The position numbers and the translations under genes were made by a program. Shown here piece after piece: positions 1 through 64,000 of a stretch of 64,000 nt of DNA. Under the pieces are notes generated by a model. It ran no database searches. It was not told the DNA's origin and saw nothing but the letters and a program-made list of their open reading frames with translations. The stretch covers positions 1-64,000 of the forward strand of contig JBCBZW010000006.1 of the NCBI GenBank assembly GCA_039815145.1. The letters are read 5' to 3'. How positions within the stretch are numbered: position 1 is the first letter of the stretch; every line of letters begins with the position of its first letter. The DNA is from Pseudomonadota bacterium (GTDB lineage: Bacteria; Pseudomonadota; Gammaproteobacteria; Steroidobacterales; JBCBZW01).

Positions 1-3000
1 ACGTCGAGTACTCCTTGAGTGCCAACCCCAACGACGCCTTCGCCATCGATGCCGATAGCGGCGTGGTCACGGTCGCGGACCCGAGTGGCCTCGACTTCGA
101 GTCGGCCCAGACCATGCAGATCGAGGTCACCGCCACCTCCGAGGACGGTTCGACCTCCGCCCAGACCTTCGATATCGCCATCACCGATCACGACGAATTC
201 GACGTCTCGGCGGTCAGCGACACCAACGGCGATGCGAACACGATCAACGAAGGCGCCGCCATCGGCGACACCGTGGGCGTGACCGCCTTCGCCAGCGATG
301 ACGACGGTGCCACCAACGGCGTCGAGTACTCCTTGAGCGCCAACCCCAACGACGCATTCACCATCGACGCCGACACCGGCGTGGTCACGGTGGCAGACCC
401 GAGCGGCCTTGACTTCGAGTCCGCCCAGTCGATGCAGATCGAGGTGACAGCATCCTCCGAGGACGGCTCTACCTCCTCCCAGACCTTCGACATCGCCATC
501 ACCGACGATGACGAATTCGACGTCTCCGCCGTCAGTGATACCGATGGCAGCGCAAACACCATCGCGGAGAATGCCTCTGCGGGGGACACGGTGGGTGTCA
601 CCGCCTTCGCGAGCGATGCCGATGGCACCAACAACGGCGTCGAGTACTCCCTGAGCACCAACCCCAACGCCGCATTCGCCATCGACGCCGATTCGGGCGT
701 GGTGACGGTCGCCGACCCGTCGGGCCTCGACTTCGAGTCAGCCCAATCCATGCAGATCGAAGTGACGGCAACGTCCGATGACGGTTCCACCTCGACCCAG
801 ACCTTCGACATCGCGATCACCGATCACGACGAGTTCGACATCTCCGCTGTCAGCGACACGGATGGGGGCGCCAACACAGTCATCGAAACCGCCTCGGCCG
901 GCGACACCGTCGGCGTGACCGCCTTCGCCAGCGATGGCGACGGCACCGACGACGTCCAGTACAGCCTGTCCGCCAACCCAGGCGATGCCTTTGCTATCGA
1001 TGCTGATAGCGGTGTGGTCACGGTGGCCGACCCGTCCGCGCTCGACTTCGAGACGGCCCAGAGCATGCAGATCGAGGTGACGGCCACCTCCGACGACGGC
1101 TCCACGGCCACCCAGACCTTCGACATCGCCATCACCGACGATGACGAGTTCGACGTGAGCGCCGTCAGCGATACGAACGCAACGGCTAACACAGTCTCGG
1201 AGAACGCGTCAGTCGGCGACACGGTCGGCGTGACCGCCTTCGCCAGCGACGACGACGGCACCACCAACGGTGTCCAGTACTCCCTCGCCAACAATCCGAA
1301 CGATGCCTTCGCCATCGACGCGGACTCGGGCGTGGTCACCGTCGCCGACCCATCGGGCCTCGACTTCGAGACCGCCCAGACCATGCAGATCGAGGTGCTC
1401 GCCACCTCCGACGACGGCTCCACCTCCTCCCAGACCTTCGACATCGCCATCACCGACCACAACGAGTTCGACATCTCCGCCCTGAGCGATGTGTGGGGCT
1501 CCAGCCGTACGGTCAGCGAGGAGGATCCGGACGGCGATAGCGTCTTCCGGGTCACCGCCGAGGATCAGGACGGCACCAACAACGGGGTGACCTACGAGCT
1601 GACCGAGAACCCCGGGGGCGCCTTCCGCATCGATAGCAACGGCACCGTGAGAATCGACGACGCCGACGCGATCGACTTCGAGGCCTCGCCCGAGATTCAG
1701 ATCGAGATCACCGCCACCTCGGAGGATGGCTCCAGCACATCCACGCAGTACACGGTCACCGTCACCGACATCAACGAGTTCGATGTCACGCCCGTGACCG
1801 ACACGGACGCGACGGCGAACAGCATCAGCGAGAACGTCTCCGCCGGCGATACCGTGGGCGTGACGGCCTTCGCCAGCGACGGTGACGGCAGCAACGACGA
1901 CGTCACGTACACGCTCACCGACAACCCGAACGACGCCTTCGCCATCGACGCCGACTCTGGCGTGGTCACCGTCGCCGATCCGAGCGCGATCGACTTCGAG
2001 GCGGACGAGAGCATGCGCATCGAGGTCACCGCCACCTCCGAGGACGGCTCCACCTCGTCCCAGCGCTTCACCATCGAGATCAACGATTTCGATGAGTTCG
2101 ACGTGAGCGCGATCAGCGACACGGACGACGCGGCGAACACCGTGAAGGAGAACGCCGTCGACGGTGTCTACGTCGGCCTGACCGCCTCGGCCGCCGATGA
2201 CGACGCCACCACCAGTGAGGTCACCTTCTCCCTGAGCGACGATGCCAACGGCACCTTCGCCATCGACGCGGAGACGGGTGAGGTGACCGTCGCCGACGCG
2301 AGTCAGCTGGATTTCGAGAGCGCCCAGACCCTGCGCATCGAGGTGACGGCGACGTCCGAGGACGGCTCCGTCAGCACCCAGGAGTACGACATCGCCATCG
2401 GCGACCACAACGAGTTCCACGTCACCATGCCGAGTGACACGGATGCCACGGCGAACAGCATCGCTGAGAACGCGTCCACCGGTGATCTCGTGGGCGTCAC
2501 GGTATTCGCGGACGATGCGGATGCCAGCAACGATGATGTGAGCTACGAGCTCATCTCCAACCCGAACAGCGCCTTCGCCATCGACCCGAGCTCGGGCGTG
2601 GTCACGGTCGCGGATCCGAACGGCCTCAACTTCGAGTCCTCGCGCTCCATGCGCATCGAAGTGCGCGCGACCTCCGAGGACGGTTCCAGCACCACCGAGA
2701 GCTTCGATATCTCCGTGACCGACATCGACGAGTTCGACATCACGGCTGTGAGCGACGCCGACGGCGCCGCCAACACCGTGTCCGAACACGCCATCGAGGG
2801 CACCCGCGTGGGCGTGACCGCCTTCGCTGACGATGCGGACGGGTCCAACAGCGACGTCACCTACACGTTGACCTCGAACCCTGGTGACGCCTTCGCCATC
2901 GGTGCGTCAAACGGCGTCGTGACCGTCGCCGACTCGAGCGCCCTCGACTTCGAGAGCAGCACCAGCATGCAGATCGAGGTCACGGCGACCTCCGCCGATG

Positions 3001-5930
3001 GCTCCTCGTCGGTGCAGACCTTCGACATCGCCATCACCGATCACGACGAGTTCCACGTCTCGCGCATCACCGACGATGACGGCGGCGCCAACACGGTCAG
3101 CACCACCGCCAGCGCCGGCGACACGATCGCCGTGACGGCCCAGGCCGACGACGCCGACGGCACCAACAGCGACGTCACCTACACGCTGAGCGATGATGCC
3201 GGCGGCGCCTTCACCGTCGACGGCACCAGCGGCATCGTCACCGTCGCCGACCCGAGCGCCCTCGCCCACGGCACCGCCCAGATCGAAGTCACGGCGACGT
3301 CGCAGGATGGCTCGAGCACGACCCAGCTGTTCGACATCGACGTCGTCGATCCCGCCCACGGCGGCGGGGGTGGTGGTGGTGGCGGCGGGGGTGGCGGCGT
3401 GGTGGACGACCACGATGTCTCCGCCATCAGCGACACCGACGGCGACGCCAACATCGTGTCCGAACACGCCGGGGAAGGCGTCACCGTGGGCATCGCTGCC
3501 TTCGCCGACGATGCGGATTCGGCGGACAGCGTGAGCTACTCGCTGAGTGGCAACCCGGGCGATGCCTTCGCCATCGATGCCACCACGGGCGTCGTCTCCG
3601 TGTCCGACTCGAGTGCTATCGACTACGAGACCGCGTCGACGATTCAGATCGAGGTCACGGCCACCTCGACTGACGGTTCGACGTCCACCCAGACCTTCGA
3701 CATCACCATCGCGGACCACGACGAGTTCGCCATCAAGCCCGTCAGCGATACGGACACGGACGCCAACACCGTGTCCGAGCAGGCCTCCGTGGGCGACACG
3801 GTGGGGATCACGGCCTTCGCCACGGACGATGACGGGTCCAACAACGGCGTGACCTACTCCCTGGCGGACGATGCGGGCGGCGCCTTCGCCATCGACCCGT
3901 CCTCGGGCGTGGTCACCGTGGCGGATCCGAGCGCCATCGACTACGAGGCAGACGCCTCCATGCGCATCGAGGTCACGGCCACCTCCGACGATGGCACCAG
4001 CACCACCCAGAGTTTCTCCGTGGCGGTGACCGACCACGACGAGTTCGACGTGGGGCCGATCACGGACAGCGACGCCAGCAACCCGACCATCCTCGAGAAC
4101 GCACCCGACGGCCTGCGCGTGGGCATCACCGCTTCGGCCAGCGATGCGGACGGCTCCAACTCGAGCATCACCTACTCGCTCTCGGAGAACCCCGGCAGCG
4201 CCTTCGCCATCGACGCCGACAGCGGCGTGGTGACCGTCGCCGACTCGGACGCCCTCGACTACGAGGCGGGCGAGACGGTGCAGATCGAAGTCACGGCCAC
4301 CTCCGCCGACGGCTCCTCCAGCACCCAGACCTTCGACATCACCCTCGGTGATCACGACGAGTTCCACGTGAGTGGCCTCAGTGACACCAACGGCGCCGAC
4401 AACCTCGTGAGCGAGAACGCGGGCGCTGGCGATCAGGTCGGCCTCACGGTGTTCGCCGTCGACGAGGACGGCACCAACAGCGACGTTAGCTACGAGCTGC
4501 TGAGCGACGCCGGCGGCGCGTTCGCCATCGACGCGGACTCCGGCGTGGTGACGGTGGCCGATCCCAGCGCGCTCGACTTCGAGAATCGCGACACCATGCG
4601 CATCGAGGTGCAAGCCACCTCCGAGGACGGCACCACCAGCAGCCGCACCTTCCGCATCTCCATCGGCGACCACGACGAGTTCGACGTCACCGCGGTCAGC
4701 GACATCGACGGCAGCGACAACCTCGTCGGCGAGAACGCGGAGAACGGGGCCTACGTGGGGGTGACCGCCTTCGCCTTCGACGCCGACGGCTCGAACAGCG
4801 ACGTCACCTACTCGTTGACGCAGAACCCCAGCGATGCCTTCGCCATCGATCCGGTCACCGGTGAGGTCACCCTGGCCGACAGCAGCGCCATCGACCATGA
4901 GACCGCGTCGAGCATGCAGATCGAGGTGACCGCCACCTCCACCGACGGCTCCACCTCGGCCCAGACCTTCGACATCGAGATCGGCGACCACGACGAGTTC
5001 AACATCGGCAGCATCTCCGACGTCGACGGCGGCTCCAACGAGGTCAGTGAGACCGCCGCCGTCGGCGCCTCGGTGGGTATCCAGGCTTTCGCCAGCGACG
5101 GTGACGGCACGGATAACGTGACGTACTCGCTCACCCACAACCAGGACGACGCCTTCGCCATCGATCCGGTGACCGGTGAGGTGACCGTCGCCGACCCCTC
5201 CGCTCTGAACTTCGAGGGCGACAACACGATGCGGATCGCGGTGCGCGCGGAGTCCGACGACGGCTCGCGCAGCTCGCGCTGGTACACGGTGAACGTCACC
5301 GACGAGAACGAGTTCTCGGTCACCCCGATCAGCGATACCGACGCCGCGGCCAACAGCATCAGCGAGGATGTGAGCGCGGGCGACAGCGTGGGCATCACGG
5401 CCTTTGCCAGCGACGACGACGGCAGCAACAGCGACGTCACCTACTCGCTCACGCAAAATCCGAACGATGCCTTCGCCATCGACCCGGAGACGGGCGAGGT
5501 CACGGTGGCCGACCCCAACGCGATCGACGCGGAGAACGCCACATCCATGCAGATCGAGGTCACGGCCACCTCCGAGGATGGCTCCACCTCCACTGAGACC
5601 TACGACATCGATGTGGTGGACGTGGACGAGTTCGATGCCAGCGCCGTCAGCGACGCTGATGCCGGCGCCAACCAGGTGTTCGACACGGCCAACGCGGGCG
5701 ACACGGTGGGCGTAACGGCGAGCAGTGTCGATGCAGACGCCGGCGACTCGGTCACCTACGCCCTCAACGACGATCACGGTGGTGCCTTCGTCATCGACGA
5801 GAACACGGGTGAGATCACCGTGGGCGATGAGGACGCTTTGGCAGCCCTCGGCGGCGACAGCGTAGACCTCGAGGTGACGGCCACCTCCACGGACGGCAGC
5901 AGCTCCGTGCAGACCTTCAGCGTCGACGTG
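1..5930 (+). repeat. Tandem 318-bp cadherin-like repeats
   Basis: Unit boundaries recur at motifs such as DEFDVSAVSDTDG. The first complete units are spaced 318 bp (106 codons). Each unit carries the markers GDTVGVTAFASD, FAIDADSGVVTVADPS, LDFE and QIEVTATSEDGS in the same order. By eye the first five units are the most alike; later units vary more (EFH, EFN, EFS boundaries). Units 1-10 and 11-18 are separated by a polyglycine run. Such an array is prone to copy-number change and to assembly collapse. Confidence 0.92.
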
Positions 5931-7766
5931 CAGTGGGACAGCACCGCGCCGGTGCTCACGAGCACGCCGGCGGGCGTCTCCGACCACTCCCTGGCGATGT
6001 CCTCTACGGTAGTGAACGGCGACGGCGTCGGCTCGCTCGAAGGCGGCCTGGTGACCGTGCGGGCGATCGCCGCCGACGGCAGCGACGGCGTGGTTCACGC
6101 CTCGAGCACCGGCGTCGGCGTGGACGGTGGCGCCATCAGCTCTCAGATCGACACCAGCGAGTCGCTCATCCTGGACTTCGAGGGCTATGCCTCGAACATC
6201 ACCCTCACCACCTCGCGCCAGTACGCCAACGAGGGCGGCGCCGGCCTGCACGAGGAAGGTGAGTGGATCGCCCTCGACAGCGATGGTAACGAAGTCGCCC
6301 GAGGTCCCCTGGCCATCGATCAGAACGGCACCAACGTGGGCGCCCACGAGTACGCCTATGAGATCGACGCAGGCGAAGCGATCAGTCAGCTGGTGATCCA
6401 GGGCACGCGCTACGCCTTCTCCGACTTCGCCGTGAAGCAGATTGAGTTCCGCCACCACGAGGTGGCGGAGATCGGCGATGACACGAGCTACCAGTTCGAT
6501 GTGGCGGGCGATGCCGCGGCCGGCAGCATCGTCGGCCAGGTGAGCGCCTTCGACGTGGACGGCGATTCGCTCACCTACGAGATCGTCTCCGGCAACGACG
6601 ATGGCCACTACCGCATCGATGCCAGCACCGGCGAAGTCTTCCTCAACGATGACGCCGACACGGTCCGCGACGGCGACCCGCGCGAAGCCCAGCAAACCCT
6701 GACCGTGCGCGTGAGCGACGGACGCGGCGGCGAGGACACCGCGCAGGTCGAGCTGACCCTCGAAGCAGACATCGCCGATCCTTACACGATCCCCGACGAG
6801 AACGCTTTCGGCACCGACGCGGATATCGCCGGCAGCGGTACGGTCACGGGCACGGACGCCGCGGAACACATCGTCACCGGCGGTGGCGGCGACGACGTCA
6901 GCGCGGGCGGCGGCAACGATCGGGTGGAAGGCGACATCGGCAACGACACCCTGCGCGGCGAAGGCGGCGACGACTACCTCGCCGGCCAACAGCAGAACGA
7001 CACGCTCTACGGCGGCGATGGCAACGACACGCTCCTCGGCGGCGATGGCAGCGACGTACTGCACGGCGATGCCGGCGATGACCTGCTGGTGGGCGACGGT
7101 GGCAACGATCAGCTCTACGGCGGCACCGGCGACGACATCCTCCACGGCGGCCGCGGCGACGACACCGCCGAAGGTGGCGACGGCTCGGACGTGTTCGTCT
7201 TCAGTGCCGATGACGGCACGGACACCTTCAGCGGCGGTGCCGGCGACAACGACATCGTGCACCTGGAGATCGCACCGGACGCGACCGATCAGCCCTTCAC
7301 GGTCACCGTCGACGGGCAGGAGGTCGCCTACTCCTTGAGCGACGGCGTGATCGAGCTCGACCAGGACACGGCGGGCACGGTCACCTTCGAGAACGGCGCA
7401 CAGCTGAACTTCGACGGCGTCAACCGCATCCAGTTCGGCAGCGCCGAGACCGACGCCGACCAGACCTTCACCGGCACCGCGGGCGATGACACGGTCAACG
7501 GCGGCGACGGCGATGACCTCTACCAGTTCTTCGCCATGGATACGGGCGTGAACAGCTTCGACGGTGGTACCGGCTGGGACTCGGTGGAGCTGGAGGTCCC
7601 GGCGGGCGCCGACGACACCCCGTGGACCATCGAAGTGGACGGCGAGACGGTGAGCTACGATCTAGACGCCGGCACCGTCGACCTCGACCCTGACTCGAGC
7701 GGCACCATCACCTACGACGACGGCAGCCAGCTGGAGTTCGAACGCCTCGACAACATCTTCTGGTAG
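1..7766 (+). CDS. Giant cadherin-repeat RTX adhesin, 5' truncated
   Basis: The reading frame is open from base 3, and the repeat pattern continues upstream, so the true start lies outside the window. The TTG at base 15 sits in the middle of a repeat and is not a start. The visible 2,587 or so residues comprise: one partial and 18 complete cadherin-like units of about 106 residues (to about base 5930); a non-repetitive beta-rich segment (about 5930-6470); one divergent cadherin-like unit (about 6480-6775); a block of GGxGxD-type RTX calcium-binding repeats (about 6860-7205); and two related C-terminal units ending in FERLDNIFW. Acidic Asp/Gly motifs such as DDDG and DADG fit calcium-rigidified modules. 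The RTX tail is the usual type I secretion signal region, and exporter genes follow directly. Role by family: surface adhesion or biofilm formation, LapA-like. Ligand and N-terminal retention module cannot be seen. Confidence 0.9.
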   Translation, partial: VEYSLSANPNDAFAIDADSGVVTVADPSGLDFESAQTMQIEVTATSEDGSTSAQTFDIAITDHDEFDVSAVSDTNGDANTINEGAAIGDTVGVTAFASDDDGATNGVEYSLSANPNDAFTIDADTGVVTVADPSGLDFESAQSMQIEVTASSEDGSTSSQTFDIAITDDDEFDVSAVSDTDGSANTIAENASAGDTVGVTAFASDADGTNNGVEYSLSTNPNAAFAIDADSGVVTVADPSGLDFESAQSMQIEVTATSDDGSTSTQTFDIAITDHDEFDISAVSDTDGGANTVIETASAGDTVGVTAFASDGDGTDDVQYSLSANPGDAFAIDADSGVVTVADPSALDFETAQSMQIEVTATSDDGSTATQTFDIAITDDDEFDVSAVSDTNATANTVSENASVGDTVGVTAFASDDDGTTNGVQYSLANNPNDAFAIDADSGVVTVADPSGLDFETAQTMQIEVLATSDDGSTSSQTFDIAITDHNEFDISALSDVWGSSRTVSEEDPDGDSVFRVTAEDQDGTNNGVTYELTENPGGAFRIDSNGTVRIDDADAIDFEASPEIQIEITATSEDGSSTSTQYTVTVTDINEFDVTPVTDTDATANSISENVSAGDTVGVTAFASDGDGSNDDVTYTLTDNPNDAFAIDADSGVVTVADPSAIDFEADESMRIEVTATSEDGSTSSQRFTIEINDFDEFDVSAISDTDDAANTVKENAVDGVYVGLTASAADDDATTSEVTFSLSDDANGTFAIDAETGEVTVADASQLDFESAQTLRIEVTATSEDGSVSTQEYDIAIGDHNEFHVTMPSDTDATANSIAENASTGDLVGVTVFADDADASNDDVSYELISNPNSAFAIDPSSGVVTVADPNGLNFESSRSMRIEVRATSEDGSSTTESFDISVTDIDEFDITAVSDADGAANTVSEHAIEGTRVGVTAFADDADGSNSDVTYTLTSNPGDAFAIGASNGVVTVADSSALDFESSTSMQIEVTATSADGSSSVQTFDIAITDHDEFHVSRITDDDGGANTVSTTASAGDTIAVTAQADDADGTNSDVTYTLSDDAGGAFTVDGTSGIVTVADPSALAHGTAQIEVTATSQDGSSTTQLFDIDVVDPAHGGGGGGGGGGGGGVVDDHDVSAISDTDGDANIVSEHAGEGVTVGIAAFADDADSADSVSYSLSGNPGDAFAIDATTGVVSVSDSSAIDYETASTIQIEVTATSTDGSTSTQTFDITIADHDEFAIKPVSDTDTDANTVSEQASVGDTVGITAFATDDDGSNNGVTYSLADDAGGAFAIDPSSGVVTVADPSAIDYEADASMRIEVTATSDDGTSTTQSFSVAVTDHDEFDVGPITDSDASNPTILENAPDGLRVGITASASDADGSNSSITYSLSENPGSAFAIDADSGVVTVADSDALDYEAGETVQIEVTATSADGSSSTQTFDITLGDHDEFHVSGLSDTNGADNLVSENAGAGDQVGLTVFAVDEDGTNSDVSYELLSDAGGAFAIDADSGVVTVADPSALDFENRDTMRIEVQATSEDGTTSSRTFRISIGDHDEFDVTAVSDIDGSDNLVGENAENGAYVGVTAFAFDADGSNSDVTYSLTQNPSDAFAIDPVTGEVTLADSSAIDHETASSMQIEVTATSTDGSTSAQTFDIEIGDHDEFNIGSISDVDGGSNEVSETAAVGASVGIQAFASDGDGTDNVTYSLTHNQDDAFAIDPVTGEVTVADPSALNFEGDNTMRIAVRAESDDGSRSSRWYTVNVTDENEFSVTPISDTDAAANSISEDVSAGDSVGITAFASDDDGSNSDVTYSLTQNPNDAFAIDPETGEVTVADPNAIDAENATSMQIEVTATSEDGSTSTETYDIDVVDVDEFDASAVSDADAGANQVFDTANAGDTVGVTASSVDADAGDSVTYALNDDHGGAFVIDENTGEITVGDEDALAALGGDSVDLEVTATSTDGSSSVQTFSVDVQWDSTAPVLTSTPAGVSDHSLAMSSTVVNGDGVGSLEGGLVTVRAIAADGSDGVVHASSTGVGVDGGAISSQIDTSESLILDFEGYASNITLTTSRQYANEGGAGLHEEGEWIALDSDGNEVARGPLAIDQNGTNVGAHEYAYEIDAGEAISQLVIQGTRYAFSDFAVKQIEFRHHEVAEIGDDTSYQFDVAGDAAAGSIVGQVSAFDVDGDSLTYEIVSGNDDGHYRIDASTGEVFLNDDADTVRDGDPREAQQTLTVRVSDGRGGEDTAQVELTLEADIADPYTIPDENAFGTDADIAGSGTVTGTDAAEHIVTGGGGDDVSAGGGNDRVEGDIGNDTLRGEGGDDYLAGQQQNDTLYGGDGNDTLLGGDGSDVLHGDAGDDLLVGDGGNDQLYGGTGDDILHGGRGDDTAEGGDGSDVFVFSADDGTDTFSGGAGDNDIVHLEIAPDATDQPFTVTVDGQEVAYSLSDGVIELDQDTAGTVTFENGAQLNFDGVNRIQFGSAETDADQTFTGTAGDDTVNGGDGDDLYQFFAMDTGVNSFDGGTGWDSVELEVPAGADDTPWTIEVDGETVSYDLDAGTVDLDPDSSGTITYDDGSQLEFERLDNIFW
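3361..3399 (+). repeat. Polyglycine tract (13 Gly) inside adhesin
   Basis: Thirteen consecutive GGN codons (mixed GGC, GGG, GGT) encode an uninterrupted glycine run between cadherin-like units 10 and 11. It replaces the usual DHDEF boundary, and the next unit resumes at DDHDVSAISD. The mixed codons argue against a simple slippage artefact. It probably acts as a flexible hinge dividing the stalk. Confidence 0.9.
6860..7205 (+). repeat. RTX nonapeptide repeat block
   Basis: Successive GGxGNDxL-type nonapeptides (for example GGDGNDTLL, GGTGDDILH) form a calcium-binding beta-roll near the C terminus of the adhesin. This is the family hallmark of type I secretion substrates and agrees with the ABC/HlyD genes immediately downstream. 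Confidence 0.92.
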
Positions 7767-7777
7767 CGCAACCTGGC

Positions 7778-7801
7778 GGGTGCCCCCCAGAGAGGGCACC
7801 C
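7778..7801 (+). terminator. GC-rich hairpin between adhesin and exporter genes
   Basis: Perfect 8-bp inverted repeat GGGTGCCC / GGGCACCC with an 8-nt loop, starting 11 bp after the adhesin stop. No T tract follows. It could attenuate transcription into the exporter genes or protect the adhesin mRNA 3' end; it is not a classical intrinsic terminator. Confidence 0.45.
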
Positions 7802-7955
7802 TGCGCGACCTGTGACCTGGCGCACACGCCAGGCCTCGCCCCAGCGATTTAACTCAAGTCCTGCTGATTCGCGCCGTCTATTGGCACAAGCCATAAGGTG
7901 CGGTCCGAGCCGCATGCCTTGGTGTGGGCAAATCACAGGACGGCGGCGGGAGAAG

Positions 7956-9713
7956 ATGGGGAAGGCAGCGAGTTTGAGCAGTCCGTCGTTGACCGGCTCG
8001 GCCACCAAGGCCTGGCGGCGCGCCGACGTGCTCGCCGCGTCCGTCTGCCTCAACCTCCTCGCCCTTGCCATGCCCTTGGTGGTGCTCCAGCTCTACGATC
8101 GCATCATCCCCCAGCAGGCGGTGGAGACCCTGGCGCTGCTGACCTCCGCCCTGGTCGTCATCACGGCGGTGGAGACGGGCCTGCGCATCGCCCGCTCGAA
8201 GCTACTGAATTTACAAGGTGCGCGCTACGAGCACGCCGCGATGATGCGGGCGATCGATCGCCTCCTCGGCATGGAGCTCGTGGCCTTCGAGGCCCACGCC
8301 AAGGGCAGCTACCTCGACCAGTTCGACGCCATCAGCCAGACCCGCGACTTCTACCACGGCAACACGATGCTGACGATGGTGGACATGCCCTTTGGCCTGC
8401 TCTTCCTGGGCCTCATCTGGACCTTCGCCGGCTCCCTGGTGTTGATCCCCGTGGCCATCGTCACGATCTTCACCCTCGTGTCCATCATCGCCGGCCGCCG
8501 CCTGCAGGCCGCCATCACCGAGCAGGACACCCAGCTCGAGCGACGCCGCAACTTCCTCATCGAAGTGCTGCAGAGCATTCACACGGTGAAGGCGAGCACG
8601 ATGGAGAAGCAGATCCAACGCCGCTACGAGCGCCTGCAGGGCTCCGCTGCACAAGCCGTGTACACGCTCACCACCACCAACAGCATGGTCACGGGCATCG
8701 GCGCCACCTTCTCCCAGGCGGTCATGGTGCTGTTCGTCTCCGTGGGTAGCGTGTCGGCGATCAACGGTGAGATCAGCGTCGGCGCCCTCGCCGCCAGCAC
8801 GATGCTCGCCGGCCGCGTGCTGCAACCGGCCCTCGGCGCCATGAGCTTCTGGACCCAGCGCCAGAGCATCGAGCTCGCCCGCGAGAAGCTGGAGAAGTTC
8901 ATGGCCCTGCCCATGGAGGGCTTGAACGGCAAGCAACCGCTGAAGATGCGCGGCGGCGTGAGCCTGCGCGAGGTGAGCTTCAAGCACCCCTGGATGGACG
9001 GCAACCTCATCGACGGCGTCAACCTCGAGGTGGCGCCCGGCGAGGCCATCGCCATCTCCGGCGAGAGCGGCACCGGCAAGAGCACCCTCCTCGACCTGAT
9101 GATGGGCTTCACCCACCGCGACAGCGGCGAGATTCTCTTCGACGGCCAGAACCTCGATTCGCTGGAGAAATCGAACCTGCGCAGTCAGATCGGCCTGGTG
9201 CCCCAGAACGGCATCCTGTTCAACGGCACCCTGCTCGAGAACATGACGCTCTTCCGCGAAGGCGAGGCCATCAGCGAAGCCCTCCAGTTGGCCCGCATGA
9301 TCGGTTTGGACGAGTTCATCACCCGGCTCCCGGACGGCCTGGAAACCCAATACCACAGCGGCGCCCAGGGCACGCTGCCCGATGGCTTGCGCCAACGGCT
9401 GGTCATGGTGCGAGCCCTGATCGGCCGACCAAAGCTGATCCTCTTCGATGACGCCGACTCGGGCCTCGACGCAGAGGCACAACTGCAGGCGGTGGAGATG
9501 CTGTTCCGCCTGCGCGATGAGGGCGCCACGCTGATCATCGTGTCGAACCGCTCCTATGTGCTGATGCGCTGTGACCGCCAGCTGACCCTGGCCAACGGCA
9601 AGCTCTACGAGAGCGACGGCTTCGGCGGCGCCGTGCCGGCAGAGCTGCTGGGGGGCGAACCGGCACCGGCCGGCACGTCACCGGACGAAGCGCTCGGGAG
9701 TGAGTCGGCATGA
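7956..9713 (+). CDS. Type I secretion ABC permease/ATPase (first of pair)
   Basis: A 585-residue exporter half-transporter: membrane domain in the N-terminal half (starting SVCLNLLALAMPLVVLQLYD), nucleotide-binding domain in the C-terminal third. ATG 7956 is preferred over the upstream in-frame GTG at 7812 because GGGAGAAG precedes it and the protein then has the usual PrtD-like length. Walker A is GESGTGKST. The other ATPase motifs are unusual: LPDGLRQR stands where LSGGQ is expected, Walker B reads LILFDDADSGLD with Asp at the catalytic Glu position, and the switch His is Asn (VSNRS). It has no C39-like N-terminal domain. It overlaps the next ABC gene by 4 bp (ATGA), so the two are probably co-translated and may pair as a heterodimer. 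Likely role: inner-membrane motor exporting the adjacent RTX adhesin. Confidence 0.85.
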   Translation: MGKAASLSSPSLTGSATKAWRRADVLAASVCLNLLALAMPLVVLQLYDRIIPQQAVETLALLTSALVVITAVETGLRIARSKLLNLQGARYEHAAMMRAIDRLLGMELVAFEAHAKGSYLDQFDAISQTRDFYHGNTMLTMVDMPFGLLFLGLIWTFAGSLVLIPVAIVTIFTLVSIIAGRRLQAAITEQDTQLERRRNFLIEVLQSIHTVKASTMEKQIQRRYERLQGSAAQAVYTLTTTNSMVTGIGATFSQAVMVLFVSVGSVSAINGEISVGALAASTMLAGRVLQPALGAMSFWTQRQSIELAREKLEKFMALPMEGLNGKQPLKMRGGVSLREVSFKHPWMDGNLIDGVNLEVAPGEAIAISGESGTGKSTLLDLMMGFTHRDSGEILFDGQNLDSLEKSNLRSQIGLVPQNGILFNGTLLENMTLFREGEAISEALQLARMIGLDEFITRLPDGLETQYHSGAQGTLPDGLRQRLVMVRALIGRPKLILFDDADSGLDAEAQLQAVEMLFRLRDEGATLIIVSNRSYVLMRCDRQLTLANGKLYESDGFGGAVPAELLGGEPAPAGTSPDEALGSESA

Positions 9714-11893
9714 GCGCGGCTGCAGGTAACTTGAACGTGGGGCAGGCCCCGGCTAAGGAGCAGCCCGCAGCGCGCGCGCCCTACAAGCCGCTCAGCGAGA
9801 AGATCGCCGACGCCATTCGCGCCGGCGACTACGAGCGGCTCGGCGAAATCTCGCCTTACGCAGGTTGCCTCCTGCCCCTGCTGCACTCCCTGGGCTGGGT
9901 GACCTGCGATCGCGACATCCTCGAGGCGCTACCGCACTTCTCCGACACGGTCGACCTGGTCACCCTGCGCAACATGCTGGTGGAGCTCGGCTACCGCAGC
10001 GATCCCCTCGATATCGACACGCACAGCGTGCCGCCGGACATGCTGCCCTGCCTCTACTCCACCCAGGGCGGCCATCTCTACGTGCTCAAGGAACGGACCG
10101 AACTCGGCGTGCGCGCCTTCTGCTCGCAGACCCGAGGCGAGGTGCTCCTCGACGCGCCGCTGAAAGGCACGGCCTACCTCTTCACGGACACGCACGTGAC
10201 CCACGCAGTGGTGCCCGAGCGGCCGGACGAGGACTGGTTCGGCATGCTTCTGCGACGCTTCCAGGGCCTGATCAAGCACCTGCTCGGCACCACCTTGCTG
10301 CTGAACCTGATCGCCCTGGCCGTGCCCATCTACATCATGCTGGTGTACGACCGCCTCATCGGCACGCGCGATGTGACCGCGGTGCCGGCCTTCGTGCTCG
10401 GCATCACCTTCGTGCTCGCCGTGGAGTTCGGCCTGCGCTACCTACGGGCGAAGATGTTGGGGATCACGGGCAGTCGCATCGACTACCTGATCGGCACCGA
10501 GACGGTGCGCCAGATCCTGTCTCTGCCGCCGATCATGACGGAGCGCTCGACGATCACCTCGCAGCTTTCGCGCCTGCGCCAGTTCGACTCCGTACGAGAG
10601 TTCTTCTCGGGGCCGACGGCCAACCTGGTGCTCGAGTCGCCCTTCGTGCTGATCTTCGTCATCGTGATCGGCATTCTCGGCGGCTGGCTCGCCGCCATTC
10701 CCCTGCTCACGGCCCTCGCCTTCGCCCTGGTGACCGGCGCGGCCCTGCCGCGCGTACGCGAACTCACCCGCCACGCGGGGGCGGCGAAGACCAACCGCGA
10801 GCAATCGCTCATGGAGACGCTGAACGGCCTGCGCGAGCTGAAGTCCCTCGGCGCCGAGGCGATCTGGCATGAGCGCTTCCGCGAAACGTCCGCCGATACC
10901 GCCATGGCCCACCTGCGCACGGCGGACGAGCAAGCCAGCCTGCAGGCGGTCACCACCGCGATGACCAAGCTGGCTGGCACGGTGGTCATCGCCGTCGGCG
11001 CCAGCCAGGTGATCGAGGGCACCATCACCGTGGGCGCGTTGATCGCCATCCTCGCCCTGCTGTGGCGAGTGCTCGGTCCGCTCCAAGCCCTGTGCATGAC
11101 CTACGTGCGCTTCGAGCAGATCCTCATGGGCGTGCAGGGCATCAATCAGCTGATGCGCCTGAAGCCCGAGCGTCACCGCGGCCGCTCGGTGATGATCAAG
11201 GAAGACTGTCAGGGCGCGATCCGCTTCGACCGTGTGAGCTTCCGCTACAGCCGTGAGGCCGACCCCGCCCTGATCGGCGTGAGCTTCACGATCGAGCCTG
11301 GGGAGTTCGTGATCCTTCGCGGCCAGAACAGCAGCGGCAAGTCGACGATCTTGAAGCTCATCGGTGGCCTCTACGCCGTGCCCAGCGGCACCGTGAGCAT
11401 CGACGGCGTGGACACGCGCCAGTTCAACACGGACGAGCTTCGCCGCCTGATCGCCTACATGCCCCAGCACCCGCGCCTGTTCCACGGCACCCTCGCGCAG
11501 AACCTGCGCCTGAAGAACATCCTCGCCACGGAGGAAGACCTGCGCGCTGCCTGCGAGGCCGCCGGCGTGCTGGAGGACGTGCTGGCGCTGCCCGGCGGAT
11601 TAGAAGTTCGCATCGGTGACCACACCACCCGCGCCCTGCCCAATGGGCTGATCCGCGGCATGTGCCTCGCGCGCACGCTCCTGCGCCCATCGCCGATCCT
11701 CCTGCTCGATGAGCCCACCGCCGGCGTGGACCGCGTGCGCGATCGCCAGTTGACCGAACAATTTCGAAAGCTAAGGGGGAAGATGACCGTGGTGATGGTC
11801 TCCAACCGCACCAGTCACGTCGCGTTGGCGGACAAGGTCATCGATCTCGAGAACGGTATGATCAGTTCCATCTCAAGACCGGGTCAGGCGTAA
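9710..11893 (+). CDS. Type I secretion ABC permease/ATPase with C39-like N domain
   Basis: A 727-residue exporter protein. Residues of about 20-160 form an extra cytoplasmic domain placed where RTX exporters carry a C39-like substrate-recognition domain; no clear protease Cys/His motif is visible, so it is probably non-proteolytic. Membrane segments follow (LLGTTLLLNLIALAVPIYIM onward), then the ATPase domain with Walker A GQNSSGKST and a good Walker B, ILLLDEPTAGVD. The signature is degenerate (LPNGLIRG) and the switch His is Asn (VSNRT), as in its neighbour. The ATG overlaps the upstream stop (ATGA). The likely partner is the preceding ABC protein and the HlyD-like gene 3 bp downstream. Role by context: selection and export of the RTX adhesin. 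Confidence 0.85.
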   Translation: MSAAAGNLNVGQAPAKEQPAARAPYKPLSEKIADAIRAGDYERLGEISPYAGCLLPLLHSLGWVTCDRDILEALPHFSDTVDLVTLRNMLVELGYRSDPLDIDTHSVPPDMLPCLYSTQGGHLYVLKERTELGVRAFCSQTRGEVLLDAPLKGTAYLFTDTHVTHAVVPERPDEDWFGMLLRRFQGLIKHLLGTTLLLNLIALAVPIYIMLVYDRLIGTRDVTAVPAFVLGITFVLAVEFGLRYLRAKMLGITGSRIDYLIGTETVRQILSLPPIMTERSTITSQLSRLRQFDSVREFFSGPTANLVLESPFVLIFVIVIGILGGWLAAIPLLTALAFALVTGAALPRVRELTRHAGAAKTNREQSLMETLNGLRELKSLGAEAIWHERFRETSADTAMAHLRTADEQASLQAVTTAMTKLAGTVVIAVGASQVIEGTITVGALIAILALLWRVLGPLQALCMTYVRFEQILMGVQGINQLMRLKPERHRGRSVMIKEDCQGAIRFDRVSFRYSREADPALIGVSFTIEPGEFVILRGQNSSGKSTILKLIGGLYAVPSGTVSIDGVDTRQFNTDELRRLIAYMPQHPRLFHGTLAQNLRLKNILATEEDLRAACEAAGVLEDVLALPGGLEVRIGDHTTRALPNGLIRGMCLARTLLRPSPILLLDEPTAGVDRVRDRQLTEQFRKLRGKMTVVMVSNRTSHVALADKVIDLENGMISSISRPGQA

Positions 11894-11896
11894 GCG

Positions 11897-13264
11897 ATGG
11901 CCACGCCCGTCAACAGCATCGTCACCCGTCAGGGGCGCCAGCACGCCGGCATGCCGCGTGCCCGGGCCCGCTACCTGGTGCAAGCCCTCTCCCTCGAGGA
12001 GCGCGACAACACCAGCTTGATCAGCCAGGGCATCCTGCTCACGACGGTGCTGCTGATCGGGTTGATCGTGTGGTCTGCCTTCACCGAGGTGAACGAGATC
12101 GCCCGGACCTCCGGCGAAGTCGTGCCGGCGGGTCTGGTGCAATCGATCCAGCACCTCGAGGGCGGCATCGTCGCCGAGCTCCAGGTGAACAACGGCGCCC
12201 GCGTGCAGGCCGGTGATGTGCTCCTGCAGATCGCCGATGCGGGAGCGCGCAGCGAACTCGCCCAGCTGGCGACCCGGCGCGCGTCCCTGGACCTGCGCAT
12301 GCGTCGTCTCGATGCCCTCCTCGCCGGTGAAGAGCCGGACTACGATGGGCTCCAGGCACCCTACACCGCGGAGATGATCGCGCTCCAACGCGAGGTGTTC
12401 ACCACCCAGCGCAGCAGCGGTCTCGCCCAGCTGCAGCTGATCCGCGCCGAGCGCGGTCGCCTACTCGAGGAGCGCGCGGCGAGGGCCGCCCGCGTCGACG
12501 CGCTGATGCGCGAGGTCGCCCTCGTGCGCGGCGAACAGGAGCGCCAAGAGGTCTTATTAGCTCGCCAGTTGGTGGCCGCGGCGGACGTGACCAACGTGCG
12601 CTTGACCGCCCTGCGCACCCAGGGCGATCTGCACCAGGCCCAGGGCGAGTGGGGATCGCTGCAGCGCCAGATCGAGGCCAGCGAGCAACGCGAGCAGGAG
12701 CTGCGCAGCCGCCGGCGCGAGGGCTGGAACCTCGAACGCGAGGAGGTCAAGGCGAACCTCGATGAGGTGCAGGCGCGCCTCGCGGCCCTGCGCGATCGCA
12801 CGGAGCGCCTGGACCTGCGCGCGACCGTGGATGGCGTGGTGCAAGCCCTCGCCGTGAGCGGTCCGGGAGCGGTCATTCAGCCTGGTCAGACCGTGCTTCA
12901 GATCGTGCCCGGCGAGGGCCGCATGTTGGTCCATGCCCGGGTGTCGCCGGACGACATCGGCCACCTGGTGGTGGGCCAATCCGTGGACGTGAAGGTGAGC
13001 AGCTTCGAGCCCCAGCGCTACGGCACCCTGGTCGGCGAGCTGACCCAGGTCTCCCCGTCGACCCAGCTCAACGAGGAACGCCAGCCCTACTACGAAGCTC
13101 ACATCGAGCTACAGCACCTCTACCTTGGCAACGATCCCGCCAAGCACCAGCTGGTGCCGGGCATGCTGGTGCAGGCCGATATCATCACCGGCCGTAAGAG
13201 CATCCTCGACTACCTCCTGAAACCCGTCTACCGCGGTTTCAGCGGAGCCCTGAAGGAACGCTGA
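11897..13264 (+). CDS. HlyD-family type I secretion adaptor
   Basis: A 455-residue periplasmic adaptor, LapC/PrtE-like. One N-terminal membrane segment (about residues 38-58, ILLTTVLLIGLIVWSAFTEV) is followed by a lipoyl-like half (HLEGGIVAELQVNNGARVQAGD), a long charged helical hairpin (about 120-300), the second lipoyl half (VDGVVQALAVSGPGAVIQPG) and a beta-barrel C terminus with the family sequence LVPGMLVQADIITG. It starts 3 bp after the second ABC gene and closes the secretion operon. It should bridge the ABC pump to an outer-membrane TolC-type channel, which is not encoded in the window. No LapD/LapG-type release genes are visible. Confidence 0.9.
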   Translation: MATPVNSIVTRQGRQHAGMPRARARYLVQALSLEERDNTSLISQGILLTTVLLIGLIVWSAFTEVNEIARTSGEVVPAGLVQSIQHLEGGIVAELQVNNGARVQAGDVLLQIADAGARSELAQLATRRASLDLRMRRLDALLAGEEPDYDGLQAPYTAEMIALQREVFTTQRSSGLAQLQLIRAERGRLLEERAARAARVDALMREVALVRGEQERQEVLLARQLVAAADVTNVRLTALRTQGDLHQAQGEWGSLQRQIEASEQREQELRSRRREGWNLEREEVKANLDEVQARLAALRDRTERLDLRATVDGVVQALAVSGPGAVIQPGQTVLQIVPGEGRMLVHARVSPDDIGHLVVGQSVDVKVSSFEPQRYGTLVGELTQVSPSTQLNEERQPYYEAHIELQHLYLGNDPAKHQLVPGMLVQADIITGRKSILDYLLKPVYRGFSGALKER

Positions 13265-13271
13265 TAGAGCC

Positions 13272-16200
13272 CTACGGCCGCGTGCGACCGCGGCCGCGAC
13301 CCGGCCGCGTGTTGTGCTGGGAGGCGATACGCTCACCGTCCGCCCGGCTCTGGGTCAGGGTCACACGGCCCCTGGACGCCTGCTCCATGGCCCCCGACTC
13401 GAGATAGCCCAAGGCCTCGGCCGAATCCAGCAGGTAAGCATCCCAAAAGGCGATGCTCGCGCTCAGGGTGTAGCGCACGATGTCCGCATCGGGATGGGCC
13501 CGCGAACCGGACATGGTGCCGCCGGTGGCACCGCCGAAGTCGTGGTAGGCGCCGTCGATGAACAGCAAATGCTTCTGATCGGTGCCCGCGTAGACGAAGG
13601 GATCGATCCGCCAGCTCACGCCATCGCCGCCGCGGCCGGGGTCGTTGGACCCCGTCATCACCATCATCGGCACCTGCAAGGTGTCCCAGGCGCGCTCATC
13701 CAGGAGCTGCCCCCGACCCTGGGGTGACATCAGCAGGGCCGCGTCCACCCGTTCGTCGCCGAGGTTGACGGGGCGCTGGGTGCGCACATCGAGGATCTTC
13801 GTGCCGGCCACCAGCTGCGCCGTGTGCGCGCCGTAGGAGTGCCCGCCGACGCCGATCCGCGACCGATCGATCAGACCCTTCAGAGCCGGCGCTGCGCCCT
13901 CGATGGCATCTAGGGAGTCGAGCATGAGGTGCACGTCCTCCGGACGATCACGCCAATCGCGAAACACCGAGGTGTCGCGTTGGGTCGTGCCCAAGGCGGC
14001 GGAGTCGCGATGGTTCGCCTGCAGCACCACGTAGCCATGGCTCGCCCAGTGCTCCACCAACGGCTGGTAGTTCTCGTTCGACGCCCAGGCGCCGTGGGCG
14101 AATACGATCAGGGGACGCGGCGCCGGTGCGGCGCGCGGGTAGGTCACACGCACCTGCAGCTGCTTGTTGCGAGCACGGTCGTCGAGGTCGACCCGGCGCA
14201 CCACATCGAAGGCGTAGGGGCCGGGAGCGAGCTTGTAGTAGTCCGAGCCGTTCCAGGGCGCGGCCGTAGGGGCAGGTGCATCGCGTTCCACTGCGGGCAA
14301 GGGCGTTGGCGCCTGCGCTGCGGCGACCGCGACCGTAGGCCCGCGCGTGGTCACGTGCTCTTGCCGTACTCCCGCGCTTTCCAGGCGCTCGGCCTGAAGC
14401 CAGGCCAGGGCATCCTGGTTGCCGCCGACGTAGGCGTCGAGGAAGGCCATGACCGATTGCTCGATCTGCGCGTGGTGCTGCGGATTGCGCGGGCCGGCTG
14501 GGTACCAGGGCGTCGAGTCCGTGAAGGCGTGGTGGCCGCCGCCGGCGAGGTCGACCAGGTATTTCTCGTCCGATACCGCCGTGGTGTAGGCGGTGATCCG
14601 GACGTCCGGATTGCGCTTCACACCGTCGTACCAGAGGAAGTCTCGCTCGCTGGCCACCACCAGCAGGGGCAGGTCGATGCCGGACCAGGAGTCGGGCTGC
14701 AGCATGTCCGTCCCCTTGCCGTTACCGGCACGCGACGGCTGAGCCAACCCCAAGGGCACCTGGGGCCCCAGCAACATGATCGCGTCCACGCGATCGTCGC
14801 GGCTGGAGAAACGCTCGTTGCCCGGCAGCTTGGCCGTCAGTCCGCCCATCGCGGAGGCAATGGAGGAGCCTGCGCACTGGCCAGCGGCGACCAGGCGGTC
14901 GGCGTCCATGCGCCCGCGCAGCAGCTCCGACTCGATGGCATCGGCCACCACCTGGTCGATGACGAAGTGGGTGTCGGCCGCCTTCTGCTGCGCATTGTCC
15001 ACCGTGTTGAGGCCACGGAAGTTGTTCCGCGCAACGGCGGCATCGCTGCCCTCATGGTTCATGAAGATGACCGCGTAGCCGTTCGAGGCCAACGCGTCTC
15101 CTAGGTAGCCGTAGGAGTCGCGCGATTCCCCCAGGCCGTGGGAGAACACGACGACGGGCCAGCCGTCCCCGAGGGGGCTGGCGCTCGGCGCGTAGACGGT
15201 GACCGGGACGTCCCGACGGCGCTCGCGATCGGTGAGCGTCAAGCGCTCGTGGCGCACGGGCAGGATGCCGCTCGCCGGCACGTAGTCGCCGCCCGCGCCG
15301 CCTGCCACTCGAGGTGCATCGCCGACGCGGCTGCCGGGCTGGGTGGAGGCATCGGCAATCCCTGCGCTGTCGCGCTCCACCTGCTCGCTGGCAAGGGCAG
15401 TCAGGGCCTCGGCATCGCCACGCAGGTGCGCATCCCAGAACCACAGCTCCGAACGCAGCACGTAGCTCTCGAGCCCCGCATTGACCACGCCCGAGAAGCG
15501 ACCGTTGCTGCTGCCGCCCTCGTCGAACAGACCACCGAAGCGACCATCCATGCCGTTGACGTACACCAGGTACTTATCCGGTGGCTGCGCAAAGCGGAAG
15601 GGCTCCGTGCGCCAGCTTGCCGGGTTGCCCGTGCGCCGCGAGGGCAGTTCCGTGCCGGTGATGACCATCATCGGCCGGTCGATGTCTTGCCAGCTGTTCT
15701 CGTCCATGAGGCCGCCGCGCCCCTGCGGCGCCATCAGCAGGGCGGCAGCGACGCGCGGATCTGCGTAACGCTCGCCCGAGGTCGGCACCGCCCCCACCAT
15801 GAGCGATGCGCCCATGGCGCCGATGAGGTGCCCGCTGACCCCGACGGCCTCGAGGTCGAGCTTGCCGTCCAGGCGGCGCTCACGACGCCCGATGTCCTGC
15901 AGGTTGTCGAGGACGTAGGCGAAGTCCTCCGGTCGCTCGCGCCAGTTGCTGAGCGCATCGCGATTGCCGTCGGACAGACGCCCGACGGAGTCCTCATGCT
16001 GCAACTCCGCCACCACGTAGCCCTGACCCGCGAGGAAATCGTGGTGGGGTCGATAGGCCTCGTCGCTGCCGGCGAGGTACGGGGAGAAGAGGATGAGCGG
16101 GAACGGACCCTCGCCCAGGGGGAAGGTCAGCTTGAGATCCACCGCGTCGCGACCCTTGCCCACCTGAATCGTGCGGCGCGCCGTGCCGTAGCGCTCGCCG

Positions 16201-16610
16201 GGCAAGGCCACCGGCTTGGCCGTGGTCGGATCGACCGCACTCGCCACCGCAGTTTCCGCCGGCGGCGGCGCCGAGCGTTGGCCGCGCCCTCCGCCGCTGC
16301 TGCCTCCGCCGCCGTTGCGCGCGCCGCGGCCGCGACCTGAGATCGCGGACATCTCCTCGTAGCTGATGACGCCATCGCCATCGCCATCCAGGTAATCAAA
16401 GGCGGAGAGCAGGCGTTCGCGGCCGGCGAGTTCGCGGCGCGTGAGCTGTCCATCACCATTGCTATCGAGGCGATCGAAGATCATCTGCGGGGACACACGC
16501 CCCCCGGCACCGCCCTGTGCGCAAACGCTCGACGTGCCGAGCGCACCCACGAGCAGCGTCACGTACAGGGCGATCGCCGTCAGGAGAGGTTTTCTGAGCG
16601 GATTCGCCAT
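13272..16610 (-). CDS. Secreted EF-hand protein with three alpha/beta-hydrolase domains
   Basis: ATG 16610 is preferred over an upstream in-frame start at 16655: AGGAG lies about 10 nt before it and it begins a clear signal peptide ending near SVCAQ. Product of 1,112 residues. Two EF-hand loops follow the signal (DSNGDGQLTRRE, DGDGDGVISYEE), then a Gly/Ser-rich linker and three tandem chlorophyllase/dienelactone-hydrolase-like domains. Nucleophile elbows differ: domain 1 has GHLIG (Leu262, no nucleophile), domain 2 GQCAG (Cys579), domain 3 GHSYG (Ser925). Domain 3 has a matching acid (SNDPG) and His (GAYHDFGG); in domain 1 these positions read TELPS and GMDGRFGG, so its triad is lost. Domain 2 has GGHHAF. 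Likely a periplasmic or secreted ester hydrolase with one classical site, one Cys-type site and one decayed scaffold domain. Substrate unknown. Confidence 0.82.
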   Translation of the reverse strand: MANPLRKPLLTAIALYVTLLVGALGTSSVCAQGGAGGRVSPQMIFDRLDSNGDGQLTRRELAGRERLLSAFDYLDGDGDGVISYEEMSAISGRGRGARNGGGGSSGGGRGQRSAPPPAETAVASAVDPTTAKPVALPGERYGTARRTIQVGKGRDAVDLKLTFPLGEGPFPLILFSPYLAGSDEAYRPHHDFLAGQGYVVAELQHEDSVGRLSDGNRDALSNWRERPEDFAYVLDNLQDIGRRERRLDGKLDLEAVGVSGHLIGAMGASLMVGAVPTSGERYADPRVAAALLMAPQGRGGLMDENSWQDIDRPMMVITGTELPSRRTGNPASWRTEPFRFAQPPDKYLVYVNGMDGRFGGLFDEGGSSNGRFSGVVNAGLESYVLRSELWFWDAHLRGDAEALTALASEQVERDSAGIADASTQPGSRVGDAPRVAGGAGGDYVPASGILPVRHERLTLTDRERRRDVPVTVYAPSASPLGDGWPVVVFSHGLGESRDSYGYLGDALASNGYAVIFMNHEGSDAAVARNNFRGLNTVDNAQQKAADTHFVIDQVVADAIESELLRGRMDADRLVAAGQCAGSSIASAMGGLTAKLPGNERFSSRDDRVDAIMLLGPQVPLGLAQPSRAGNGKGTDMLQPDSWSGIDLPLLVVASERDFLWYDGVKRNPDVRITAYTTAVSDEKYLVDLAGGGHHAFTDSTPWYPAGPRNPQHHAQIEQSVMAFLDAYVGGNQDALAWLQAERLESAGVRQEHVTTRGPTVAVAAAQAPTPLPAVERDAPAPTAAPWNGSDYYKLAPGPYAFDVVRRVDLDDRARNKQLQVRVTYPRAAPAPRPLIVFAHGAWASNENYQPLVEHWASHGYVVLQANHRDSAALGTTQRDTSVFRDWRDRPEDVHLMLDSLDAIEGAAPALKGLIDRSRIGVGGHSYGAHTAQLVAGTKILDVRTQRPVNLGDERVDAALLMSPQGRGQLLDERAWDTLQVPMMVMTGSNDPGRGGDGVSWRIDPFVYAGTDQKHLLFIDGAYHDFGGATGGTMSGSRAHPDADIVRYTLSASIAFWDAYLLDSAEALGYLESGAMEQASRGRVTLTQSRADGERIASQHNTRPGRGRGRTRP
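13275..13296. terminator. Inverted repeat at convergent gene ends
   Basis: CGGCCGCG / CGCGGCCG, 8-bp stem with 6-nt loop, lies within the last codons of the hydrolase and just after the HlyD stop. No T tract. A possible bidirectional barrier, but it also encodes the Arg/Gly-rich C terminus, so it may be incidental. Confidence 0.25.
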
Positions 16611-16754
16611 TCTCGAAGGACTCCTAGGAAAAGATGTAATGACCTTGGTACGCACAACGTCCGACCGTCCGATCGGTGCACGCTGAGGATCGCGTAGAAC
16701 GCTGGCCCCACGGGCGGTAGACCGCTGAAAGTGCGAGAGATTCCACGCGCCCGA

Positions 16755-16774
16755 CGAGGCCCTGAAGGGCCTCG
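16755..16774 (-). terminator. Hairpin downstream of nhaC-like gene
   Basis: Perfect 8-bp stem CGAGGCCC / GGGCCTCG with a 4-nt loop, 35 bp beyond the antiporter stop and upstream of the hydrolase start. It lacks a T run, so it is a probable but not classical terminator. Confidence 0.5.
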
Positions 16775-16808
16775 CCGATCACGATCGTTCACAGCGCCCG
16801 GATCGGTC

Positions 16809-18236
16809 TCAAACGGCGGGGCGCGCCTTCACGGGCTCGCCGTTGGGACCCACGTAGATGCGACCGAAGCCGGTCATCGCCGCGATCAACATGACGGCGG
16901 CGAGGAACCAGCCGTGGAGCACGTAGGCCCACACCTCCGTCGGCGGCACCGCTTGGACGAAGTCGTAGCTCTGCTCGAGATTGCGAATCGTCTGATAGCC
17001 GATCAGAATGCCGCCGCCCCACGGAAAGATGTAGCCGATTGCCGAGGTCACCGCGTCCAGCAGATTCGCTCGGCGGTAGGGGTGAAGCTGAAACTTCTCG
17101 CCCAGCTCGGAGACGACGGGCGCCGCCGTGATCTCCGCCGCCGTGTTGATCGTGATGAACGAGTTGAGGGAGAACACCAAGCCCCAGATGGCCGTCTCCG
17201 CCCGCGCCACCGATTCACCCGCGAAACGCTTGAGGCCATCGACGATCGCGGCCAACGCACCACCGATTTTCATTAGGTGAGCGCCGGCCACGATGAGCAG
17301 GATCAAAATCGACAAGCCTACGTAGCCCGTGATGCCGTCCACCAACGCGCCACCGACCAAGTCGCGCTCAGGGTCGATGAAGAGAATCGCCTCCGCCGGC
17401 GCCAGACCCAGCCCGAGCTGCAGGGCGATCGCGCTGAGAATCCCCCAGGTGAGCGTGATGATGATGTGCGTCCCACGCAGGGCGAGCCCTATCACCAGCG
17501 CAAAGGGGATCAGGAGAATCAGCCCCTTGGGCGAGGCAGACTCGGCAAAGAGGGCGTTTGCCGCCGCGCGATCGACGTTGCCATCGCCCCCCCCGAGCAA
17601 CACGAAGAGCAACAGCGCGGGCACCGCCGCGATCAGAGAGTACTTGAAGCGATTGCGCACCACGCCGGGGATATCCGTGCCCTGGGTGGTGGCCGAGACC
17701 ACGGTAGTGTCCGACACCGGCGCCAAATTGTCGCCGAAGGCAGCGCCGGAGAGGATCGCGGCAAACAGCCAGGTGGGATCGGCGCCGAGGATGATGCCCG
17801 TGGGAAACATCAACGTGCAGAAGGCGACCACCGTGCCGTAACCCGTGCCCACGGCCGAGGCGAAGACAGCGGCGAGCACGAAGGTGGCGCCAACGAAGGT
17901 GCCGCCGGTGGCGTTCGAGACCCCACCCAACCACACCAAGCCATCCACCAGGCCGCCCGCGCGCACGAGCTGGGCGAACATCCCCGCCCAGAACCACGCC
18001 ATGATCGTCACAGTGGCGATGGGGTTGGCCATGCCCTTGAACAGTTCGTCCGCGTAATCCGACCACGCGCCTCGGCACAGGAACATGCCGATCACCAACC
18101 CCACCAACATGCCGAAGATCAGGCCATGCTCGCTCGGCGCACCGGCTACGGAGATGGCGACCGCCCACACGACGAACACGATGATGGGAACGGCCGCCCC
18201 CACGGGGCCTCCAAGGAATTGCAGTCGAGCGGACAT
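16809..18236 (-). CDS. NhaC-family Na+/H+ antiporter
   Basis: A 475-residue polytopic inner-membrane protein with about a dozen hydrophobic segments. The sequence SGAAFGDNLAPVSDTT is the recognisable NhaC-family signature, and length agrees with the family (about 450-500). The ATG at 18236 begins MSARLQFLGG and is followed directly by the first membrane segment. Likely role: sodium- or proton-coupled exchange across the inner membrane; related members exchange organic substrates, so the exact ligand is open. It stands alone, flanked upstream by a long non-coding region and downstream by a hairpin. A sodium-coupled symporter elsewhere in the window (34093-35640) fits a saline habitat. Confidence 0.88.
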   Translation of the reverse strand: MSARLQFLGGPVGAAVPIIVFVVWAVAISVAGAPSEHGLIFGMLVGLVIGMFLCRGAWSDYADELFKGMANPIATVTIMAWFWAGMFAQLVRAGGLVDGLVWLGGVSNATGGTFVGATFVLAAVFASAVGTGYGTVVAFCTLMFPTGIILGADPTWLFAAILSGAAFGDNLAPVSDTTVVSATTQGTDIPGVVRNRFKYSLIAAVPALLLFVLLGGGDGNVDRAAANALFAESASPKGLILLIPFALVIGLALRGTHIIITLTWGILSAIALQLGLGLAPAEAILFIDPERDLVGGALVDGITGYVGLSILILLIVAGAHLMKIGGALAAIVDGLKRFAGESVARAETAIWGLVFSLNSFITINTAAEITAAPVVSELGEKFQLHPYRRANLLDAVTSAIGYIFPWGGGILIGYQTIRNLEQSYDFVQAVPPTEVWAYVLHGWFLAAVMLIAAMTGFGRIYVGPNGEPVKARPAV

Positions 18237-19019
18237 GTCGTCACTAACCTCCGTGTCGGCGCGGGCAGATAAAGGTGGCTCAGCTTACCGGCTGGCGTGG
18301 GCGAGCGCCTCACGGCCGCGGGCACCTTCCCGCGCCGAGCTGGTCTGCATTCGTGGGGGCCGTACCCGCGCCGACGCGGCGTCGAGCGGACACGGCAGAA
18401 ATGGGCACGATATGTCACATCGGTTCGGCAGCGACGCGATTGCTGCCAGCGTCCGTCGAGATGCGTACAATCCGCGGGACGCTGACTAGACTGGCAGGGC
18501 ATGCCGGCGGTAACGTCTTGCGCGCTGCGTGCAACCGTTCCCCTGATACGGGGAACACGCTAGGAAAGGCGATTTCGCTGCAGCGCGCCAAGTGCGGCGC
18601 GTCAAAATGGCTCTGAGACTGCAGAATTCGGCCCAATCTAGGAATTGAGAGCGGCCGAAAGATGGGGGAAAAGCGGGCTCGGATATGGCTTAATTGAAGC
18701 ATCATAATTGTTTCATGTTGCTGAAACCGTTATGATCTTCCGATTAGCCGTTCGCTTCCTCACCACGCGAACGGCGCCGGGGATAGGTCGAAGAACGACG
18801 TGCCTGGGTGAGGGGGAGACCAACGGAAGCGCTCCACGGGGAGTTTGATGCCACGCCGCGAAAGGCGGTGGGGCGGGATTTCTTGTGATCTGCGCTATTG
18901 GGGCTCCAACATAACGGTGCTGCAGCTCAGCTGCCCGCCCACGTTTGATCAACCGCATTCGCCCGGCCGGGGACTGGCCACAGGCAAGCGGTTTGGAAGG
19001 ACCGAGACTTTAGACACTT
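18237..19019. other. 783-bp intergenic region, no convincing gene
   Basis: The longest gene-free stretch of the window. Short open frames here (up to 134 codons) are Arg/Ala-rich, recognisable as no family, and overlap each other on both strands. A locally AT-rich island at about 18690-18745 contrasts with the GC-rich flanks and holds the promoter candidate listed separately. A small RNA or a long 5' leader for the acyl-AMP ligase gene is possible but not shown. Confidence 0.6.
18708..18736 (+). promoter_or_regulatory. Candidate sigma-70 promoter in AT-rich island
   Basis: TTGTTT, a 17-bp spacer and TATGAT in the only AT-rich island of the intergenic region. The -10 matches consensus at five of six positions; the -35 is weak. 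It points toward the acyl-AMP ligase gene but lies about 280 bp upstream, which implies a long leader or an unannotated short transcript. Confidence 0.35.
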
Positions 19020-20789
19020 ATGAACCGTGACGCTGAGCTGACGCCAACGGGATTCAACGACGAACTGCCCCTGCGGAGCGATGGCTTCGCCAACCTCGTG
19101 GAAGCACTCGACTACGCCGCTCAGGGTAAGGCCGGGTACAACTTCTACGACGGCAAGGGCGCTTTGGAACATCGCCTCACGCACGCCGACCTGCGCCAGG
19201 AAGCGCAGCTGTTGGCGCGTAAGCTGCTGGGCCTCGGCCTGCAGCGGGGTGATCGCGTTGCCATCGTGGCCGAGACCGATCCGCTGTTCATCCGCTTCTT
19301 CTTCGCTGCCCAGTACGCTGGGTTGCTGCCGGTGGCATTGCCCGCTGGCCTGCAGCTCGGTGGCGGGGAAGCGTGGGTGAGGCAGATCCGCCAGATGCTG
19401 ATGTCGTGCGACGCCGCGGTTGCGGTGGCGCCGTCGTCCCATGCCGCCCTCCTCGACTCTGCATGCGAGGGACTCGATCTGGTCCTCGCCGGTGAAGCGG
19501 ACGCATTCGATGCGCTCCCGGCGGATTACGACCTACCCTTCCAGCCGTTCACGGGCGATGAGCCGGCGTACCTGCAGTACACCTCCGGGAGCACGCAGTT
19601 CCCGCGCGGTGTCGAGGTATCGCAATCGGCGGCACTCACCAACCTGCGAGAGATCTGCCGGTACGGCCTGAAGCTCACGAGTAAAGATCGTTTCGTCGGC
19701 TGGTTGCCGTTCTATCACGACATGGGCCTGGTCGGTTTCGTCCTCGTGCCCCTCGGCAGCCAACTCTCGGCGGACTACTTGAGCCCGCGCACCTTCGCCA
19801 TGCGTCCACGCTTGTGGCTGAAGCTGCTGTCGGACAATCGCGGCACCATCTCCTCCAGCCCGCCCTTCGGCTACGCCCTCGTGGCGAAGCGTTTGCGGGT
19901 GGCGGATAGCGAGCGCTACGACCTGTCCAACTGGCGGGCCGCCTGCGTGGGCGCCGAGCGCGTGCCCCGCGGCCCCCTCGAGCAGTTCGCCAAGCTGCTC
20001 AAGGACGCCAAGTTCGATCCGAAGGCCTTCGTGCCCTGCTACGGCATGGCCGAGTGCGCCCTCGCCGTCAGCTTCGTGCAGATGGACCACGGCGTGAGCA
20101 TCGACACGGTCGATAAGATCGAGATGACGGACCTCGGCAAGGCTACGCCTGTAGCCGCGGACCATCCGGACGATCAGACCCTCGAGTTCGTTGACTGCGG
20201 CAACCTCCTGCCCAGCTACGAGCTGGCGATCCGCGACGATGAGGGCAATGAACTCCCCGAGCGCACCTGTGGGCGGATCTGCCTGCGCGGGCCCTCGGTG
20301 ATGACCGGCTACTTCCGTGATCCGGAAGCCACCGCAGCCGTGCTCTCCGAAGACGGCTGGCTGGATACGGGCGACATCGGCTACCGCATCGGCGAGCAGC
20401 TGGTCATCACGGCCCGTCGCAAGGACGTGATCATCATCAACGGTCGCAACATCTGGCCACAGGATCTCGAGTACATCGCGGAGAGCTCGCCAAAGGTGCG
20501 CATGGGCAACGTGTCCGCCTTCTCGGTAAACGAAAGCGACGGCCCCGAGAGCGTGGTGATCGTGGTGGAGTCCCGCCATCAGGATGCGGAGCTCGCCGAG
20601 GAGATCGTCGAACGGGTGCAGAAGCAGTTCGGCATTCGCGTCCACGTCGACCTCGTGCCCCCGCGCACCCTACCGCGCACCTCGTCGGGCAAGCTGTCGC
20701 GCTCACGCGCCAAGCTCGATCATCTCGAGCGTCAGGCAGCTAAGACTCCTGTTCACCAGGACTTCGCTACCAGCGGCAGCGTTGCCTGA
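19020..20789 (+). CDS. Fatty acyl-AMP ligase / acyl-ACP synthetase (sphingolipid locus)
   Basis: A 589-residue adenylate-forming enzyme of the FAAL type. The AMP-binding loop YTSGSTQFPRGVEV starts at residue 187. GWLPFYHDMGLVGFVL is typical of FAALs. The hinge/C-terminal motifs GWLDTGDIGYR (about 446) and RRKDVIIINGRNIWPQDLE follow. Such enzymes activate a fatty acid as acyl-AMP and load it onto an acyl carrier protein; an ACP gene is two genes downstream. It leads a tight operon: the next gene starts at the base after its stop. From memory of the Caulobacter ceramide cluster, an acyl-ACP synthetase of this kind accompanies spt, acp and cerR there, so I assign it to ceramide synthesis. Which acyl chain it loads (for SPT or for the ceramide synthase) is inference. 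Confidence 0.87.
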   Translation: MNRDAELTPTGFNDELPLRSDGFANLVEALDYAAQGKAGYNFYDGKGALEHRLTHADLRQEAQLLARKLLGLGLQRGDRVAIVAETDPLFIRFFFAAQYAGLLPVALPAGLQLGGGEAWVRQIRQMLMSCDAAVAVAPSSHAALLDSACEGLDLVLAGEADAFDALPADYDLPFQPFTGDEPAYLQYTSGSTQFPRGVEVSQSAALTNLREICRYGLKLTSKDRFVGWLPFYHDMGLVGFVLVPLGSQLSADYLSPRTFAMRPRLWLKLLSDNRGTISSSPPFGYALVAKRLRVADSERYDLSNWRAACVGAERVPRGPLEQFAKLLKDAKFDPKAFVPCYGMAECALAVSFVQMDHGVSIDTVDKIEMTDLGKATPVAADHPDDQTLEFVDCGNLLPSYELAIRDDEGNELPERTCGRICLRGPSVMTGYFRDPEATAAVLSEDGWLDTGDIGYRIGEQLVITARRKDVIIINGRNIWPQDLEYIAESSPKVRMGNVSAFSVNESDGPESVVIVVESRHQDAELAEEIVERVQKQFGIRVHVDLVPPRTLPRTSSGKLSRSRAKLDHLERQAAKTPVHQDFATSGSVA

Positions 20790-21713
20790 TTGCACATCGC
20801 ACTGACCGGGGCGACCGGCTTCATCGGTCGCCGCCTGCAACGTGCCCTGCTTCCCCTCGACCATCGGCTGACCGCCCTCGTCCGCCCCGACCAACACCAG
20901 CGGCGCCCTGAACTGCAGGCGGGCGTCGAGCAAGCGCCTTTCGATCAACTCGACGTAGACGCCTGGCGTAGCCTCCTCGACCGCGAGGACGCCCCGGAGG
21001 TGCTGCTGCTGCTCGCCGGCGCCGTTCGAGGGCGCACCTTCGAACAGTTCGCCGAGGTCAACGAGCGCCCCTTCAGGGCCCTCGCCAGCGCCTTGGCCGG
21101 CCGCGCTGACCCGCCCCGCGTCCTGCTAATGTCATCCCTCGCCGCCAGCCAACCCAGCTTGTCGCCCTACGCGGCGAGCAAGCGGGCCGGCGAAGACGCC
21201 TTGCGCGACCGTGCGGTCACCGTACTGCGCCCACCCGCCGTCTACGGCCCTGGCGATCGCGAGCTGGCTGCCCTGTTCGAGACCATCCACAGCGGCTGGG
21301 TGCCGCGCCCGGGGCCGGCCGATCAGCGCATCTGCTTCCTCCACGCGGACGACCTCGCCAGCGCCGTGATCGCCTGGCTGCAGCGGACCCCAGGGCCCGA
21401 CCTGCAGGAGATCTTCGCCCTCCACGACGGCGCCCCCGATGGCTACTCCTGGCCGCAGATCGCCGCCGCGATCGCCCCGCACAAGCGAGCGCACATCCTG
21501 CCCGTACCGAGCGCCGTGCTGCGCGCGGTGGCGACGGCCAACCTGCTGGCGGCCACCGCCCTGCGATACTCCCCGATGCTCACTCCCGGCAAGGTGAGAG
21601 AGCTGGGACACCCTCGCTGGCTCTGCGATAATCGCGCCTTCACGGAAGCGACTGGCTGGACGCCGGCGGTGGATCTGGCCACCGGCACGGCGCGCCTGAG
21701 GAGCGACACCTGA
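20790..21713 (+). CDS. NAD-dependent epimerase/dehydratase-like reductase (CerR-like)
   Basis: A 307-residue extended SDR-fold protein. The TTG at 20790 directly follows the upstream stop and gives the nucleotide-binding motif GATGFIGRR at residues 7-15, so no other start fits. The catalytic YxxxK is YAASK at residues 127-131, followed by RPPAVYGPGDREL. By position between the acyl-AMP ligase and the ACP and next to serine palmitoyltransferase, it matches the reductase (CerR) of bacterial ceramide clusters, which acts on the keto group left by SPT. In bacteria this step is proposed to occur after N-acylation. The SDR assignment is firm; the substrate is inferred from neighbours. An alternative is a sugar-nucleotide epimerase, but no sugar genes are adjacent. 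Confidence 0.82.
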   Translation: MHIALTGATGFIGRRLQRALLPLDHRLTALVRPDQHQRRPELQAGVEQAPFDQLDVDAWRSLLDREDAPEVLLLLAGAVRGRTFEQFAEVNERPFRALASALAGRADPPRVLLMSSLAASQPSLSPYAASKRAGEDALRDRAVTVLRPPAVYGPGDRELAALFETIHSGWVPRPGPADQRICFLHADDLASAVIAWLQRTPGPDLQEIFALHDGAPDGYSWPQIAAAIAPHKRAHILPVPSAVLRAVATANLLAATALRYSPMLTPGKVRELGHPRWLCDNRAFTEATGWTPAVDLATGTARLRSDT

Positions 21714-21714
21714 G

Positions 21715-21951
21715 ATGACTGAGATCGAACAAACCTTGAGCGAACTGCTCAGCGGCTTCCTCACCGAGGGGCAGAACATGATCGACGCCGCCACGCCCAT
21801 CAACACGCTGGGGCTCGAGTCGGTGGTGATCATGCAGTTCGTCGCCGAGGTGGAAGACCACTTCGATATCAACATCGATCTCGACAGCCTGGCGCAGATT
21901 CACACGCTGAACGACCTGGCCAAGGTCGTCGTCACGCAGGGGGGCGCATGA
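21715..21951 (+). CDS. Acyl carrier protein (sphingolipid-specific)
   Basis: A 78-residue acidic four-helix carrier protein. The phosphopantetheine attachment site is Ser36 in LGLESVVIM, a variant of the DSL motif with Glu before the Ser. It starts one base after the reductase stop and overlaps the SPT gene by 4 bp (ATGA). A dedicated ACP next to a FAAL and an SPT implies acyl-ACP rather than acyl-CoA as the donor in this pathway, as in other bacterial ceramide clusters. Distinct from housekeeping AcpP, which normally sits with fab genes. Confidence 0.88.
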   Translation: MTEIEQTLSELLSGFLTEGQNMIDAATPINTLGLESVVIMQFVAEVEDHFDINIDLDSLAQIHTLNDLAKVVVTQGGA

Positions 21952-23141
21952 GCCTGCTGGAGAAGTTCGCGCAGACGCGCGCCAAGCGCGACGCGCTCGC
22001 GCAGATGCCGATCAACCCCGTGGCGGTGCCGATCGAGCGAGCGATCGATGCCACCACTGCGCAGATCGACGGGCGCGAAGTCATCATGGCAGGCACCAAC
22101 AACTACCTGGGCCTGACCTTCGAGCAGGAGTGTATCGAGGCTGGGCAACGCGCCCTCGCCGAGTTTGGCACCGGCACTACCGGCTCGCGCGTGGCCAACG
22201 GTAACTACACGGACCACGAGGCCCTCGAGCAAGACCTAGCGGATTTCTTCGGTTACCCCTACTCCATGCTTTTCTCCACGGGCTACGGGGCGAACCTCGG
22301 TACCATCGCCGCCCTCGTCGGGCCGGGCGATTGTGTGATGCTCGACGCCGACGCCCACGCGAGCCTCTACGACGCCTGCCGCCTCTCCGGTGCCGACGTT
22401 TTCCGCTTCCGCCACAACGATCACGCGGATCTCGACAAGCGCTTACGGCGCTTGGGCGAGCGCGCGAAGCGCACCCTCGTCGCCATCGAGGGGCTCTACT
22501 CCATCCTCGGGGACTACCCCTCTCTCGAACCCTTCTGTGAGGTGTGCGAGCGCTACGGCGCGCTGCTGCTGGTGGATGAAGCCCACTCCCTCGGCACCAT
22601 GGGCGAGCATGGCCGGGGCTTGGCGGAAGCCGACGGTGTCCTCGACCGGGTGGACTTCCTGGTGGGCACGTTCTCCAAGAGTCTCGGCGCCACCGGCGGC
22701 TTTTGCGTGAGCCGCCACGAGGAGCTCTCCCTCTTCCGCTACACCTCGCGCCCGTTTATCTTCACCGCCTCACCCTGCCCCTCCGTGGTCGCCAGCACAC
22801 GTGCAGCCCTGCGCCTGCTGCGCACGCAGCCGGAGCGCCGCGAACGCCTGTGGCAGCACGCGCGCGGCCTGTACGAGAGCTTCACAGCCCTCGGCCTGAC
22901 CCTGGGTCCGCAGCCCTCGCCCGTGGTGGCGGTGCGCTGCCCCAGCGCGGAGGCAGCCCTAGGCGTGTGGCAGCGGCTACTCGAGCACGGCGTCTACACA
23001 AACCTCATCGTGCCGCCCGCCTCGCCCGACGGCTCGAGCCTGATTCGCTGCAGCCTGAGTGCGGCGCATCGGCCCGAACAGGTGGAGACCATCAAGCACG
23101 CGATGGCGGCCGCCACCGCGGATCTGATCGCGGCGGCCTGA
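21948..23141 (+). CDS. spt: Serine palmitoyltransferase (alpha-oxoamine synthase family)
   Basis: A 397-residue PLP enzyme of the AONS/KBL/SPT family. The PLP lysine is K244 in TFSKSLGATGGF; DEAHSLGTMGEHGRG and GSRVANGNYTDHEALE are further family motifs, and DAHASLYDACRLSGA marks the substrate pocket. It condenses an amino acid, here probably serine, with an acyl thioester to give a 3-keto sphingoid base. The ATG overlaps the ACP stop. SPT rather than biotin synthesis KAPA synthase is favoured because FAAL, ACP and reductase precede it, no bio genes are near, and ceramide-pathway candidates lie downstream. First committed enzyme of the sphingolipid pathway, cytoplasmic. Confidence 0.85.
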   Translation: MSLLEKFAQTRAKRDALAQMPINPVAVPIERAIDATTAQIDGREVIMAGTNNYLGLTFEQECIEAGQRALAEFGTGTTGSRVANGNYTDHEALEQDLADFFGYPYSMLFSTGYGANLGTIAALVGPGDCVMLDADAHASLYDACRLSGADVFRFRHNDHADLDKRLRRLGERAKRTLVAIEGLYSILGDYPSLEPFCEVCERYGALLLVDEAHSLGTMGEHGRGLAEADGVLDRVDFLVGTFSKSLGATGGFCVSRHEELSLFRYTSRPFIFTASPCPSVVASTRAALRLLRTQPERRERLWQHARGLYESFTALGLTLGPQPSPVVAVRCPSAEAALGVWQRLLEHGVYTNLIVPPASPDGSSLIRCSLSAAHRPEQVETIKHAMAAATADLIAAA

Positions 23142-23149
23142 GCGCCGAC

Positions 23150-23440
23150 TTAGCGGAAGGCGCCCTTGCGATAGAGGCGCCAGAACAGTGGCCAGGCGAA
23201 CAGCAGGGGCCAGCGACGCTGTAGGGGCGTCGGCTCCTCGTAGATGCCGGAGTGACGCTCGATCTTCCACAGCAGGTAATCGAAGCCGTCGTTGAAGGTG
23301 AACGCGGCCTTTAGCAGGCGCGCGACGCTAAGGCCCTTACCCCAAGCCTCGCGCAACGGCCAGCGCCAGCCACCGGCCAGGGGCGCGACCGGCCACCGGG
23401 GAGCCTCCTCCTGCTCCGCTCGGGGCGCCTCCCGCCACAT
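23150..23440 (-). CDS. C-terminal part of frameshifted nucleotidyltransferase-fold protein
   Basis: A 96-codon frame that resumes where the upstream frame (23311-24138) turns to Arg-rich nonsense. It contains FNDGFDYLLWKIERHSG and ends RRWPLLFAWPLFWRLYRKGAFR, which resembles the conserved tail I associate with this nucleotidyltransferase family. The two frames are related by a one-base deletion, because 989 nt plus 1 gives 330 codons. The ATG at 23440 could be a genuine independent start, but no clear ribosome site precedes it. I therefore read it as the displaced 3' end of one gene of about 329 residues. Confidence 0.6.
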   Translation of the reverse strand: MWREAPRAEQEEAPRWPVAPLAGGWRWPLREAWGKGLSVARLLKAAFTFNDGFDYLLWKIERHSGIYEEPTPLQRRWPLLFAWPLFWRLYRKGAFR

Positions 23441-24138
23441 GCCTCGGCGAGCGCCATCAGGTACTCCCGGTTGCGCTCCACCAGTTGCGCGGCGCGTTGG
23501 CCACTTTCAGCTCGCAGCTCACAGCGATAGGTGCTGGATAGAGCGTGCTCCCACAGCGCTTGCGGCGAGGACGCGGCATCGGGCAAACCTCGCCGGCCTT
23601 CCGTGAGCATCCGACGCACCGCGCCAGCGAGAGCCTCCTCGAGGCGCGCGGCGATGCCCGCATCCTCCACGTAGAGCACGCGGCAAGGTTGGGCGAAGCG
23701 CGCCCAGAAATAGGGGTGGAAATCGCGGCGTAGGTGGCGCTCGAAGGCTGTCAGCGGCAGCAGGGCGTACTTGCAACGCGCGCCCGTCGACACGCTGAGC
23801 TGGTACACGTTCGGCGCCAGCACGCGGTTAGCCACGCGCTGCCAGTGCGGTAGTGCCGCCGAGGGGATATCGCCTTCGGTCAGCACGTAGAGGTCGATCA
23901 GCGTGTCGCGCTCCCCCCGCGTGTAGGACCCGTACAACAGCACAGCCCGCAGTGCGTTGCCGTAGCGCGCGCGCAGGGCGGCGAACAGCGCGACCAAATC
24001 GGCATCGTCATGCTGCAACTCGGGGGAGCCGCGCGTGGCTTGCGCCAGGCCGATCTTCTCGCCGATGAGCGTTGGTAGCTCAGCTGAGGCAGAAGACTCA
24101 GGGCGCAGGGGCGGCGCTATCGGCATCGTGCTGCGCAT
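23311..24138 (-). CDS. Nucleotidyltransferase-fold protein, N-terminal part (frameshifted)
   Basis: The N-terminal portion carries the polymerase-beta-like nucleotidyltransferase pattern GSYTRGERDTLIDLYVL. The usual Dx[DE] pair is incomplete: Leu occupies the first Asp position (LIDL). Real coding probably stops near base 23430; after MALAEACGG the frame becomes Arg/Gly-rich, and the conserved tail continues in the other frame (23150-23440). The start overlaps the end of the upstream CDP-alcohol transferase gene by 41 bp (ATG 24138) or 29 bp (ATG 24126), so the two are probably co-transcribed. Context suggests a role in sphingolipid headgroup assembly; activity is uncertain given both the frameshift and the missing Asp. 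Sequencing error is a real alternative. Confidence 0.65.
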   Translation of the reverse strand: MRSTMPIAPPLRPESSASAELPTLIGEKIGLAQATRGSPELQHDDADLVALFAALRARYGNALRAVLLYGSYTRGERDTLIDLYVLTEGDIPSAALPHWQRVANRVLAPNVYQLSVSTGARCKYALLPLTAFERHLRRDFHPYFWARFAQPCRVLYVEDAGIAARLEEALAGAVRRMLTEGRRGLPDAASSPQALWEHALSSTYRCELRAESGQRAAQLVERNREYLMALAEACGGRRPERSRRRLPGGRSRPWPVAGAGRCARLGVRALASRAC

Positions 24139-25327
24139 CGCCGTAGGCGGAGCGCGTCCCGGAGAAACGTCGGAAAGCCTGCGGGTGGGTCGCTGCTGCC
24201 CGGGTCGGATCAGCGAGCCAGGAGCGCAGGGGTCCGTGGCGCGAACGCGACCACACCGCTTGGCCCAGGCGCGCGAACAACAAGGCGGTGCTGGCGAGGG
24301 TCCAGAGGACCACCGCGTAGAAGCCCCAGTCCGGTCGCTGCACGAGCACCGCCGCGCTGAGGAGGATCAGGCTGGGGTTGCGGCGCGCAGTGATGAGCCG
24401 GTTGTAGGCGTCGAAGGGACGCCACGCGAAGAGCGAACACTCGCCGATGAGATCGAACAGGCCTTCGGCGATGCGCCCACCGACGTAGCCCAACACCACC
24501 CATAGGTTCCAGGTGGCGAGCGACACGCCCCACAGGGGCTCCGCCACCACGCCCGCGAGGGACATGCCCCAGAAGACGTACCAGAACGGCGGGTGGATGA
24601 TGTCCATCCCGTGGTCGAGCGCGTGCCCGAACTTGGAAGACTGGATCGTCACCCGGGCAAGCTTGCCGTCCACCGTGTCCAGGAAGGTCATGATCCAACC
24701 GCTGATGAGGCCGAGGGCGTACTGGCCCTGGTAGAACCACCAACAGCTCGCCAGCATGAGGGCGAAGCCTGTGAGCGTGACCATGTTCGGCGTGATCCCC
24801 GCACGCGCGCACCAGCCGACCACCACGCGGGCGGGTCGCGGCCACCACCACTTGGTGACGAGATCCGTGATGCCCTTGTAGGCGTTGCCGTAGAGCACGC
24901 TCTCCAAGCGATCCCGAGAGGTGGCATCCACCTTGGCCAACAGCGGCGGCTCGGCCTTGCGGAGCATGCCGTCGAAGGCATTCAGGTCGCTCGTCTCGAG
25001 GACACTTAAGCCCTCCACCTGCTGCTCGACGATCGCGGCGTGGCCGCGAGCAGCGTCATCGCCGGCGACCAAGGCCGCGGCGAGACCGCCGTCCTCACTC
25101 GCCCGCAGCGCATGACCGACACCGGCATCGTGCAGCCCCCGGAGGGTGCGCGGTTCGAAGAGATAGCTCGCGTGCACCACAAGTAGGGGATGCTCGAGGG
25201 CGGATGACGGCAGCTCGTCGAGGCGTTCGAAGGCGGTGAACTGACGGAGCTGGCGGGCGACCCGGGTGGTCGCGTCGAGGCCCCACAGGGGCATCGCCGC
25301 TTCGCCGACTATGTGCACGTAGATCAC
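24098..25327 (-). CDS. CDP-alcohol phosphatidyltransferase with extra N-terminal domain
   Basis: A 409-residue protein with a GTG start (MIYVHIVGEAA). The C-terminal membrane half contains the complete family motif D-x2-DG-x2-AR-x8-G-x3-D-x3-D, seen as LDTVDGKLAR then GHALDHGMD, from about residue 217. The first 190 or so residues are soluble and unassigned. This order resembles bifunctional proteins that carry a nucleotidyltransferase-like domain before the transferase, but no GxGxR motif is visible. The reaction expected is transfer of a phospho-alcohol from a CDP-activated donor to an alcohol acceptor in the inner membrane. With ceramide genes on both sides, a ceramide headgroup or its precursor is the likely product. 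The divergent metallophosphoesterase starts 84 bp away. Confidence 0.83.
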   Translation of the reverse strand: MIYVHIVGEAAMPLWGLDATTRVARQLRQFTAFERLDELPSSALEHPLLVVHASYLFEPRTLRGLHDAGVGHALRASEDGGLAAALVAGDDAARGHAAIVEQQVEGLSVLETSDLNAFDGMLRKAEPPLLAKVDATSRDRLESVLYGNAYKGITDLVTKWWWPRPARVVVGWCARAGITPNMVTLTGFALMLASCWWFYQGQYALGLISGWIMTFLDTVDGKLARVTIQSSKFGHALDHGMDIIHPPFWYVFWGMSLAGVVAEPLWGVSLATWNLWVVLGYVGGRIAEGLFDLIGECSLFAWRPFDAYNRLITARRNPSLILLSAAVLVQRPDWGFYAVVLWTLASTALLFARLGQAVWSRSRHGPLRSWLADPTRAAATHPQAFRRFSGTRSAYGDAQHDADSAAPAP

Positions 25328-25392
25328 GGTGTTATCGTTCGCCTCAACAAGCTTCGCTGGCGTTGATACCTAGCGCGAAGCAAACGCCCGAG

Positions 25393-25398
25393 TATAAC
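25393..25398 (+). promoter_or_regulatory. Possible -10 box (TATAAC) before metallophosphoesterase
   Basis: TATAAC matches the sigma-70 -10 consensus at five of six positions in an otherwise GC-rich divergent gap. No convincing -35 lies 16-18 bp upstream. A start site some 7 nt downstream would leave a leader of only about 7 nt, and no Shine-Dalgarno is visible before the ATG. Confidence 0.35.
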
Positions 25399-25411
25399 GC
25401 CTCCCATCCCA

Positions 25412-26302
25412 ATGCCGTTCACGCTCGCCCATCTCAGCGACACGCACACCACCGATCTCAGCGGCGTGCGTCCCGCCCAACTGCTCGGCAAGCGCCTGCT
25501 CGGCTACCTGTCCTGGCGCCGCCGACGCCGCCACGAGCACAGCATGCGCATGCTCCAGGCCAGCGCCGACGCGGCCCTGGCGCAAGCGCCAGACGTCATG
25601 GTGATCAGCGGCGACCTGCTGCACATCGGCCTGGCCGAAGAGATGCGCCAGATTCGCGGCTGGCTCGAAGCCTTGAGCAGCGAGGTGCCGGTGTTCCTGG
25701 TGCCAGGCAACCACGACTTCTATCGCGCCGATTCCATCCCCGCGTGGCAGCGCGAACTCGGCGATCTGAACGTCTTCGGCACACCGGTCGGTGACGCGCC
25801 CTGGCCATCAGTACTCGAGCTGCCAGGCGTCCGGCTGATCGGCCTCAATAGCGCCTACGCCGCACCGCTGACCCAGGCGGATGGTTGCCTCGGCGCCGCC
25901 CAGTTGGACGCCTTGCGCGCGCTCTTGGACGCCCCGTGCGAGGCCCCCACGGTGCTGGTCGTGCATCACCCGGCCGACTCCTCGCTCTGTGCCGCACGAA
26001 AGGCCCTGCGCGATGCTCCAGCGCTCGCGGAGCTGTTGGCCGAGTACTCCCCCACCCTGCTGTTGCACGGCCATCTGCACAAGCCGCTGGCCTATCGCGT
26101 CGGCCCCGTGCCCTGCTACTGCGCGCCCTCCGCCTCCAGCGAGCACGAGCGGCATCGCGCCGGCTTTCACGTCTTCCGCCTGATGGCGGACCGCACCGAC
26201 GCCGTAGACGCCACGCTCTACCTGGCAGAAGCCGCGCAAGCGCCCTGCCGCTTCACGGCGCACGCCCGTCCGATCGACACCGCGACCGCTACGCCACGCT
26301 GA
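25412..26302 (+). CDS. Calcineurin-like metallophosphoesterase
   Basis: A 296-residue enzyme with all metal-binding blocks in order: HLSDTH (residues 6-11), ISGDLLH, PGNHDFY, VHHPA and LLHGHLHKP. It is probably cytoplasmic, since no signal peptide is seen. The ATG at 25412 lies 14 bp after a TATAAC box, so its leader may be very short. It is the only + strand gene between the two - strand groups of the sphingolipid locus, convergent with the lptG-like gene (12-bp gap). Plausible role: dephosphorylation of a lipid or headgroup intermediate, by analogy with phosphatases in phospholipid and inositol-lipid pathways. Substrate not determinable from sequence. Confidence 0.85.
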   Translation: MPFTLAHLSDTHTTDLSGVRPAQLLGKRLLGYLSWRRRRRHEHSMRMLQASADAALAQAPDVMVISGDLLHIGLAEEMRQIRGWLEALSSEVPVFLVPGNHDFYRADSIPAWQRELGDLNVFGTPVGDAPWPSVLELPGVRLIGLNSAYAAPLTQADGCLGAAQLDALRALLDAPCEAPTVLVVHHPADSSLCAARKALRDAPALAELLAEYSPTLLLHGHLHKPLAYRVGPVPCYCAPSASSEHERHRAGFHVFRLMADRTDAVDATLYLAEAAQAPCRFTAHARPIDTATATPR

Positions 26303-26314
26303 TCAGCGAATCCC

Positions 26315-27418
26315 TTAGCCTTCGCTCATGCGCCAAAGCCAGACGCCCAGCAAACTCAGGATGATGAGCTCCGGCGCCAGGGACAGCACCATAGGATGCA
26401 GGCGGTAGATCACCGCGAGGTGCACGCTCACCTGCTCGACCAGGTAGAACGCGACCCCCGCGATCACCCCGAAGGTCACGCGCTCACCGATCGGCAAGAC
26501 ACGCGTGTTACCGAAGACGAAGGGCAAGGCCAGCAGCATCATCGCGAGGGACGCCAGGGGTAAGCTCAGGCGCTGCCACAGCAGCACCCGAAGCCCGTGT
26601 ACATCGAGGGCGTTAGCGCGGGCGTGGCCGATGCGGGCGCTGAGGTCGAACAGGCTCAAGGAAGCTGCCGGCGCCACCAGCGTGTCGAGCCCACCGACGG
26701 GGAGATCCACCTCGCGGGCTTCGCCGGCGAGGCTGCGATCGGCCACCGGCGCATCCTGAGCCACCGATAGCACGCGAACGTTCTGCAGCTCCCACTGCGC
26801 GCGATCGATCACGCGCGCCGATACAGCCTGACGCACGCTCACGAGCGAGTCGTCCTCGAAGGCGTAGATCTCCACGTCCTGTAGTAGCGCGCCGTCCGGT
26901 TCGCCGTCCACGCGGATGATCTGCTGACGGCTTCGCGTCCAGAAGTCCGCTTCGCCTGGCACTGGATCAGCCGCACCATCCGCCTCGCTCGCCACCACCT
27001 CCTGCTCCGTCTCCGCCTTGTCGCGCAATCGCTGCGCCTCGCGCTCGGCCAAGGGCACGACGAACTGCGCGGCCAACAGGAGCGCCACGCCCACTGCCAG
27101 CGCCGTGAGAATGGGGCCGCGCATGAGCTGCAGGGGCGATCGCCCGATCGCTCGCGCGGCCGTCAGCTCACTATGGCCCGCCAAGCCGCCGATGCCGATG
27201 AGGGCCCCGAGCAGGAGCATCACCGGCAACAGATCCAGCAAACGATTCGGCAAGGTGAGCCCGACGACGGCGAGCGCATCGGTGGCGCTGTACAGGCCCT
27301 TGCCGACATCTTCCAGTTCCTCGGCCAGGGCCAGGAAGCTGAACAGGGCGAGGAGCATCAAGGTCACCGGCAACAGGGCCTTGATCATGCTGGTGATGAG
27401 GTAGAGGTGCAGGCGCAC
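26315..27418 (-). CDS. lptG: LptG-like permease (YjgP/YjgQ family)
   Basis: A 367-residue membrane protein. The GTG at 27418 overlaps the lptF-like stop by one base (taGTG) and yields the family N terminus LITSMIKALLPVTLMLLALF; the longer upstream open frame is antisense-like, Arg/His-rich and rejected. The fold is the LptFG type: N-terminal membrane segments, a periplasmic beta-jellyroll (about residues 120-260) and three C-terminal membrane segments, with the family motif ELTAARAIGRSPLQLM after the second segment. Classical LptG pairs with LptF and LptB to extract lipopolysaccharide. Here the pair lies inside a sphingolipid locus, so it may be a paralogue that moves a sphingolipid instead, or the only copy serving both. 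Confidence 0.85.
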   Translation of the reverse strand: MRLHLYLITSMIKALLPVTLMLLALFSFLALAEELEDVGKGLYSATDALAVVGLTLPNRLLDLLPVMLLLGALIGIGGLAGHSELTAARAIGRSPLQLMRGPILTALAVGVALLLAAQFVVPLAEREAQRLRDKAETEQEVVASEADGAADPVPGEADFWTRSRQQIIRVDGEPDGALLQDVEIYAFEDDSLVSVRQAVSARVIDRAQWELQNVRVLSVAQDAPVADRSLAGEAREVDLPVGGLDTLVAPAASLSLFDLSARIGHARANALDVHGLRVLLWQRLSLPLASLAMMLLALPFVFGNTRVLPIGERVTFGVIAGVAFYLVEQVSVHLAVIYRLHPMVLSLAPELIILSLLGVWLWRMSEG

Positions 27419-28470
27419 TAGAGCTTGCCGCCTCGCCAGGGTTTGTAGGCCACCACCACGGCCACGGTAAGCAAGGCGGGCACCCAGAAAATGGTCGGCA
27501 GGCGCTCCTGCTCCACCCAGGTGCGGGCCATGCCGATGAGGATGTAGTACACCGCGTACAGCCCAACGGCGATCATCACCTTCGAGTAGCGCCCCTGGCG
27601 CGGCAGGCTGTGACTCAAGGGGATGGCCAGCAGCGCCAGGAGCATCACCGAAATGCCCGTGGAGAGGCGCCACTGGTACTCGGCCTGATCGTCACCCACC
27701 GTGGACCGGGACAGATCGGCGGAAGTGGCGGACTTCGCCTTGTAGGGAGGTGTCTCCGGCACCGCCGCCGCCAGGGTCAAGCGCAGCGCTGAAAACTCTC
27801 CGACCACGTCGAACTCGCCATCTTCGATGCGAAACACGCGGGCGTTTTCCAGCTGCAGTTCGTGATCGGTGGGCGTGACGAACTCTTCCACATGGCCCCT
27901 GGCCGACGCGATCACCTCCACCCGATCGGCCACCCGCGTGCGCACGAAGATGCCGCGCAGATCGCCCGGTTGGCGGCCCCGGGCGCGCACGTACACGGTG
28001 CGGTCCTGATCGTCGTAGTGATAGAACTGGCCCGGCTTGATGCGCTCGAGCTCATCGCTCGCCTCCGCCTCGGCCTTCAGCTGGTAGATGCTCGCGTAGG
28101 CCCAGGGGCGCACCAAGAGGGAGCCGACGGCGGTAACTAGCGCCACCACTAGCGCGAGGACGACGATCGGCCGCATCAGGCGCAGCCGGGACATGCCGGC
28201 ACTGCGCAAGGCGTCCATCTCGCTGTCGCTGTACAGCTGCCCGAGGCCGACCACGATGGCCACGTAGAGGCTGATCGGAATCAACACCTCCAGGGCGATG
28301 ATGCCGCGCAGGGCGGTGATCTGAAGCACCTCGGACATGCTGAGCAAACCCGTGGCCGCGTCGGTGAGAAAACGGGTCAGGCTGTAGGTGACGAACAGGG
28401 ACACGAACAGCCCGATGATCAGGAGCATCGGGCTGGCGATGTGCCGGGTGATATAGCGGTCGACGATCAC
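27418..28470 (-). CDS. lptF: LptF-like permease (YjgP/YjgQ family)
   Basis: A 350-residue partner of the adjacent LptG-like protein, with a GTG start at 28470. N-terminal segments (PMLLIIGLFVSLFVTYSL) precede the cytoplasmic coupling motif YSDSEMDALRSAGMSRLRLM, a periplasmic jellyroll from about residue 130 to 245, and C-terminal membrane segments (LSTGISVMLLALLAIPLSHS). By family it forms a heterodimeric ABC permease with LptG and takes energy from a separate LptB-type ATPase, which is not in the window. Position directly after a HIT gene and a nucleotidyltransferase of the sphingolipid locus suggests co-transcription with lipid synthesis. Confidence 0.87.
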   Translation of the reverse strand: MIVDRYITRHIASPMLLIIGLFVSLFVTYSLTRFLTDAATGLLSMSEVLQITALRGIIALEVLIPISLYVAIVVGLGQLYSDSEMDALRSAGMSRLRLMRPIVVLALVVALVTAVGSLLVRPWAYASIYQLKAEAEASDELERIKPGQFYHYDDQDRTVYVRARGRQPGDLRGIFVRTRVADRVEVIASARGHVEEFVTPTDHELQLENARVFRIEDGEFDVVGEFSALRLTLAAAVPETPPYKAKSATSADLSRSTVGDDQAEYQWRLSTGISVMLLALLAIPLSHSLPRQGRYSKVMIAVGLYAVYYILIGMARTWVEQERLPTIFWVPALLTVAVVVAYKPWRGGKL

Positions 28471-28486
28471 GCGGCGGCCGATCGAT

Positions 28487-28912
28487 TCACCAGCGCGCGC
28501 GCAGGTCCGTGATCAGCGCATCGTTCTGCGCGGACGTGGTGGCGGTGGGCTCACCCAACGCTGGCAGGGCCGGCCACCCTGCATCGGCAAATTCGATGCC
28601 GGCGAAGCTGCGCGGCGTCGCGTACCGTGGCAACACGTGGTAGTGCACGTGCGGGTCCACCATCATCAGCATGAGGTAGTTGATCTTCTCGTACTGCACG
28701 AACTCGCCCAGCACCCGTTCGATGTCACTCACCACACGGTGTCGTTCGGCGATCGCGGCTGGCGAGAGATCGGAGAAACGCATCGCTGCGCTGCGGGCGG
28801 CGAGCACCAGGGAGCCGAGGGTCACCTGCTTCGGGCGCAGCAGTACGCACCAGTGCTCGTACTCGTGGACGAGCGTCTGGGGGTAGCCGAACTTGGTCAT
28901 CGTCTCGTTCAT
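28487..28912 (-). CDS. HIT-family nucleotide hydrolase/transferase
   Basis: A 141-residue soluble protein with the histidine triad HVHYHVLPR (His88, His90, His92), the active-site signature of the HIT superfamily. Length is typical. It lies 16 bp upstream of the lptF-like gene and 34 bp downstream of a nucleotidyltransferase gene on the same strand. HIT enzymes cleave or transfer nucleoside monophosphates; in a pathway that uses nucleotide-activated headgroups it could hydrolyse or recycle a CDP- or ADP-linked intermediate. That link is inference from position. Confidence 0.87.
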   Translation of the reverse strand: MNETMTKFGYPQTLVHEYEHWCVLLRPKQVTLGSLVLAARSAAMRFSDLSPAAIAERHRVVSDIERVLGEFVQYEKINYLMLMMVDPHVHYHVLPRYATPRSFAGIEFADAGWPALPALGEPTATTSAQNDALITDLRARW

Positions 28913-28946
28913 CTAGACCCTTCTCCCTGCACCGACGCTGACAGTA

Positions 28947-29678
28947 CTAGCGTGTCGGCCAGGTGGTGACCACCGTCGCCGCGTGTGCCAGGTCTGCCGC
29001 ATCGTCGATTTCGCACCAGCTCAAGCCCTCGATGGAACATACCCCGACGTGCCCCGTGGGCGCCAAGGCATCGATGGCGGACAGGTACCAGCGCTTTAGA
29101 CCACTTTCATCGCGCATCATTCGATCGAGTTGGGCACTGAAGATGGCCGGGCCCTCACCGCGGAAGGTCATCAGCCCGATCGACTCGGCGTTGACCGGCG
29201 CATCACCGAGCTGCTTGCCGACGCGCTCCAGGCGCCCGCCCTGCTCCACCACCTTCATATCATCATCGTCGTACTCCGCCTTGCGATCGATGCAGAGCGT
29301 CACCGCATGGTCCGCCGGGGAGTCCAGGAGCCGTTGTAGCACCGCCGCCTCGAACAGGGTGTCGCCGTTCATGATCACGAAATCCCCAGTCATCTCCGGG
29401 CGCGCCAACCAGCAGGTGCCGAGGTTGTCGCAGGCCGCGTAGAAGGGATTGTGGGTGGTGCGCACGGGCACGCCGGTGAAGGCGTCGGTGATGGCCTGAA
29501 CCACGGGCGCGCGGAACCCGGTCATCACCACCACCTCGTCGATGGCGGTCTGGGCGATCTGGCTGAGCTGCCACTCGAGGGCGGTGCGGCCGGCGACATC
29601 CAAGGCGCACTTCGGCGTGTTTTCGGTCAGGGGCAGTAGGCGTCGACCCTGGCCGGCGCTGAGTATGATGGCTTTCAA
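28947..29678 (-). CDS. Nucleotidyltransferase (sugar-1-P / alditol-P NTP transferase type)
   Basis: TTG at 29678 is chosen because AGGAG lies 6 nt upstream and the protein then begins LKAIILSAGQGRRLLPLT, where the GxGxR nucleotide-binding loop must be N-terminal. Product of 243 residues; KCALDV holds the conserved Lys, and MNGDTLFE is the metal-binding GD motif. Family members make NDP-activated sugars, phosphocholine, inositol phosphate or phosphoglycerate. Beside a CDP-alcohol phosphatidyltransferase, a lipid kinase and ceramide genes, the best guess is a cytidylyltransferase that activates the sphingolipid headgroup. Identity of the headgroup cannot be read from sequence. Confidence 0.85.
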   Translation of the reverse strand: MKAIILSAGQGRRLLPLTENTPKCALDVAGRTALEWQLSQIAQTAIDEVVVMTGFRAPVVQAITDAFTGVPVRTTHNPFYAACDNLGTCWLARPEMTGDFVIMNGDTLFEAAVLQRLLDSPADHAVTLCIDRKAEYDDDDMKVVEQGGRLERVGKQLGDAPVNAESIGLMTFRGEGPAIFSAQLDRMMRDESGLKRWYLSAIDALAPTGHVGVCSIEGLSWCEIDDAADLAHAATVVTTWPTR

Positions 29679-29775
29679 CGCGTCTCCTGAGATTTCCCTA
29701 GACGAAAGCCGGCCATGATAACAAGTCGGACGCCTCTCTTTCACCGTGAAGGGCCGTCGACCGCCGGACCGCGCG

Positions 29776-30771
29776 CTACAGAATAAGGAACTCCGGCGCC
29801 CAGTCCGCGTCCACCTTCAGCGGGCTGTCCGGCGCGGTGAACACTTCGCCATCGATCGCGTAGCTAGCAGGTCGCGGCGCCTGCCCAGCGCTCGCGAAGC
29901 GCAACGCCAAGCGATGGCAGTTGTGGCTGTGGTAGCCGGCGTCAGCGCTCGGACGCGCCACGCCGGGCAGCCCCAACAGGCCCCCTAGATGGCGCACCAA
30001 CCGGGCCGATCGCTCGACCAGGGTGAAGCGCACGGCGCCCTCCTCTCGGCCCCAGTGGGGGCGTGCGCCCACGAGCAGCCGATCCAGGGTGGACACAGCG
30101 AGCACCGTGGCACCTGCGCTAGGCGCCAAGCGGATCGCTTGGGCCCCGTCACCGAAGGCCTCCAGGGTAAGCGGCAAGGGCGAGTCGAAGGGGGCTTCCG
30201 CCCGCAGCACCCCTAGCACGGTACGGGCCATGGCCAGGCCGGCGGTGAGTTCACGCCGGGCTGCACCCTCCGCCCACAGGCGACGGTTACAGTAGTCGAT
30301 CCCTTCGACCACCGCCCCTGCACCCAGAAAAAAACCCGCTTGCACACCGCCAGGCGGGTACGCCCTCAGGACGGGGCGACGAGCGAACTCCTTAAGCGCC
30401 GCCCCCTCCCTGGCCACCTCAGCCAGCACGGCAGCCGCCGCCGACCAGCGATGATGGCGATTGATGTCGCGCGCCGACATGTTAGTCGAGCCACCTGGGA
30501 GGACGGCGAGACGCGGGCACGCCAGCCCATGAGCATCGCGCTCAGCAAGCAAAGCCAATAGGGCCTGGAGACTGCCGTCACCCCCGCTGATCGCGATCAG
30601 ATCTTCGCCGGCGCCATCGAACGCCCGCACCGAGCTCGCCATGTGCTCGGCGCTCTCGGTGAGCACCAGACGCACGTGAGGTGCCTGCGGCAACAGCGCC
30701 TGCAGGGCCTGCGCGCGTTCCGCCTTGCCACCGGCGCCCGCGTTGCAGAGGCAGAGGACGCGCATGCTCAC
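29776..30771 (-). CDS. Diacylglycerol/sphingosine-kinase-family lipid kinase
   Basis: A 331-residue lipid kinase of the DAGK catalytic family. The ATP-site motif is ISGGDGSLQ (about residues 61-69), followed by LPGGSTNMSARDI in place of the usual PLGTGND loop. It starts with GTG at 30771, overlapping the upstream stop (GTGA); an ATG two codons later is the alternative. The Caulobacter ceramide cluster, from memory, includes a ceramide kinase (CpgB) of this family, so ceramide is the likely substrate and ceramide-1-phosphate the product. Diacylglycerol remains possible. The enzyme is probably peripheral to the inner membrane. Confidence 0.84.
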   Translation of the reverse strand: MSMRVLCLCNAGAGGKAERAQALQALLPQAPHVRLVLTESAEHMASSVRAFDGAGEDLIAISGGDGSLQALLALLAERDAHGLACPRLAVLPGGSTNMSARDINRHHRWSAAAAVLAEVAREGAALKEFARRPVLRAYPPGGVQAGFFLGAGAVVEGIDYCNRRLWAEGAARRELTAGLAMARTVLGVLRAEAPFDSPLPLTLEAFGDGAQAIRLAPSAGATVLAVSTLDRLLVGARPHWGREEGAVRFTLVERSARLVRHLGGLLGLPGVARPSADAGYHSHNCHRLALRFASAGQAPRPASYAIDGEVFTAPDSPLKVDADWAPEFLIL

Positions 30772-31568
30772 GCGTCCCTCGTGGCCGCCCGTTCGCGCAA
30801 CACGTGTTCGGCCAAGGTGAAGTCAGCGGGCGAATCCACGTCGACGGCAAGCTCTGCGCTGTCGAGTAACACGGAGCGAATCGTGGCATCGCACTGCTTG
30901 CCCACGTGCGACAGGGCATCGTCGCGCTTGAGGCGGCCCGCGAGGTAACGCACCAGCACGGTGGGTCCGAGCTGGCGAGCCATGCGCAGGGGGTGCTTGC
31001 GCATGGTCTCCAGCGACTGCCAGAAACGCAGCACGCGCAGGGCCCTCGGCGTACGCAGAAAAAACAGGTTGCTGCCGCAGCATTCACCGTCGTGAAAGCG
31101 CAGCCACGTGCGCTGACTGTGGGGAAACCGCTCGCGTACGCGATCGGCGAGCACCATGCCGACGACCACGTCCGCGCCCGTCATGGCTTGCGCCTTGGTG
31201 CAGAAATCGCGAACCGACGATGACTGCAGCAACGCGTGATCGGCGCTTGTGAGCAACAGGGGCCAGGTGCCCGCGTGTTCCGCGGCGGCGATGGCACTCG
31301 CCGCCGGCCCTCGCGCGGGTGCCACCCAATCCACATCCTCGCGCTCGCGCCAACGGCGCACGGCCGGGCTCTCCGAGAGGCCGGCGCCCGGGCCCACCAG
31401 CAGGGTCCGTTCGATACCGCTCTGCGTGATGGCGCCCATGGCCCAGTCGATCAGGACGCGGCCTTCGAGTTCCATCAGCAGCGCGCTGCGCACGCCGTGA
31501 GCGCGCGCCAGGGTATTGCCGCCGGGCCGCTCCCCCGCCAACACGACGGCCACCGGCGGCAGGCTCAC
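30768..31568 (-). CDS. MobA-like nucleotidyltransferase
   Basis: GTG at 31568 overlaps the ceramide synthase stop (GTGA) and gives an N terminus SLPPVAVVLAGERPGGNTLA, where the NTP-binding loop is expected; the longer upstream frame is antisense to coding sequence and rejected. Product of 266 residues. MELEGRVLIDWAMGAI and LLLTSADHALL match the NTP_transf_3 fold. The usual Lys after the loop is replaced (RSALLMELEG). It sits between the ceramide synthase and the lipid kinase with overlaps on both sides, so the three are translationally coupled. It probably activates a headgroup precursor. Confidence 0.78.
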   Translation of the reverse strand: MSLPPVAVVLAGERPGGNTLARAHGVRSALLMELEGRVLIDWAMGAITQSGIERTLLVGPGAGLSESPAVRRWREREDVDWVAPARGPAASAIAAAEHAGTWPLLLTSADHALLQSSSVRDFCTKAQAMTGADVVVGMVLADRVRERFPHSQRTWLRFHDGECCGSNLFFLRTPRALRVLRFWQSLETMRKHPLRMARQLGPTVLVRYLAGRLKRDDALSHVGKQCDATIRSVLLDSAELAVDVDSPADFTLAEHVLRERAATRDA

Positions 31569-32713
31569 AGGTCGCACGAATACATGCGATAGCGCTTGGA
31601 CACCTTGCCGCCGATCGACTCGATGATGCTGCGCATGCCGTCGTTGGACTCGAGGATCCAGGACAACTCCGTGCGCGTGATGCCGCGGGCGATCGCCGGC
31701 TCCTTCAATGCGTGAATGAGGGCGAAGGAGAGGCCGGGCCCGAGGCGGGTGAAGTGGAACTCGCGGCGCACGCCCATGAGGGGCACGCGGCCGCTGCGCA
31801 GGGGCCCCCGCTTCAGGCGCCACAGGAGCTTCGCCCAGCCGAAGGGCAACAGGGCGCCATCGAGATCGGCGATGTGCGCGTTAACGTTCGGCAGCAGCAC
31901 GATGAAGGCCACGCCACGCCCGTCGATCTCCGCGATGCGCAGAAACTCCGGCGGCGTGATCATCAACATCTCCTTGCCGATCGTGCGGAACTCCTCCTCG
32001 GTGAAGGGCACGAAGCTCCAGTTGTCGCTCCAGGCGTCGTTGAAGATGTCGCGCATGAGCTCGAGTTCCTCATCGAGCTTGCGCTTGTCGATACCCCGCA
32101 GCGTAAGCCCCTTCAGGTAGCGCTTACGCAGGCGCTCGTGCACCGGCGGTACGACGTAGGTGTCCGTGTCGATCTCGTAGGCCAGCATGTCCTGGGCGCC
32201 GGCGAACCCGGCTGCCTCGATACGCCCGGCGTAGTAGAGGCGGTGATGGCCCATCATGAAGTAGGGCGGGCTGTCGAAGCCGTCCACGAGCACACCCACC
32301 TCCTGGTTCACGTTGAGGTTGAAGGGGCCGAGGGCGCGCGTGCGCTGGCGCTCGCGCAACCAGTGCTTGGCCACCTCGAAGAGACCGTCGAAGTAGTCCT
32401 GGTCGTCCGGCGCCTCGAGCATGCCGAAGAAGCCCACCGGCTCCCCGTAGCGCGCCTCGTAGAGCTCGTCGATCTGCGCCGTGATCCTGCCGACCGGCGT
32501 GCCCCCATCGTCGTAGGCCACCCAGCCCTGCCACTGCAGGTGATCGAACACCGGCGCCTTCGGCGACAGGGCATCCTTGCGCTCGAAGCGCAGGGGCGGG
32601 ATCCAGTGGGGGTCGTCTTGGTACAGGGCCCAGGGCACGCGCACAAAGTCGTCAAGGGTGGCGTGCTCGGCGCCACCGCTCGCCCCTTTGGGGCTTAAGG
32701 GTTTGATCTGCAT
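31565..32713 (-). CDS. GNAT-fold N-acyltransferase, candidate bacterial ceramide synthase (bCerS)
   Basis: A 382-residue protein read from ATG 32713 (MQIKPLSPK). Motifs such as VPWALYQDDPHWIPPL, RITAQIDELY, GFFGMLEAPDDQDYF and GPFNLNVNQEVGVLVDGFD match the family of long GNAT-type acyltransferases to which Caulobacter bCerS (CCNA_01212, from memory) belongs. ELSWILESNDGMRSIIESIG is the acyl-donor-site end of the GNAT fold. Expected reaction: N-acylation of the SPT product, giving ceramide or keto-ceramide, at the inner membrane. It is the first gene of the - strand operon that continues with a nucleotidyltransferase and lipid kinase. No Shine-Dalgarno precedes the ATG; a TACAAT box ends 7 nt upstream. 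Alternatives within the family exist, but the locus supports this call. Confidence 0.78.
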   Translation of the reverse strand: MQIKPLSPKGASGGAEHATLDDFVRVPWALYQDDPHWIPPLRFERKDALSPKAPVFDHLQWQGWVAYDDGGTPVGRITAQIDELYEARYGEPVGFFGMLEAPDDQDYFDGLFEVAKHWLRERQRTRALGPFNLNVNQEVGVLVDGFDSPPYFMMGHHRLYYAGRIEAAGFAGAQDMLAYEIDTDTYVVPPVHERLRKRYLKGLTLRGIDKRKLDEELELMRDIFNDAWSDNWSFVPFTEEEFRTIGKEMLMITPPEFLRIAEIDGRGVAFIVLLPNVNAHIADLDGALLPFGWAKLLWRLKRGPLRSGRVPLMGVRREFHFTRLGPGLSFALIHALKEPAIARGITRTELSWILESNDGMRSIIESIGGKVSKRYRMYSCDL

Positions 32714-32719
32714 GCGCGA

Positions 32720-32725
32720 ATTGTA
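32720..32725 (-). promoter_or_regulatory. -10 box TACAAT abutting ceramide synthase ATG
   Basis: TACAAT matches the -10 consensus at five of six positions, and its distance (6 nt) to the ATG at 32713 would put transcription initiation at or very near the start codon, implying a leaderless mRNA. A -35 match is lacking and no ribosome site is visible. Confidence 0.38.
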
Positions 32726-32997
32726 GCGGAAAGGGGGTGCCTCCGGGAGCGGAGCGCCCCCTGACGACGCCCGCCCCAAGGCGCCGAATACCCGCCCGCG
32801 AGACCGCCGCGGAGCGGCATGCGAGCGAGCTTGCTAGGTCTTTCGCCACGCGCCGAGCGCGAGGACTGCCGCGCCGGCTCCCGCCCGCCGCGGAACCCGC
32901 ATCCTGCCCTGGGATCGAACCGATGCAAGCGCTACGATCGGCCCCTTACCATCGACAGGGCGCTGGATCGCCATCCACCGCTCGCCGGAGATCTCCT

Positions 32998-34053
32998 ATG
33001 CGTCTCTTGCATACCCCCCTCCTCCCGCTGCTGATCACCGCGACGCTCGCGCTCAGCGCGCCCGCCGCCCACAGCACCGATGCGTGCGCCGATCGCGCCA
33101 TCGTGGCGGCGGCGGAGGTGGACGTGTCCGACGGCACCTCCTTCCGAGTGGAGAGCTTCTACCACACGATGGACAACATGGCCGTTCGCCACGCGTACCC
33201 GGAAGCGGAGGTACGTACGCGAGCGATCGAGGGGCCGCTCGCCTGGGAATCGGTGGATGACCGTGTACGCCAGGGCGACGACGACACCAAGGTGTTTGCC
33301 CTCGGCCATCAGTTCCACGCCCTGCTCCTCGAGTTCACCAGCCTCGTGCCCGATGCGGTGGGCACCGTCGTGGCCTTCGGCGAGGATGCCCAGCCGGCCC
33401 TGCGCGGCCGCCTACCCTACGGCGGCAGCGTCTCCCTGGTGGGCGCCAACGAGCGGCCCCTCGGCATGGTGCTGCGCACGCCCGACGACACGACCGTTCG
33501 CGCCACCTTCTCCGATTGGCGTCAGCTGGACGACCTCGCCCTGCCTTACGACATGGTGCTCGATGACGGTGAGCGCACCTTCTCCTACCGCTTCTCCTTC
33601 ATCGACCCCCGCGCCCGCACCCCCACGTGGTACGTCGATGAGATCGAGGCGCCCGCCCTGGATGCCGTGCGCTTGTATCGTCTACACCGTCGTCTGCTCG
33701 CCGCCCACTGCGAAGGCGACGCAGCCATGCTCGGCGCCCTCAGCGCCCCCATCATGATGGTGATCAGCGATGGCCAACTCACCGACGCCACCTCCCTCGA
33801 CGTGCAGCGCGGCTTCGAGCAACTCTTCACCCGCCTGGACTACCAACGCTACGAGGATCTGCGCCCCCCGGTCATCGAGGTGGCCGACTCGGGAGATCTC
33901 GCTTGGGTCGCGGTGGAGGTGCGCGCACGCGGCACGGTGCGCAGTGCGCCGGACGACACCTTCGACGATCGCTGGGCGTGGGTCATGCTCGCCCGCAAGG
34001 AGAAGGGCGATTGGGTGCACGCCGGCAATGCGGCGACGCGCCGTCAGCCCTGA
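32998..34053 (+). CDS. Exported protein with NTF2-like C-terminal domain, function unknown
   Basis: ATG 32998 is chosen over the far upstream start at 32737: GGAG lies 8 nt before it and it begins a signal peptide (LHTPLLPLLITATLALSAPA, cleavage near AHS). Product of 351 residues. The first 200 residues are a beta-rich domain I do not recognise. About 230-350 look like a SnoaL/NTF2-like fold (IMMVISDGQLTDATSLDV, FEQLFTRLDYQRYEDL, WVMLARKEKGDWVHAGN). It is transcribed divergently from the ceramide synthase operon across a 284-bp gap, so they may share regulation. A periplasmic role is likely; I cannot assign an activity. Confidence 0.75.
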   Translation: MRLLHTPLLPLLITATLALSAPAAHSTDACADRAIVAAAEVDVSDGTSFRVESFYHTMDNMAVRHAYPEAEVRTRAIEGPLAWESVDDRVRQGDDDTKVFALGHQFHALLLEFTSLVPDAVGTVVAFGEDAQPALRGRLPYGGSVSLVGANERPLGMVLRTPDDTTVRATFSDWRQLDDLALPYDMVLDDGERTFSYRFSFIDPRARTPTWYVDEIEAPALDAVRLYRLHRRLLAAHCEGDAAMLGALSAPIMMVISDGQLTDATSLDVQRGFEQLFTRLDYQRYEDLRPPVIEVADSGDLAWVAVEVRARGTVRSAPDDTFDDRWAWVMLARKEKGDWVHAGNAATRRQP

Positions 34054-34092
34054 CCCGTCAGCGGCGACGGACTAGCACTTACGCTAGCTTCC

Positions 34093-35640
34093 CTACCACG
34101 TAAACAGGCGCGTGTCGGAGATGTCGTTACCATCGACATCTCGCGCCGGCGACGGCGGAGAAGACCTGCGCGTGAGCAACGACACCACGACGATGGCGAC
34201 GACACTGAGCACGAACGCCGGCACGGCCCCGATGTAGATCGCATCCCAGATCTCGCCCCCCGTGTGCGGGAACAGCACCCAGATGAACACCAACCAACTC
34301 ACCGCACCGGTCGCAATCGAGGCCATCGCGCCCGGCACGTTGGCCCCCTTCCAGAGCACCCCACACACGAAGGTGGCGGCGATGGTCGGGAACGCGACGG
34401 CGCCGCCGAACACCAGCAGGTTGTACAGATCCCCCATCGCCAGGCCGAACAACAGGCCGAGGGCGGTGAACGAGATCATCGCGATCCGCGTCACGCCGAG
34501 ACTCAGGCGATCACTCGCGTCGGGTTTCACCGTGCGCAGCAAGGTGTAGCCGAGCAACGCGCCCGAGGTGAGCACCGTGTCCCCCGCCGTACTGATGATC
34601 GCCGACGCCGCCGCCACGAAAAACAGCACGGTGACCCATCCCGGCAGGTACTCCTGCACGAAGTTGGGGAACACGTTATCCAGCTGTGCCTCGGGCACAT
34701 TGGCGTTCAGGATGAAGGCGCACATGCCGACGATCACCGGGATCATGCCGAGAGCTAAGTAGCACACCCCGCCGAACACGAAGCCGCGGGTAGCGGCGCG
34801 CTCGTCCTTGGCCGCGAGCGCGCGGGCGATGAGTACCGAGCCCCCCAGATCACCGAAGGCGATGGAGAACCACGCCGCGCACATGTAGAGCATGCCGAGC
34901 ACACCGAGGTATCCCGCGAAGCCCGAAGGCTCACCCGCCGCGTTGGGCGCGCTGGTGTAGAACAAGCTAAAGGGAGGCGTGCCGTCGGCAGTGGCCGCCT
35001 GTTCGATAAAGCCCGAGATCCCGCCCACGGCCGATAGAGCGTAGGGCAGCACGATCAACAGCACGGCGGTCAGGATGACGAAGGCCACCATATCCGATCG
35101 GGAAAGGGCCCAAAGGCCGCCGGTTAAACAGATGCTTAGGATTACCACCGCGCCGAGCAAGGTGGCGGGCACGGTGGACAGCCCCGTCACCAACGCGATG
35201 ATCACCCCGAGCGACAGCAGCTGCGCCGAGATCCAGGCCAGGTAGGAGAGCACGTGGACGAACAGACCGCACATGCCGATACGCTTGTCGAAGCGCGCGT
35301 TGTAGAAATCGATGGCCGTGGTGAAGCGCGAGCGCCGGAAGACGGCCACCATGAAGAACCCACAGAACAGCAGCGTCAGCATGGGCGACCAGGGGTCCCA
35401 GACGATGGCCTGAAAGCCGCCTACGTACGCTTCCCTGGCGCTGCCGATCACCACCGCCCCACCGAGCCACGTCGCCACCACCGAGCCACAGACGAAGGGT
35501 GCCGACAAGCTGTGGCCGGCGAGGATGAAGTCCTCGGTGGAGCCGGCCCGACGCGCGTAGTAGAGCCCCAGGCCGACGACCGTGGCGACGTACAGCCCGA
35601 GGGCGATCAGCACCAGGCTCGCGTGATCTGCGATGTCCAA
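34093..35640 (-). CDS. Sodium:solute symporter (SSS family)
   Basis: TTG 35640 is chosen because the open frame upstream of it runs into the tRNA-Arg gene; GGAG lies about 10 nt before it, and the first membrane segment (LVLIALGLYVATVVGLGLYY) then begins about nine residues in. Product of 515 residues with about 13 hydrophobic segments. STEDFILAGHSL and SARE are typical of the first sodium-binding helices; ISTAGDTVLTSGALLG corresponds to the conserved helix 8 region containing sodium ligands. Inner-membrane uptake of an organic solute driven by sodium. The substrate cannot be told from sequence. Confidence 0.85.
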   Translation of the reverse strand: MDIADHASLVLIALGLYVATVVGLGLYYARRAGSTEDFILAGHSLSAPFVCGSVVATWLGGAVVIGSAREAYVGGFQAIVWDPWSPMLTLLFCGFFMVAVFRRSRFTTAIDFYNARFDKRIGMCGLFVHVLSYLAWISAQLLSLGVIIALVTGLSTVPATLLGAVVILSICLTGGLWALSRSDMVAFVILTAVLLIVLPYALSAVGGISGFIEQAATADGTPPFSLFYTSAPNAAGEPSGFAGYLGVLGMLYMCAAWFSIAFGDLGGSVLIARALAAKDERAATRGFVFGGVCYLALGMIPVIVGMCAFILNANVPEAQLDNVFPNFVQEYLPGWVTVLFFVAAASAIISTAGDTVLTSGALLGYTLLRTVKPDASDRLSLGVTRIAMISFTALGLLFGLAMGDLYNLLVFGGAVAFPTIAATFVCGVLWKGANVPGAMASIATGAVSWLVFIWVLFPHTGGEIWDAIYIGAVPAFVLSVVAIVVVSLLTRRSSPPSPARDVDGNDISDTRLFTW

Positions 35641-35763
35641 CTCGGCGGCTCCAGCGGTGATTGAAGCGGGCGACCTTGGCACAGACAACCGAATGACTCC
35701 AGCACTTGCAGGAGCTTCGCGGCAGTTAGACGGGATGACGCCGGACGACGGCGCGGGAGACGC

Positions 35764-35840
35764 TGGCGCCCCGACCACGATTCGAACGTGGGACCTTCCG
35801 CTTAGGAGGCGGATGCTCTATCCAGCTGAGCTACCGGGGC
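35764..35840 (-). tRNA. tRNA-Arg (anticodon CCU)
   Basis: A 77-nt cloverleaf can be folded by hand on the - strand: acceptor GCCCCGG pairs with TCGGGGC (last pair G-U), D stem GCTC/GAGC, anticodon stem TCCGC/GCGGA with loop CTCCTAA (anticodon CCU, reads AGG), T stem CCACG/CGTGG with loop TTCGAAT, discriminator G and an encoded CCA. The symporter gene follows 124 bp downstream on the same strand. Confidence 0.95.
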
Positions 35841-35924
35841 GTACCGCTACGCAGTCTACGCCCTGTCACGGCTCGGTTCCAAACCGCCGACGGGAGTTTG
35901 TCGGGGGCGGAAGCGGTAGCGGAA

Positions 35925-35954
35925 AGGGCCGGCGGGATCGGCCCCGCCGGCCCT
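35925..35954 (-). terminator. Strong hairpin downstream of fasciclin gene
   Basis: Perfect 12-bp stem AGGGCCGGCGGG / CCCGCCGGCCCT with a 6-nt loop, about 45 bp past the fasciclin stop and before the tRNA-Arg. On the - strand it is followed by a short TTTCC. A convincing intrinsic-type terminator that insulates the tRNA. Confidence 0.75.
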
Positions 35955-35998
35955 CAGCTCACTGCAGTTAGGGCACGAGTGATACGCGCCCTGCAGGC

Positions 35999-36517
35999 TT
36001 AGCGAGCGTTCGGCAGCACCACGGTGTCGATCACGTGGATCACGCCGTTGGAGGCTTCGACGTCGGCAGCCACCACGGTGGCGTTGTCGACGTGCAGCTT
36101 CTCGCCCATCACCTTCAGGGTGAGGGAGTTGCCGTTCACGGTCTCAGCGGAGTCCAGCTTGACGGCCTGCTTGGCCATCACCTTGCCCGGCACCACGTGG
36201 TAGGTGAGCACGGCGATCAGCTTTTTCTTGTTCTCGGGCTTGAGCAGCTCAGCCACGGTGCCTTCGGGCAGCTTGGCAAAGGCAGCGTCGGTGGGTGCGA
36301 ACACGGTGAAGGGGCCTTCGCCACGCAGCGTGTCGACCAGACCGGCAGCCTTCAGCGCAGCGGCCAGCGTCTTGAAGTTACCGTTGGCGACCGCCGTTGC
36401 AACGATGTCCTTCTCGGCAGCCATCTCACCCTTCTCGTGGTGGCCAGCGAGAGCGGAACCGGAGATAGCAGCAAAGGCAATGAAGCCAGCGAGGAACTTG
36501 GTCAGTGCGTTTCGCAT
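35999..36517 (-). CDS. Secreted fasciclin (FAS1) domain protein
   Basis: A 172-residue protein from ATG 36517, preferred because AAGGG lies about 10 nt upstream and a signal peptide follows ([20 protein letters not shown]). One complete FAS1 domain: [20 protein letters not shown] at its start, [19 protein letters not shown] (H1-type block), [14 protein letters not shown], and [14 protein letters not shown] (H2-type block). FAS1 proteins act in adhesion or matrix interaction in the periplasm or outside the cell. It is monocistronic, with a strong hairpin after it, and divergent from the peroxiredoxin gene. In a window rich in surface-structure genes an extracellular matrix role is plausible. 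Confidence 0.9.
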
Positions 36518-36720
36518 CAATATTACCCTTAGGTTGGAGTTACGATGACGCCGCCGCCACCTGACGTGGCGCGCATAGCAGCGTCGCTCGGGGGCATTGT
36601 TCGCGACCCACGGTACCGCTGGTTTCATGTCGTGCGCGCAATAGGTCGAACGGTCGAACGGCGCACGGCCAGGCGCGCGGTGCATAGCGCGAATCCCGAG
36701 CACGGGTCAGTTGCGGTAAA

Positions 36721-36734
36721 CTGAAGAACTTCAG
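36721..36734. promoter_or_regulatory. Perfect palindrome (candidate operator) upstream of peroxiredoxin
   Basis: CTGAAG-AA-CTTCAG, a perfect 6-2-6 inverted repeat, lies 38 bp before the peroxiredoxin ATG, between a TTGCGG (36711-36716) and a TATTTC (36736-36741) that could serve as weak -35/-10 elements. A repressor or redox regulator site is plausible; no known consensus is claimed. Confidence 0.4.
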
Positions 36735-36772
36735 GTATTTCAATGCGCATTCGCGCGTTCGGAGGATCAAGG

Positions 36773-37234
36773 ATGCTTTCGCCCGGTACCCAGGCCCCGG
36801 ATTTCACCCTGCCAGATCACGAAGGCAAGGACGTGACCTTGTCGACGCTGCTCAGCGATGGACCGCTGATCCTCTACTTCTACCCGGCGGATTTCACGCC
36901 GGGGTGCACCCGCGAGGCGTGCAGCTTGCGCGATCTGAACGACGATCTGGTGGCCGCCAACCTACGTGTGGTCGGCGTCAGCCCCCAGGACAGCGACTCC
37001 CACGCGCGCTTTCGCGAGCAGCACCAACTGCCCTTCACCCTCCTCGCGGATACGCGCAAGCAGGTGGCAGGGCTGTATGACGTGAAGGGACCGCTCGGAC
37101 TGATCGTGCGCCGGGCCACGTTCCTCATTCGCGCCGACGGCACGATCGAGGATGCGGTGCTGGCCGACCTCAGCGTCGACCGTCACGAGGCCTTCGTGAA
37201 GCGCGCGATCGAGGCCGGTGCCACCGGCACCTGA
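36773..37234 (+). CDS. bcp: Bcp/PrxQ-type peroxiredoxin
   Basis: A 153-residue thiol peroxidase. ATG 36773 is chosen over the upstream ATG at 36743 because GGAGG lies 7 nt before it and the N terminus MLSPGTQAPDFTLPD aligns with family starts. The peroxidatic cysteine is C45 in FTPGCTREAC with the second cysteine C50 of the PrxQ pattern. It reduces hydrogen peroxide and organic hydroperoxides using thioredoxin. The neighbouring trmH gene starts 8 bp downstream and is probably co-transcribed. Confidence 0.93.
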   Translation: MLSPGTQAPDFTLPDHEGKDVTLSTLLSDGPLILYFYPADFTPGCTREACSLRDLNDDLVAANLRVVGVSPQDSDSHARFREQHQLPFTLLADTRKQVAGLYDVKGPLGLIVRRATFLIRADGTIEDAVLADLSVDRHEAFVKRAIEAGATGT

Positions 37235-37242
37235 GAACTCCC

Positions 37243-37953
37243 TTGACCCCGGAGCGACTCGCGCGCCTGCGCCATGCCCTGAATCGGCGCCAACCCGACC
37301 TCACGGTGGTGATGGACCGCACCCAGAAGAGTCACAACATCGCGGCGGTGATGCGCACGGCGGATGCGGTCGGGTTGCATCGGATCCACGCCGTCTCCGT
37401 GGACGGGATTCGCTCCCACCACATGATCTCCGCGGGCGTGCGCAAATGGGTGCGCGTACAGCGTCACCAGACACTCACCCAGTGCTTCGATACGCTGCGC
37501 GCGGATGGCTTCACCCTGCTCACGGCCCATCGCAGCGAGCAGTCGATCGACTACCGCGACGTGGACTACACCCAGCCCATCGCCGTGGTCCTCGGCAGCG
37601 AACTCTACGGCGTGGCCCCGCAGACCCTGGCCGAGGCCACCCAGTGCGTCGCGGTGCCGATGGAGGGACTCACGGAGTCCTTGAATGTGTCCGTCGCGGC
37701 CGCATTACTGTTGTTCGAGGCCCGCCGCCAACGCGAGGCCGCCGGCCTGTACGACGGCCCCAGTCGCTTGCCTGCAGAGCAGTACATCAAAACCCTGTTC
37801 GAGTGGGCCTATCCGCATATCGCGAGGCGCTGCAACGAGCGCGCCCTGCCCTACCCGCCGCTGCGTGAGGACGGTCAGATGGCCCACAACCCCCTGGATC
37901 CGCCCGCGAGCGCCGGCCGAGAGGCACCGCCGCCCCCCTCCCCCGAGGAGTGA
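37243..37953 (+). CDS. trmH: tRNA (guanosine-18-2'-O)-methyltransferase
   Basis: A 236-residue SPOUT methyltransferase. TTG start at 37243 places the N terminus (TPERLARLRHALNRRQPDLT) in register with known TrmH. Motif 1 is KSHNIAAVMRTADAVG, motif 2 VLGSELYGVAP, motif 3 VPMEGLTESLNVSVAAALLL with the AdoMet-binding knot. It methylates the ribose of G18 in the tRNA D loop. The C terminus carries a Pro-rich extension (about 20 residues). The downstream small membrane protein gene begins at the stop. Confidence 0.93.
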   Translation: MTPERLARLRHALNRRQPDLTVVMDRTQKSHNIAAVMRTADAVGLHRIHAVSVDGIRSHHMISAGVRKWVRVQRHQTLTQCFDTLRADGFTLLTAHRSEQSIDYRDVDYTQPIAVVLGSELYGVAPQTLAEATQCVAVPMEGLTESLNVSVAAALLLFEARRQREAAGLYDGPSRLPAEQYIKTLFEWAYPHIARRCNERALPYPPLREDGQMAHNPLDPPASAGREAPPPPSPEE

Positions 37954-37955
37954 CC

Positions 37956-38327
37956 ATGAACGATTTTCAACGATTTATAGAGAGTCAGCGCCAAGCCCAA
38001 GGTGGCGCGCCGGCAGGAGGACCAGGGGCCTTCCTGGCGCGAGCCGTGGGCATGGTGGCAGCGGTCGGTGTGCTGGCCATCAGCCTCATCTTCGGGGCCT
38101 TCGTGATCACCGCTGTACTCGCCATCGCCCTGGTGGCTGCCGTCGCCTTTCGCGTGTGGTTTTGGTGGCACCAACGGAAGCTCCGCGCCAGCGGTAGCCC
38201 CCATGGCCCCAGCCCGAGCCGCAGGCCTCGCCCGCCGCCTCGTGCGGGCGGCGGAGACGTGGTGGAGGGGGAATTCGAGGTGGTGGAGGAGCACGGGGAC
38301 GACGACCCGCACCGCCCCCGAAGCTAA
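37956..38327 (+). CDS. Small membrane protein, unknown function
   Basis: A 123-residue protein from ATG 37956, with GAGGAG upstream; an in-frame GTG at 37950 is the alternative. The N terminus MNDFQRFIESQRQAQ is polar, followed by two close hydrophobic stretches (about residues 30-68, including VGVLAISLIFGAFVITAVLA), a basic stop-transfer region and an acidic Pro-rich tail. It overlaps or abuts trmH and is convergent with the next gene (5-bp gap). No recognised family. Confidence 0.65.
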   Translation: MNDFQRFIESQRQAQGGAPAGGPGAFLARAVGMVAAVGVLAISLIFGAFVITAVLAIALVAAVAFRVWFWWHQRKLRASGSPHGPSPSRRPRPPPRAGGGDVVEGEFEVVEEHGDDDPHRPRS

Positions 38328-38332
38328 GCGCC

Positions 38333-38755
38333 CTATTCGGCCGGCGTAAGGCTGGCGCAACCGCCGTAGTTGCGCAGACGCTCGGGCCACCCGTAGACGA
38401 TGCCCGCCTGGCGCCAACGCTTGTTCTTGCGCACGAGCAGGCACGGTCCCGCTTCGCTCTCCAAGATGAACATCTGGCCGTCCTCGACCTCCGGCCCTTC
38501 GGGTGCCTGTGCGGCGCCGTTCCAAAGGAAGGCCTTGTTCTGATCGGCCCAGCGATACCAGAAGACGTCCGGCTCCAGCCAGATGCGCAGAGGTTCGAAG
38601 TACACCCGGAAGCCCGCACGCGTGTCCGCATCGTCGCGCGCCTCCCCGTTGGCGGGGGAGGTGGAAGCTTGGCCCAGGCTCAGCCCGGGTAGGCCAAGCG
38701 TCAGGGCCGTGAGCATGATCGGCAGACCGGCGCGAATGCACCTAAGTGTGTTCAT
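38333..38755 (-). CDS. Small exported hypothetical protein at end of EPS operon
   Basis: A 140-residue protein with a signal peptide (AGLPIMLTALTLGLPGLSLG, cleavage near GQA) and a compact Trp/Tyr-rich mature domain with two Cys residues (GPCLL, GGCAS) that could form a periplasmic disulfide. AGGAG lies 9 nt before its ATG, just after the PrsT stop (18-bp gap), so it is the last gene of the exopolysaccharide operon. I do not recognise the family. Confidence 0.7.
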   Translation of the reverse strand: MNTLRCIRAGLPIMLTALTLGLPGLSLGQASTSPANGEARDDADTRAGFRVYFEPLRIWLEPDVFWYRWADQNKAFLWNGAAQAPEGPEVEDGQMFILESEAGPCLLVRKNKRWRQAGIVYGWPERLRNYGGCASLTPAE

Positions 38756-38773
38756 CGTTCAGCAACTCCTCTC

Positions 38774-41209
38774 TTACAGTCGCGACAGGGTGGCCCGGGC
38801 TTCCTGCACGCCGACGAAGTTCACGCCATCCTCAGCGATCGAGGCCTCCAGCTCTGTGCGCGCCAGCGACGACTCACCGATCGCCACGTAGATCATCCCA
38901 AGGTGGTAGCGAAGCTGGGGCAGCGCCTGCGCATAGCGCGGCTCTGCGCGCGCCGTACGCACCGCTTGCTCGAGGAATGACCGAGCCTCGGTGTAGTTCT
39001 CCAAGCGGTAGGCGAGCCAGCCGACAGTGTCGAGAAAGACGGCGTTGGACTGCGTGCGCAGGGGGCGGGCCAGCTGTGACGCGTAGTCCAGACGCTCCGC
39101 CGTGCGCTGGTGATCAGCGACCAGGGAGGCCAGGTTGTTGATCGCGACCAGGGAGGACGGATCCGTCTCGAGGATCAACTCGTACTCGGCGATCGCCGCC
39201 AGGTAAGCCGTCTCGCGCTCCAACAGTTGAGCCTTGATCAAGCGCAACTGAGCGTTGTCCGGCGCCACCACCAAACCGCGGTCAGCCACGTCGATGGCCG
39301 CGGGTACGTCGTCCAGCGCCACGTTTACGGAGATGAGATCGCGGTAGGTCGGCCACACGTCGTTGCGCACGGTGAGCGACTGCTCCAGCACTTCGCGGGC
39401 CTCCTCCATGCGCTGGCTCCGGCTCAGCACCTGGCCCTTGAGCGTGAGCCCTGCGAAGTCCTGGGGGTGGTCCTCGAGATACGCGTCGAGCTCGGTGAGC
39501 GCCTCGTCCGGTCGCTCGAGCTCCACCAGGGCGGTCACCACGCCAGAGAGCACATCGGCGGTCATCTCGCCGAGCGCCGCGGCTTCGCGGTAGGAGACGA
39601 GCGCCGACTCGTAGTCGCGCGCGGCGAGATGGGCGCGACCGGCCAGGTAATGGCCGAGGCGCGCCTGGTCGACGTTGCTGGCGCCGGCCGCCGCGACGAT
39701 CTCATTCGCCACGCTCAACGCTTCCGCTGGGCGGCCATCGCGCATCAGCGCCTCCGCCAGCAGACGCACGCTCGTCTCACTGGGCGGCGCACCGGCCTCG
39801 TCGGCCCTGCGGATCAGCGTGTGGACATCACGAAACTGCTCGCGTCCGTACAGGACGCCGGCCAGGCGGTCGCGGGCGAAGGCGTCGCCAGGGTGAGCCG
39901 CCAGCAGATCCCGCAGACGCTCCTCGGCCAGAACGCTGTCGCCCGCCTGCGCGTGCGCCTGGGCCAGCAACGTGAGCGCGCGGCGTGAGTCGGGGTCGTT
40001 GCGGCGGGCAGCGCGCAGATCGGTGATGGCATCCTCCACCTGACCGTCCTGTAAGGCGAGACCTGCGCGCAGGATCAACGCCTCCGGATCCCCCGGCGAA
40101 TCCTCGAGGACGGCCTCGATCAACGGGCGGGCCTCGTCCATTCGCCCTTCGCGCATGTAGAGCTTGGACAGTTCGTTGCGGGCGGTCGCGCGATCCTCCG
40201 CGTCGTCGGCACTGCTGACGACGCTCTCGAAGACCTCGATTGCCTCGGGGTTTCGCCCCTGCGCCTGGTACAGGGTCGCCAGGGCGAAGCGAAACGCCTG
40301 AACGTCGGGTTCCGCCGCGACGTAGGACTTCAGGGCGGCCTCGGCCTTTGCCGGGTCACGTCGGTTGGCAAGGAATTCGGCGTACTCGAGCTTGGCCGTG
40401 CTGTCTTCCGGGTCATCGCTGACCAGGGCTTCCAGCACCGCTTCGGCCTCGTCCTCGCGGCCTCGCTGGACGTAGAAGTTGGCCAGCTGATAGCGCACCG
40501 CGTTGCGCTCGGGGAACTGCTCGATGAGCGAATTCAGCCCCGACTCCACATCCTCCCAACGCTCCAGGTTCTGCAGCGCCTGCAGGCGAAACAGGTGCAG
40601 CGCCGCCGCCGACGGATTCAGGCCGATCCCCTCATCGAGCGCAGCCAAGGCCTCGTCCACCTGTCCCTGCTGGTAGAGCAGCGAAAACAACAGCGAGTGG
40701 GCCGGGACGTTGTCCGGATGATCGGCCAGCACCTGGGTGATCTGCTCAGTCGCCCCGGCGAGATCGCCGTCGAAACGCGTCAGGGAGGCCTGCAGCACCT
40801 GCACGTCGGGATTGTCCGGCGCCAACGCCACGGCCTCGGCGACGTTCTCCCGTGCCTGCTCGATCGCCTCGGGTGTCTGGCTGGCGGCACCGAGCTGCAA
40901 AATGCCGAGCTTCACCCGGGCATCGATGTTGCCCTCATCGATGGCAAGCACCCGCTGCAGATGGTTGTACATCGCCCGGTAGTTGCGATTCTGCTCTGAG
41001 ATTCGCGCAAGCAACATGCGCGCCTCGATGTTGTCGCGATCGATCTTGACCGCCGTGCGCAAGTCCAGCCGGGCTTTGACGAGGTCGCCCTCGTCGAAGA
41101 ACTCCTGCGCGCGATCGATGTACTTCGCGGCACGATCCTCGGCACTACCGCAGGCAGTTAGCAGCATGGCCGCGAGCAAGGCCGTCAGCACGGGCAGCAG
41201 GGTTCTCAT
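38774..41209 (-). CDS. prsT: PEP-CTERM/exosortase system TPR-repeat lipoprotein PrsT
   Basis: An 811-residue protein with a lipobox signal (LLAAMLLTACGSAEDR, Cys at residue 20) and tetratricopeptide-like helical repeats through nearly its whole length (for example AKYIDRAQEFFDEGDLVKAR, DEALTELDAYLEDHPQDF). This architecture and its place beside an exosortase, Wzz, tyrosine kinase and Wza match the PrsT family of exosortase-associated exopolysaccharide loci. Likely an outer-membrane-anchored periplasmic scaffold in polymer export or assembly. AGGA precedes the ATG. Confidence 0.87.
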   Translation of the reverse strand: MRTLLPVLTALLAAMLLTACGSAEDRAAKYIDRAQEFFDEGDLVKARLDLRTAVKIDRDNIEARMLLARISEQNRNYRAMYNHLQRVLAIDEGNIDARVKLGILQLGAASQTPEAIEQARENVAEAVALAPDNPDVQVLQASLTRFDGDLAGATEQITQVLADHPDNVPAHSLLFSLLYQQGQVDEALAALDEGIGLNPSAAALHLFRLQALQNLERWEDVESGLNSLIEQFPERNAVRYQLANFYVQRGREDEAEAVLEALVSDDPEDSTAKLEYAEFLANRRDPAKAEAALKSYVAAEPDVQAFRFALATLYQAQGRNPEAIEVFESVVSSADDAEDRATARNELSKLYMREGRMDEARPLIEAVLEDSPGDPEALILRAGLALQDGQVEDAITDLRAARRNDPDSRRALTLLAQAHAQAGDSVLAEERLRDLLAAHPGDAFARDRLAGVLYGREQFRDVHTLIRRADEAGAPPSETSVRLLAEALMRDGRPAEALSVANEIVAAAGASNVDQARLGHYLAGRAHLAARDYESALVSYREAAALGEMTADVLSGVVTALVELERPDEALTELDAYLEDHPQDFAGLTLKGQVLSRSQRMEEAREVLEQSLTVRNDVWPTYRDLISVNVALDDVPAAIDVADRGLVVAPDNAQLRLIKAQLLERETAYLAAIAEYELILETDPSSLVAINNLASLVADHQRTAERLDYASQLARPLRTQSNAVFLDTVGWLAYRLENYTEARSFLEQAVRTARAEPRYAQALPQLRYHLGMIYVAIGESSLARTELEASIAEDGVNFVGVQEARATLSRL

Positions 41210-41303
41210 GGTTTTCCTCGAAGTTTAGTTGTCGGGATGCGCCCCACGTTGGCGCGAGAGTCTACCGCAGGCGCACCGTGTGCGCGTCATCGCGCTCCGT
41301 CGG

Positions 41304-43013
41304 TCAGCCCAGCAGGAGTGCGCGCAATCCAATCAGCAGCAGGCAACTGCCGGCCGCTCCGCTCAGGAGGTTCAGGTAGCGATTGCCTTTGCTGCTCAAC
41401 AACTCTGTGGCGTAGAAGAGCACGGCGAGGCGAGCGACCGCCTGGTCCTGATCGAGCACGGCGCCCACCGGGGCCAGCGGGGTCGCACCGTCCGCGCCCA
41501 GCAGTAGCACCACGACCACGAAGAGCAGGATGAGGATATCCAGGGGAGACGTGCTGAAGCGGCTACGCCGAGTCACGCGAATCGCCACCACCAGCGCCCC
41601 CACCAGGGCCAGGGTGAGGATGTTCACCGAGAGCTTCGGCACGATGCCTACGCCGCCCGCATCCGCCGTCTCGAGCACGAACACGGCCAGCACGGCAGCG
41701 CCGTAGAGCGTGATTCGCCGCAACAGCCGACGACGACGCCCACTCAAGCGCAGCGTGAGCAGCAAGCCCACCCCCGCCACGATGCTCGCAAGGCCCACGC
41801 CCGGCGCAAAACCCAGGGGCGAGAACGCCGCTAAGGCCACCAGGGCCGCGAAACCTGCCTCCACCATCGAGACGCTCACCGGATGCAGCCAGGGCATGCC
41901 GCGCAGCCAGAGGTTGCGCCGCTCAACGAACTCCCCAGGCTTGGGCGCTTCGCGCAGGCGCCAATCGGTCACCCTCGCCACGCGAAAGCCGACCACGATC
42001 ACGGCGCAGGCGAGCACGTAGATGCTCACCACAACGATATCCGCACTGAAGCGCACGGCCAGGGCGCACAGCACGAGCGCGGCCTGCACCACGTAGATGG
42101 TCGAGACCGCCTCGTAGTGCTTGAAGCCCATATCGAGCAGGCGGTGGTGGAAGTGCTTGCGGTCGGGGCGGAACGGCGACTGGCCGGTGCGTATACGCCA
42201 GATCATCACCGAGAAGGTATCGAGAATCGGCAGACCGAAGAGCAGCACCACGATGGCGGGATTGAGCGCCGTGTCGAAGTGCTGGGTCAGGGCGATGGCG
42301 AGGCCCGCCGTCATGAAACCGAGGAACTGGCTACCCGTGTCGCCCATGAAGATCTGCGCAGGGTAGTTGTTGTAGCGCAGGAAGCCGCACAAGCCGCCGA
42401 TGATGGCGATGGCGTAGAGGGCGATGTGCCGGCCCTGCTCCGCATCGCCCACCATGAGTTCCAAGGCGGTCTGGGTGACGTTCTGCCCCGCCGGCGTGCC
42501 CGCGATGAACGCGATCGCGCCCAAGGTGACCAGGGAGATACCGCCCGCCAACCCGTCGAGGCCGTCCGAGAAGTTGATCGCGTTAGTCACGCCGATCAGG
42601 AAGAGGAACGTGGTGGGATAGGACAGGAACGCCGGCACCGGATCGATGCCCACAAAGGGCCAGACCTCGATCAGCAGCCCCCCGCGCATCGCGATGAGGG
42701 CGGCCAGCGCCTGGCCCGCAAACTTCAAGCGGTAGTCGAGTTCCTGACGATCGTCGAACAAGCCGAACAGGACGATCACCATCGCCCCGAGCATCAGGTG
42801 GGCGAGCAGGGAGTCCGCCGGTGCCCACAGGACGATGGGCAGGAGCGCGCCGGCGACGATGGCCACTCCGCCGCTGCGCGGCACCAGACGCTCGTGGACC
42901 TTACGCGCGTCCGGGGTGTCGATGAGTCCCAGCCTTCCCGCATAGCGTTGGAGGACGGGCACCAGGAGCATGCTCGTCATCAGGGCAAACAGGAAGGAGG
43001 TAAAGAGGCTCAT
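41304..43013 (-). CDS. WecA/MraY-like glycosyl-1-phosphate transferase with extra membrane domain
   Basis: A 569-residue polytopic protein. The first 330 residues are a polyprenyl-phosphate sugar-1-phosphate transferase: DDRQELDYRLKFAGQ, NAINFSDGLDGLAGG, FMGDTGSQFLGF and RPDRKHFHHRLLDMGF are the catalytic and carbohydrate-recognition motifs. It should load the first sugar phosphate onto undecaprenyl phosphate to initiate the repeat unit. The remaining 240 or so residues are additional membrane segments with basic loops, beyond the usual length of about 350. It lies 28 bp after the exosortase gene. The sugar is unknown. Confidence 0.87.
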   Translation of the reverse strand: MSLFTSFLFALMTSMLLVPVLQRYAGRLGLIDTPDARKVHERLVPRSGGVAIVAGALLPIVLWAPADSLLAHLMLGAMVIVLFGLFDDRQELDYRLKFAGQALAALIAMRGGLLIEVWPFVGIDPVPAFLSYPTTFLFLIGVTNAINFSDGLDGLAGGISLVTLGAIAFIAGTPAGQNVTQTALELMVGDAEQGRHIALYAIAIIGGLCGFLRYNNYPAQIFMGDTGSQFLGFMTAGLAIALTQHFDTALNPAIVVLLFGLPILDTFSVMIWRIRTGQSPFRPDRKHFHHRLLDMGFKHYEAVSTIYVVQAALVLCALAVRFSADIVVVSIYVLACAVIVVGFRVARVTDWRLREAPKPGEFVERRNLWLRGMPWLHPVSVSMVEAGFAALVALAAFSPLGFAPGVGLASIVAGVGLLLTLRLSGRRRRLLRRITLYGAAVLAVFVLETADAGGVGIVPKLSVNILTLALVGALVVAIRVTRRSRFSTSPLDILILLFVVVVLLLGADGATPLAPVGAVLDQDQAVARLAVLFYATELLSSKGNRYLNLLSGAAGSCLLLIGLRALLLG

Positions 43014-43041
43014 CTCGACTCGTCTTCGCTCGGGCCCGTGC

Positions 43042-44664
43042 TCAGTCCGGCAGGTACTGATCGAAGCGCAAGCTCACCTCACGCAGGAGCCCCTGCAAGC
43101 GAGCCTCCGCCTGCTCCGGCGTCTCGCTCTCGAGGATCGGCGTGGTCAGGCGCAGCAGGGCACCATCGGTGCGGTTCAGGCGCAGGGCGTCCCACAGCAG
43201 GTACCACTTCACCGCGTACTCATTGGTCAGCGAACGGCCGCGTTGATCGAACCAGTAGTAGACGAGCTGGCGGGAGCGCTCCTTCTGGATCAGCACGCGG
43301 TTGACCCGCACGGGCGCCTCGCCGGGGATGCGCAGGTCGACCTCCTCCACCCGCGAGTCGTTGATGATCCAATCGTTACCTGGCAGGCAGGAGCGCGGCG
43401 AGTGGATCGATGCGCCCTTACGCTGAGACGCGTAGTACGCCGAGTAGAGATTCACCGGCGCCCGCTCGCTGGTGCTGGTGTAGTTGATAAGCGCGTAGTC
43501 CGTGAGCTTCAGCACCTTGAGGATGTTGGGGCGCAGGCGCTCGCTGCGCCCGACCCAGCCATCGCCCAAGCGCAGGGGGAAGCTCGTAAACTCCGCCCGC
43601 GGCGGTACCACCTCCTCGCGGGCGGTCAGCGACAGGGTGAAGACGGCCATCACCACCACCGCCACGGTCGCTACGGTGGCCGAACGCGCCAGGCGCTGGT
43701 GGTCGAGGCCTCGCTCGGCAGGCTCCCCGAGATCCACCACGAACACGTCGTTGAAGGAACGACCGCCGCCGGTGAAGCGCGCCAGCAACCACATGCCCGC
43801 GAAGAGCATGCCGACGCAGGCCATGAAGATGACCCAGCCCTCGAAGTAGTGCAGGAAGCCCTCCGCCTGCTCGATGCCGAAGTACTCCACCAGCACACCG
43901 ATGATGCCCACGCGAATGCTGTTCATGAGCACCGTGAGTGGAATCGAGGACAGGAACACCAGCACCCGCTGCCACGCGGGCGCCTTGAACAGGTAGGCGC
44001 AGAGAAACCCGAAGCTCATGAGTGGGAACAAGTAGCGAAGGCCGCTGCAGGCCTCCACCACTTGCAGCTGATAGACGCCCAGATCGATCACGTTACCCTC
44101 GAGGAACACGCTGATATCGAACAGGCGAATCACCGCCACCCCGAGCGCCGAGGAGATCAGCTGCAGCTGCTGGCTCAAGTTGGCGTAGAGGAAATTCGGC
44201 AGGGGGATCATGAAGAACAGGTAGACGAGCGGCACCCACAGGTAGCGCATCGCGCGCACGCCGAAGATCGCCAGGCACACGCCGGTGAGGGTGAGCAGGA
44301 AGGCGTACTGGATGAGTACGTAGAGTGTGCTGAGCTCGCCCAGCAGGAACAGGCCGAGCCCGGCGAAGGTCACCAAAAGCCCTAGGTAGCTACCTGACCA
44401 GGCGAGGCTGCTGAGGGCGCGCCGCTCGCGCCACACCATGGCGGCAGCGATGATCGGGATGAGGTAACCGTGGCTGTACTCCTCGCGTGACCACTCGTCG
44501 ACCATGAACGCGAGGCCGTCGAAGAAGATCAGCCCCAGGGCGGCCAGCAGCACACCCAGGGTCACCCACGCCAGGGTGGACATCAGGGGCAGGCCGTCGC
44601 CCGATGAGGCGGGTGGCACCGGAGGGCCGGAAGCGAGCGTTGCATCGTTGGAGATGGAAACCAT
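43042..44664 (-). CDS. Exosortase fused to EpsI domain
   Basis: A 540-residue protein. Residues of about 28-300 form a polytopic exosortase with the catalytic triad candidates C206 (VVEACSGLR), R251 (MNSIRVG) and H272 (LHYFEGW). After a last membrane segment, about 350-540 form a periplasmic EpsI-like domain (CLPGNDWIINDSR, VLIQKERSRQLVYYWFDQRG). Exosortases recognise PEP-CTERM-like C-terminal signals and cleave or attach proteins at the inner membrane; in this locus type they accompany exopolysaccharide genes. Its subtype (XrtA-like or the fused XrtD-like) is not certain. No protein with an obvious sorting signal is in the window. Confidence 0.87.
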   Translation of the reverse strand: MVSISNDATLASGPPVPPASSGDGLPLMSTLAWVTLGVLLAALGLIFFDGLAFMVDEWSREEYSHGYLIPIIAAAMVWRERRALSSLAWSGSYLGLLVTFAGLGLFLLGELSTLYVLIQYAFLLTLTGVCLAIFGVRAMRYLWVPLVYLFFMIPLPNFLYANLSQQLQLISSALGVAVIRLFDISVFLEGNVIDLGVYQLQVVEACSGLRYLFPLMSFGFLCAYLFKAPAWQRVLVFLSSIPLTVLMNSIRVGIIGVLVEYFGIEQAEGFLHYFEGWVIFMACVGMLFAGMWLLARFTGGGRSFNDVFVVDLGEPAERGLDHQRLARSATVATVAVVVMAVFTLSLTAREEVVPPRAEFTSFPLRLGDGWVGRSERLRPNILKVLKLTDYALINYTSTSERAPVNLYSAYYASQRKGASIHSPRSCLPGNDWIINDSRVEEVDLRIPGEAPVRVNRVLIQKERSRQLVYYWFDQRGRSLTNEYAVKWYLLWDALRLNRTDGALLRLTTPILESETPEQAEARLQGLLREVSLRFDQYLPD

Positions 44665-44765
44665 GTCGTCCTTGCCGTTGCACGTGTCAGGGCGCCGCGT
44701 TGGCGCACCGTCGTAGTTGGCGAACCCTGTCCTTGAGCTCGTCGATTCTACCAGTTGCCCCCGCC

Positions 44766-46016
44766 TCAGGCGCTCTGGCGGAGCTCGCGATAGTTGTCAT
44801 AAAGGGGGCCGAGCACACGCTCAGGGGCGTAGGGCGTCACGGCTTCGACACACGCCTGATCCAAGCGTTCGCGGGGCATTGAGGCGGACAGGGTCATCAC
44901 CCGGGCCACGGCCGCAGCGAAGTGCTCCGCGCTGCGTTCGTGGGTCGGGATCACCCACCCGTTTACCCCATCGCGTAACACGCGTCGCACTTCCCCGACG
45001 TCGCTGGCGACGGCGGGCAGGCCGGTGGCCATCGCCTCCAGCAGGGCGATCGGCATCCCCTCGTAGCGTGAGGGAAGCAGGAACACATCAGCGCCGTGCA
45101 GGTAGGCGCCGATCGCCTCCGGCGGCAGCAGGCCAGTGATGTGCACGCGCTCGGCCACGCCGAGAGATCGGGCAGTCGTCTCCAGTTGCTGGCGCAGGCT
45201 GCCGTCCCCCACGTAGACCAGACCCCACTCTCGACCGTCGTCGTTCTGCGCCAGGCGCGCCAGTGTACGCAGCGCGAGGGCGGGCTCCTTCTGCGACTCC
45301 AGCCGCCCTACCTGCACCATCAGCGCGGCGTTCTCACCTAATCCCAAGCGCTGGCACAGCGCCTGTCGAGCCTCGCCTCGGACGGCGAGCTGCGGCACGG
45401 CGAAGCGATCGCTATCGAACCAGGTGGGCGTGAATCGCACGCGACTGGCAAGGGTCGGATAGCGTTGCTTGAACCCGTCCACAGCGCTCTGAAACACGCT
45501 GAAGACGCTGGCGGTCCGAGCGATCAGGCGCGACTCCAGGGCGAAGTACAGCCCGGGCAGATGGCGCCAGCGGATGTCGCTCCCGCGGTCGTAGAGCACC
45601 GCGCTGTCCTGGTGCAGGATCGCGCTGATCTGCGTTCCCCGCGGCAGCAGGGCGACGGGCTCGAGGCGATGCACTTCGGCCACGTCGTAAGCGCTGCGAT
45701 CCACCAGGCCCCGACGCGGCGCGAGCGCGGCGAGGTAGCGGACCGTCGCAGGCACGCGCGGCTGACGCGAGGGGTCGTCCACGGCGTAGGTGGCGAAGTG
45801 GCGATAGGTGTTGCCCCGCAGCTGGCAACTGAGCCAGCGCCCGACGGGCCGGGTTTGGGCATCCGTGGTCAGCCCTACGACGCTGAACTCGATGTCCTCC
45901 GGCGCCCACCCGATCAATCCGCGGATAAAGGTTTCGATACCCCCCGGCACCGTGCCTAAGGGATCGGATGGGTAGAAGATGCGCACGCGTGTGGTGGGCG
46001 GGGTCGGTGCGTTCAT
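44766..46016 (-). CDS. GT4-family glycosyltransferase
   Basis: A 416-residue GT-B enzyme. N-terminal loop IFYPSDPLGTVPGGIETFIRG; C-terminal donor site LMVQVGRLESQKEP, HITGLLPPEAIGAYLHGADV and LLPSRYEGMPIALLEAMATG, in which the EGMPIALLEA block carries the nucleotide-sugar-binding Glu. It is one of three GT4 genes in a row that should add successive sugars to the lipid-linked repeat unit on the cytoplasmic face. A 101-bp gap to the exosortase gene contains a TAGAAT box (44745-44750, - strand) and may hold an internal promoter. Confidence 0.9.
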   Translation of the reverse strand: MNAPTPPTTRVRIFYPSDPLGTVPGGIETFIRGLIGWAPEDIEFSVVGLTTDAQTRPVGRWLSCQLRGNTYRHFATYAVDDPSRQPRVPATVRYLAALAPRRGLVDRSAYDVAEVHRLEPVALLPRGTQISAILHQDSAVLYDRGSDIRWRHLPGLYFALESRLIARTASVFSVFQSAVDGFKQRYPTLASRVRFTPTWFDSDRFAVPQLAVRGEARQALCQRLGLGENAALMVQVGRLESQKEPALALRTLARLAQNDDGREWGLVYVGDGSLRQQLETTARSLGVAERVHITGLLPPEAIGAYLHGADVFLLPSRYEGMPIALLEAMATGLPAVASDVGEVRRVLRDGVNGWVIPTHERSAEHFAAAVARVMTLSASMPRERLDQACVEAVTPYAPERVLGPLYDNYRELRQSA

Positions 46017-46020
46017 GCGA

Positions 46021-47187
46021 TCACCTGGCGGGCGCGGTGGTCGGCGCCACCTGTTCGATGAGGGCGGCCGTGTCGCGAATCATCGCCTGTACGGTGAACG
46101 ACTCGCACACCCGATCGCGCCCGGTCGCACCCAGGCGAGCCGCCTTGGGTCGGTCCGCCGCTAGGGCCCCCAGTGCTTCGCTCAACGCGGGCACATCGCC
46201 CGGCGGCACCAGCCAGCCGGTCCGGTCTGCCTCGATCGCCTCGCCCATTCCACCCATCCGCGTGGCGATCATCGGCGTGCCCATGGCCAGGGATTCCAAC
46301 ATCGCCATGGAGAAGGTCTCGACGCTGGTCGAGGCCAGCACGCTGGCATCGGCCAGGGCGTAGAGCGGCCGCGTGTCCTGCACGTCGCCGAGCAGATGCA
46401 CCCACCGGCTGAGCGCGAGGCTGCGCCGCTGCGCCTCGATCTGTTCGCGCATCTCCCCATCGCCTGCCAGCACCAGGTGTAGCCCGCGATGAGGTTGCTC
46501 GGCGAGGGCTCGCAGCAGCAGCAGATGCCCCTTTTCTCGCCGCAAGCGCGCGACGCAGATCAGCACCGGCGCGTCCTCCTCGATGCCTAGGGTGGCGCGC
46601 AGGGCACGCGCCGCCGCTTCGTGCGCCGGTGCCGGTGCAAAGCGCTCGGCATCCACGCCGTTGTAGACCACTGCCGCGCGAGGTGCGAGCTCCGGGAAGC
46701 GCTCGATCCAATGGGTCGCCTGCGCGCGGCAGACGAACACCACGCGGGCGCAGCGGGCGATCAGAGGCCGGTAGAGCCAGCGATCGAAACGTTCCTCGCG
46801 GGCGGATAGGTTCTGGGTCGTGTGCAGCGCCACCACCAACTCGGGCCTGCCCCGCAACGGACTCAACCACCGCGCGAGGGACGCGTAGAACAGGGAGATC
46901 TGCAAGGTGCAGTGGATCACCGCGAAGCGATGCGTGCGCATGAGGCGCACGAGTTCCCAGACGAGGGACCACCCGAAGCGCCCGCGACGTTGCAGTCGGT
47001 GGAACACCACCTGAGTGCGGTCGATCTCCTCGAGCTGATCCAGGTTCTCGCCGAAGGTGGCCAGATGCACGGCGAAGCCCTGGCGAGCGAGTCCGTTGGC
47101 CAAGCTGATGGCCTGGGTCTCCGCCCCGGCACGCACGAGGGAGGGCAGCAGCAGGAGAATCGGTGACGGTCCGTTGGACGGGCTCAT
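46021..47187 (-). CDS. GT4-family glycosyltransferase
   Basis: A 388-residue GT-B glycosyltransferase. LLLPSLVRAGAETQAISLANG is the acceptor-side start; VVYNGVDAERFAPA, LICVARLRREKGHLLLLRAL and ASTSVETFSMAMLESLAMG form the donor-side Rossmann motifs typical of GT4. It lies 4 bp upstream of the next GT4 gene and 12 bp downstream of another, so all three are co-transcribed. Sugar specificity cannot be read from sequence. Confidence 0.9.
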   Translation of the reverse strand: MSPSNGPSPILLLLPSLVRAGAETQAISLANGLARQGFAVHLATFGENLDQLEEIDRTQVVFHRLQRRGRFGWSLVWELVRLMRTHRFAVIHCTLQISLFYASLARWLSPLRGRPELVVALHTTQNLSAREERFDRWLYRPLIARCARVVFVCRAQATHWIERFPELAPRAAVVYNGVDAERFAPAPAHEAAARALRATLGIEEDAPVLICVARLRREKGHLLLLRALAEQPHRGLHLVLAGDGEMREQIEAQRRSLALSRWVHLLGDVQDTRPLYALADASVLASTSVETFSMAMLESLAMGTPMIATRMGGMGEAIEADRTGWLVPPGDVPALSEALGALAADRPKAARLGATGRDRVCESFTVQAMIRDTAALIEQVAPTTAPAR

Positions 47188-47199
47188 GGGCGCGAGCGG

Positions 47200-48366
47200 T
47201 CAGGAGGTGGGCAGCGACAGCGACGAGCGCGCGTGAGTCGCATCAGCCCCCCGGTCGCCTGGCGTTGCCCCGGTACTCAGGTGTCGCTCCACCACCGCCG
47301 CAGGCGCGTAATGGGCCAGCGCGAAGTTCCGACATCGCTCCGCCATGGCCCGCAGGGTTGGAGGATCAGCCAGCAGCGCATCGAGTTCCCGCGCCATGGT
47401 GTGCACGTCGCCACTTACGGCTAGCCCCAAGCCGTGGCGGGCGATCAGTCCATCGGGATCGAAGAAGCTCACCACCGGCACGCCGCGAATCCACGCCTGC
47501 AGGAAGGAGTTTGGAAAGCCCTCGCTATCGGAGGTGTTGACGAACACCCGCGCACGGGCGAACTGGCTGTTGACCTCGTGGTACGGCACGGCGCCGAGCA
47601 TCGCCAGGTTGGGGATCTGCTCGGCCTGTGCTCGTACCTCATCGTAGAGGGGCGCGAAGCCGGGCACGGCACCGCCGATCATCGCCAGTTGCCAGCGCCC
47701 CAAGGCTCTGGCCAGCTCGGGCACGAGCTCCGGTCGCTTGAAGTCGCGCAGGTTGTTCACCCAGAGGACGTCCACGTCGCGCTCGCCATCGAGGGCCTCG
47801 CCTGGCAACTCGACAGCCATCGGAATCGGCGTGCTCTCGAGGCCATAGTGTTCGCGCAAGAGCTCGCGTTGATGCTCGCCCTGGGCGGAGATGAAGTCGG
47901 CGCGCTTGAGTCCGTACTCGTAGAGCTTGCGGTCACGCCAGAAGCGAATCAGCTGTTGGCCGGGAATGCAGTCTGTGTCGTGGGCCACCCGAAACACGAA
48001 GCGTCGTCCGTGGCGCGCGGCGTGCCAGGCCGTCAGTCCGGTGATCATCCCCGCACACGACTGGTAGTACACATCGGCGTCCGCGGCCACGAGGGCGCGC
48101 AGGATGCCGCTCGCCCGTGGATGGAGAAAGCGCAGCACGGGAAAGCCCGCGCGCTCGTCGTAGGCGGTGTGCACGCGAATGTCGTCGATCACCTCATCCG
48201 CGGCCTGCCCGTGATCCTTGACGAGCATGTGCACGTCCCATCCCGCGGCAACGTAGGCGCGCGCCAGCAAGGTCTGCTGAACGGACTCCCCGCCGAAGTA
48301 ATCCCCTCCCGCGCGAGGGTTGAGGACGGGGTAGTTGTCCAACCCCACGAAGCAGATGCGGGGCAT
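47200..48366 (-). CDS. GT4-like glycosyltransferase
   Basis: A 388-residue protein starting MPRICFVGLDNYPVLNPRAGGDYFGGE, a typical GT-B N terminus. The donor half includes DVLWVNNLRDFKRPEL, AMIGGAVPGFAPLYDEV and NTSDSEGFPNSFLQAWIRG, the last equivalent to the E-x7-E donor-binding block but with Gln-Ala-Trp in the second part. It starts 3 bp after the polymerase gene. Third sugar transferase of the exopolysaccharide operon. Confidence 0.86.
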   Translation of the reverse strand: MPRICFVGLDNYPVLNPRAGGDYFGGESVQQTLLARAYVAAGWDVHMLVKDHGQAADEVIDDIRVHTAYDERAGFPVLRFLHPRASGILRALVAADADVYYQSCAGMITGLTAWHAARHGRRFVFRVAHDTDCIPGQQLIRFWRDRKLYEYGLKRADFISAQGEHQRELLREHYGLESTPIPMAVELPGEALDGERDVDVLWVNNLRDFKRPELVPELARALGRWQLAMIGGAVPGFAPLYDEVRAQAEQIPNLAMLGAVPYHEVNSQFARARVFVNTSDSEGFPNSFLQAWIRGVPVVSFFDPDGLIARHGLGLAVSGDVHTMARELDALLADPPTLRAMAERCRNFALAHYAPAAVVERHLSTGATPGDRGADATHARSSLSLPTS

Positions 48367-48369
48367 GGC

Positions 48370-49791
48370 TCAGCCCGCCGTGGGCGTGCGGCCGAGGGCG
48401 CCCGCCGGCGAAAGCGCACCCGCGCCACCGGCCACTGCGGGTCGCGCCGCCAGTCGCGTGGTCACCGGCTGGCGATAGCGCTGCAGGGAGTGGACGCTGA
48501 AGGCGGAGAAGATGGCCAGCAAGGTGAAGACGTAGTGCTGGTAGTCCACCACCTGGAAGCGCAGAAACTCGATCTTCATCGAGTCGAACAGGAAGGTGAG
48601 CAACACCACCACCCCCAGGCGCGGAAACTCGGACGCCATGTCCTGGGCACGCTCCCACCGCGAAGCGCGCAACCAATGCAGGCCCGCGGTCGCGAACCAG
48701 GCCATCCAAGCGATGAACCCTACCAGCCCCAAGGAGTAGAGCAGGAACAGGTAGAGGTTGTGGGGATAGCCGATGTACACCTCGCGCAGAAACCTTGGCG
48801 TCATGTACTCGAGCACGATGCGCGGTCCGTGGCCGAAGGTGAGCGCATCGGGGATACGCTCGATCACCTCGAACCACCCGCTGCGGCTATCCGGCACCAG
48901 CCCCTGGAACTCCGTACCCGCGAGGCGGGTGAACAGCGTGTCGAAGGGCGTGTAGGTGACGATGATCAAGCCGGCGATCACCACCGAGACCGCCCCCGCC
49001 GCGAACGCGGTGATGACCCTGGCGGCGCCGAGGGTGCGGCGGAAGACGATGAGGAACATCGCAGCCCCGAAGATCAGCGCCAGGAAGCCGCCCCGCGAGC
49101 CCGTCGCGATCAGCATCGCCACGTTGGCGAACAGCAACGCCACGAGCAGCGCGCGCGTGGTGAGGCCCGGCAAACGCATCAAGGCGTAGCCCAGGATCAG
49201 ACACTGCAGGACCAGAAAACCCGCGTTCGGTCCCGCCGGGCCGAAGGGCCCCAGCAAGCGTCCCTTGTCCTCGAGGTTGCGCCCGACGGACCACTCGGAG
49301 ACGCCGAACACGTTCACCGCATCGAACCCGAGGGTGATCTGAACGGCGAAGAACAGCAATACGGCCACGTCCAGTCCGATCAGGAGCTTGAGCACGAACT
49401 GCGGATCCGGGAAGCGCCGAAAGTGATTGAACAGCAGATAGAAGAAGGCGAACCCGGAGAAGACGTTGAACAGGTAAATCACCTGCTGCCCGTAGGTGGA
49501 GGGGATGCTGGTGGCCACTGACAGCAGGTAGGCCAGCACCACCAAGCTGGTGGGCAACAGATAGGGCACCTCGCGCAGGCGCCCCTGGAACAAGAACGCG
49601 GCAAATGTGAGGTACACCATCCCCACGTTGAGGGTGCCGTAGCGCGAGGCAATGAGCTGGAACGGCAGCATCAGGACCAGCAACGCGATCGGGTAACGTT
49701 CGGGCAGCGCGTAGCTCGCCACGAACACCGACAGCGCGCCGAGCAGGCCGAAGGCGAGCTGGATGCCGTGTTCGTTGATGAGGTCCATCAT
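48370..49791 (-). CDS. O-antigen ligase/polymerase-like membrane protein (Wzy candidate)
   Basis: A 473-residue polytopic protein with 10-12 hydrophobic segments and a large periplasmic loop in the second half, as in the Wzy/WaaL family. ATGSRGGFLALIFGAAMFLI and GHGPRIVLEY fall where catalytic-loop residues of this family (RG..; GxG/H) occur. Its start overlaps the preceding stop (TGATG). In an operon with Wzz- and Wza-like proteins it is most likely the polymerase that joins repeat units at the periplasmic face. The very C-terminal 30 residues are Ala/Gly/Pro-rich and may be disordered. Confidence 0.82.
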   Translation of the reverse strand: MMDLINEHGIQLAFGLLGALSVFVASYALPERYPIALLVLMLPFQLIASRYGTLNVGMVYLTFAAFLFQGRLREVPYLLPTSLVVLAYLLSVATSIPSTYGQQVIYLFNVFSGFAFFYLLFNHFRRFPDPQFVLKLLIGLDVAVLLFFAVQITLGFDAVNVFGVSEWSVGRNLEDKGRLLGPFGPAGPNAGFLVLQCLILGYALMRLPGLTTRALLVALLFANVAMLIATGSRGGFLALIFGAAMFLIVFRRTLGAARVITAFAAGAVSVVIAGLIIVTYTPFDTLFTRLAGTEFQGLVPDSRSGWFEVIERIPDALTFGHGPRIVLEYMTPRFLREVYIGYPHNLYLFLLYSLGLVGFIAWMAWFATAGLHWLRASRWERAQDMASEFPRLGVVVLLTFLFDSMKIEFLRFQVVDYQHYVFTLLAIFSAFSVHSLQRYRQPVTTRLAARPAVAGGAGALSPAGALGRTPTAG

Positions 49792-50840
49792 CAGGATTGA
49801 TCGCCCATGCTCGTGAACGGCCGCGCGAGCGGCTCGCCGATGAAGATGCCCTGCCCCGGCATCGCCACGCTCTTCCAGTACGCCTCGATCAGGCTCTCAC
49901 CGCCATGGTAACGGCGCAGGAGCACGGCGGGGTCGGGGAACTTCTCTCGATAGGCGCAGGGCTCTGCCACCGTGCCGTAGCTCGCCGTCGCCCCGGCTTC
50001 GAGCCAGCGCAGGGCGCTCATCTGAGGGCTGTCGTCCAAGCGGCCTCCGCTCGAGGTGAGGTGATCGGCGACGGCGCCGGGGAGGAAACGATTGCTCTTC
50101 AGCCCCGCCACCTCCTTGGCGCCCGTGAAGTAGAAGAGCACGTCGTCGCGTCCACGCAGGGCATCCGTTCGCTCGTGGCGAAGGCGTAGGGTGCCAGTCC
50201 ACTCGGTCACCAGGTCATCAAAGGCGACCGCCCTCACACTGCGCCGGCGATCGCTGGTCTGCACCAGGTAGCCCGTGCCCGTGGGCTGGGTGCCGTCCGC
50301 GGCGCGCCCACGCTCGACCAGGGCCCGCCCCTCTTTCTCATTCCGCGCCGCCAACAGCATGGCGGGACGGATACCGTGGTCCTGCCAGGGCATCGCGCTG
50401 TCGCTGTCGAAGTACGCCGAGCGTCGCGTCTGCCCGCAGGGCTTGGCACACCACTGCTCGTCGAAACCGGCCGCAAAGGCCGTCGTCATGGACATGCACT
50501 TCACCCGATAGGGTCGCATCCACGCCAGCACGTAGGCCTGCACGTGGGCCGGCGTCTGCGCCAGCACCTGCCTGCGAATACGCGTCAGGCGATCGGCATT
50601 CACCCGGGGCTGATCCGGCGGTAGCGCCACCTCGATCAACTGGTCGGGCGGAATGCCCCGTTCCTCCACGTAGTGCTGAGCGAGGCGCAGGCTAAGGGGA
50701 TCGTTCGCATTGGCGATCACGGCGACCTCGTGCGGACTGAAGGCCGCCCACGAAGTCGCGGCCCCGACCAGCCAGGCCAGAACGCCGGCCAGCGCCAAGC
50801 GGGGCGCGGCCCTAGCCGACTGCTTCTTGCTCGTCGCCAC
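49791..50840 (-). CDS. TIGR03790-like exported protein of EPS locus
   Basis: A 349-residue protein with a signal peptide (LALAGVLAWLVGAATSWAA). VAVIANANDPLSLRLAQHYVEERGIP is the recognisable start of the TIGR03790 family, of unknown function. Three Cys residues cluster in KCMSMTTAF to WCAKPCGQ. MSALRWLEAGATASYGTVAEPCAY is a second conserved-looking block. The start overlaps the end of the ATPase gene by 29 bp. Its role in exopolysaccharide or exosortase biology is unknown. Confidence 0.75.
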   Translation of the reverse strand: MATSKKQSARAAPRLALAGVLAWLVGAATSWAAFSPHEVAVIANANDPLSLRLAQHYVEERGIPPDQLIEVALPPDQPRVNADRLTRIRRQVLAQTPAHVQAYVLAWMRPYRVKCMSMTTAFAAGFDEQWCAKPCGQTRRSAYFDSDSAMPWQDHGIRPAMLLAARNEKEGRALVERGRAADGTQPTGTGYLVQTSDRRRSVRAVAFDDLVTEWTGTLRLRHERTDALRGRDDVLFYFTGAKEVAGLKSNRFLPGAVADHLTSSGGRLDDSPQMSALRWLEAGATASYGTVAEPCAYREKFPDPAVLLRRYHGGESLIEAYWKSVAMPGQGIFIGEPLARPFTSMGDQS

Positions 50841-51654
50841 CGGTGAAGATGCCCCCTTGCTTGCGGTCCCGAACCACCTCCTTCACCAGACCCTCATCGA
50901 TCTGCGAGAGGTTCGCGGCATAGCCGTAGACGAGGGTTACATCGCACAGGGAGTTGATCACCCGCGGCACGCCCTGGCTGTGGTACCAGAGCAGCTTGCG
51001 CGCCTTCTCGTCGAACAGCTCCGGATCTCCCCCCACCACCTGCAGGCGATGGCGAATGTACGCGTGCGCCTCATCGACGCTGAGCGTATCCAGGTGGTGA
51101 GCGATGAGGATGCGCTGGGCGAACTGGGTGAGCTCGGGTTTGCGAAGCTTGTCGCGCAGCTGCGGCTGCCCTACCAGGATGAGCTGCAGCACCTGATTCT
51201 TGTCGGCGTTGACGTTGGAGAGCATGCGCAGCTCCTCGAGCGTCTCCACGCTGAGGTTCTGCGCTTCATCGATAATCAACACGGTGCGCCGCGACTGGGC
51301 GTACTCCTCGATCACGAAGTTGATGAACAGCTCGTACATCTCGACCTTGTCGAGGTTCTTGTACTCCAGGTTGAAGGCCATCAGCACCCACTGCAGGAGC
51401 TCACCGAAGGACTCGTGCGTGTTGGTGATCAGACCCACCGTCATGTCCGACTCGATCTCGTTCAGCACCTGGCGGATGAGCGTGGTCTTGCCCGAGCCGA
51501 TCTCACCGGTCACCACGGTGAAGCCGGCGTTGCTCATCAGGCCGTACTGAAGCATCGTGAGCGCCGCGCGATGCTTGGCGCCGAGGTAGAGGAAGTCGGG
51601 GTCCGGCAGCAGGGAGAACGGCTTCTCGGAGAAGCCGTAGTAGGCCTCATACAT
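50812..51654 (-). CDS. Exosortase/EPS-locus AAA ATPase (ExeA/GspA-like)
   Basis: A 280-residue AAA+ ATPase. MYEAYYGFSEKPFSLLPDPD is the typical start of the GspA/ExeA-like family that accompanies exosortase loci. Walker A is TGEIGSGKTT (residues 49-58), Walker B VLIIDEAQNLS, followed by LRMLSNVNADKNQVLQLILVG with sensor and arginine elements. It lacks a C-terminal membrane and peptidoglycan-binding part. It probably energises or regulates polymer assembly. Confidence 0.88.
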   Translation of the reverse strand: MYEAYYGFSEKPFSLLPDPDFLYLGAKHRAALTMLQYGLMSNAGFTVVTGEIGSGKTTLIRQVLNEIESDMTVGLITNTHESFGELLQWVLMAFNLEYKNLDKVEMYELFINFVIEEYAQSRRTVLIIDEAQNLSVETLEELRMLSNVNADKNQVLQLILVGQPQLRDKLRKPELTQFAQRILIAHHLDTLSVDEAHAYIRHRLQVVGGDPELFDEKARKLLWYHSQGVPRVINSLCDVTLVYGYAANLSQIDEGLVKEVVRDRKQGGIFTGGDEQEAVG

Positions 51655-51699
51655 CGGGCGTTACCCCCGACCCGTGGCGCCACGAGAGGCCCGGGGTGC

Positions 51700-52521
51700 T
51701 CACAAGGGGTAGCCCGCCACGCCGTCGGTCATGGTGAGCACGGTGCCGGCCAGGTTGACGTCCTTCAGCAGCTCAGCCGCCTGGCGCAACTCCTGCTGGC
51801 GGGTACCCGCATCGCGCACCACCAGGAGGAAGGCGTCGGCGAGGGGCGAGAAGGCGAGCACGTCGTCCGTGGTGCATACGGGCGGAAGATCGAAGATCAC
51901 CAGACGCTCGGGATAGCGATGGGTGATGTCATCGATGAGTTGATGCATCTTCGGTGCGGAGAGCATCTCCGAGGCGTCTTCCTGCCCTTCGCGACCCGGC
52001 AGGATCACGAGCCGATCCATGCCCGGATTGACCAACACCTGCGATAGGGGCAGCTCGGAGAACATGTAGTCGGCGATGCCCACCTCGATCTCGTTCTCGA
52101 AGCCGAGCAGGCGATGCACGCTCGGGCGTCGCAGATCCAGGTCCACCAGCAGCACCGTGTGGTTGACCTCGCGGGAGAGGCTGATCGCCAGGTTCAAAGC
52201 GGTGACGGACTTGCCCTCCCCCGGTCCCGGGCTGGTCACCGCCAGGGAGTTCCAGCGATGCGAGCGCATCGACTGCAGCACCCGCGTGCGCAGCATGCGG
52301 AAGGCATCGGCGCCAGGATCGCGGTCGCGATGGGCGACGATGCGGTTGCGTTCCAACACCTGGGCATCGGTGCCGATGACGCGGGTCTGCGTGTAGCGCA
52401 CCGCGGCGGCCGGCTGCCCGCCGGAGGTCGGCTCCGTGCGCTCGACCCGACGCGGGGCTACCGTTTGGTTGGCGTTACGCTCGCGACGTGCGCGGTCGAG
52501 CGCTTCTTTGATCTTTTCCAT
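51700..52521 (-). CDS. Tyrosine-protein kinase (BY-kinase, CpsD/CapB type)
   Basis: A 273-residue soluble BY-kinase. Walker A SPGPGEGKSVTALNLA, Walker A' LLVDLDLRRPSVHRLLG and Walker B VIFDLPPV are the bacterial tyrosine kinase set. The start MEKIKEALDRARRER is typical of exosortase-linked autokinases. The C terminus ends GVAGYPL with a single Tyr instead of a tyrosine cluster. It should work with the adjacent Wzz-like protein to control polymer length. Confidence 0.88.
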   Translation of the reverse strand: MEKIKEALDRARRERNANQTVAPRRVERTEPTSGGQPAAAVRYTQTRVIGTDAQVLERNRIVAHRDRDPGADAFRMLRTRVLQSMRSHRWNSLAVTSPGPGEGKSVTALNLAISLSREVNHTVLLVDLDLRRPSVHRLLGFENEIEVGIADYMFSELPLSQVLVNPGMDRLVILPGREGQEDASEMLSAPKMHQLIDDITHRYPERLVIFDLPPVCTTDDVLAFSPLADAFLLVVRDAGTRQQELRQAAELLKDVNLAGTVLTMTDGVAGYPL

Positions 52522-52588
52522 CAGCTCACTTCCGATTCACGAAGCCGCGCCCAGCGCGGTGAAAGCACGTTGTGTGGATCATGCAGGC

Positions 52589-54316
52589 TCACAGGCCGAT
52601 GCTCCGGGTCAGTACCCCCCACAGGGTGGGCAGCTCCACGATCAGCACGTGCACGAGGGCGAGCCCGATGAGGAGCGCCGCGAACACACCCGCCGCGGTC
52701 AACAAGGCCACCTGCGAACGCGCGCCGGCGGTCATGGCGGGCGTTGCCCCGATCACGGGAATACTGGCAAGGGGCGCGTCACCGAACACGTCGATCACCC
52801 CGTTGCGACCGCGCACGGTGCTGTCCAACGCCTCCAGCGTCGCGGCGAGGAAAATCGCCAGGAAGAGGCTCATCACCAGGCCGAGGAACAGGATCGCCCC
52901 TCGATTAGGCGAGTAGGGCTCGAAGGGCAGCGACGGATCCTCGATGGTCACGAAACGCTGTCCGCGTCGCTGTTCCTCCACCTGCTGGGCCACGCGAGCG
53001 TCGAGTTCCTGGGCCTTCACCGACTGGTACTGGCTCTGCAGGTTGCTCAGATCCCGGCTGATAGTGCTGTAGTTCAGCTCCACCTGGGGCAGGCGCGAGA
53101 TGGCCGCCTCCAGTTCGGCGATCTGCCGAGTCTGCTCCTGCCTCGAGGTCTGCAGGGTGTTGACGTCCGCGATCGCGGTGGCAAGGTCCGCCCGCAGGCG
53201 AATCTCCGTGTCCGTGAGCAGCTCATCGGCGCCGCCGGCCTGCGCAGCCTGCGACTCCAGCTCCGCCACCTGCTGCTGCAGGCGAACCACCTCGGGGTGG
53301 TTGTCCGTGTAGCGCTCGCGAGCCGCTGCCAGCTCCGCCCGGGCAGAGGCCAACTCCGGGCCCTCGTCAGCGAGGCGACCGCTTTCGATAGCCCGCTGCA
53401 GGGCTTCCACCTGCCGGCGCATGGCCACGACGTCCGGGTGACTCTCGCCGTAGCGTGAACTCAGCAAGCGTAGCTGGGACTCTGCCTCGACCAGCTGCTC
53501 GCGGGGTAACAACCCTCGCTGGCTACCGCTGCCGGCGAGTTGATCCGCCACGGTGGCCAACTCCGCCCTTAGGTAGATAATGCGTTGCTCTTGCGCGGCC
53601 AGGCGACGATCGGTCTCCAGGCGCGCAGCCTCCACCCGAGCCAGCAATTGACTGTTGCTCTCGTACGAGCCCGGGAGCGAGCCCTCGTTGACCGCGCGGA
53701 ACTGGGCGAGCTGCTGCTCTAGGGCCTGGATCTGCTCTTCGATGCGACCCGCCTCACTACCGAGGAACCGCGCACGTTCGCTGAAGCGAGACTCGCGGAT
53801 AAGTATGTTCTCCCGCTCGTACAGGCTGACCAGGCGCCCAACGACCCGCTGCGCCGTGGTCGGCACGGGATCGTCGAAGGCGAGGGAGAAGGTCACGACC
53901 GACTCGGTAGGGCGACCGCGCGAGTCGACGCTCTCGGCGGTGAACTGCTCGAGGGTGAAGTTCTGCTGAAGTTTGTCCACCCGCTCGCTCAGCGAGAGGT
54001 CCTCGCTGTCGTACAGGCGCACCTCACGCAGCAAGGGCGCCAGCTTCTCCGTGGTCAGGACCCGCTGGGTGACCCGGGCGATCTGCCGGGCGGGCAGCTC
54101 CTCGGCGGCGTCGGTCTGCGCGGTCATGTCCGAGGGCTCTACGTAGATCGTGGCCATCGAGCGATAGGTGGCCGGCCACACCAGCGCGACGAACAGCGTT
54201 AGCAGCACGCCGCACACCAAGGCGGCCAGGAAGGGCCAGCGGCGGCGGCGCAGAGCGGCCATGAGCTGGGCGATCTGGTTCTCGAGCGGCGGCGGCGCGG
54301 ATGACTCCTGCTGCAC
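52589..54316 (-). CDS. Wzz-family polysaccharide chain-length determinant
   Basis: A 575-residue protein with a GTG start (MQQESSAPPPLENQ) preceded by AGGAG. An N-terminal membrane segment (WPFLAALVCGVLLTLFVALV) follows ALRRRR, then the Wzz beta domain (YRSMATIYVEPSD), long coiled-coil helices (about residues 180-460), a FEPYSPNRGAILFLGLVMSL segment with the family Pro-rich motif, and a final membrane helix after residue 535. It is an inner-membrane oligomer controlling chain length with the downstream kinase. Confidence 0.9.
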   Translation of the reverse strand: MQQESSAPPPLENQIAQLMAALRRRRWPFLAALVCGVLLTLFVALVWPATYRSMATIYVEPSDMTAQTDAAEELPARQIARVTQRVLTTEKLAPLLREVRLYDSEDLSLSERVDKLQQNFTLEQFTAESVDSRGRPTESVVTFSLAFDDPVPTTAQRVVGRLVSLYERENILIRESRFSERARFLGSEAGRIEEQIQALEQQLAQFRAVNEGSLPGSYESNSQLLARVEAARLETDRRLAAQEQRIIYLRAELATVADQLAGSGSQRGLLPREQLVEAESQLRLLSSRYGESHPDVVAMRRQVEALQRAIESGRLADEGPELASARAELAAARERYTDNHPEVVRLQQQVAELESQAAQAGGADELLTDTEIRLRADLATAIADVNTLQTSRQEQTRQIAELEAAISRLPQVELNYSTISRDLSNLQSQYQSVKAQELDARVAQQVEEQRRGQRFVTIEDPSLPFEPYSPNRGAILFLGLVMSLFLAIFLAATLEALDSTVRGRNGVIDVFGDAPLASIPVIGATPAMTAGARSQVALLTAAGVFAALLIGLALVHVLIVELPTLWGVLTRSIGL

Positions 54317-54385
54317 GGTTGTGCATCTCCTACTGAATGGAAGCTGGGGTGGCGTCCGCGCTGTCGCGCTAACGCCCTGATATCG

Positions 54386-55672
54386 TTATCGGAAAATCGG
54401 CGATCTGCTGAAGTCGTAGATCAGATTCACGAACAGGCGCACACCGTCTCGCTCATCGCCGTTGGCATCACGCACGCTGGCGTAGCGGGCGCCGGCAGCC
54501 ACCGCCCAGTGCTCGCGAAAGCGCCAGCGCAAGGTGGGGTCCACGCGCACCACCTCGCGGTCGAAGGGCACTCCGCCCGCCACGCGGCTGCGCTCGATGT
54601 AGCCGGCGCGCAGGCGCGCCGTGAGGCCTGGGCGCAGTTCGCGCACGATCAGCAGCGAGACCCGATCCTGCTCGAGGAGCTGGCCGATGCCCGAGGGCGC
54701 GATCGTACGCGAGGCGAGCAGGCTGACCTGCATGCGTTCGGGCGTCCAGTTGAGTTCGGCATCGAAGACACCGCCGCTGGAGTCGTCCTCGAGGGTCTGC
54801 GTCGGCGTCTCGAAGAGCAGATCGGTGATGTCGGTCTCGCTGTCCACGATCCGGCCACCGGCGCGGAAGGTGCCGCTCACGGTCGGGCTGAACGCGTGGG
54901 TCACACCCAACTGCAGCTGGCGGCTGAAGTTAGAGGTTTCCTCCTCGGTGATGGACAAGCCCGTGAGCAGCACGCGCTCGTCCGCCCGGAAGCGAGAGAC
55001 GGCGGCCGTAGCGAACACGTTCGTTCGCTGGGACAGGGCACGCTGGAACGTGATGTCCGCGCCGTCGAAGCGATAGTCGGACAGCTGCCCCGCTGCGTCG
55101 ACATCGAAGATGCGGCCATCGCCCACATCGACTGGGAAGGTGCGGTCCTCGAAATCGACGATGGAGGCCGAGCCGCCGATGATCACCTGGTTGCGCTCGG
55201 TGAGCTGATGCGCCCATTGCGGCCGCACGATCGCGCTGTTGCGACGGGTAGCGATGAGCTCGTTGTTGTCGTTGATGATGCCATCGAGCTCGTCGACCAA
55301 GCCGTTGGTCAGGGTGGAGCCGCGCTCGAGGGTCCCGGTGATGGAGAAGTCACCTCGCGGCAGCGCTCGCGTGGCCGTGAGGTCGTAGCGCTGCTCCGTC
55401 AGATTGAAGTCATCGTTATCGTAGAACGGGAACGTCAGGCGCAGGCCGTTGGAGACATCCCAACGCTCGCCCACGAAGTCGAGATTGGCCCGCGGCTCGA
55501 GGATGTACCCGCTGACGGAATCCGTATCCGTGGATGCCAAGCGCGGGCTTGAGTCATAAATCCCGCGCTGGGTGAGACTGCCCGTGAGCGTCGAGTCCGC
55601 ACTGACCGGCGCCGCCGTGGCGCAAAGGAGGCCGACGGTAAGGAGTCGAACGAGGCGCTCGTTCAGCTTCAC
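54386..55672 (-). CDS. PEP-CTERM/EPS-system outer-membrane beta-barrel protein
   Basis: GTG 55672 is chosen because it begins a clean signal peptide (LVRLLTVGLLCATAAPVSA); upstream ATGs at 55732 and 55714 would overlap the Wza-like gene and add a polar leader. Product of 428 residues, rich in alternating amphipathic strands and ending RLFVNLIYDFSRSPIFR, with an aromatic C-terminal residue pattern close to outer-membrane barrels. Matches the TIGR03016-type barrel of exosortase exopolysaccharide loci. Probably forms or supports the outer-membrane exit. Confidence 0.8.
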   Translation of the reverse strand: MKLNERLVRLLTVGLLCATAAPVSADSTLTGSLTQRGIYDSSPRLASTDTDSVSGYILEPRANLDFVGERWDVSNGLRLTFPFYDNDDFNLTEQRYDLTATRALPRGDFSITGTLERGSTLTNGLVDELDGIINDNNELIATRRNSAIVRPQWAHQLTERNQVIIGGSASIVDFEDRTFPVDVGDGRIFDVDAAGQLSDYRFDGADITFQRALSQRTNVFATAAVSRFRADERVLLTGLSITEEETSNFSRQLQLGVTHAFSPTVSGTFRAGGRIVDSETDITDLLFETPTQTLEDDSSGGVFDAELNWTPERMQVSLLASRTIAPSGIGQLLEQDRVSLLIVRELRPGLTARLRAGYIERSRVAGGVPFDREVVRVDPTLRWRFREHWAVAAGARYASVRDANGDERDGVRLFVNLIYDFSRSPIFR

Positions 55673-55694
55673 CGCGCTCAGGTCGTCCCAGTCT

Positions 55695-56285
55695 TTAGGG
55701 GACGACGATGACATCACCGCTAAGCAGCTCAATGTTGCTCTCCAGTCGATCGCCCGACTCGACGTCGGAATACTTGAACGCGATTGCGCGCTGACGGCCG
55801 CCGTCTTCGCGGCGCAGGATTTGGATGCGATTGCCGTTGGCGAACTGGGCCAGACCGCCGGCCAGGGCGAGCGCCTGAATTACCGTCATGGGCCTGTCCA
55901 TGGCGTACTCGCCGGGCCGCGGCACCTTGCCGATCACGTAGAACTTGTTGCCCTGAGCGGACAGCACACTCACGGTCACCACCGGATCCGGGATGAAGTC
56001 GACCAGTCGGCCGACTATCGCCGTGCGCACATCTTCGGCGGAGCGCTTGGCGGCCTCGACCTCACCGATCAGGGGGAAGGTGATGCGACCATCAGGTCGC
56101 ACGATCACCTCGCGCGACAGCTCCTCTTCCCGCCACACGGAGATCCGCAGCACGTCGCCGGGATTGAGCGCGTAGGCGCCGGCTTCCTGCGCCTGCGCCG
56201 ATCCCAGCGCGGACAGGGAGGCGAGCAGTACCGCAGCAAACGTCGCTGCCATCGAGCGAACGCCGGACAGACCAAACCTCATCAT
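55695..56285 (-). CDS. Wza-like polysaccharide export protein
   Basis: A 196-residue periplasmic/outer-membrane export protein with signal peptide (AATFAAVLLASLSALGSAQA). The polysaccharide-export domain is YALNPGDVLRISVWREEELS with RPDGRITFPLIGEV; an SLBB-type domain follows (FYVIGKVPRPGEYAM, TVIQALALAGG). No lipobox Cys is visible, unlike E. coli Wza. It is the first gene of the exopolysaccharide operon, which runs through 38333. Confidence 0.92.
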   Translation of the reverse strand: MMRFGLSGVRSMAATFAAVLLASLSALGSAQAQEAGAYALNPGDVLRISVWREEELSREVIVRPDGRITFPLIGEVEAAKRSAEDVRTAIVGRLVDFIPDPVVTVSVLSAQGNKFYVIGKVPRPGEYAMDRPMTVIQALALAGGLAQFANGNRIQILRREDGGRQRAIAFKYSDVESGDRLESNIELLSGDVIVVP

Positions 56286-56809
56286 CGAAAACCCCGTGTG
56301 GTCTCTAGTTATCTCGGTCGGCGTCTGAGAGCGCCGTCGGGCCGCACTTTAGCGCAGGCGCCGAGGTGAGCCTAGTTAAAGGCTGGTTAAAGAGCGTGCC
56401 TGGGCAGGCTGAGCATCGACCGCTTCCTCGTGATCGCCCCGGGACCCAAGGGCAATTGCCCGCGGCGGCGGCCGCCAAGCGTGCTCTGTGCGCCGTTCGT
56501 CCGCCGTAACGGATACGTCAACAATTGTGCACCGAGCCCCGACTGCGCGGAACGATGCGAGCGGATAACCGGCAGGGTAAAATCGGGTTCGCGCACGACG
56601 TGGCGGCGACCCCGGTTCACGCCGACACGTGCCTCGCGATTACCATGTCTCGACCGGTGGTGTCCCCACCATCGAACCCTCGGCCTCCGGCCACCACAAG
56701 AAGGACGACCGCCGCCCGGTGCTTGCTCGCTCAGTCCAGGATGCCGATCCCCACCGCGTAGCGCTGCGCGGGGTCGCCAGCGCCCGGCGCGAGTCGGAGT
56801 GCGAATCGC
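56286..56809. other. 524-bp divergent intergenic region, EPS operon / heme oxygenase
   Basis: No gene recognised; the short open frames here are Arg/Pro-rich. Notable elements: a TTTAAC pair on the - strand (about 56378-56396) upstream of the Wza-like gene, with GGCACG nearby that resembles half of a sigma-54 -24 element but has no GC at -12; and a perfect palindrome at 56450-56461. Confidence 0.5.
56450..56461. promoter_or_regulatory. Perfect 12-bp palindrome GGGCAATTGCCC
   Basis: A self-complementary 12-mer with an AT-rich core in GC-rich DNA, 164 bp upstream of the Wza-like start, in the divergent promoter region of the exopolysaccharide operon. A dimeric regulator site is possible; no specific regulator is implied. 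Confidence 0.3.
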
Positions 56810-57397
56810 GTGCTCACTAACGACCGTCCCGGCCATGTCCGTGTCCGCCTCGCGGCCGCGACCGATGAGGTGCACAACGCCCTGCATCATCACCCGGTGC
56901 TCGGCGCGCTGCTGAGCGCCGATCTCGAGCGTGCCACCTACCTGGCGATTCTCGTCGCCTACCAGCGTTTCTTCTCGGCCGTGGAGACTCGTCGAGCCGA
57001 GTTGAGGGCCTACCCTGAGCTCAACCTGGGCGCGCCGATCGCCGCCCTCGACGACGACTTGCGAGAATCGGGATGGCGGCCGTGTCGCGATCCGCTCCAC
57101 GCCTCCTGGCTGGAGGACGATGCCGCGGTGCTCGGTGCCCTCTACGTGCTGCACGGCGCTGGCTTCGGCGGCCGGGTGCTGGCAGGACACGTGGCGCGTT
57201 CCCAACCCGGCCTGCCACGCCGCTTTCTGCAGACGGGACCGTCGCGCGCCACCTGGCGAACGCTCACGGACGCGCTGGACACGGTGGACGGCGGCCGCTA
57301 CCCATCACTCGAAACGGGCGCTCAGCGCACCTTTGCTCACCTCGCCGAAGAGGTCAGCCACCAGGCCACCGCGATCGCCCCACCCCGTTCCCTATGA
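56810..57397 (+). CDS. Biliverdin-forming heme oxygenase
   Basis: A 195-residue helical protein with a GTG start. The proximal heme His lies in ATDEVHNALHHHP, and LGALYVLHGAGFGGRVLAGHV corresponds to the distal helix (family pattern LYVLEGsxLGGxxI), so the fold and heme site look intact. It cleaves heme to biliverdin, iron and CO. Bacterial members of this length often sit by a bacteriophytochrome or an iron-uptake locus; neither is present here. The adjacent PEBP-like gene starts 25 bp downstream on the same strand. Confidence 0.83.
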   Translation: MLTNDRPGHVRVRLAAATDEVHNALHHHPVLGALLSADLERATYLAILVAYQRFFSAVETRRAELRAYPELNLGAPIAALDDDLRESGWRPCRDPLHASWLEDDAAVLGALYVLHGAGFGGRVLAGHVARSQPGLPRRFLQTGPSRATWRTLTDALDTVDGGRYPSLETGAQRTFAHLAEEVSHQATAIAPPRSL

Positions 57398-57422
57398 CCT
57401 CTCTACCCGCTTGAGGATGCCC

Positions 57423-57980
57423 ATGCGCTCATTGCTTGCCTCGATCGCCCTCGCGATCACCATGCCCTTGTGCCTGCAGGCACATGCCGATTCGTTCAGC
57501 TTGTCCAGCACCGACATCACCGAAGGACAGCCCATGGGCAAGGCCCAGGAGTTCACCGGGTTCGGGTGCGACGGTGGCAATCGCTCACCCCAACTGTCCT
57601 GGGCCAACGCACCCGCCGGCACCGAGGCCTTCGCCATCATGGCCTACGATCCGGACGCACCGACCGGCAGTGGCTGGTGGCACTGGCAGCTCATCAACAT
57701 TCCTAAGACGGTGACTGAATTGCCCGCAGGGGCCGGTTCGGCCAGCGGCGACGCGGCGCCCGCCGGCAGCCGCCACATCAAGAACGACTTCGGTGTGGCC
57801 GCCTTCGGCGGTGCCTGCCCTCCGAAGGGCCATGGCGTGCATCACTACCAATTCACTGTCTACGCCCTGTCTCAGATGCTCGAGCTGCCGGAGGACCCTT
57901 CGGGCGCCCTCACCGGCTACATGGTGATGGCCAACTCGCTGGGATCCGCCACCCTGGAAGCCCTCTACGAACGCAACTGA
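57423..57980 (+). CDS. Exported YbhB/YbcL (PEBP/RKIP-like) protein
   Basis: A 185-residue protein. ATG 57423 is preferred because GAGG lies 7 nt upstream; ATG 57417 is the alternative. A signal peptide (ASIALAITMPLCLQAHA) precedes a complete PEBP domain: GGNRSPQLSWANAPAGTEAF, YDPDAPTGSGWWHWQL and CPPKGHGVHHYQFTVYAL are the ligand-pocket blocks. Periplasmic; the ligand of bacterial members is not established. Probably co-transcribed with heme oxygenase. Confidence 0.9.
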   Translation: MRSLLASIALAITMPLCLQAHADSFSLSSTDITEGQPMGKAQEFTGFGCDGGNRSPQLSWANAPAGTEAFAIMAYDPDAPTGSGWWHWQLINIPKTVTELPAGAGSASGDAAPAGSRHIKNDFGVAAFGGACPPKGHGVHHYQFTVYALSQMLELPEDPSGALTGYMVMANSLGSATLEALYERN

Positions 57981-58067
57981 CGGCGTCTGCGCCACACCGG
58001 GAAGACCGCAGCTTCGGGGCGGCTGCCCTGGAAGCACGCCCACGACGAGGGGCGCTGGCACCGCTAT

Positions 58068-58079
58068 TGCCATTTGGCA
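58068..58079. promoter_or_regulatory. Inverted repeat TGCCA-TT-TGGCA, candidate TA operator
   Basis: A 5-2-5 inverted repeat in the AT-rich segment 52 bp upstream of the antitoxin ATG. A second inverted repeat, GTCA-N7-TGAC (58105-58119), lies between it and the start. Both are placed where an Xre-type antitoxin would bind to autorepress its operon. Confidence 0.4.
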
Positions 58080-58130
58080 TTGAATTGGATATTTTCTGCC
58101 TAGTGTCATCTCTGGTGACGAATCAGACCC

Positions 58131-58535
58131 ATGCTCGAGTCCATCCCGCGCCTAGCGCCCTTCGACAACGGTCCCGCCATTACGCTGGCGGAGAGTGCCG
58201 CCATGGCGCGCGCCATGGTCAATCTGTTTCGCCTCTGGCAAGTCAGCGATGCTCAGGCGTGCATCCTGCTTGGCGGCCTCTCCAAGCGTACCTACGCGCG
58301 CTGGAAGGAAGGCGCGATCGGCCGCGCATCGGTCGATCAGAACACCCGCATGTCCGTCCTGCTCGGCATCCACAAGTCGCTGCGCATCCTGTTCGCCGAT
58401 AAGGCTCGCGCCCATGCTTGGGTGCGCCAGCCGAACACCGTCTTCGACGGCGCCAGCGCCTTGGACATCATGCTCGGCGGTTACCTAACCGACCTGTTCA
58501 GAGTGCGTCACTACCTCGACGCCGTGCGCGGGTGA
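58131..58535 (+). CDS. Xre/MbcA/ParS-type antitoxin (DUF2384)
   Basis: A 134-residue antitoxin. The N half holds a helix-turn-helix (WQVSDAQACILLGGLSKRTYARWKEG). The C half is the toxin-binding domain, with RMSVLLGIHKSLRILFAD, AHAWVRQPNTVFDGASALD and the terminal YLTDLFRVRHYLDAVRG. It overlaps the RES toxin gene by 4 bp (GTGA), the standard order for this family. It should bind and block the toxin and repress the operon. No Shine-Dalgarno is visible before the ATG. Confidence 0.92.
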   Translation: MLESIPRLAPFDNGPAITLAESAAMARAMVNLFRLWQVSDAQACILLGGLSKRTYARWKEGAIGRASVDQNTRMSVLLGIHKSLRILFADKARAHAWVRQPNTVFDGASALDIMLGGYLTDLFRVRHYLDAVRG

Positions 58536-59287
58536 AGCAATCCTCTTCGGGCGAGACGCCACCACTCTCGCGGGTGCGTTGGAGCAAGGCGCGGCGCATC
58601 GTGCCGACCCGCTACCCGCCGATCGACCTGTTCGAGGACATCGCCGACCCCGAGGATTGGGACCTGCTCGTCGCCGCCGAGGCGAAGACCAATCCGCGGG
58701 TCTGCGCCGACGTCGGGCGGCTGGACCTGGTCCCCGTTGCACGACGCGTGAGCGGCCCCGGCGCGAGCTACCTGATGGCACCGTTCGTTCACGTAAGTAC
58801 GAACCGCCCCGGCCGTTTCCACGACGGTACCTACGGTGCCTGGTACGCCGCCAACCGCTTCCAGACCGCTGTCGCCGAAACGGCCCATCACCTCGCCGCC
58901 TTCTATCGCAGCACGGCGCAGGCGCCCGGGTGGCTCGTACAGATGCGCGAGCTCATCGCCCAGGTCGATCATCGCTTCCACGATCTGCGCGCCGCGCCTG
59001 ACTTCGCCGACGCCCTGGACCCGGTCAACTACGCCCCCTCCCAGGCCCTGGCCTGGCGCTTGCGCAGCGAGGCGGCGAGCGACGGCATCGTCTACCCCGC
59101 CGTGCGCGACGAGCAGGGCGAGGCGCTCGCCGTGTTCTGGCCGGATGTCGTGCGCCTGCCTCTGACGCCCGGTCGACACCTCGGCTATCACTTCGATGGC
59201 ACGCTCATCGACTACGTGCGCGACGCGTCCAGCGGAGAGTTGTGGCGCTTGCACGCCAGCGCGCCGGCGACCGACGCGAACCCCTAG
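58532..59287 (+). CDS. RES-domain toxin
   Basis: A 251-residue toxin from GTG 58532, which overlaps the antitoxin stop; a longer frame from 58418 is rejected because it would run inside the antitoxin gene. RES-domain residues visible: Arg27/Tyr28 (RYPP), Arg95 in GRFHDGTYGAWYAA, and Glu116 in AVAETAHH. The third name-giving position, usually Ser in a GIxYPSVR context, is Ala190 here (GIVYPAVRD). RES toxins degrade NAD+ or ADP-ribosylate targets and cause growth arrest. The substitution may weaken or abolish activity, or reflect a subfamily difference. Confidence 0.88.
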   Translation: MKQSSSGETPPLSRVRWSKARRIVPTRYPPIDLFEDIADPEDWDLLVAAEAKTNPRVCADVGRLDLVPVARRVSGPGASYLMAPFVHVSTNRPGRFHDGTYGAWYAANRFQTAVAETAHHLAAFYRSTAQAPGWLVQMRELIAQVDHRFHDLRAAPDFADALDPVNYAPSQALAWRLRSEAASDGIVYPAVRDEQGEALAVFWPDVVRLPLTPGRHLGYHFDGTLIDYVRDASSGELWRLHASAPATDANP

Positions 59288-59532
59288 GTCCCGCACCGTC
59301 AACTTGTCGCGACGCACCAGGCGTCAGGACTGCGCTTTCGCGCAATACCCCCTACCGCGCGCGGCAAAAGTATGTTCTAACTACCGGTTGTTCCGGTTGC
59401 TGAATCGGGAGTCGCGCCTGCGACGCCCGCTAACAACATCAAGCTCGGTGATCTGAACAACCGTCACGGACGACGGGTGATCCTCACGCGTGGTCCGTGC
59501 TCAACTGAAAAATACTAGGGGAGTCATAGTCC
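59288..59532. other. Intergenic region upstream of subtilase
   Basis: 245 bp with no gene recognised. It contains an imperfect direct repeat of CCGGTTG (about 59381-59399) and a good ribosome site AGGGGAG 9 nt before the protease ATG. A promoter is likely here, but no clear -35/-10 pair was found. Confidence 0.5.
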
Positions 59533-60843
59533 ATGCAGACCTTGCCAGGCAGGACGGCGCTCGTCGCATCGTCCCTGCTGGTGACCCTCATGGCGGGTAG
59601 CGCAAACGCGTCCGTCGACGGAGTCAACCAGCGGTCCTTGCTCAGCAAGCCGGTCGAGATGAAGGAGCTCTCGCTTGCCAACAAACCCAATGCTGGGCGC
59701 GTCGGCAGCCGAGTCTTCCAGCCCGAAAGGGGCCTCACCGGCGAACACGTCTACATCATCACCCTCGCCGAGCCTGCTCTCGCCGCCTACACGGGCGGAG
59801 TGCGCGGGCTCGCACGCACGGCCGTGGATACGCGCCGCGGGGAGCGCAAGCTGAACGCTCGCAGCCCCGCCAGCCGCGCTTATGTCCAATACCTGCGTGG
59901 GCAACAGGACAAGTTCCTGAGCCGCACCTCACGCATGCTCGGCCGCAGCGCAGCGCCGCTCAACCGTTACGTTGCCGCCGTCAACGGCGTCTCCCTGCGC
60001 ATGACGCAGGCCGAGGCCCAGCGCGTCGCGCGCCTATCGGGCGTGGCGATGGTCGAGCGTAGCGTGGAGATGCAGCTGGACACCGATGCAGGGCCGAACT
60101 TCATCGGCGCCCCGCAGGTGTGGAGCGGTGAAGCCACCGGCGAGGCTGCCCTCGGTGAAGGCATCATCGTCGGCATCATCGACAGCGGCATCAACGGCGA
60201 TCACCCGTCCTTCGCCTCAGCGGGCTCGGACGGCTACGAGCACACCAACCCCTACGGCGATGGCGTCTACGTGGGTGAGTGCTTCGACACGCCGGACCTG
60301 GTCTGCTCGAGCAAGCTGATCGGTCGCTACAACTTCACCCAGGGGTCGAACCCGCCCGCGCCCACTTCCGAGGACACGGACGGTCACGGCACCCACGTGG
60401 CGAGCACCGCTGCGGGTAACTTCGTCGACGACGTTCCGTTCTTCGATGCGGAAGGCAACCCCACCGGGTTCTCCGTGAACATCTCCGGTGTGGCCCCCCA
60501 CGCGAACCTCATCGCCTACTCCGTGTGTGCCCCCCTGTGCCCAAGCTCGGACGTGCTGAACGCCATCGACCAGGCCATCCTCGATGGCGTGGACGTGCTC
60601 AACAAGTCCATCTCGAGCCCGCCGGGCAGCCCCTGGGAAGCTAGCCTCTCCCTCGGTGCCCTGAACGCCCGCGCCGCCGGTATCTCCTTCGCCATCTCCG
60701 CCGGCAACGACGGTCCCGGCGTGGGTACCGTGGCCGAGGTCAACGGTGCCCCCTGGAACGGTGCCGTCGCGGCCAGCACCCACGATCGCGCTTCCCGACC
60801 AAGACCCTTGGCGACTTCGGCGGCGGTGACACGCCCCCGATGA
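59533..60843 (+). CDS. Subtilisin-like serine protease, N-terminal part (frameshifted)
   Basis: A 436-codon frame: signal peptide (ALVASSLLVTLMAGSANA), an I9-type inhibitory propeptide (about residues 70-180, ending VAMVERSVEMQLDTD), then the S8 catalytic domain with Asp (IVGIIDSGINGDHPSF), His (DTDGHGTHVASTAAG) and the oxyanion Asn (SAGNDGPG). After GAVAASTHDR the frame turns to Arg-rich nonsense and stops at 60843. The proper continuation, FPTKTLGDFGGGDTPP, is in the frame of the next entry from base 60792. One base appears missing at about 60790. The intact protein would have 1,471 residues. Confidence 0.85.
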   Translation: MQTLPGRTALVASSLLVTLMAGSANASVDGVNQRSLLSKPVEMKELSLANKPNAGRVGSRVFQPERGLTGEHVYIITLAEPALAAYTGGVRGLARTAVDTRRGERKLNARSPASRAYVQYLRGQQDKFLSRTSRMLGRSAAPLNRYVAAVNGVSLRMTQAEAQRVARLSGVAMVERSVEMQLDTDAGPNFIGAPQVWSGEATGEAALGEGIIVGIIDSGINGDHPSFASAGSDGYEHTNPYGDGVYVGECFDTPDLVCSSKLIGRYNFTQGSNPPAPTSEDTDGHGTHVASTAAGNFVDDVPFFDAEGNPTGFSVNISGVAPHANLIAYSVCAPLCPSSDVLNAIDQAILDGVDVLNKSISSPPGSPWEASLSLGALNARAAGISFAISAGNDGPGVGTVAEVNGAPWNGAVAASTHDRASRPRPLATSAAVTRPR

Positions 60844-63800
60844 CCATCACCGGTCGCTCCCTGAGCCCGGGCTACACGGGTCCGATCGTCTACGCTGGCG
60901 ACTACGCCAACGGCGACCCGGATCCCGAGCAGTGCCTGAACGCCTTCCCGCCGGGCACCTGGACCAACGGTGAGATCGTGGTCTGCGACCGCGGCGCTAT
61001 CGCCCGTGTGCAGAAATGCATCAACGTGCGCGACGGCGGTGCCGCCGGCTGCGTGCTGACCAACGTGCCGGGTGGCGCGACGTCCGTGGCGGACGATCCT
61101 CACGTGATCCCGGCGATCCACATCGCTGAAGAAGACGGCACGCCGCTCAAGGCCTGGCTGGCCAGCGGCAGCGGTCACTCGGCCACGATCGGCGAGGGCG
61201 GCGCGCCCTTCTCCGACCCCGAGGCCGGCGACATCATGGCCGACTTCAGCTCCCGCGGGCCCTACACGGGCTTCGACTTTCTCTCGCCCAACGTGTCCGC
61301 ACCGGGTGTGAGCATCTACGCAGCCTTCGCTGACGGCATCGAGTACGCCTTCCTCGGCGGTACCTCCATGTCCAGCCCGCACGTGGCTGGCTCCATGGCC
61401 CTGCTGCGTCAGACCCGGCCGGACTGGACCGATGCTGAGATCCTCTCCGCGCTCATGAGCACGGGCGTGCAGGAGATGCGCAAGGAAGACGGCGTCACGC
61501 CGGCGGACGCCTTCGACTTCGGTGGCGGTCGCGTACGCGTGAACGAGGCGGCCAACGCGAGCCTGCTCTTCGACGAGACGGCGGCTGGCTTCGAGGCGGC
61601 CAACCCGGCCACCGGCGGCGATCCGAAGGACATGAACATCGCGTCCTTCGCCAACGATGCGTGCCTGAGCCTGTGCTCCTGGGAGCGCACCGTGGAAGCC
61701 ACGGTGAGCGACACCTGGTCTTCCAGCTCCAACGGCGACTTCCCGGTCACCGTCGAGCCAGCCTCGTTCTCCCTGAACGCCGGCGAGACCCAGGTGATCA
61801 CCGTCACGGCTGACGTCTCCGCCATGCCCAACGGCGAGTTCGCCTTCGCCGAGCTGGTCCTGACCCCCGCCGGCGGCGCCAACCCGCCGACGGAACTGCA
61901 GGTGGCGGTGACGCCCTCTGCCGGTGACCTGCCGAACGAGCTGATCATCAACACCGGCCGCGACGCCGGCTCCGTCACCGAGACCATCGCCTCCATCGAG
62001 GTGACGGATCTGCAGGTGGAGGCCTTCGGCCTGTCCAAGGGTGACACCGAGCGCCTCGCCATCACCGGTGAGACGGGTGAGTTCGATCCCTACGACCAGC
62101 CCGACGGTGTGGGCGTGAGCTTCTTCGAAGTGCCCGCCGATGCGATCCGCGTGATCGTGCGCACCTTCGACTCCGAAGCCCCGGACGCTGACCTGTTCGT
62201 AGGCCGCGACGACAACGGCGACGGCGATATCTCCGCCGACGAGGAACGTTGCAACAGCGGCACAGGCGGCAGCGATGAGTTCTGTGAGGTCGCGGACGTC
62301 GAGGGCGGCACCTGGTGGGCTGCCGTGATCAACTTCACCGCCTCTGAGCCCGACGCGACGGACGAGACCAGCGTCAACGCTACCGCCGTGGCCCCGAGCA
62401 CCGGCAACTTCTTCGCGGAAGGCCCCGGCGGCCCGGTGGATGAGCTCGACCCCTACGATCTCTCGATCTTCTACGATCTGGACGATGCCGAGGCGGGCGA
62501 CATCTACTACGGCAACCTCATCCTGGGCTCCGGCCCCGGCAACGAGGGCGATATCGGCAACATCCCCGTGACCTTGGTGCGCGGTACTGACGATGTTGCC
62601 ATCGAGGTGGACGCGATGATGGCCGAAGTAGGCGACACGCTGAACTTCACCGTCACCGTGCAGCCGAACGCCACGCCGGAAGATCTGGCCTACGCGATCG
62701 AGACCGCGATCCCTGACGGCTTCTCGCTGGATGAGGATTCGGTGGCGGTCACGGCCGGTGAGGTCACCGTGAACGGTGACTCCATCGACTGGTCCGTGGT
62801 GCAGGCGAGCATCGACGGTGCGACCAACAGCTACACGGTGACCACGAGCGCTGAAGATGCAGCGTGCACGATGCCGGAAGTCGGCCAGGGCGGTGGCTAC
62901 ATCGACCTCGCGGCCTTCGGCTTCGAGCCCAGTGACACCGAGGGTGACACCATCACCGGCACCTTCGGCCTCGATCCGGAGCAGGTGAACTTCTACGGCA
63001 GCGACCGTGGCAGCCTGACCTTCACGGACGACGGCTTCGTGTTCTTCGAAGGCGCCCCGGGCCCCAACCCGTGGATCAACCAGCCGATTCCGTCGCTCGA
63101 CGACCCGAACGATCTCTCCGCCATCTTCTGGCGGGACATGGAGATGGTCTCGAGCCCGTCCGACGGTCCTGAGGGCGAGCGCGGCGTGACCGCCATTACC
63201 CTCACCTGCGGCGGTGAGCCCTGCGCGTTCCTGGTGGAGTTCGACAACCTCGAGCCGTGGCCAGCAGGCGACACCTCCGACCGCATCGACTACGAAGCCT
63301 GGTACTGGGGCATCGTTGACGACGCACCGGGTGCCTACGAGATCATCTACGCCTACGACAACATCAGCGGCTTCGCTGATGGCGTCGGCACCATCGGCGT
63401 GGAAGGTCCGGACGGCTCCATCGGCACGCAGGCGGCCTTCAACGATGTGGCCATCAGCGATGGTGACTTCATCTGCTTCGACCTCGTGGGCGTGACCTTC
63501 GACCCCGCCGTGCTCACCTTCTCGGTGTCCGTGGATCCGTCCGCGGCCGGCCGTGATGTGGAGACGACGGTGACGAGCGTGGTCGACAACGCCGGCAGCG
63601 AAGCCGAGACGGCCAGCGTGAGCGTGTCCGTGGGTGGTGAGTTCATCGACAGCGATGAAGATGGCATCGCCGACGCTGACGACAACTGCACGTTGATCCC
63701 GAACGAGAGCCAGTGCGATAGCGATGGCGACGGCTTCGGCAACCACTGCGATGCGGACTTCAACGACGACGGCTTCGTGTTCTTCCAGGACTCGCTGCTG

Positions 63801-63947
63801 TTCCGTGACGAAGGCTTCGGCAACCCGAGCGAACCGCCCGAGTACAGCGAGTACGACCTGAACTGTGATGGCGCCGTCGACGACGGTGACATCGAGATCG
63901 GTCGCACCCTGTTCCGGGCAGCGCCGGGACCCGCTGGGGAGCTTTGA
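60840..63947 (+). CDS. Subtilisin-like serine protease, C-terminal part (frameshifted)
   Basis: This frame (open from about 60792; first ATG 60840) carries the rest of the protease. A protease-associated (PA) insert (VVCDRGAIARVQKCIN) is followed by the catalytic Ser in GGTSMSSPHVAGSMALL, then beta-sandwich domains, a pre-C-terminal-type domain (FEVPADAIRVIVRTFDSEAP), and a tail of calcium-binding Asp loops of thrombospondin-3/dockerin type (DSDEDGIADADDN, DLNCDGAVDDGD). No ribosome site precedes ATG 60840, so independent expression is doubtful. Without the Asp/His half it cannot be active. Likely an extracellular protease if the shift is a sequence error or is recoded. Confidence 0.85.
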   Translation: MTITGRSLSPGYTGPIVYAGDYANGDPDPEQCLNAFPPGTWTNGEIVVCDRGAIARVQKCINVRDGGAAGCVLTNVPGGATSVADDPHVIPAIHIAEEDGTPLKAWLASGSGHSATIGEGGAPFSDPEAGDIMADFSSRGPYTGFDFLSPNVSAPGVSIYAAFADGIEYAFLGGTSMSSPHVAGSMALLRQTRPDWTDAEILSALMSTGVQEMRKEDGVTPADAFDFGGGRVRVNEAANASLLFDETAAGFEAANPATGGDPKDMNIASFANDACLSLCSWERTVEATVSDTWSSSSNGDFPVTVEPASFSLNAGETQVITVTADVSAMPNGEFAFAELVLTPAGGANPPTELQVAVTPSAGDLPNELIINTGRDAGSVTETIASIEVTDLQVEAFGLSKGDTERLAITGETGEFDPYDQPDGVGVSFFEVPADAIRVIVRTFDSEAPDADLFVGRDDNGDGDISADEERCNSGTGGSDEFCEVADVEGGTWWAAVINFTASEPDATDETSVNATAVAPSTGNFFAEGPGGPVDELDPYDLSIFYDLDDAEAGDIYYGNLILGSGPGNEGDIGNIPVTLVRGTDDVAIEVDAMMAEVGDTLNFTVTVQPNATPEDLAYAIETAIPDGFSLDEDSVAVTAGEVTVNGDSIDWSVVQASIDGATNSYTVTTSAEDAACTMPEVGQGGGYIDLAAFGFEPSDTEGDTITGTFGLDPEQVNFYGSDRGSLTFTDDGFVFFEGAPGPNPWINQPIPSLDDPNDLSAIFWRDMEMVSSPSDGPEGERGVTAITLTCGGEPCAFLVEFDNLEPWPAGDTSDRIDYEAWYWGIVDDAPGAYEIIYAYDNISGFADGVGTIGVEGPDGSIGTQAAFNDVAISDGDFICFDLVGVTFDPAVLTFSVSVDPSAAGRDVETTVTSVVDNAGSEAETASVSVSVGGEFIDSDEDGIADADDNCTLIPNESQCDSDGDGFGNHCDADFNDDGFVFFQDSLLFRDEGFGNPSEPPEYSEYDLNCDGAVDDGDIEIGRTLFRAAPGPAGEL

Positions 63948-63960
63948 TCCGCTAGCCAGG

Positions 63961-63991
63961 CGGGCCGGGCGATCGCAAGTCGCCCGGCCCG
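63961..63991 (+). terminator. Strong hairpin after protease gene
   Basis: Perfect 12-bp stem CGGGCCGGGCGA / TCGCCCGGCCCG with a 7-nt loop, 13 bp past the protease stop. No T tract is seen before the window ends. The maintained terminator fits a gene that is, or was until recently, functional. Confidence 0.7.
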
Positions 63992-64000
63992 AGCGTTAGG

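Follow-up and report, generated by a model that had tools for sequence, protein, structure and literature searches.

Is a polypeptide that carries leucine, cysteine and serine at the nucleophile positions of three homologous hydrolase domains a decaying gene, or an old arrangement in which the cysteine has taken over as a working nucleophile? The question is raised by an ORF of 1112 aa on the minus strand (16610 to 13272) of the 64,000-nucleotide stretch of DNA analysed here (the window). The encoded protein begins with a likely signal peptide, continues with two canonical EF-hands and ends in three alpha/beta-hydrolase domains (D1, D2 and D3; Table 1). A first-pass annotation had described three tandem hydrolase domains with Leu, Cys and Ser elbows behind an EF-hand head. 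The translation reads the same elbows: GHLIG in D1 (residues 260-264, Leu262), GQCAG in D2 (577-581, Cys579) and GHSYG in D3 (923-927, Ser925). The EF-hands have Pfam support, and both are canonical 12-residue Ca loops with the Ca-ligand positions filled. By eye, the translation offers a plausible cleavage site after Ala31. Cys579 is the sole cysteine of the presumed mature protein, the other one (C30) belonging to the presumed signal peptide. No promoter- or terminator-like sites were found near the hydrolase gene.

Table 1. Features of the hydrolase ORF, in coordinates of the window.
Feature	Position	Strand	Basis
Likely signal peptide, residues 1-31 (VCA/Q cleavage guess)	16518..16610	-	Translation reading: hydrophobic N-terminus
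Two EF-hands, loops D49-E60 and D75-E86	16326..16514	-	Pfam EF-hand_5 6.6e-9, EF-hand_1 2.8e-8
Domain 1 (D1), residues 136-430, putative pseudoenzyme	15321..16205	-	Alignment, dN/dS, AlphaFold2
Leu262 codon, D1 nucleophile position	15825..15827	-	Alignment
Domain 2 (D2), residues 446-770, Cys-elbow hydrolase domain	14301..15275	-	Alignment, tree, model
Cys579 codon, D2 nucleophile position	14874..14876	-	Alignment
Asp657 codon, D2 acid	14640..14642	-	Alignment
His693 codon, D2 catalytic His position	14532..14534	-	Alignment
Domain 3 (D3), residues 786-1112, canonical Ser/Asp/His and conserved Arg/Gly-rich tail	13275..14255	-	Alignment, Pfam
Ser925 codon, D3 nucleophile	13836..13838	-	Alignment
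Asp990 codon, D3	13641-13643	-	Alignment
His1023 codon, D3	13542-13544	-	Alignment

By BLASTP, each of the three domains is a homologue of the other two (E-values 1e-48 to 1e-18), with 38% identity between D1 and D3 and 28% for both D2-D3 and D1-D2; the elbows are thus not misaligned. In an alignment with 45 homologues, D3 exhibits the full catalytic set, namely Ser925, Asp990, His1023 and the HG oxyanion motif. D2 presents Cys579 together with Asp657, His693 and an intact SHG oxyanion motif, so that the His credited to this domain by the annotation is accompanied by the acid as well. D1 is without any recognised catalytic element: its triad positions are occupied by Leu262, Leu322 (beside Glu321) and Gly356, and its oxyanion HG is replaced by Pro177-Tyr178.

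AlphaFold2 models of D1 (pLDDT 88.8, pTM 0.91) and D2 (pLDDT 82, pTM 0.86), for which the input was the window and locus sequences alone, show an alpha/beta-hydrolase fold, with Leu262 and Cys579 exactly where the strand turns into the helix. The annotation had allowed for misaligned elbows, a possibility that falls away. Both models find their best structural alignments among PETases/cutinases, over about 240 residues with Z 25-28 and an rmsd of 2.2-2.6 A. The same fold is assigned to D3 by Pfam and homology. In a full-length alignment the single-domain relatives were all placed on D3, leaving D1 without depth.

A congeneric genome encodes an 86% identical orthologue, in which all three elbows and the catalytic-motif residues are unchanged, and Cys579 is likewise the only cysteine of the presumed mature protein. 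The overall dS between the two is 0.84. The dN/dS ratio is 0.107 for D1, 0.051 for D2 (the lowest of the three hydrolase domains), 0.076 for D3 and 0.043 for the EF-hands; in the two short linkers between the domains it reaches about 0.65. D1 had been seen as a case of coherent decay. Its acid, His and oxyanion HG are indeed gone together with the nucleophile, but it is catalysis and not the domain that was lost, as the dN/dS and the confident model indicate. D1 appears to be a pseudoenzyme, with its catalytic residues gone, its predicted fold kept and its sequence under selection. It should also be noted that the Arg/Gly-rich C-terminal tail (RPGRGRGRTRP; residues 1086-1112, 13275-13355 on the minus strand) is 96% identical in the congener, and is more conserved than the domains.

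The triple protein is known from two genomes, both of one genus and the only ones that the collection has of the window's family, and the architecture was found outside this genus in none of the 369 genomes of the class or the 196 of the order. Such a narrow distribution would suit a gene in decay, with Leu and Cys being recent random changes. The Leu and the Cys are, however, identical in the congener at a dS of 0.84 with dN/dS about 0.1, and the Cys elbow recurs at 39% identity in another phylum (see below). Both observations refute recent random change, which we consider practically dismissed. Nor do the homologues revert to Ser at all three elbows, an outcome that the annotation had named as fatal to its reading: the congener retains Leu/Cys/Ser.

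The gene neighbourhood is likewise conserved in the congener. To the left lies the gene of a giant protein (15-7766, plus strand, open to the left) made of cadherin repeats, with RTX calcium-binding repeats towards the C-terminal end (Pfam Cadherin 1.4e-177, HemolysinCabind 1.4e-19). Two ABC transporters and an HlyD protein come immediately after it (7812-13264). The group, which is convergent with the hydrolase gene, resembles a type I secreted adhesin system. To the right, on the plus strand (19020-23141), acyl-AMP-ligase-like, NAD-epimerase-like and aminolevulinate/serine-palmitoyltransferase-like genes, named by sequence reading, stand in a row that is conserved in the congener and possibly serves lipid synthesis.

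Single-domain relatives were obtained when 196 genomes from the order, 369 from the class and 398 from the phylum were searched. All 149 relative domains aligned over the elbow (fetched relatives longer than 200 aa, excluding the window/congener protein and the two-domain Myxococcota protein L140 described below) exhibit Ser at the nucleophile position. The elbow His preceding it (GH) is present in 147 of them; the corresponding residue in D2 is Gln578. The wider, unfiltered alignment contains one further row without Ser, a 572-aa ORF (L023) from another family of the class, the elbow of which is aligned as GYGYG in a weakly aligned region; the nucleophile may have been lost there too. Both genomes also encode the single-domain paralogue nearest to D3 (L010 and L016). 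In each species it keeps Ser and Asp but has Asn where the catalytic His would stand (GGYNNFGG), making it another possible dead or altered member of the family. The full-length query found no relative in the named genomes, and a search of plasmids gave only weak matches of less than 60% identity, the elbows of which were not inspected singly.

When one genome per species was scanned, the named relative that came nearest to D2 among the matches listed was a two-domain protein (L140) from a Deltaproteobacteria (Myxococcota) MAG, AB_03_Bin_128, on a contig of 11.8 kb (JAFCZD010000287.1). It is the only one of 80 relatives among the matches listed to exhibit a GQCAG elbow. There is hence at least one Cys member outside the genus among these matches, and more may exist. 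The first domain of this protein is 39-41% identical to D2, and contains a GQCAGSS elbow with Asp and His present. The second, 38% identical to D3, has a Tyr elbow (GAYIG), lacks the His and is dead. As in the window protein, a GQCAGSS Cys domain thus adjoins a dead domain. The domain order is nevertheless different (Cys-dead, against dead-Cys-Ser in the window protein); EF-hands and an active Ser domain are absent, and the N-terminus is that of a lipoprotein with a lipobox-like LMLGC. The annotation had proposed to look for the Leu/Cys/Ser pattern in homologues; beyond the congener, what recurs is this pair of a Cys elbow and a dead partner.

The three Cys domains (two orthologous D2 domains and that of the Myxococcota protein) share 29 residues, each of which is rare (<10%) in the 149 Ser relatives. 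Many of these lie in or beside active-site motifs: E495, Q578, C579, A580, S582, S583, W660, H694 and P701-P704. E495 follows the oxyanion motif, W660 the acid loop, and H694 and P701-P704 the His. The 29 residues include candidate compensating changes.

Maximum likelihood unites the Cys domains in a single clade (100/99). This clade is not an artefact of the elbow letters, as it is recovered at 99/98 when the catalytic motifs, elbow included, are masked. It sits among Ser enzymes that are PAF-acetylhydrolase/polyester-hydrolase-like. In the same tree, a relative (L129) from a genome of the window's class is almost identical to a Piscinibacter one (L165), which makes Gammaproteobacteria, as GTDB defines it, the probable class. 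D1 pairs with the dead domain of the Myxococcota protein at 92/91, and with moderate support (81/74) after masking; joining that dead domain to D3 instead is weakly rejected (p 0.03). The two dead domains are therefore probably one clade. A single clade of the three window domains, produced by duplication inside the gene, is rejected (AU test, p 1e-6), as is an independent duplication in the Myxococcota protein (AU test, p 4e-7). The clades of Cys domains and of dead domains suggest that the Cys domain and, probably, its dead partner travelled together while their order changed. Taken with the conservation in the congener and the Myxococcota protein itself, the Cys clade indicates an old Ser-to-Cys switch in which Asp and His were kept and a dead sister domain was coupled, rather than random decay.

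The support across phyla comes from this single Myxococcota MAG contig. A search of 192 genomes of its class and of 73 relatives gave no second copy; the gene is thus patchily distributed, and horizontal transfer or mis-binning of the contig is possible. The Cys lineage could then be younger than the split of the phyla. We judge this somewhat doubtful, given that the identity to D2 is only 39-41% and that both the architecture and the export type differ (a lipoprotein of two domains in the other order). The contig also carries an FHA/sigma-54 activator gene, which would be expected in Myxococcota. Even if a transfer or mis-binning did occur, the Cys lineages have long been separated, and the event would be compatible with the explanation that we prefer.

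What the protein does can be proposed from these residue patterns. We consider it rather probable that it is an esterase that is exported and binds Ca, in which one domain has a Ser site, one has a Cys site and one is a pseudoenzyme. D3 would be an ordinary serine esterase. D2 would represent an old lineage that exchanged its nucleophile for Cys, retained Asp and His and rebuilt the surrounding pocket; it would most likely be a Cys-His-Asp hydrolase (or an acyl-transfer enzyme) with a substrate of its own. D1 would be a sister domain that has lost catalysis and is retained for a role in binding, packing or regulation, and the EF-hands would most likely make folding or attachment outside the cell depend on calcium.

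A working Cys site is favoured over decay because Asp657, His693 and the SHG oxyanion motif are intact, the dN/dS of D2 is the lowest of the three and the pocket residues have changed jointly. The main rival is a D2 that is no catalyst at all, Cys579 being structural, redox-active or ligand-binding, D3 alone working, and D1 and D2 serving as scaffold or substrate-binding pseudoenzymes. It owes its place to the fact that hydrolases engineered from Ser to Cys usually lose activity (PMC6642262), and it is helped by the change of the nearly universal elbow His to Gln in D2 and by the adjoining D1 without a recognisable catalytic residue. Against it, the triad and pocket residues of D2 persist across phyla, whereas both dead domains have lost the His, D1 also the Asp. 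We hold a non-catalytic D2 to be unlikely.

A third reading makes D2 a Cys acyltransferase or polymerising enzyme in the manner of PHA synthase (Gx1Cx2G elbow), for example handing on an acyl group that D3 has freed. The GxCxG elbow and the Cys/Asp/His set of D2 do match those of PhaC (PMC5509742), and two unlike nucleophiles in one chain would suit such a hand-over. PhaC nevertheless has a CAP subdomain, no PHA-synthase Pfam model matches the window protein at E <= 1, and the nearest relatives match hydrolase families; this reading appears quite improbable. Returning to a hydrolytic D2, our fullest proposal is a tentative one: a natural Cys lineage within a PAF-AH/polyester-hydrolase-like serine family, having a rebuilt pocket, a catalytic Cys-His-Asp set and a dead sister partner in two phyla, in which the dead domain may tune or feed the Cys site.

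The group that evolved a cysteine-lipase in the laboratory raised the question of whether nature has enzymes of this type (PMC6642262). The window protein contains Ser, Cys and no-nucleophile versions of one domain in one chain, and both Ser relatives and an old Cys relative are available for comparison, so that the question becomes testable on a natural case. If the proposal is true, D2 would be nature's equivalent of the cysteine-lipases that laboratory evolution has produced. The protein also provides a clear case of a dead enzyme domain retained beside an altered one. Other alpha/beta hydrolases with a Cys nucleophile have been described before (dienelactone hydrolase, P91, PhaC), and dead alpha/beta-hydrolase domains are likewise of a known kind. 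The new part would be the coupling of a Cys and a dead domain in one presumably exported chain, together with the apparent serine-family ancestry.

Among known systems, the PAF-AH isoform II family (PF03403; Lp-PLA2, PDB 3d59, 5ye9) has its profile matched by D2 (42.2 bits) and D3 (45.7 bits), both above the cut-off of 20, with D1 below it at 17.9 bits. Lp-PLA2 is also the top Foldseek match of the D2 model. The window protein differs from this family in its three tandem domains with EF-hands and in an identity of only about 16%; the Ser nucleophile of the family, in GxSxG, is present in D3 only, D1 having Leu and D2 Cys. The cutinase/PET hydrolase-like proteins (PF12740; PDB 8x6v, 6ane) provide the best structural alignments of D1 and D2, although their nucleophile is Ser. 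D2 (18.4 bits) and D3 (18.1 bits) singly remain below the PF12740 cut-off of 28, the whole protein summing to 30.7. The same genome and order also contain single-domain esterases that are chlorophyllase/PAF-AH-like (L010, L011, L052 and others). They are 34-44% identical to D3 with a GHSxG elbow, but have a Ser nucleophile, and the ORFs read contain neither a second nor a third domain.

Dienelactone hydrolase (PF01738) and P91 (PMC9853848) have, like D2 (Cys579, Asp657, His693), a Cys-His-Asp triad on an alpha/beta-hydrolase fold. The annotation had likened the Cys of D2 to that of dienelactone hydrolase, and the likeness stands as an analogy. It does not extend to descent: D2 has no match to PF01738 at E 0.01, and the match of the whole protein (23.4 bits) falls in D3. 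No dienelactone hydrolases were seen among the top structural matches listed for the models, an absence that carries no weight. Another difference is that the window protein is presumed to be exported. The grouping of the D2 clade with Ser relatives suggests that D2 reached Cys separately, from within a serine family; if D2 works, it would work like dienelactone hydrolase or P91 (PMC9853848).

Follow-up and report, generated by a model that had tools for sequence, protein, structure and literature searches.

The window, by which we mean the whole stretch of 64,000 nucleotides analysed here, is part of contig 6 of the draft genome of an uncultured gammaproteobacterium (6.0 Mb in 295 contigs), and fourteen genes lie at 19020-32713 (Table 1). 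The genes for AasR, CerR, AcpR and Spt abut or overlap on the + strand and match their family models, which agrees with the tight operon of FAAL, SDR, ACP and SPT genes (19020-23141) in the original prediction made from the sequence. An acyltransferase had also been placed at the head of a - strand operon 8.4 kb away; bCerS was indeed found there, 8.4 kb beyond the Spt stop, leading a - strand run of cofC, cpgB, cpgD, the HIT gene, lptF2 and lptG2, in which the GTG start of the CofC-like gene overlaps the bCerS stop. The kinase, nucleotidyltransferases, phosphatidyltransferase, phosphoesterase, HIT protein and LptFG-like permeases predicted in between are all present. The metallophosphoesterase gene is read from the + strand within this - strand block, and cpgA and cpgC lie beyond it. 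The Cpg names are those of PMC12275187, matched to the CC numbers of Caulobacter crescentus with the ceramide-kinase and spt genes common to both nomenclatures as anchors; orthology to Caulobacter is assigned from gene order, family models and the comparison with Azotobacter.

Table 1. Genes of the sphingolipid locus, with positions in the window and the basis of each assignment.
Feature	Position	Strand	Basis
AasR, fatty acyl-AMP ligase (predicted ACP loading)	19020..20789	+	NF006624 711 bits, cut-off 600
CerR, SDR-type ceramide reductase	20790..21713	+	PF01370; same operon position as A. vinelandii cerR
AcpR, specialised acyl carrier protein	21715..21951	+	PF00550 4e-11; cerR-AcpR-spt position, as in many loci
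Spt, serine palmitoyltransferase	21948..23141	+	NF047599; PDB 2x8u
CpgC, CC_1161-type Tam41-family nucleotidyltransferase, frameshifted	23150..24138	-	PF09139 in relatives; PDB 6ig2/7ecd
CpgA, CC_1159-type CDP-alcohol phosphotransferase	24098..25327	-	PF01066 3e-11; gene order
Metallophosphoesterase, CC_1158-type by position	25412..26302	+	PF00149; same place in alphaproteobacterial loci
LptG2, second LptG permease	26315..27418	-	TIGR04408 264 bits, cut-off 240; tree
LptF2, second LptF permease	27418..28470	-	TIGR04407 292 bits, cut-off 230; tree
HIT-family protein, CC_1157-type by position	28487..28912	-	PF01230; PDB 2oik
CpgD, CC_1152-type, predicted CTP:phosphoglycerate cytidylyltransferase	28947..29744	-	NTP_transferase; LicC 1jyk
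CpgB, CC_1160-type, predicted ceramide kinase	29776..30771	-	PF00781 2e-13; GGDGS motif
CofC/MobA-like nucleotidyltransferase, CC_1153-type	30768..31568	-	PF12804 3e-9; GTG start
bCerS, bacterial ceramide synthase, tandem GNAT fold	31565..32713	-	relatives, neighbourhood, predicted fold

In the congener (G001, same genus), the sole other searched genome in the family, all 14 genes occur in identical order and orientation with 49-97% amino-acid identity (97% for AasR, 81% for CerR), and since this order is kept, the gene set is not a chance assembly. The neighbourhood survey proposed with the prediction thus returned the same order in the congener, together with partial sets in some 100 loci. 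All 14 families are present in three loci, namely those of the window, the congener and a gammaproteobacterial metagenome-assembled genome (L084), and variants of the layout exist in dozens of gammaproteobacterial genomes. Among 105 cerS-bearing loci, a CofC-like gene was detected in 80, an Lpt permease in 59, cpgC and the phosphoesterase in 49 each, cpgA in 33 and the HIT gene in 17; these counts are lower bounds because contig ends cut many of the loci. The description of the locus as apparently complete has to be qualified on two points: cpgC is out of frame as assembled, and the locus carries no gene for an LptC2 or a flippase of the kind seen in Caulobacter.

Ceramide synthesis genes

The roles of the five ceramide genes are established in Caulobacter (PMC11324152; PMC12275187). 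In the organism studied here, AasR would activate a fatty acid and load it onto AcpR, Spt would form 3-oxosphinganine from the acyl-ACP and serine, bCerS would N-acylate this intermediate, and CerR, which is about 42% identical to the A. vinelandii cerR product, would reduce the N-acylated product to (dihydro)ceramide. With NF047599, the equivalog model for SPT (cut-off 500), Spt reaches 563 bits, compared with 322 bits for bioF (cut-off 426); its nearest solved relatives are serine palmitoyltransferases (best PDB match 2x8u, 6.6e-115), and the PLP-lysine motif GTFSKS is kept. A KAPA synthase identity, named beforehand as the outcome that would overturn the prediction, fails in this model comparison. 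Membership in a common PLP-enzyme superfamily is what could make Spt a KAPA synthase or a glycine C-acetyltransferase (Kbl) in a locus that serves another pathway, but this is scarcely credible given the scores, the nearest structures and the linkage of the gene to bCerS and CerR. The genome also has its own Kbl, the only other match to the SPT model, which is encoded elsewhere and reaches 618 bits over a cut-off of 460. Both identities were ruled out by the equivalog scores and this separate Kbl.

For bCerS, no family match was obtained in Pfam or NCBIfam, and a sequence search of the PDB returned chance matches only. The GNAT label given in the prediction is thus invisible to Pfam, yet it is borne out by the predicted fold, which resembles tandem GNAT acyltransferases (Foldseek best E 3e-13) at moderate confidence (pLDDT 67); on this model, bCerS has an acyltransferase fold and the label is right. 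Scanning bacterial and archaeal genomes yielded at least 578 relatives of bCerS, which mostly adjoin spt, acp, cerR, aasR or cofC, and the best 80 of these are 47-67% identical to it. In many genomes, among them that of Azotobacter vinelandii, proteins whose genes adjoin spt, cerR, acp or aasR are 48-67% identical to bCerS. More than 570 genomic stretches thus hold a relative of bCerS, which shows how common the pathway is.

Headgroup genes and the reading-frame break in cpgC

In Caulobacter, the chemistry of CpgB and CpgD has been shown, and CpgA, CpgC, CC_1153 and, partly, CC_1158 are genetically required (PMC11324152; PMC12275187). Here, CpgB would phosphorylate ceramide and CpgC would activate the ceramide-1-phosphate, presumably as CDP-ceramide, en route to ceramide phosphoglycerate, while CpgD would make the CDP-glycerate from which CpgA may transfer a second phosphoglycerate to give CPG2; the CofC-like enzyme and the phosphoesterase would assist in CPG2 formation. 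CpgA carries about 170 additional N-terminal residues and is 43% identical to its A. vinelandii counterpart, whereas the corresponding value for CpgB, a member of the DAGK family, is 34%.

The nearest solved structure to CpgD is that of LicC (1jyk), a CTP:phosphocholine cytidylyltransferase, and the Caulobacter CpgD has been demonstrated to be a CTP:phosphoglycerate cytidylyltransferase (PMC12275187). Nucleotidyltransferases and CDP-alcohol phosphotransferases have varied substrates as families, and the same enzymes with changed specificity could attach another headgroup to ceramide, for example another phospho-alcohol. The published CpgD structures assign the reading of the cytosine to Thr88 (PMC13228409), and in the window its equivalent is Cys; the CofC-like gene, in addition, evolves fast. 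We nevertheless consider a different headgroup improbable, given that the gene set and its order equal those of CPG2 loci, that the equivalents of R16, K26, N90, T93, N110, G111 and D112 are kept in CpgD, and that the protein is 51% identical to A. vinelandii CpgD. The predicted product is ceramide (di)phosphoglycerate, which has been published for Caulobacter and is also the prediction for Azotobacter (PMC11324152). With just 49% identity between the CofC-like proteins of the window and the congener, and no tblastn match of the window copy to that of A. vinelandii, the orthology of this protein rests on profile and position.

Taken singly, neither the CpgC fragment of the window nor the intact CpgC of the congener has a family match. 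Sixteen of 26 CpgC relatives, however, match PF09139 (Tam41 phosphatidate cytidylyltransferase; best 1.1e-8), a CpgC profile retrieves Tam41 (6ig2) from the PDB at 9.7e-5, and the five best Foldseek matches to the predicted fold of the congener protein (pLDDT 87) are all Tam41 structures. Judged by these profiles and this model, CpgC is a member of the Tam41 family of CDP-lipid synthases, so that it probably activates ceramide-1-phosphate in a CTP-dependent step; a CDP-DAG-synthase domain had been noted in CC_1161 (PMC11324152).

The two pieces of cpgC (23311-24138 and 23150-23440, both on the - strand) are one gene which, compared with the congener copy, has a single-base frameshift near 23420: the first approximately 230 residues are in one frame and the last approximately 80 in another, with a one-base gap in the congener alignment. 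If the frameshift is real, headgroup synthesis would halt at ceramide-1-phosphate, and it could mark a decaying locus in an organism that stops at ceramide or ceramide-1-phosphate. We regard such decay as unlikely. The congener copy is intact, from which the break is probably recent or an assembly error. Third-codon-position changes relative to the congener dominate on both sides of it (99 of 170 before, 19 of 32 after), so selection acted on the gene until very recently, and the remaining 13 genes of the locus are intact. Moreover, a subtilase gene at 59533-63947 is broken alike relative to the congener at about 60790, with 93-96% identity on either side; the presence of two breaks of this kind within 64 kb makes indel errors in the draft the more likely cause, although a true recent mutation may also account for the one in cpgC.

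The HIT protein has an intact HVHYHVLP triad. Its gene occupies three different positions among the loci but lies within the locus each time, a pattern that speaks for a part in the pathway. Its positional counterpart in Caulobacter, CC_1157, was called probably unrelated (PMC11324152). The conserved gene would be a candidate for the unfinished headgroup pathway.

The second pair of Lpt permeases

The genome encodes two LptFG pairs, a canonical one beside pepA, holC and valS and the one in the window, together with one LptB over the curated cut-off, one LptC and one LptD. A second LptC (LptC2) was not found in the genome; published gammaproteobacterial members lack it as well (PMC11324152), so LptC2 does not define the gammaproteobacterial form. 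When 48 LptF proteins were placed in a tree, LptF2 of the window fell into a clade of 23 (SH-aLRT 100) that come from sphingolipid loci, chiefly of gammaproteobacteria, apart from the canonical LptF of its own genome, and the LptG tree gives the same grouping with weaker support. The gammaproteobacterial sphingolipid LptF carry Arg at the position of residue 119 of LptF2 in 40 of 40 proteins and Lys or Arg at that of residue 244, neither of which is seen in canonical LptF; missing from them is an Arg that all 12 canonical LptF share. Both LptF2 and LptG2 pass the equivalog models for LPS export, as they would if they were an ordinary LPS exporter and a chance neighbour of the sphingolipid genes. 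This is very improbable, since it is the pair at the pepA-holC-valS place that groups with canonical permeases, while the window pair groups with those of other sphingolipid loci, and the identification as the canonical LPS LptFG was rejected on the tree and the second pair.

A transport of the lipid by LptF2/LptG2 is inferred from context; export by second Lpt permeases was proposed earlier for Caulobacter (PMC11324152). The pair would take the lipid out of the inner membrane by means of the single LptB ATPase, LptC and LptD, shared with LPS. As for origin, the whole cluster may have come from alphaproteobacteria by transfer, which is what has been suggested for Azotobacter. The free tree speaks against such a transfer by placing the gammaproteobacterial sphingolipid LptF beside the gammaproteobacterial canonical LptF, but one common clade of sphingolipid LptF is not rejected by the AU test (p 0.133). 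We tentatively propose, as a possible if doubtful extension, that LptF2/LptG2 arose within the gammaproteobacteria, have altered cargo-facing residues and share LptB, LptC and LptD between LPS and sphingolipid, and that the HIT protein is a missing headgroup enzyme. The route of sphingolipids to the outer membrane is described in the literature as unsolved, and a genome in which two LptFG pairs stand beside a single LptB, LptC and LptD would make it simple to test if the Lpt bridge can carry a second lipid.

Predicted product and comparison with known loci

We conclude, with a probability of roughly 0.87, that the product of the locus is an anionic phosphosphingolipid of the CPG/CPG2 type known from Caulobacter, and that the locus also brings this lipid to the outer membrane. 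The view with which the analysis started, of a single gammaproteobacterial locus for ceramide synthesis, headgroup attachment and possibly export, is retained as the best reading, with LptF2/LptG2 as the predicted dedicated export permease. The locus adds one more gammaproteobacterial lineage to those with a CPG2-type pathway that has export permeases of its own. Worth following are the question of a shared export bridge, the HIT gene and the step ascribed to the Tam41-type enzyme.

The closest described system is the published cluster for ceramide/CPG2 synthesis and transport of C. crescentus, CC_1168-CC_1152 (PMC11324152; PMC12275187). It comprises five ceramide genes, among them CC_1154 (CerS), as well as CC_1161 (CpgC), CC_1160 (CpgB ceramide kinase), CC_1159 (CpgA), the phosphoesterase CC_1158, CC_1156/1155 (LptF2/G2), the CofC-like CC_1153 and CC_1152 (CpgD) (PMC11324152). 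Fourteen of the 17 genes have a counterpart in the window, including the second LptF/LptG, the CC_1157 position and the phosphoesterase, and all 14 window genes can be matched one by one within CC_1165-CC_1152; the LptC2, CC_1167 and the flippase of C. crescentus have no counterpart in the window locus. The window further differs in the out-of-frame cpgC and in that cofC, cpgB, cpgD, the HIT gene, lptF2 and lptG2 form a single - strand run with bCerS at its head. Two alphaproteobacterial loci, L182 and L189, with cpgC, cpgB, cpgA, the phosphoesterase, the HIT gene, two Lpt permeases, cerS and cofC, follow the published Caulobacter order, the alphaproteobacterial arrangement being spt, then cpgC-cpgB-cpgA, then phosphoesterase-HIT-lptF2-lptG2-cerS-cofC.

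Among gammaproteobacteria, the same cluster with second Lpt permeases was predicted for A. vinelandii and P. luteola (PMC11324152). The A. vinelandii locus (L106; PMC11324152) is contiguous and shares the ceramide genes, the Cpg genes and LptF2/G2 with the window, showing 34-57% identity to spt, cpgA, cpgB, cpgD and cerS of the window and to cpgC of the congener, but its order is different, with bCerS divergent from the spt operon. A phosphoesterase and a HIT gene were not found in that locus, whereas both are present in the window; the published gammaproteobacterial examples likewise lack a phosphoesterase. Four loci from gammaproteobacterial metagenome-assembled genomes (L060, L061, L038 and L032) share with the window the layout bCerS-cofC-cpgD-lptF2-lptG2, phosphoesterase, cpgA-cpgC, and L084 has its 14 families in another order; across such loci, HIT or cpgB is not always detectable, and the spt operon does not always fall within the compared stretch. 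Canonical LPS-export LptFG belong to the same protein family, with presumably the same extraction mechanism, but the window pair is in a separate clade. Compared with these systems, the locus is an unusually full gammaproteobacterial sphingolipid locus of an already published kind.

Genes flanking the sphingolipid locus

Three further features of the window are listed in the table. The stretch containing the exosortase gene is an exosortase-linked exopolysaccharide cluster. The region at the start of the window appears to encode an adhesin together with its type I secretion system. The 2583-aa protein in this region contains some 16 cadherin domains along with RTX calcium-binding repeats; genes for two ABC transporters and for a member of the HlyD family come after it.

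Features of the window outside the sphingolipid locus
Feature	Position	Strand
2583-aa protein and downstream secretion-type genes	15-13264	+
Exosortase EpsH/DUF3485 protein, TPR protein, glycosyltransferases, O-antigen-ligase-like protein	38774-50840	-
Subtilase with PA domain, two frames	59533-60843 and 60840-63947	+

The counterpart of the subtilase in the congener is a single frame of 1472 aa (locus L223, 4889-9307), with 93-96% identity on either side of the break. Besides the frameshift in cpgC, this frame break is a second sign of an indel in the window assembly.

Locus variants and headgroup genes

The sphingolipid locus was also found beyond the alpha-, beta- and gammaproteobacteria, namely in the Olavius-associated proteobacterium Delta 1 (L077) and in two loci of Desulfobacterota (L059, L079); CpgD-like genes are doubled in two of these three. 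In six loci of relatives (L028, L048, L050, L053, L055, L101), cpgB and cpgD belong to the same gene run but are separated by approximately 3 kb of additional sequence. All five ceramide genes are present in the Pantoea, Serratia and Erwinia genomes (L082, L086, L093, L094, L100). Since no Cpg headgroup genes were found within 10 kb of bCerS in these loci, their headgroup probably differs.

LptFG content of genomes with bCerS

Several alphaproteobacteria possess a single LptFG pair, which is located inside the sphingolipid locus (L175, L176, L183, L180 and L191 of genomes G254, G408, G161, G331 and G199), and no LptFG was found in three further alphaproteobacterial genomes with bCerS (G134, G348, G426). 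Both kinds of genome bear on the subject of LPS-free outer membranes based on sphingolipid.
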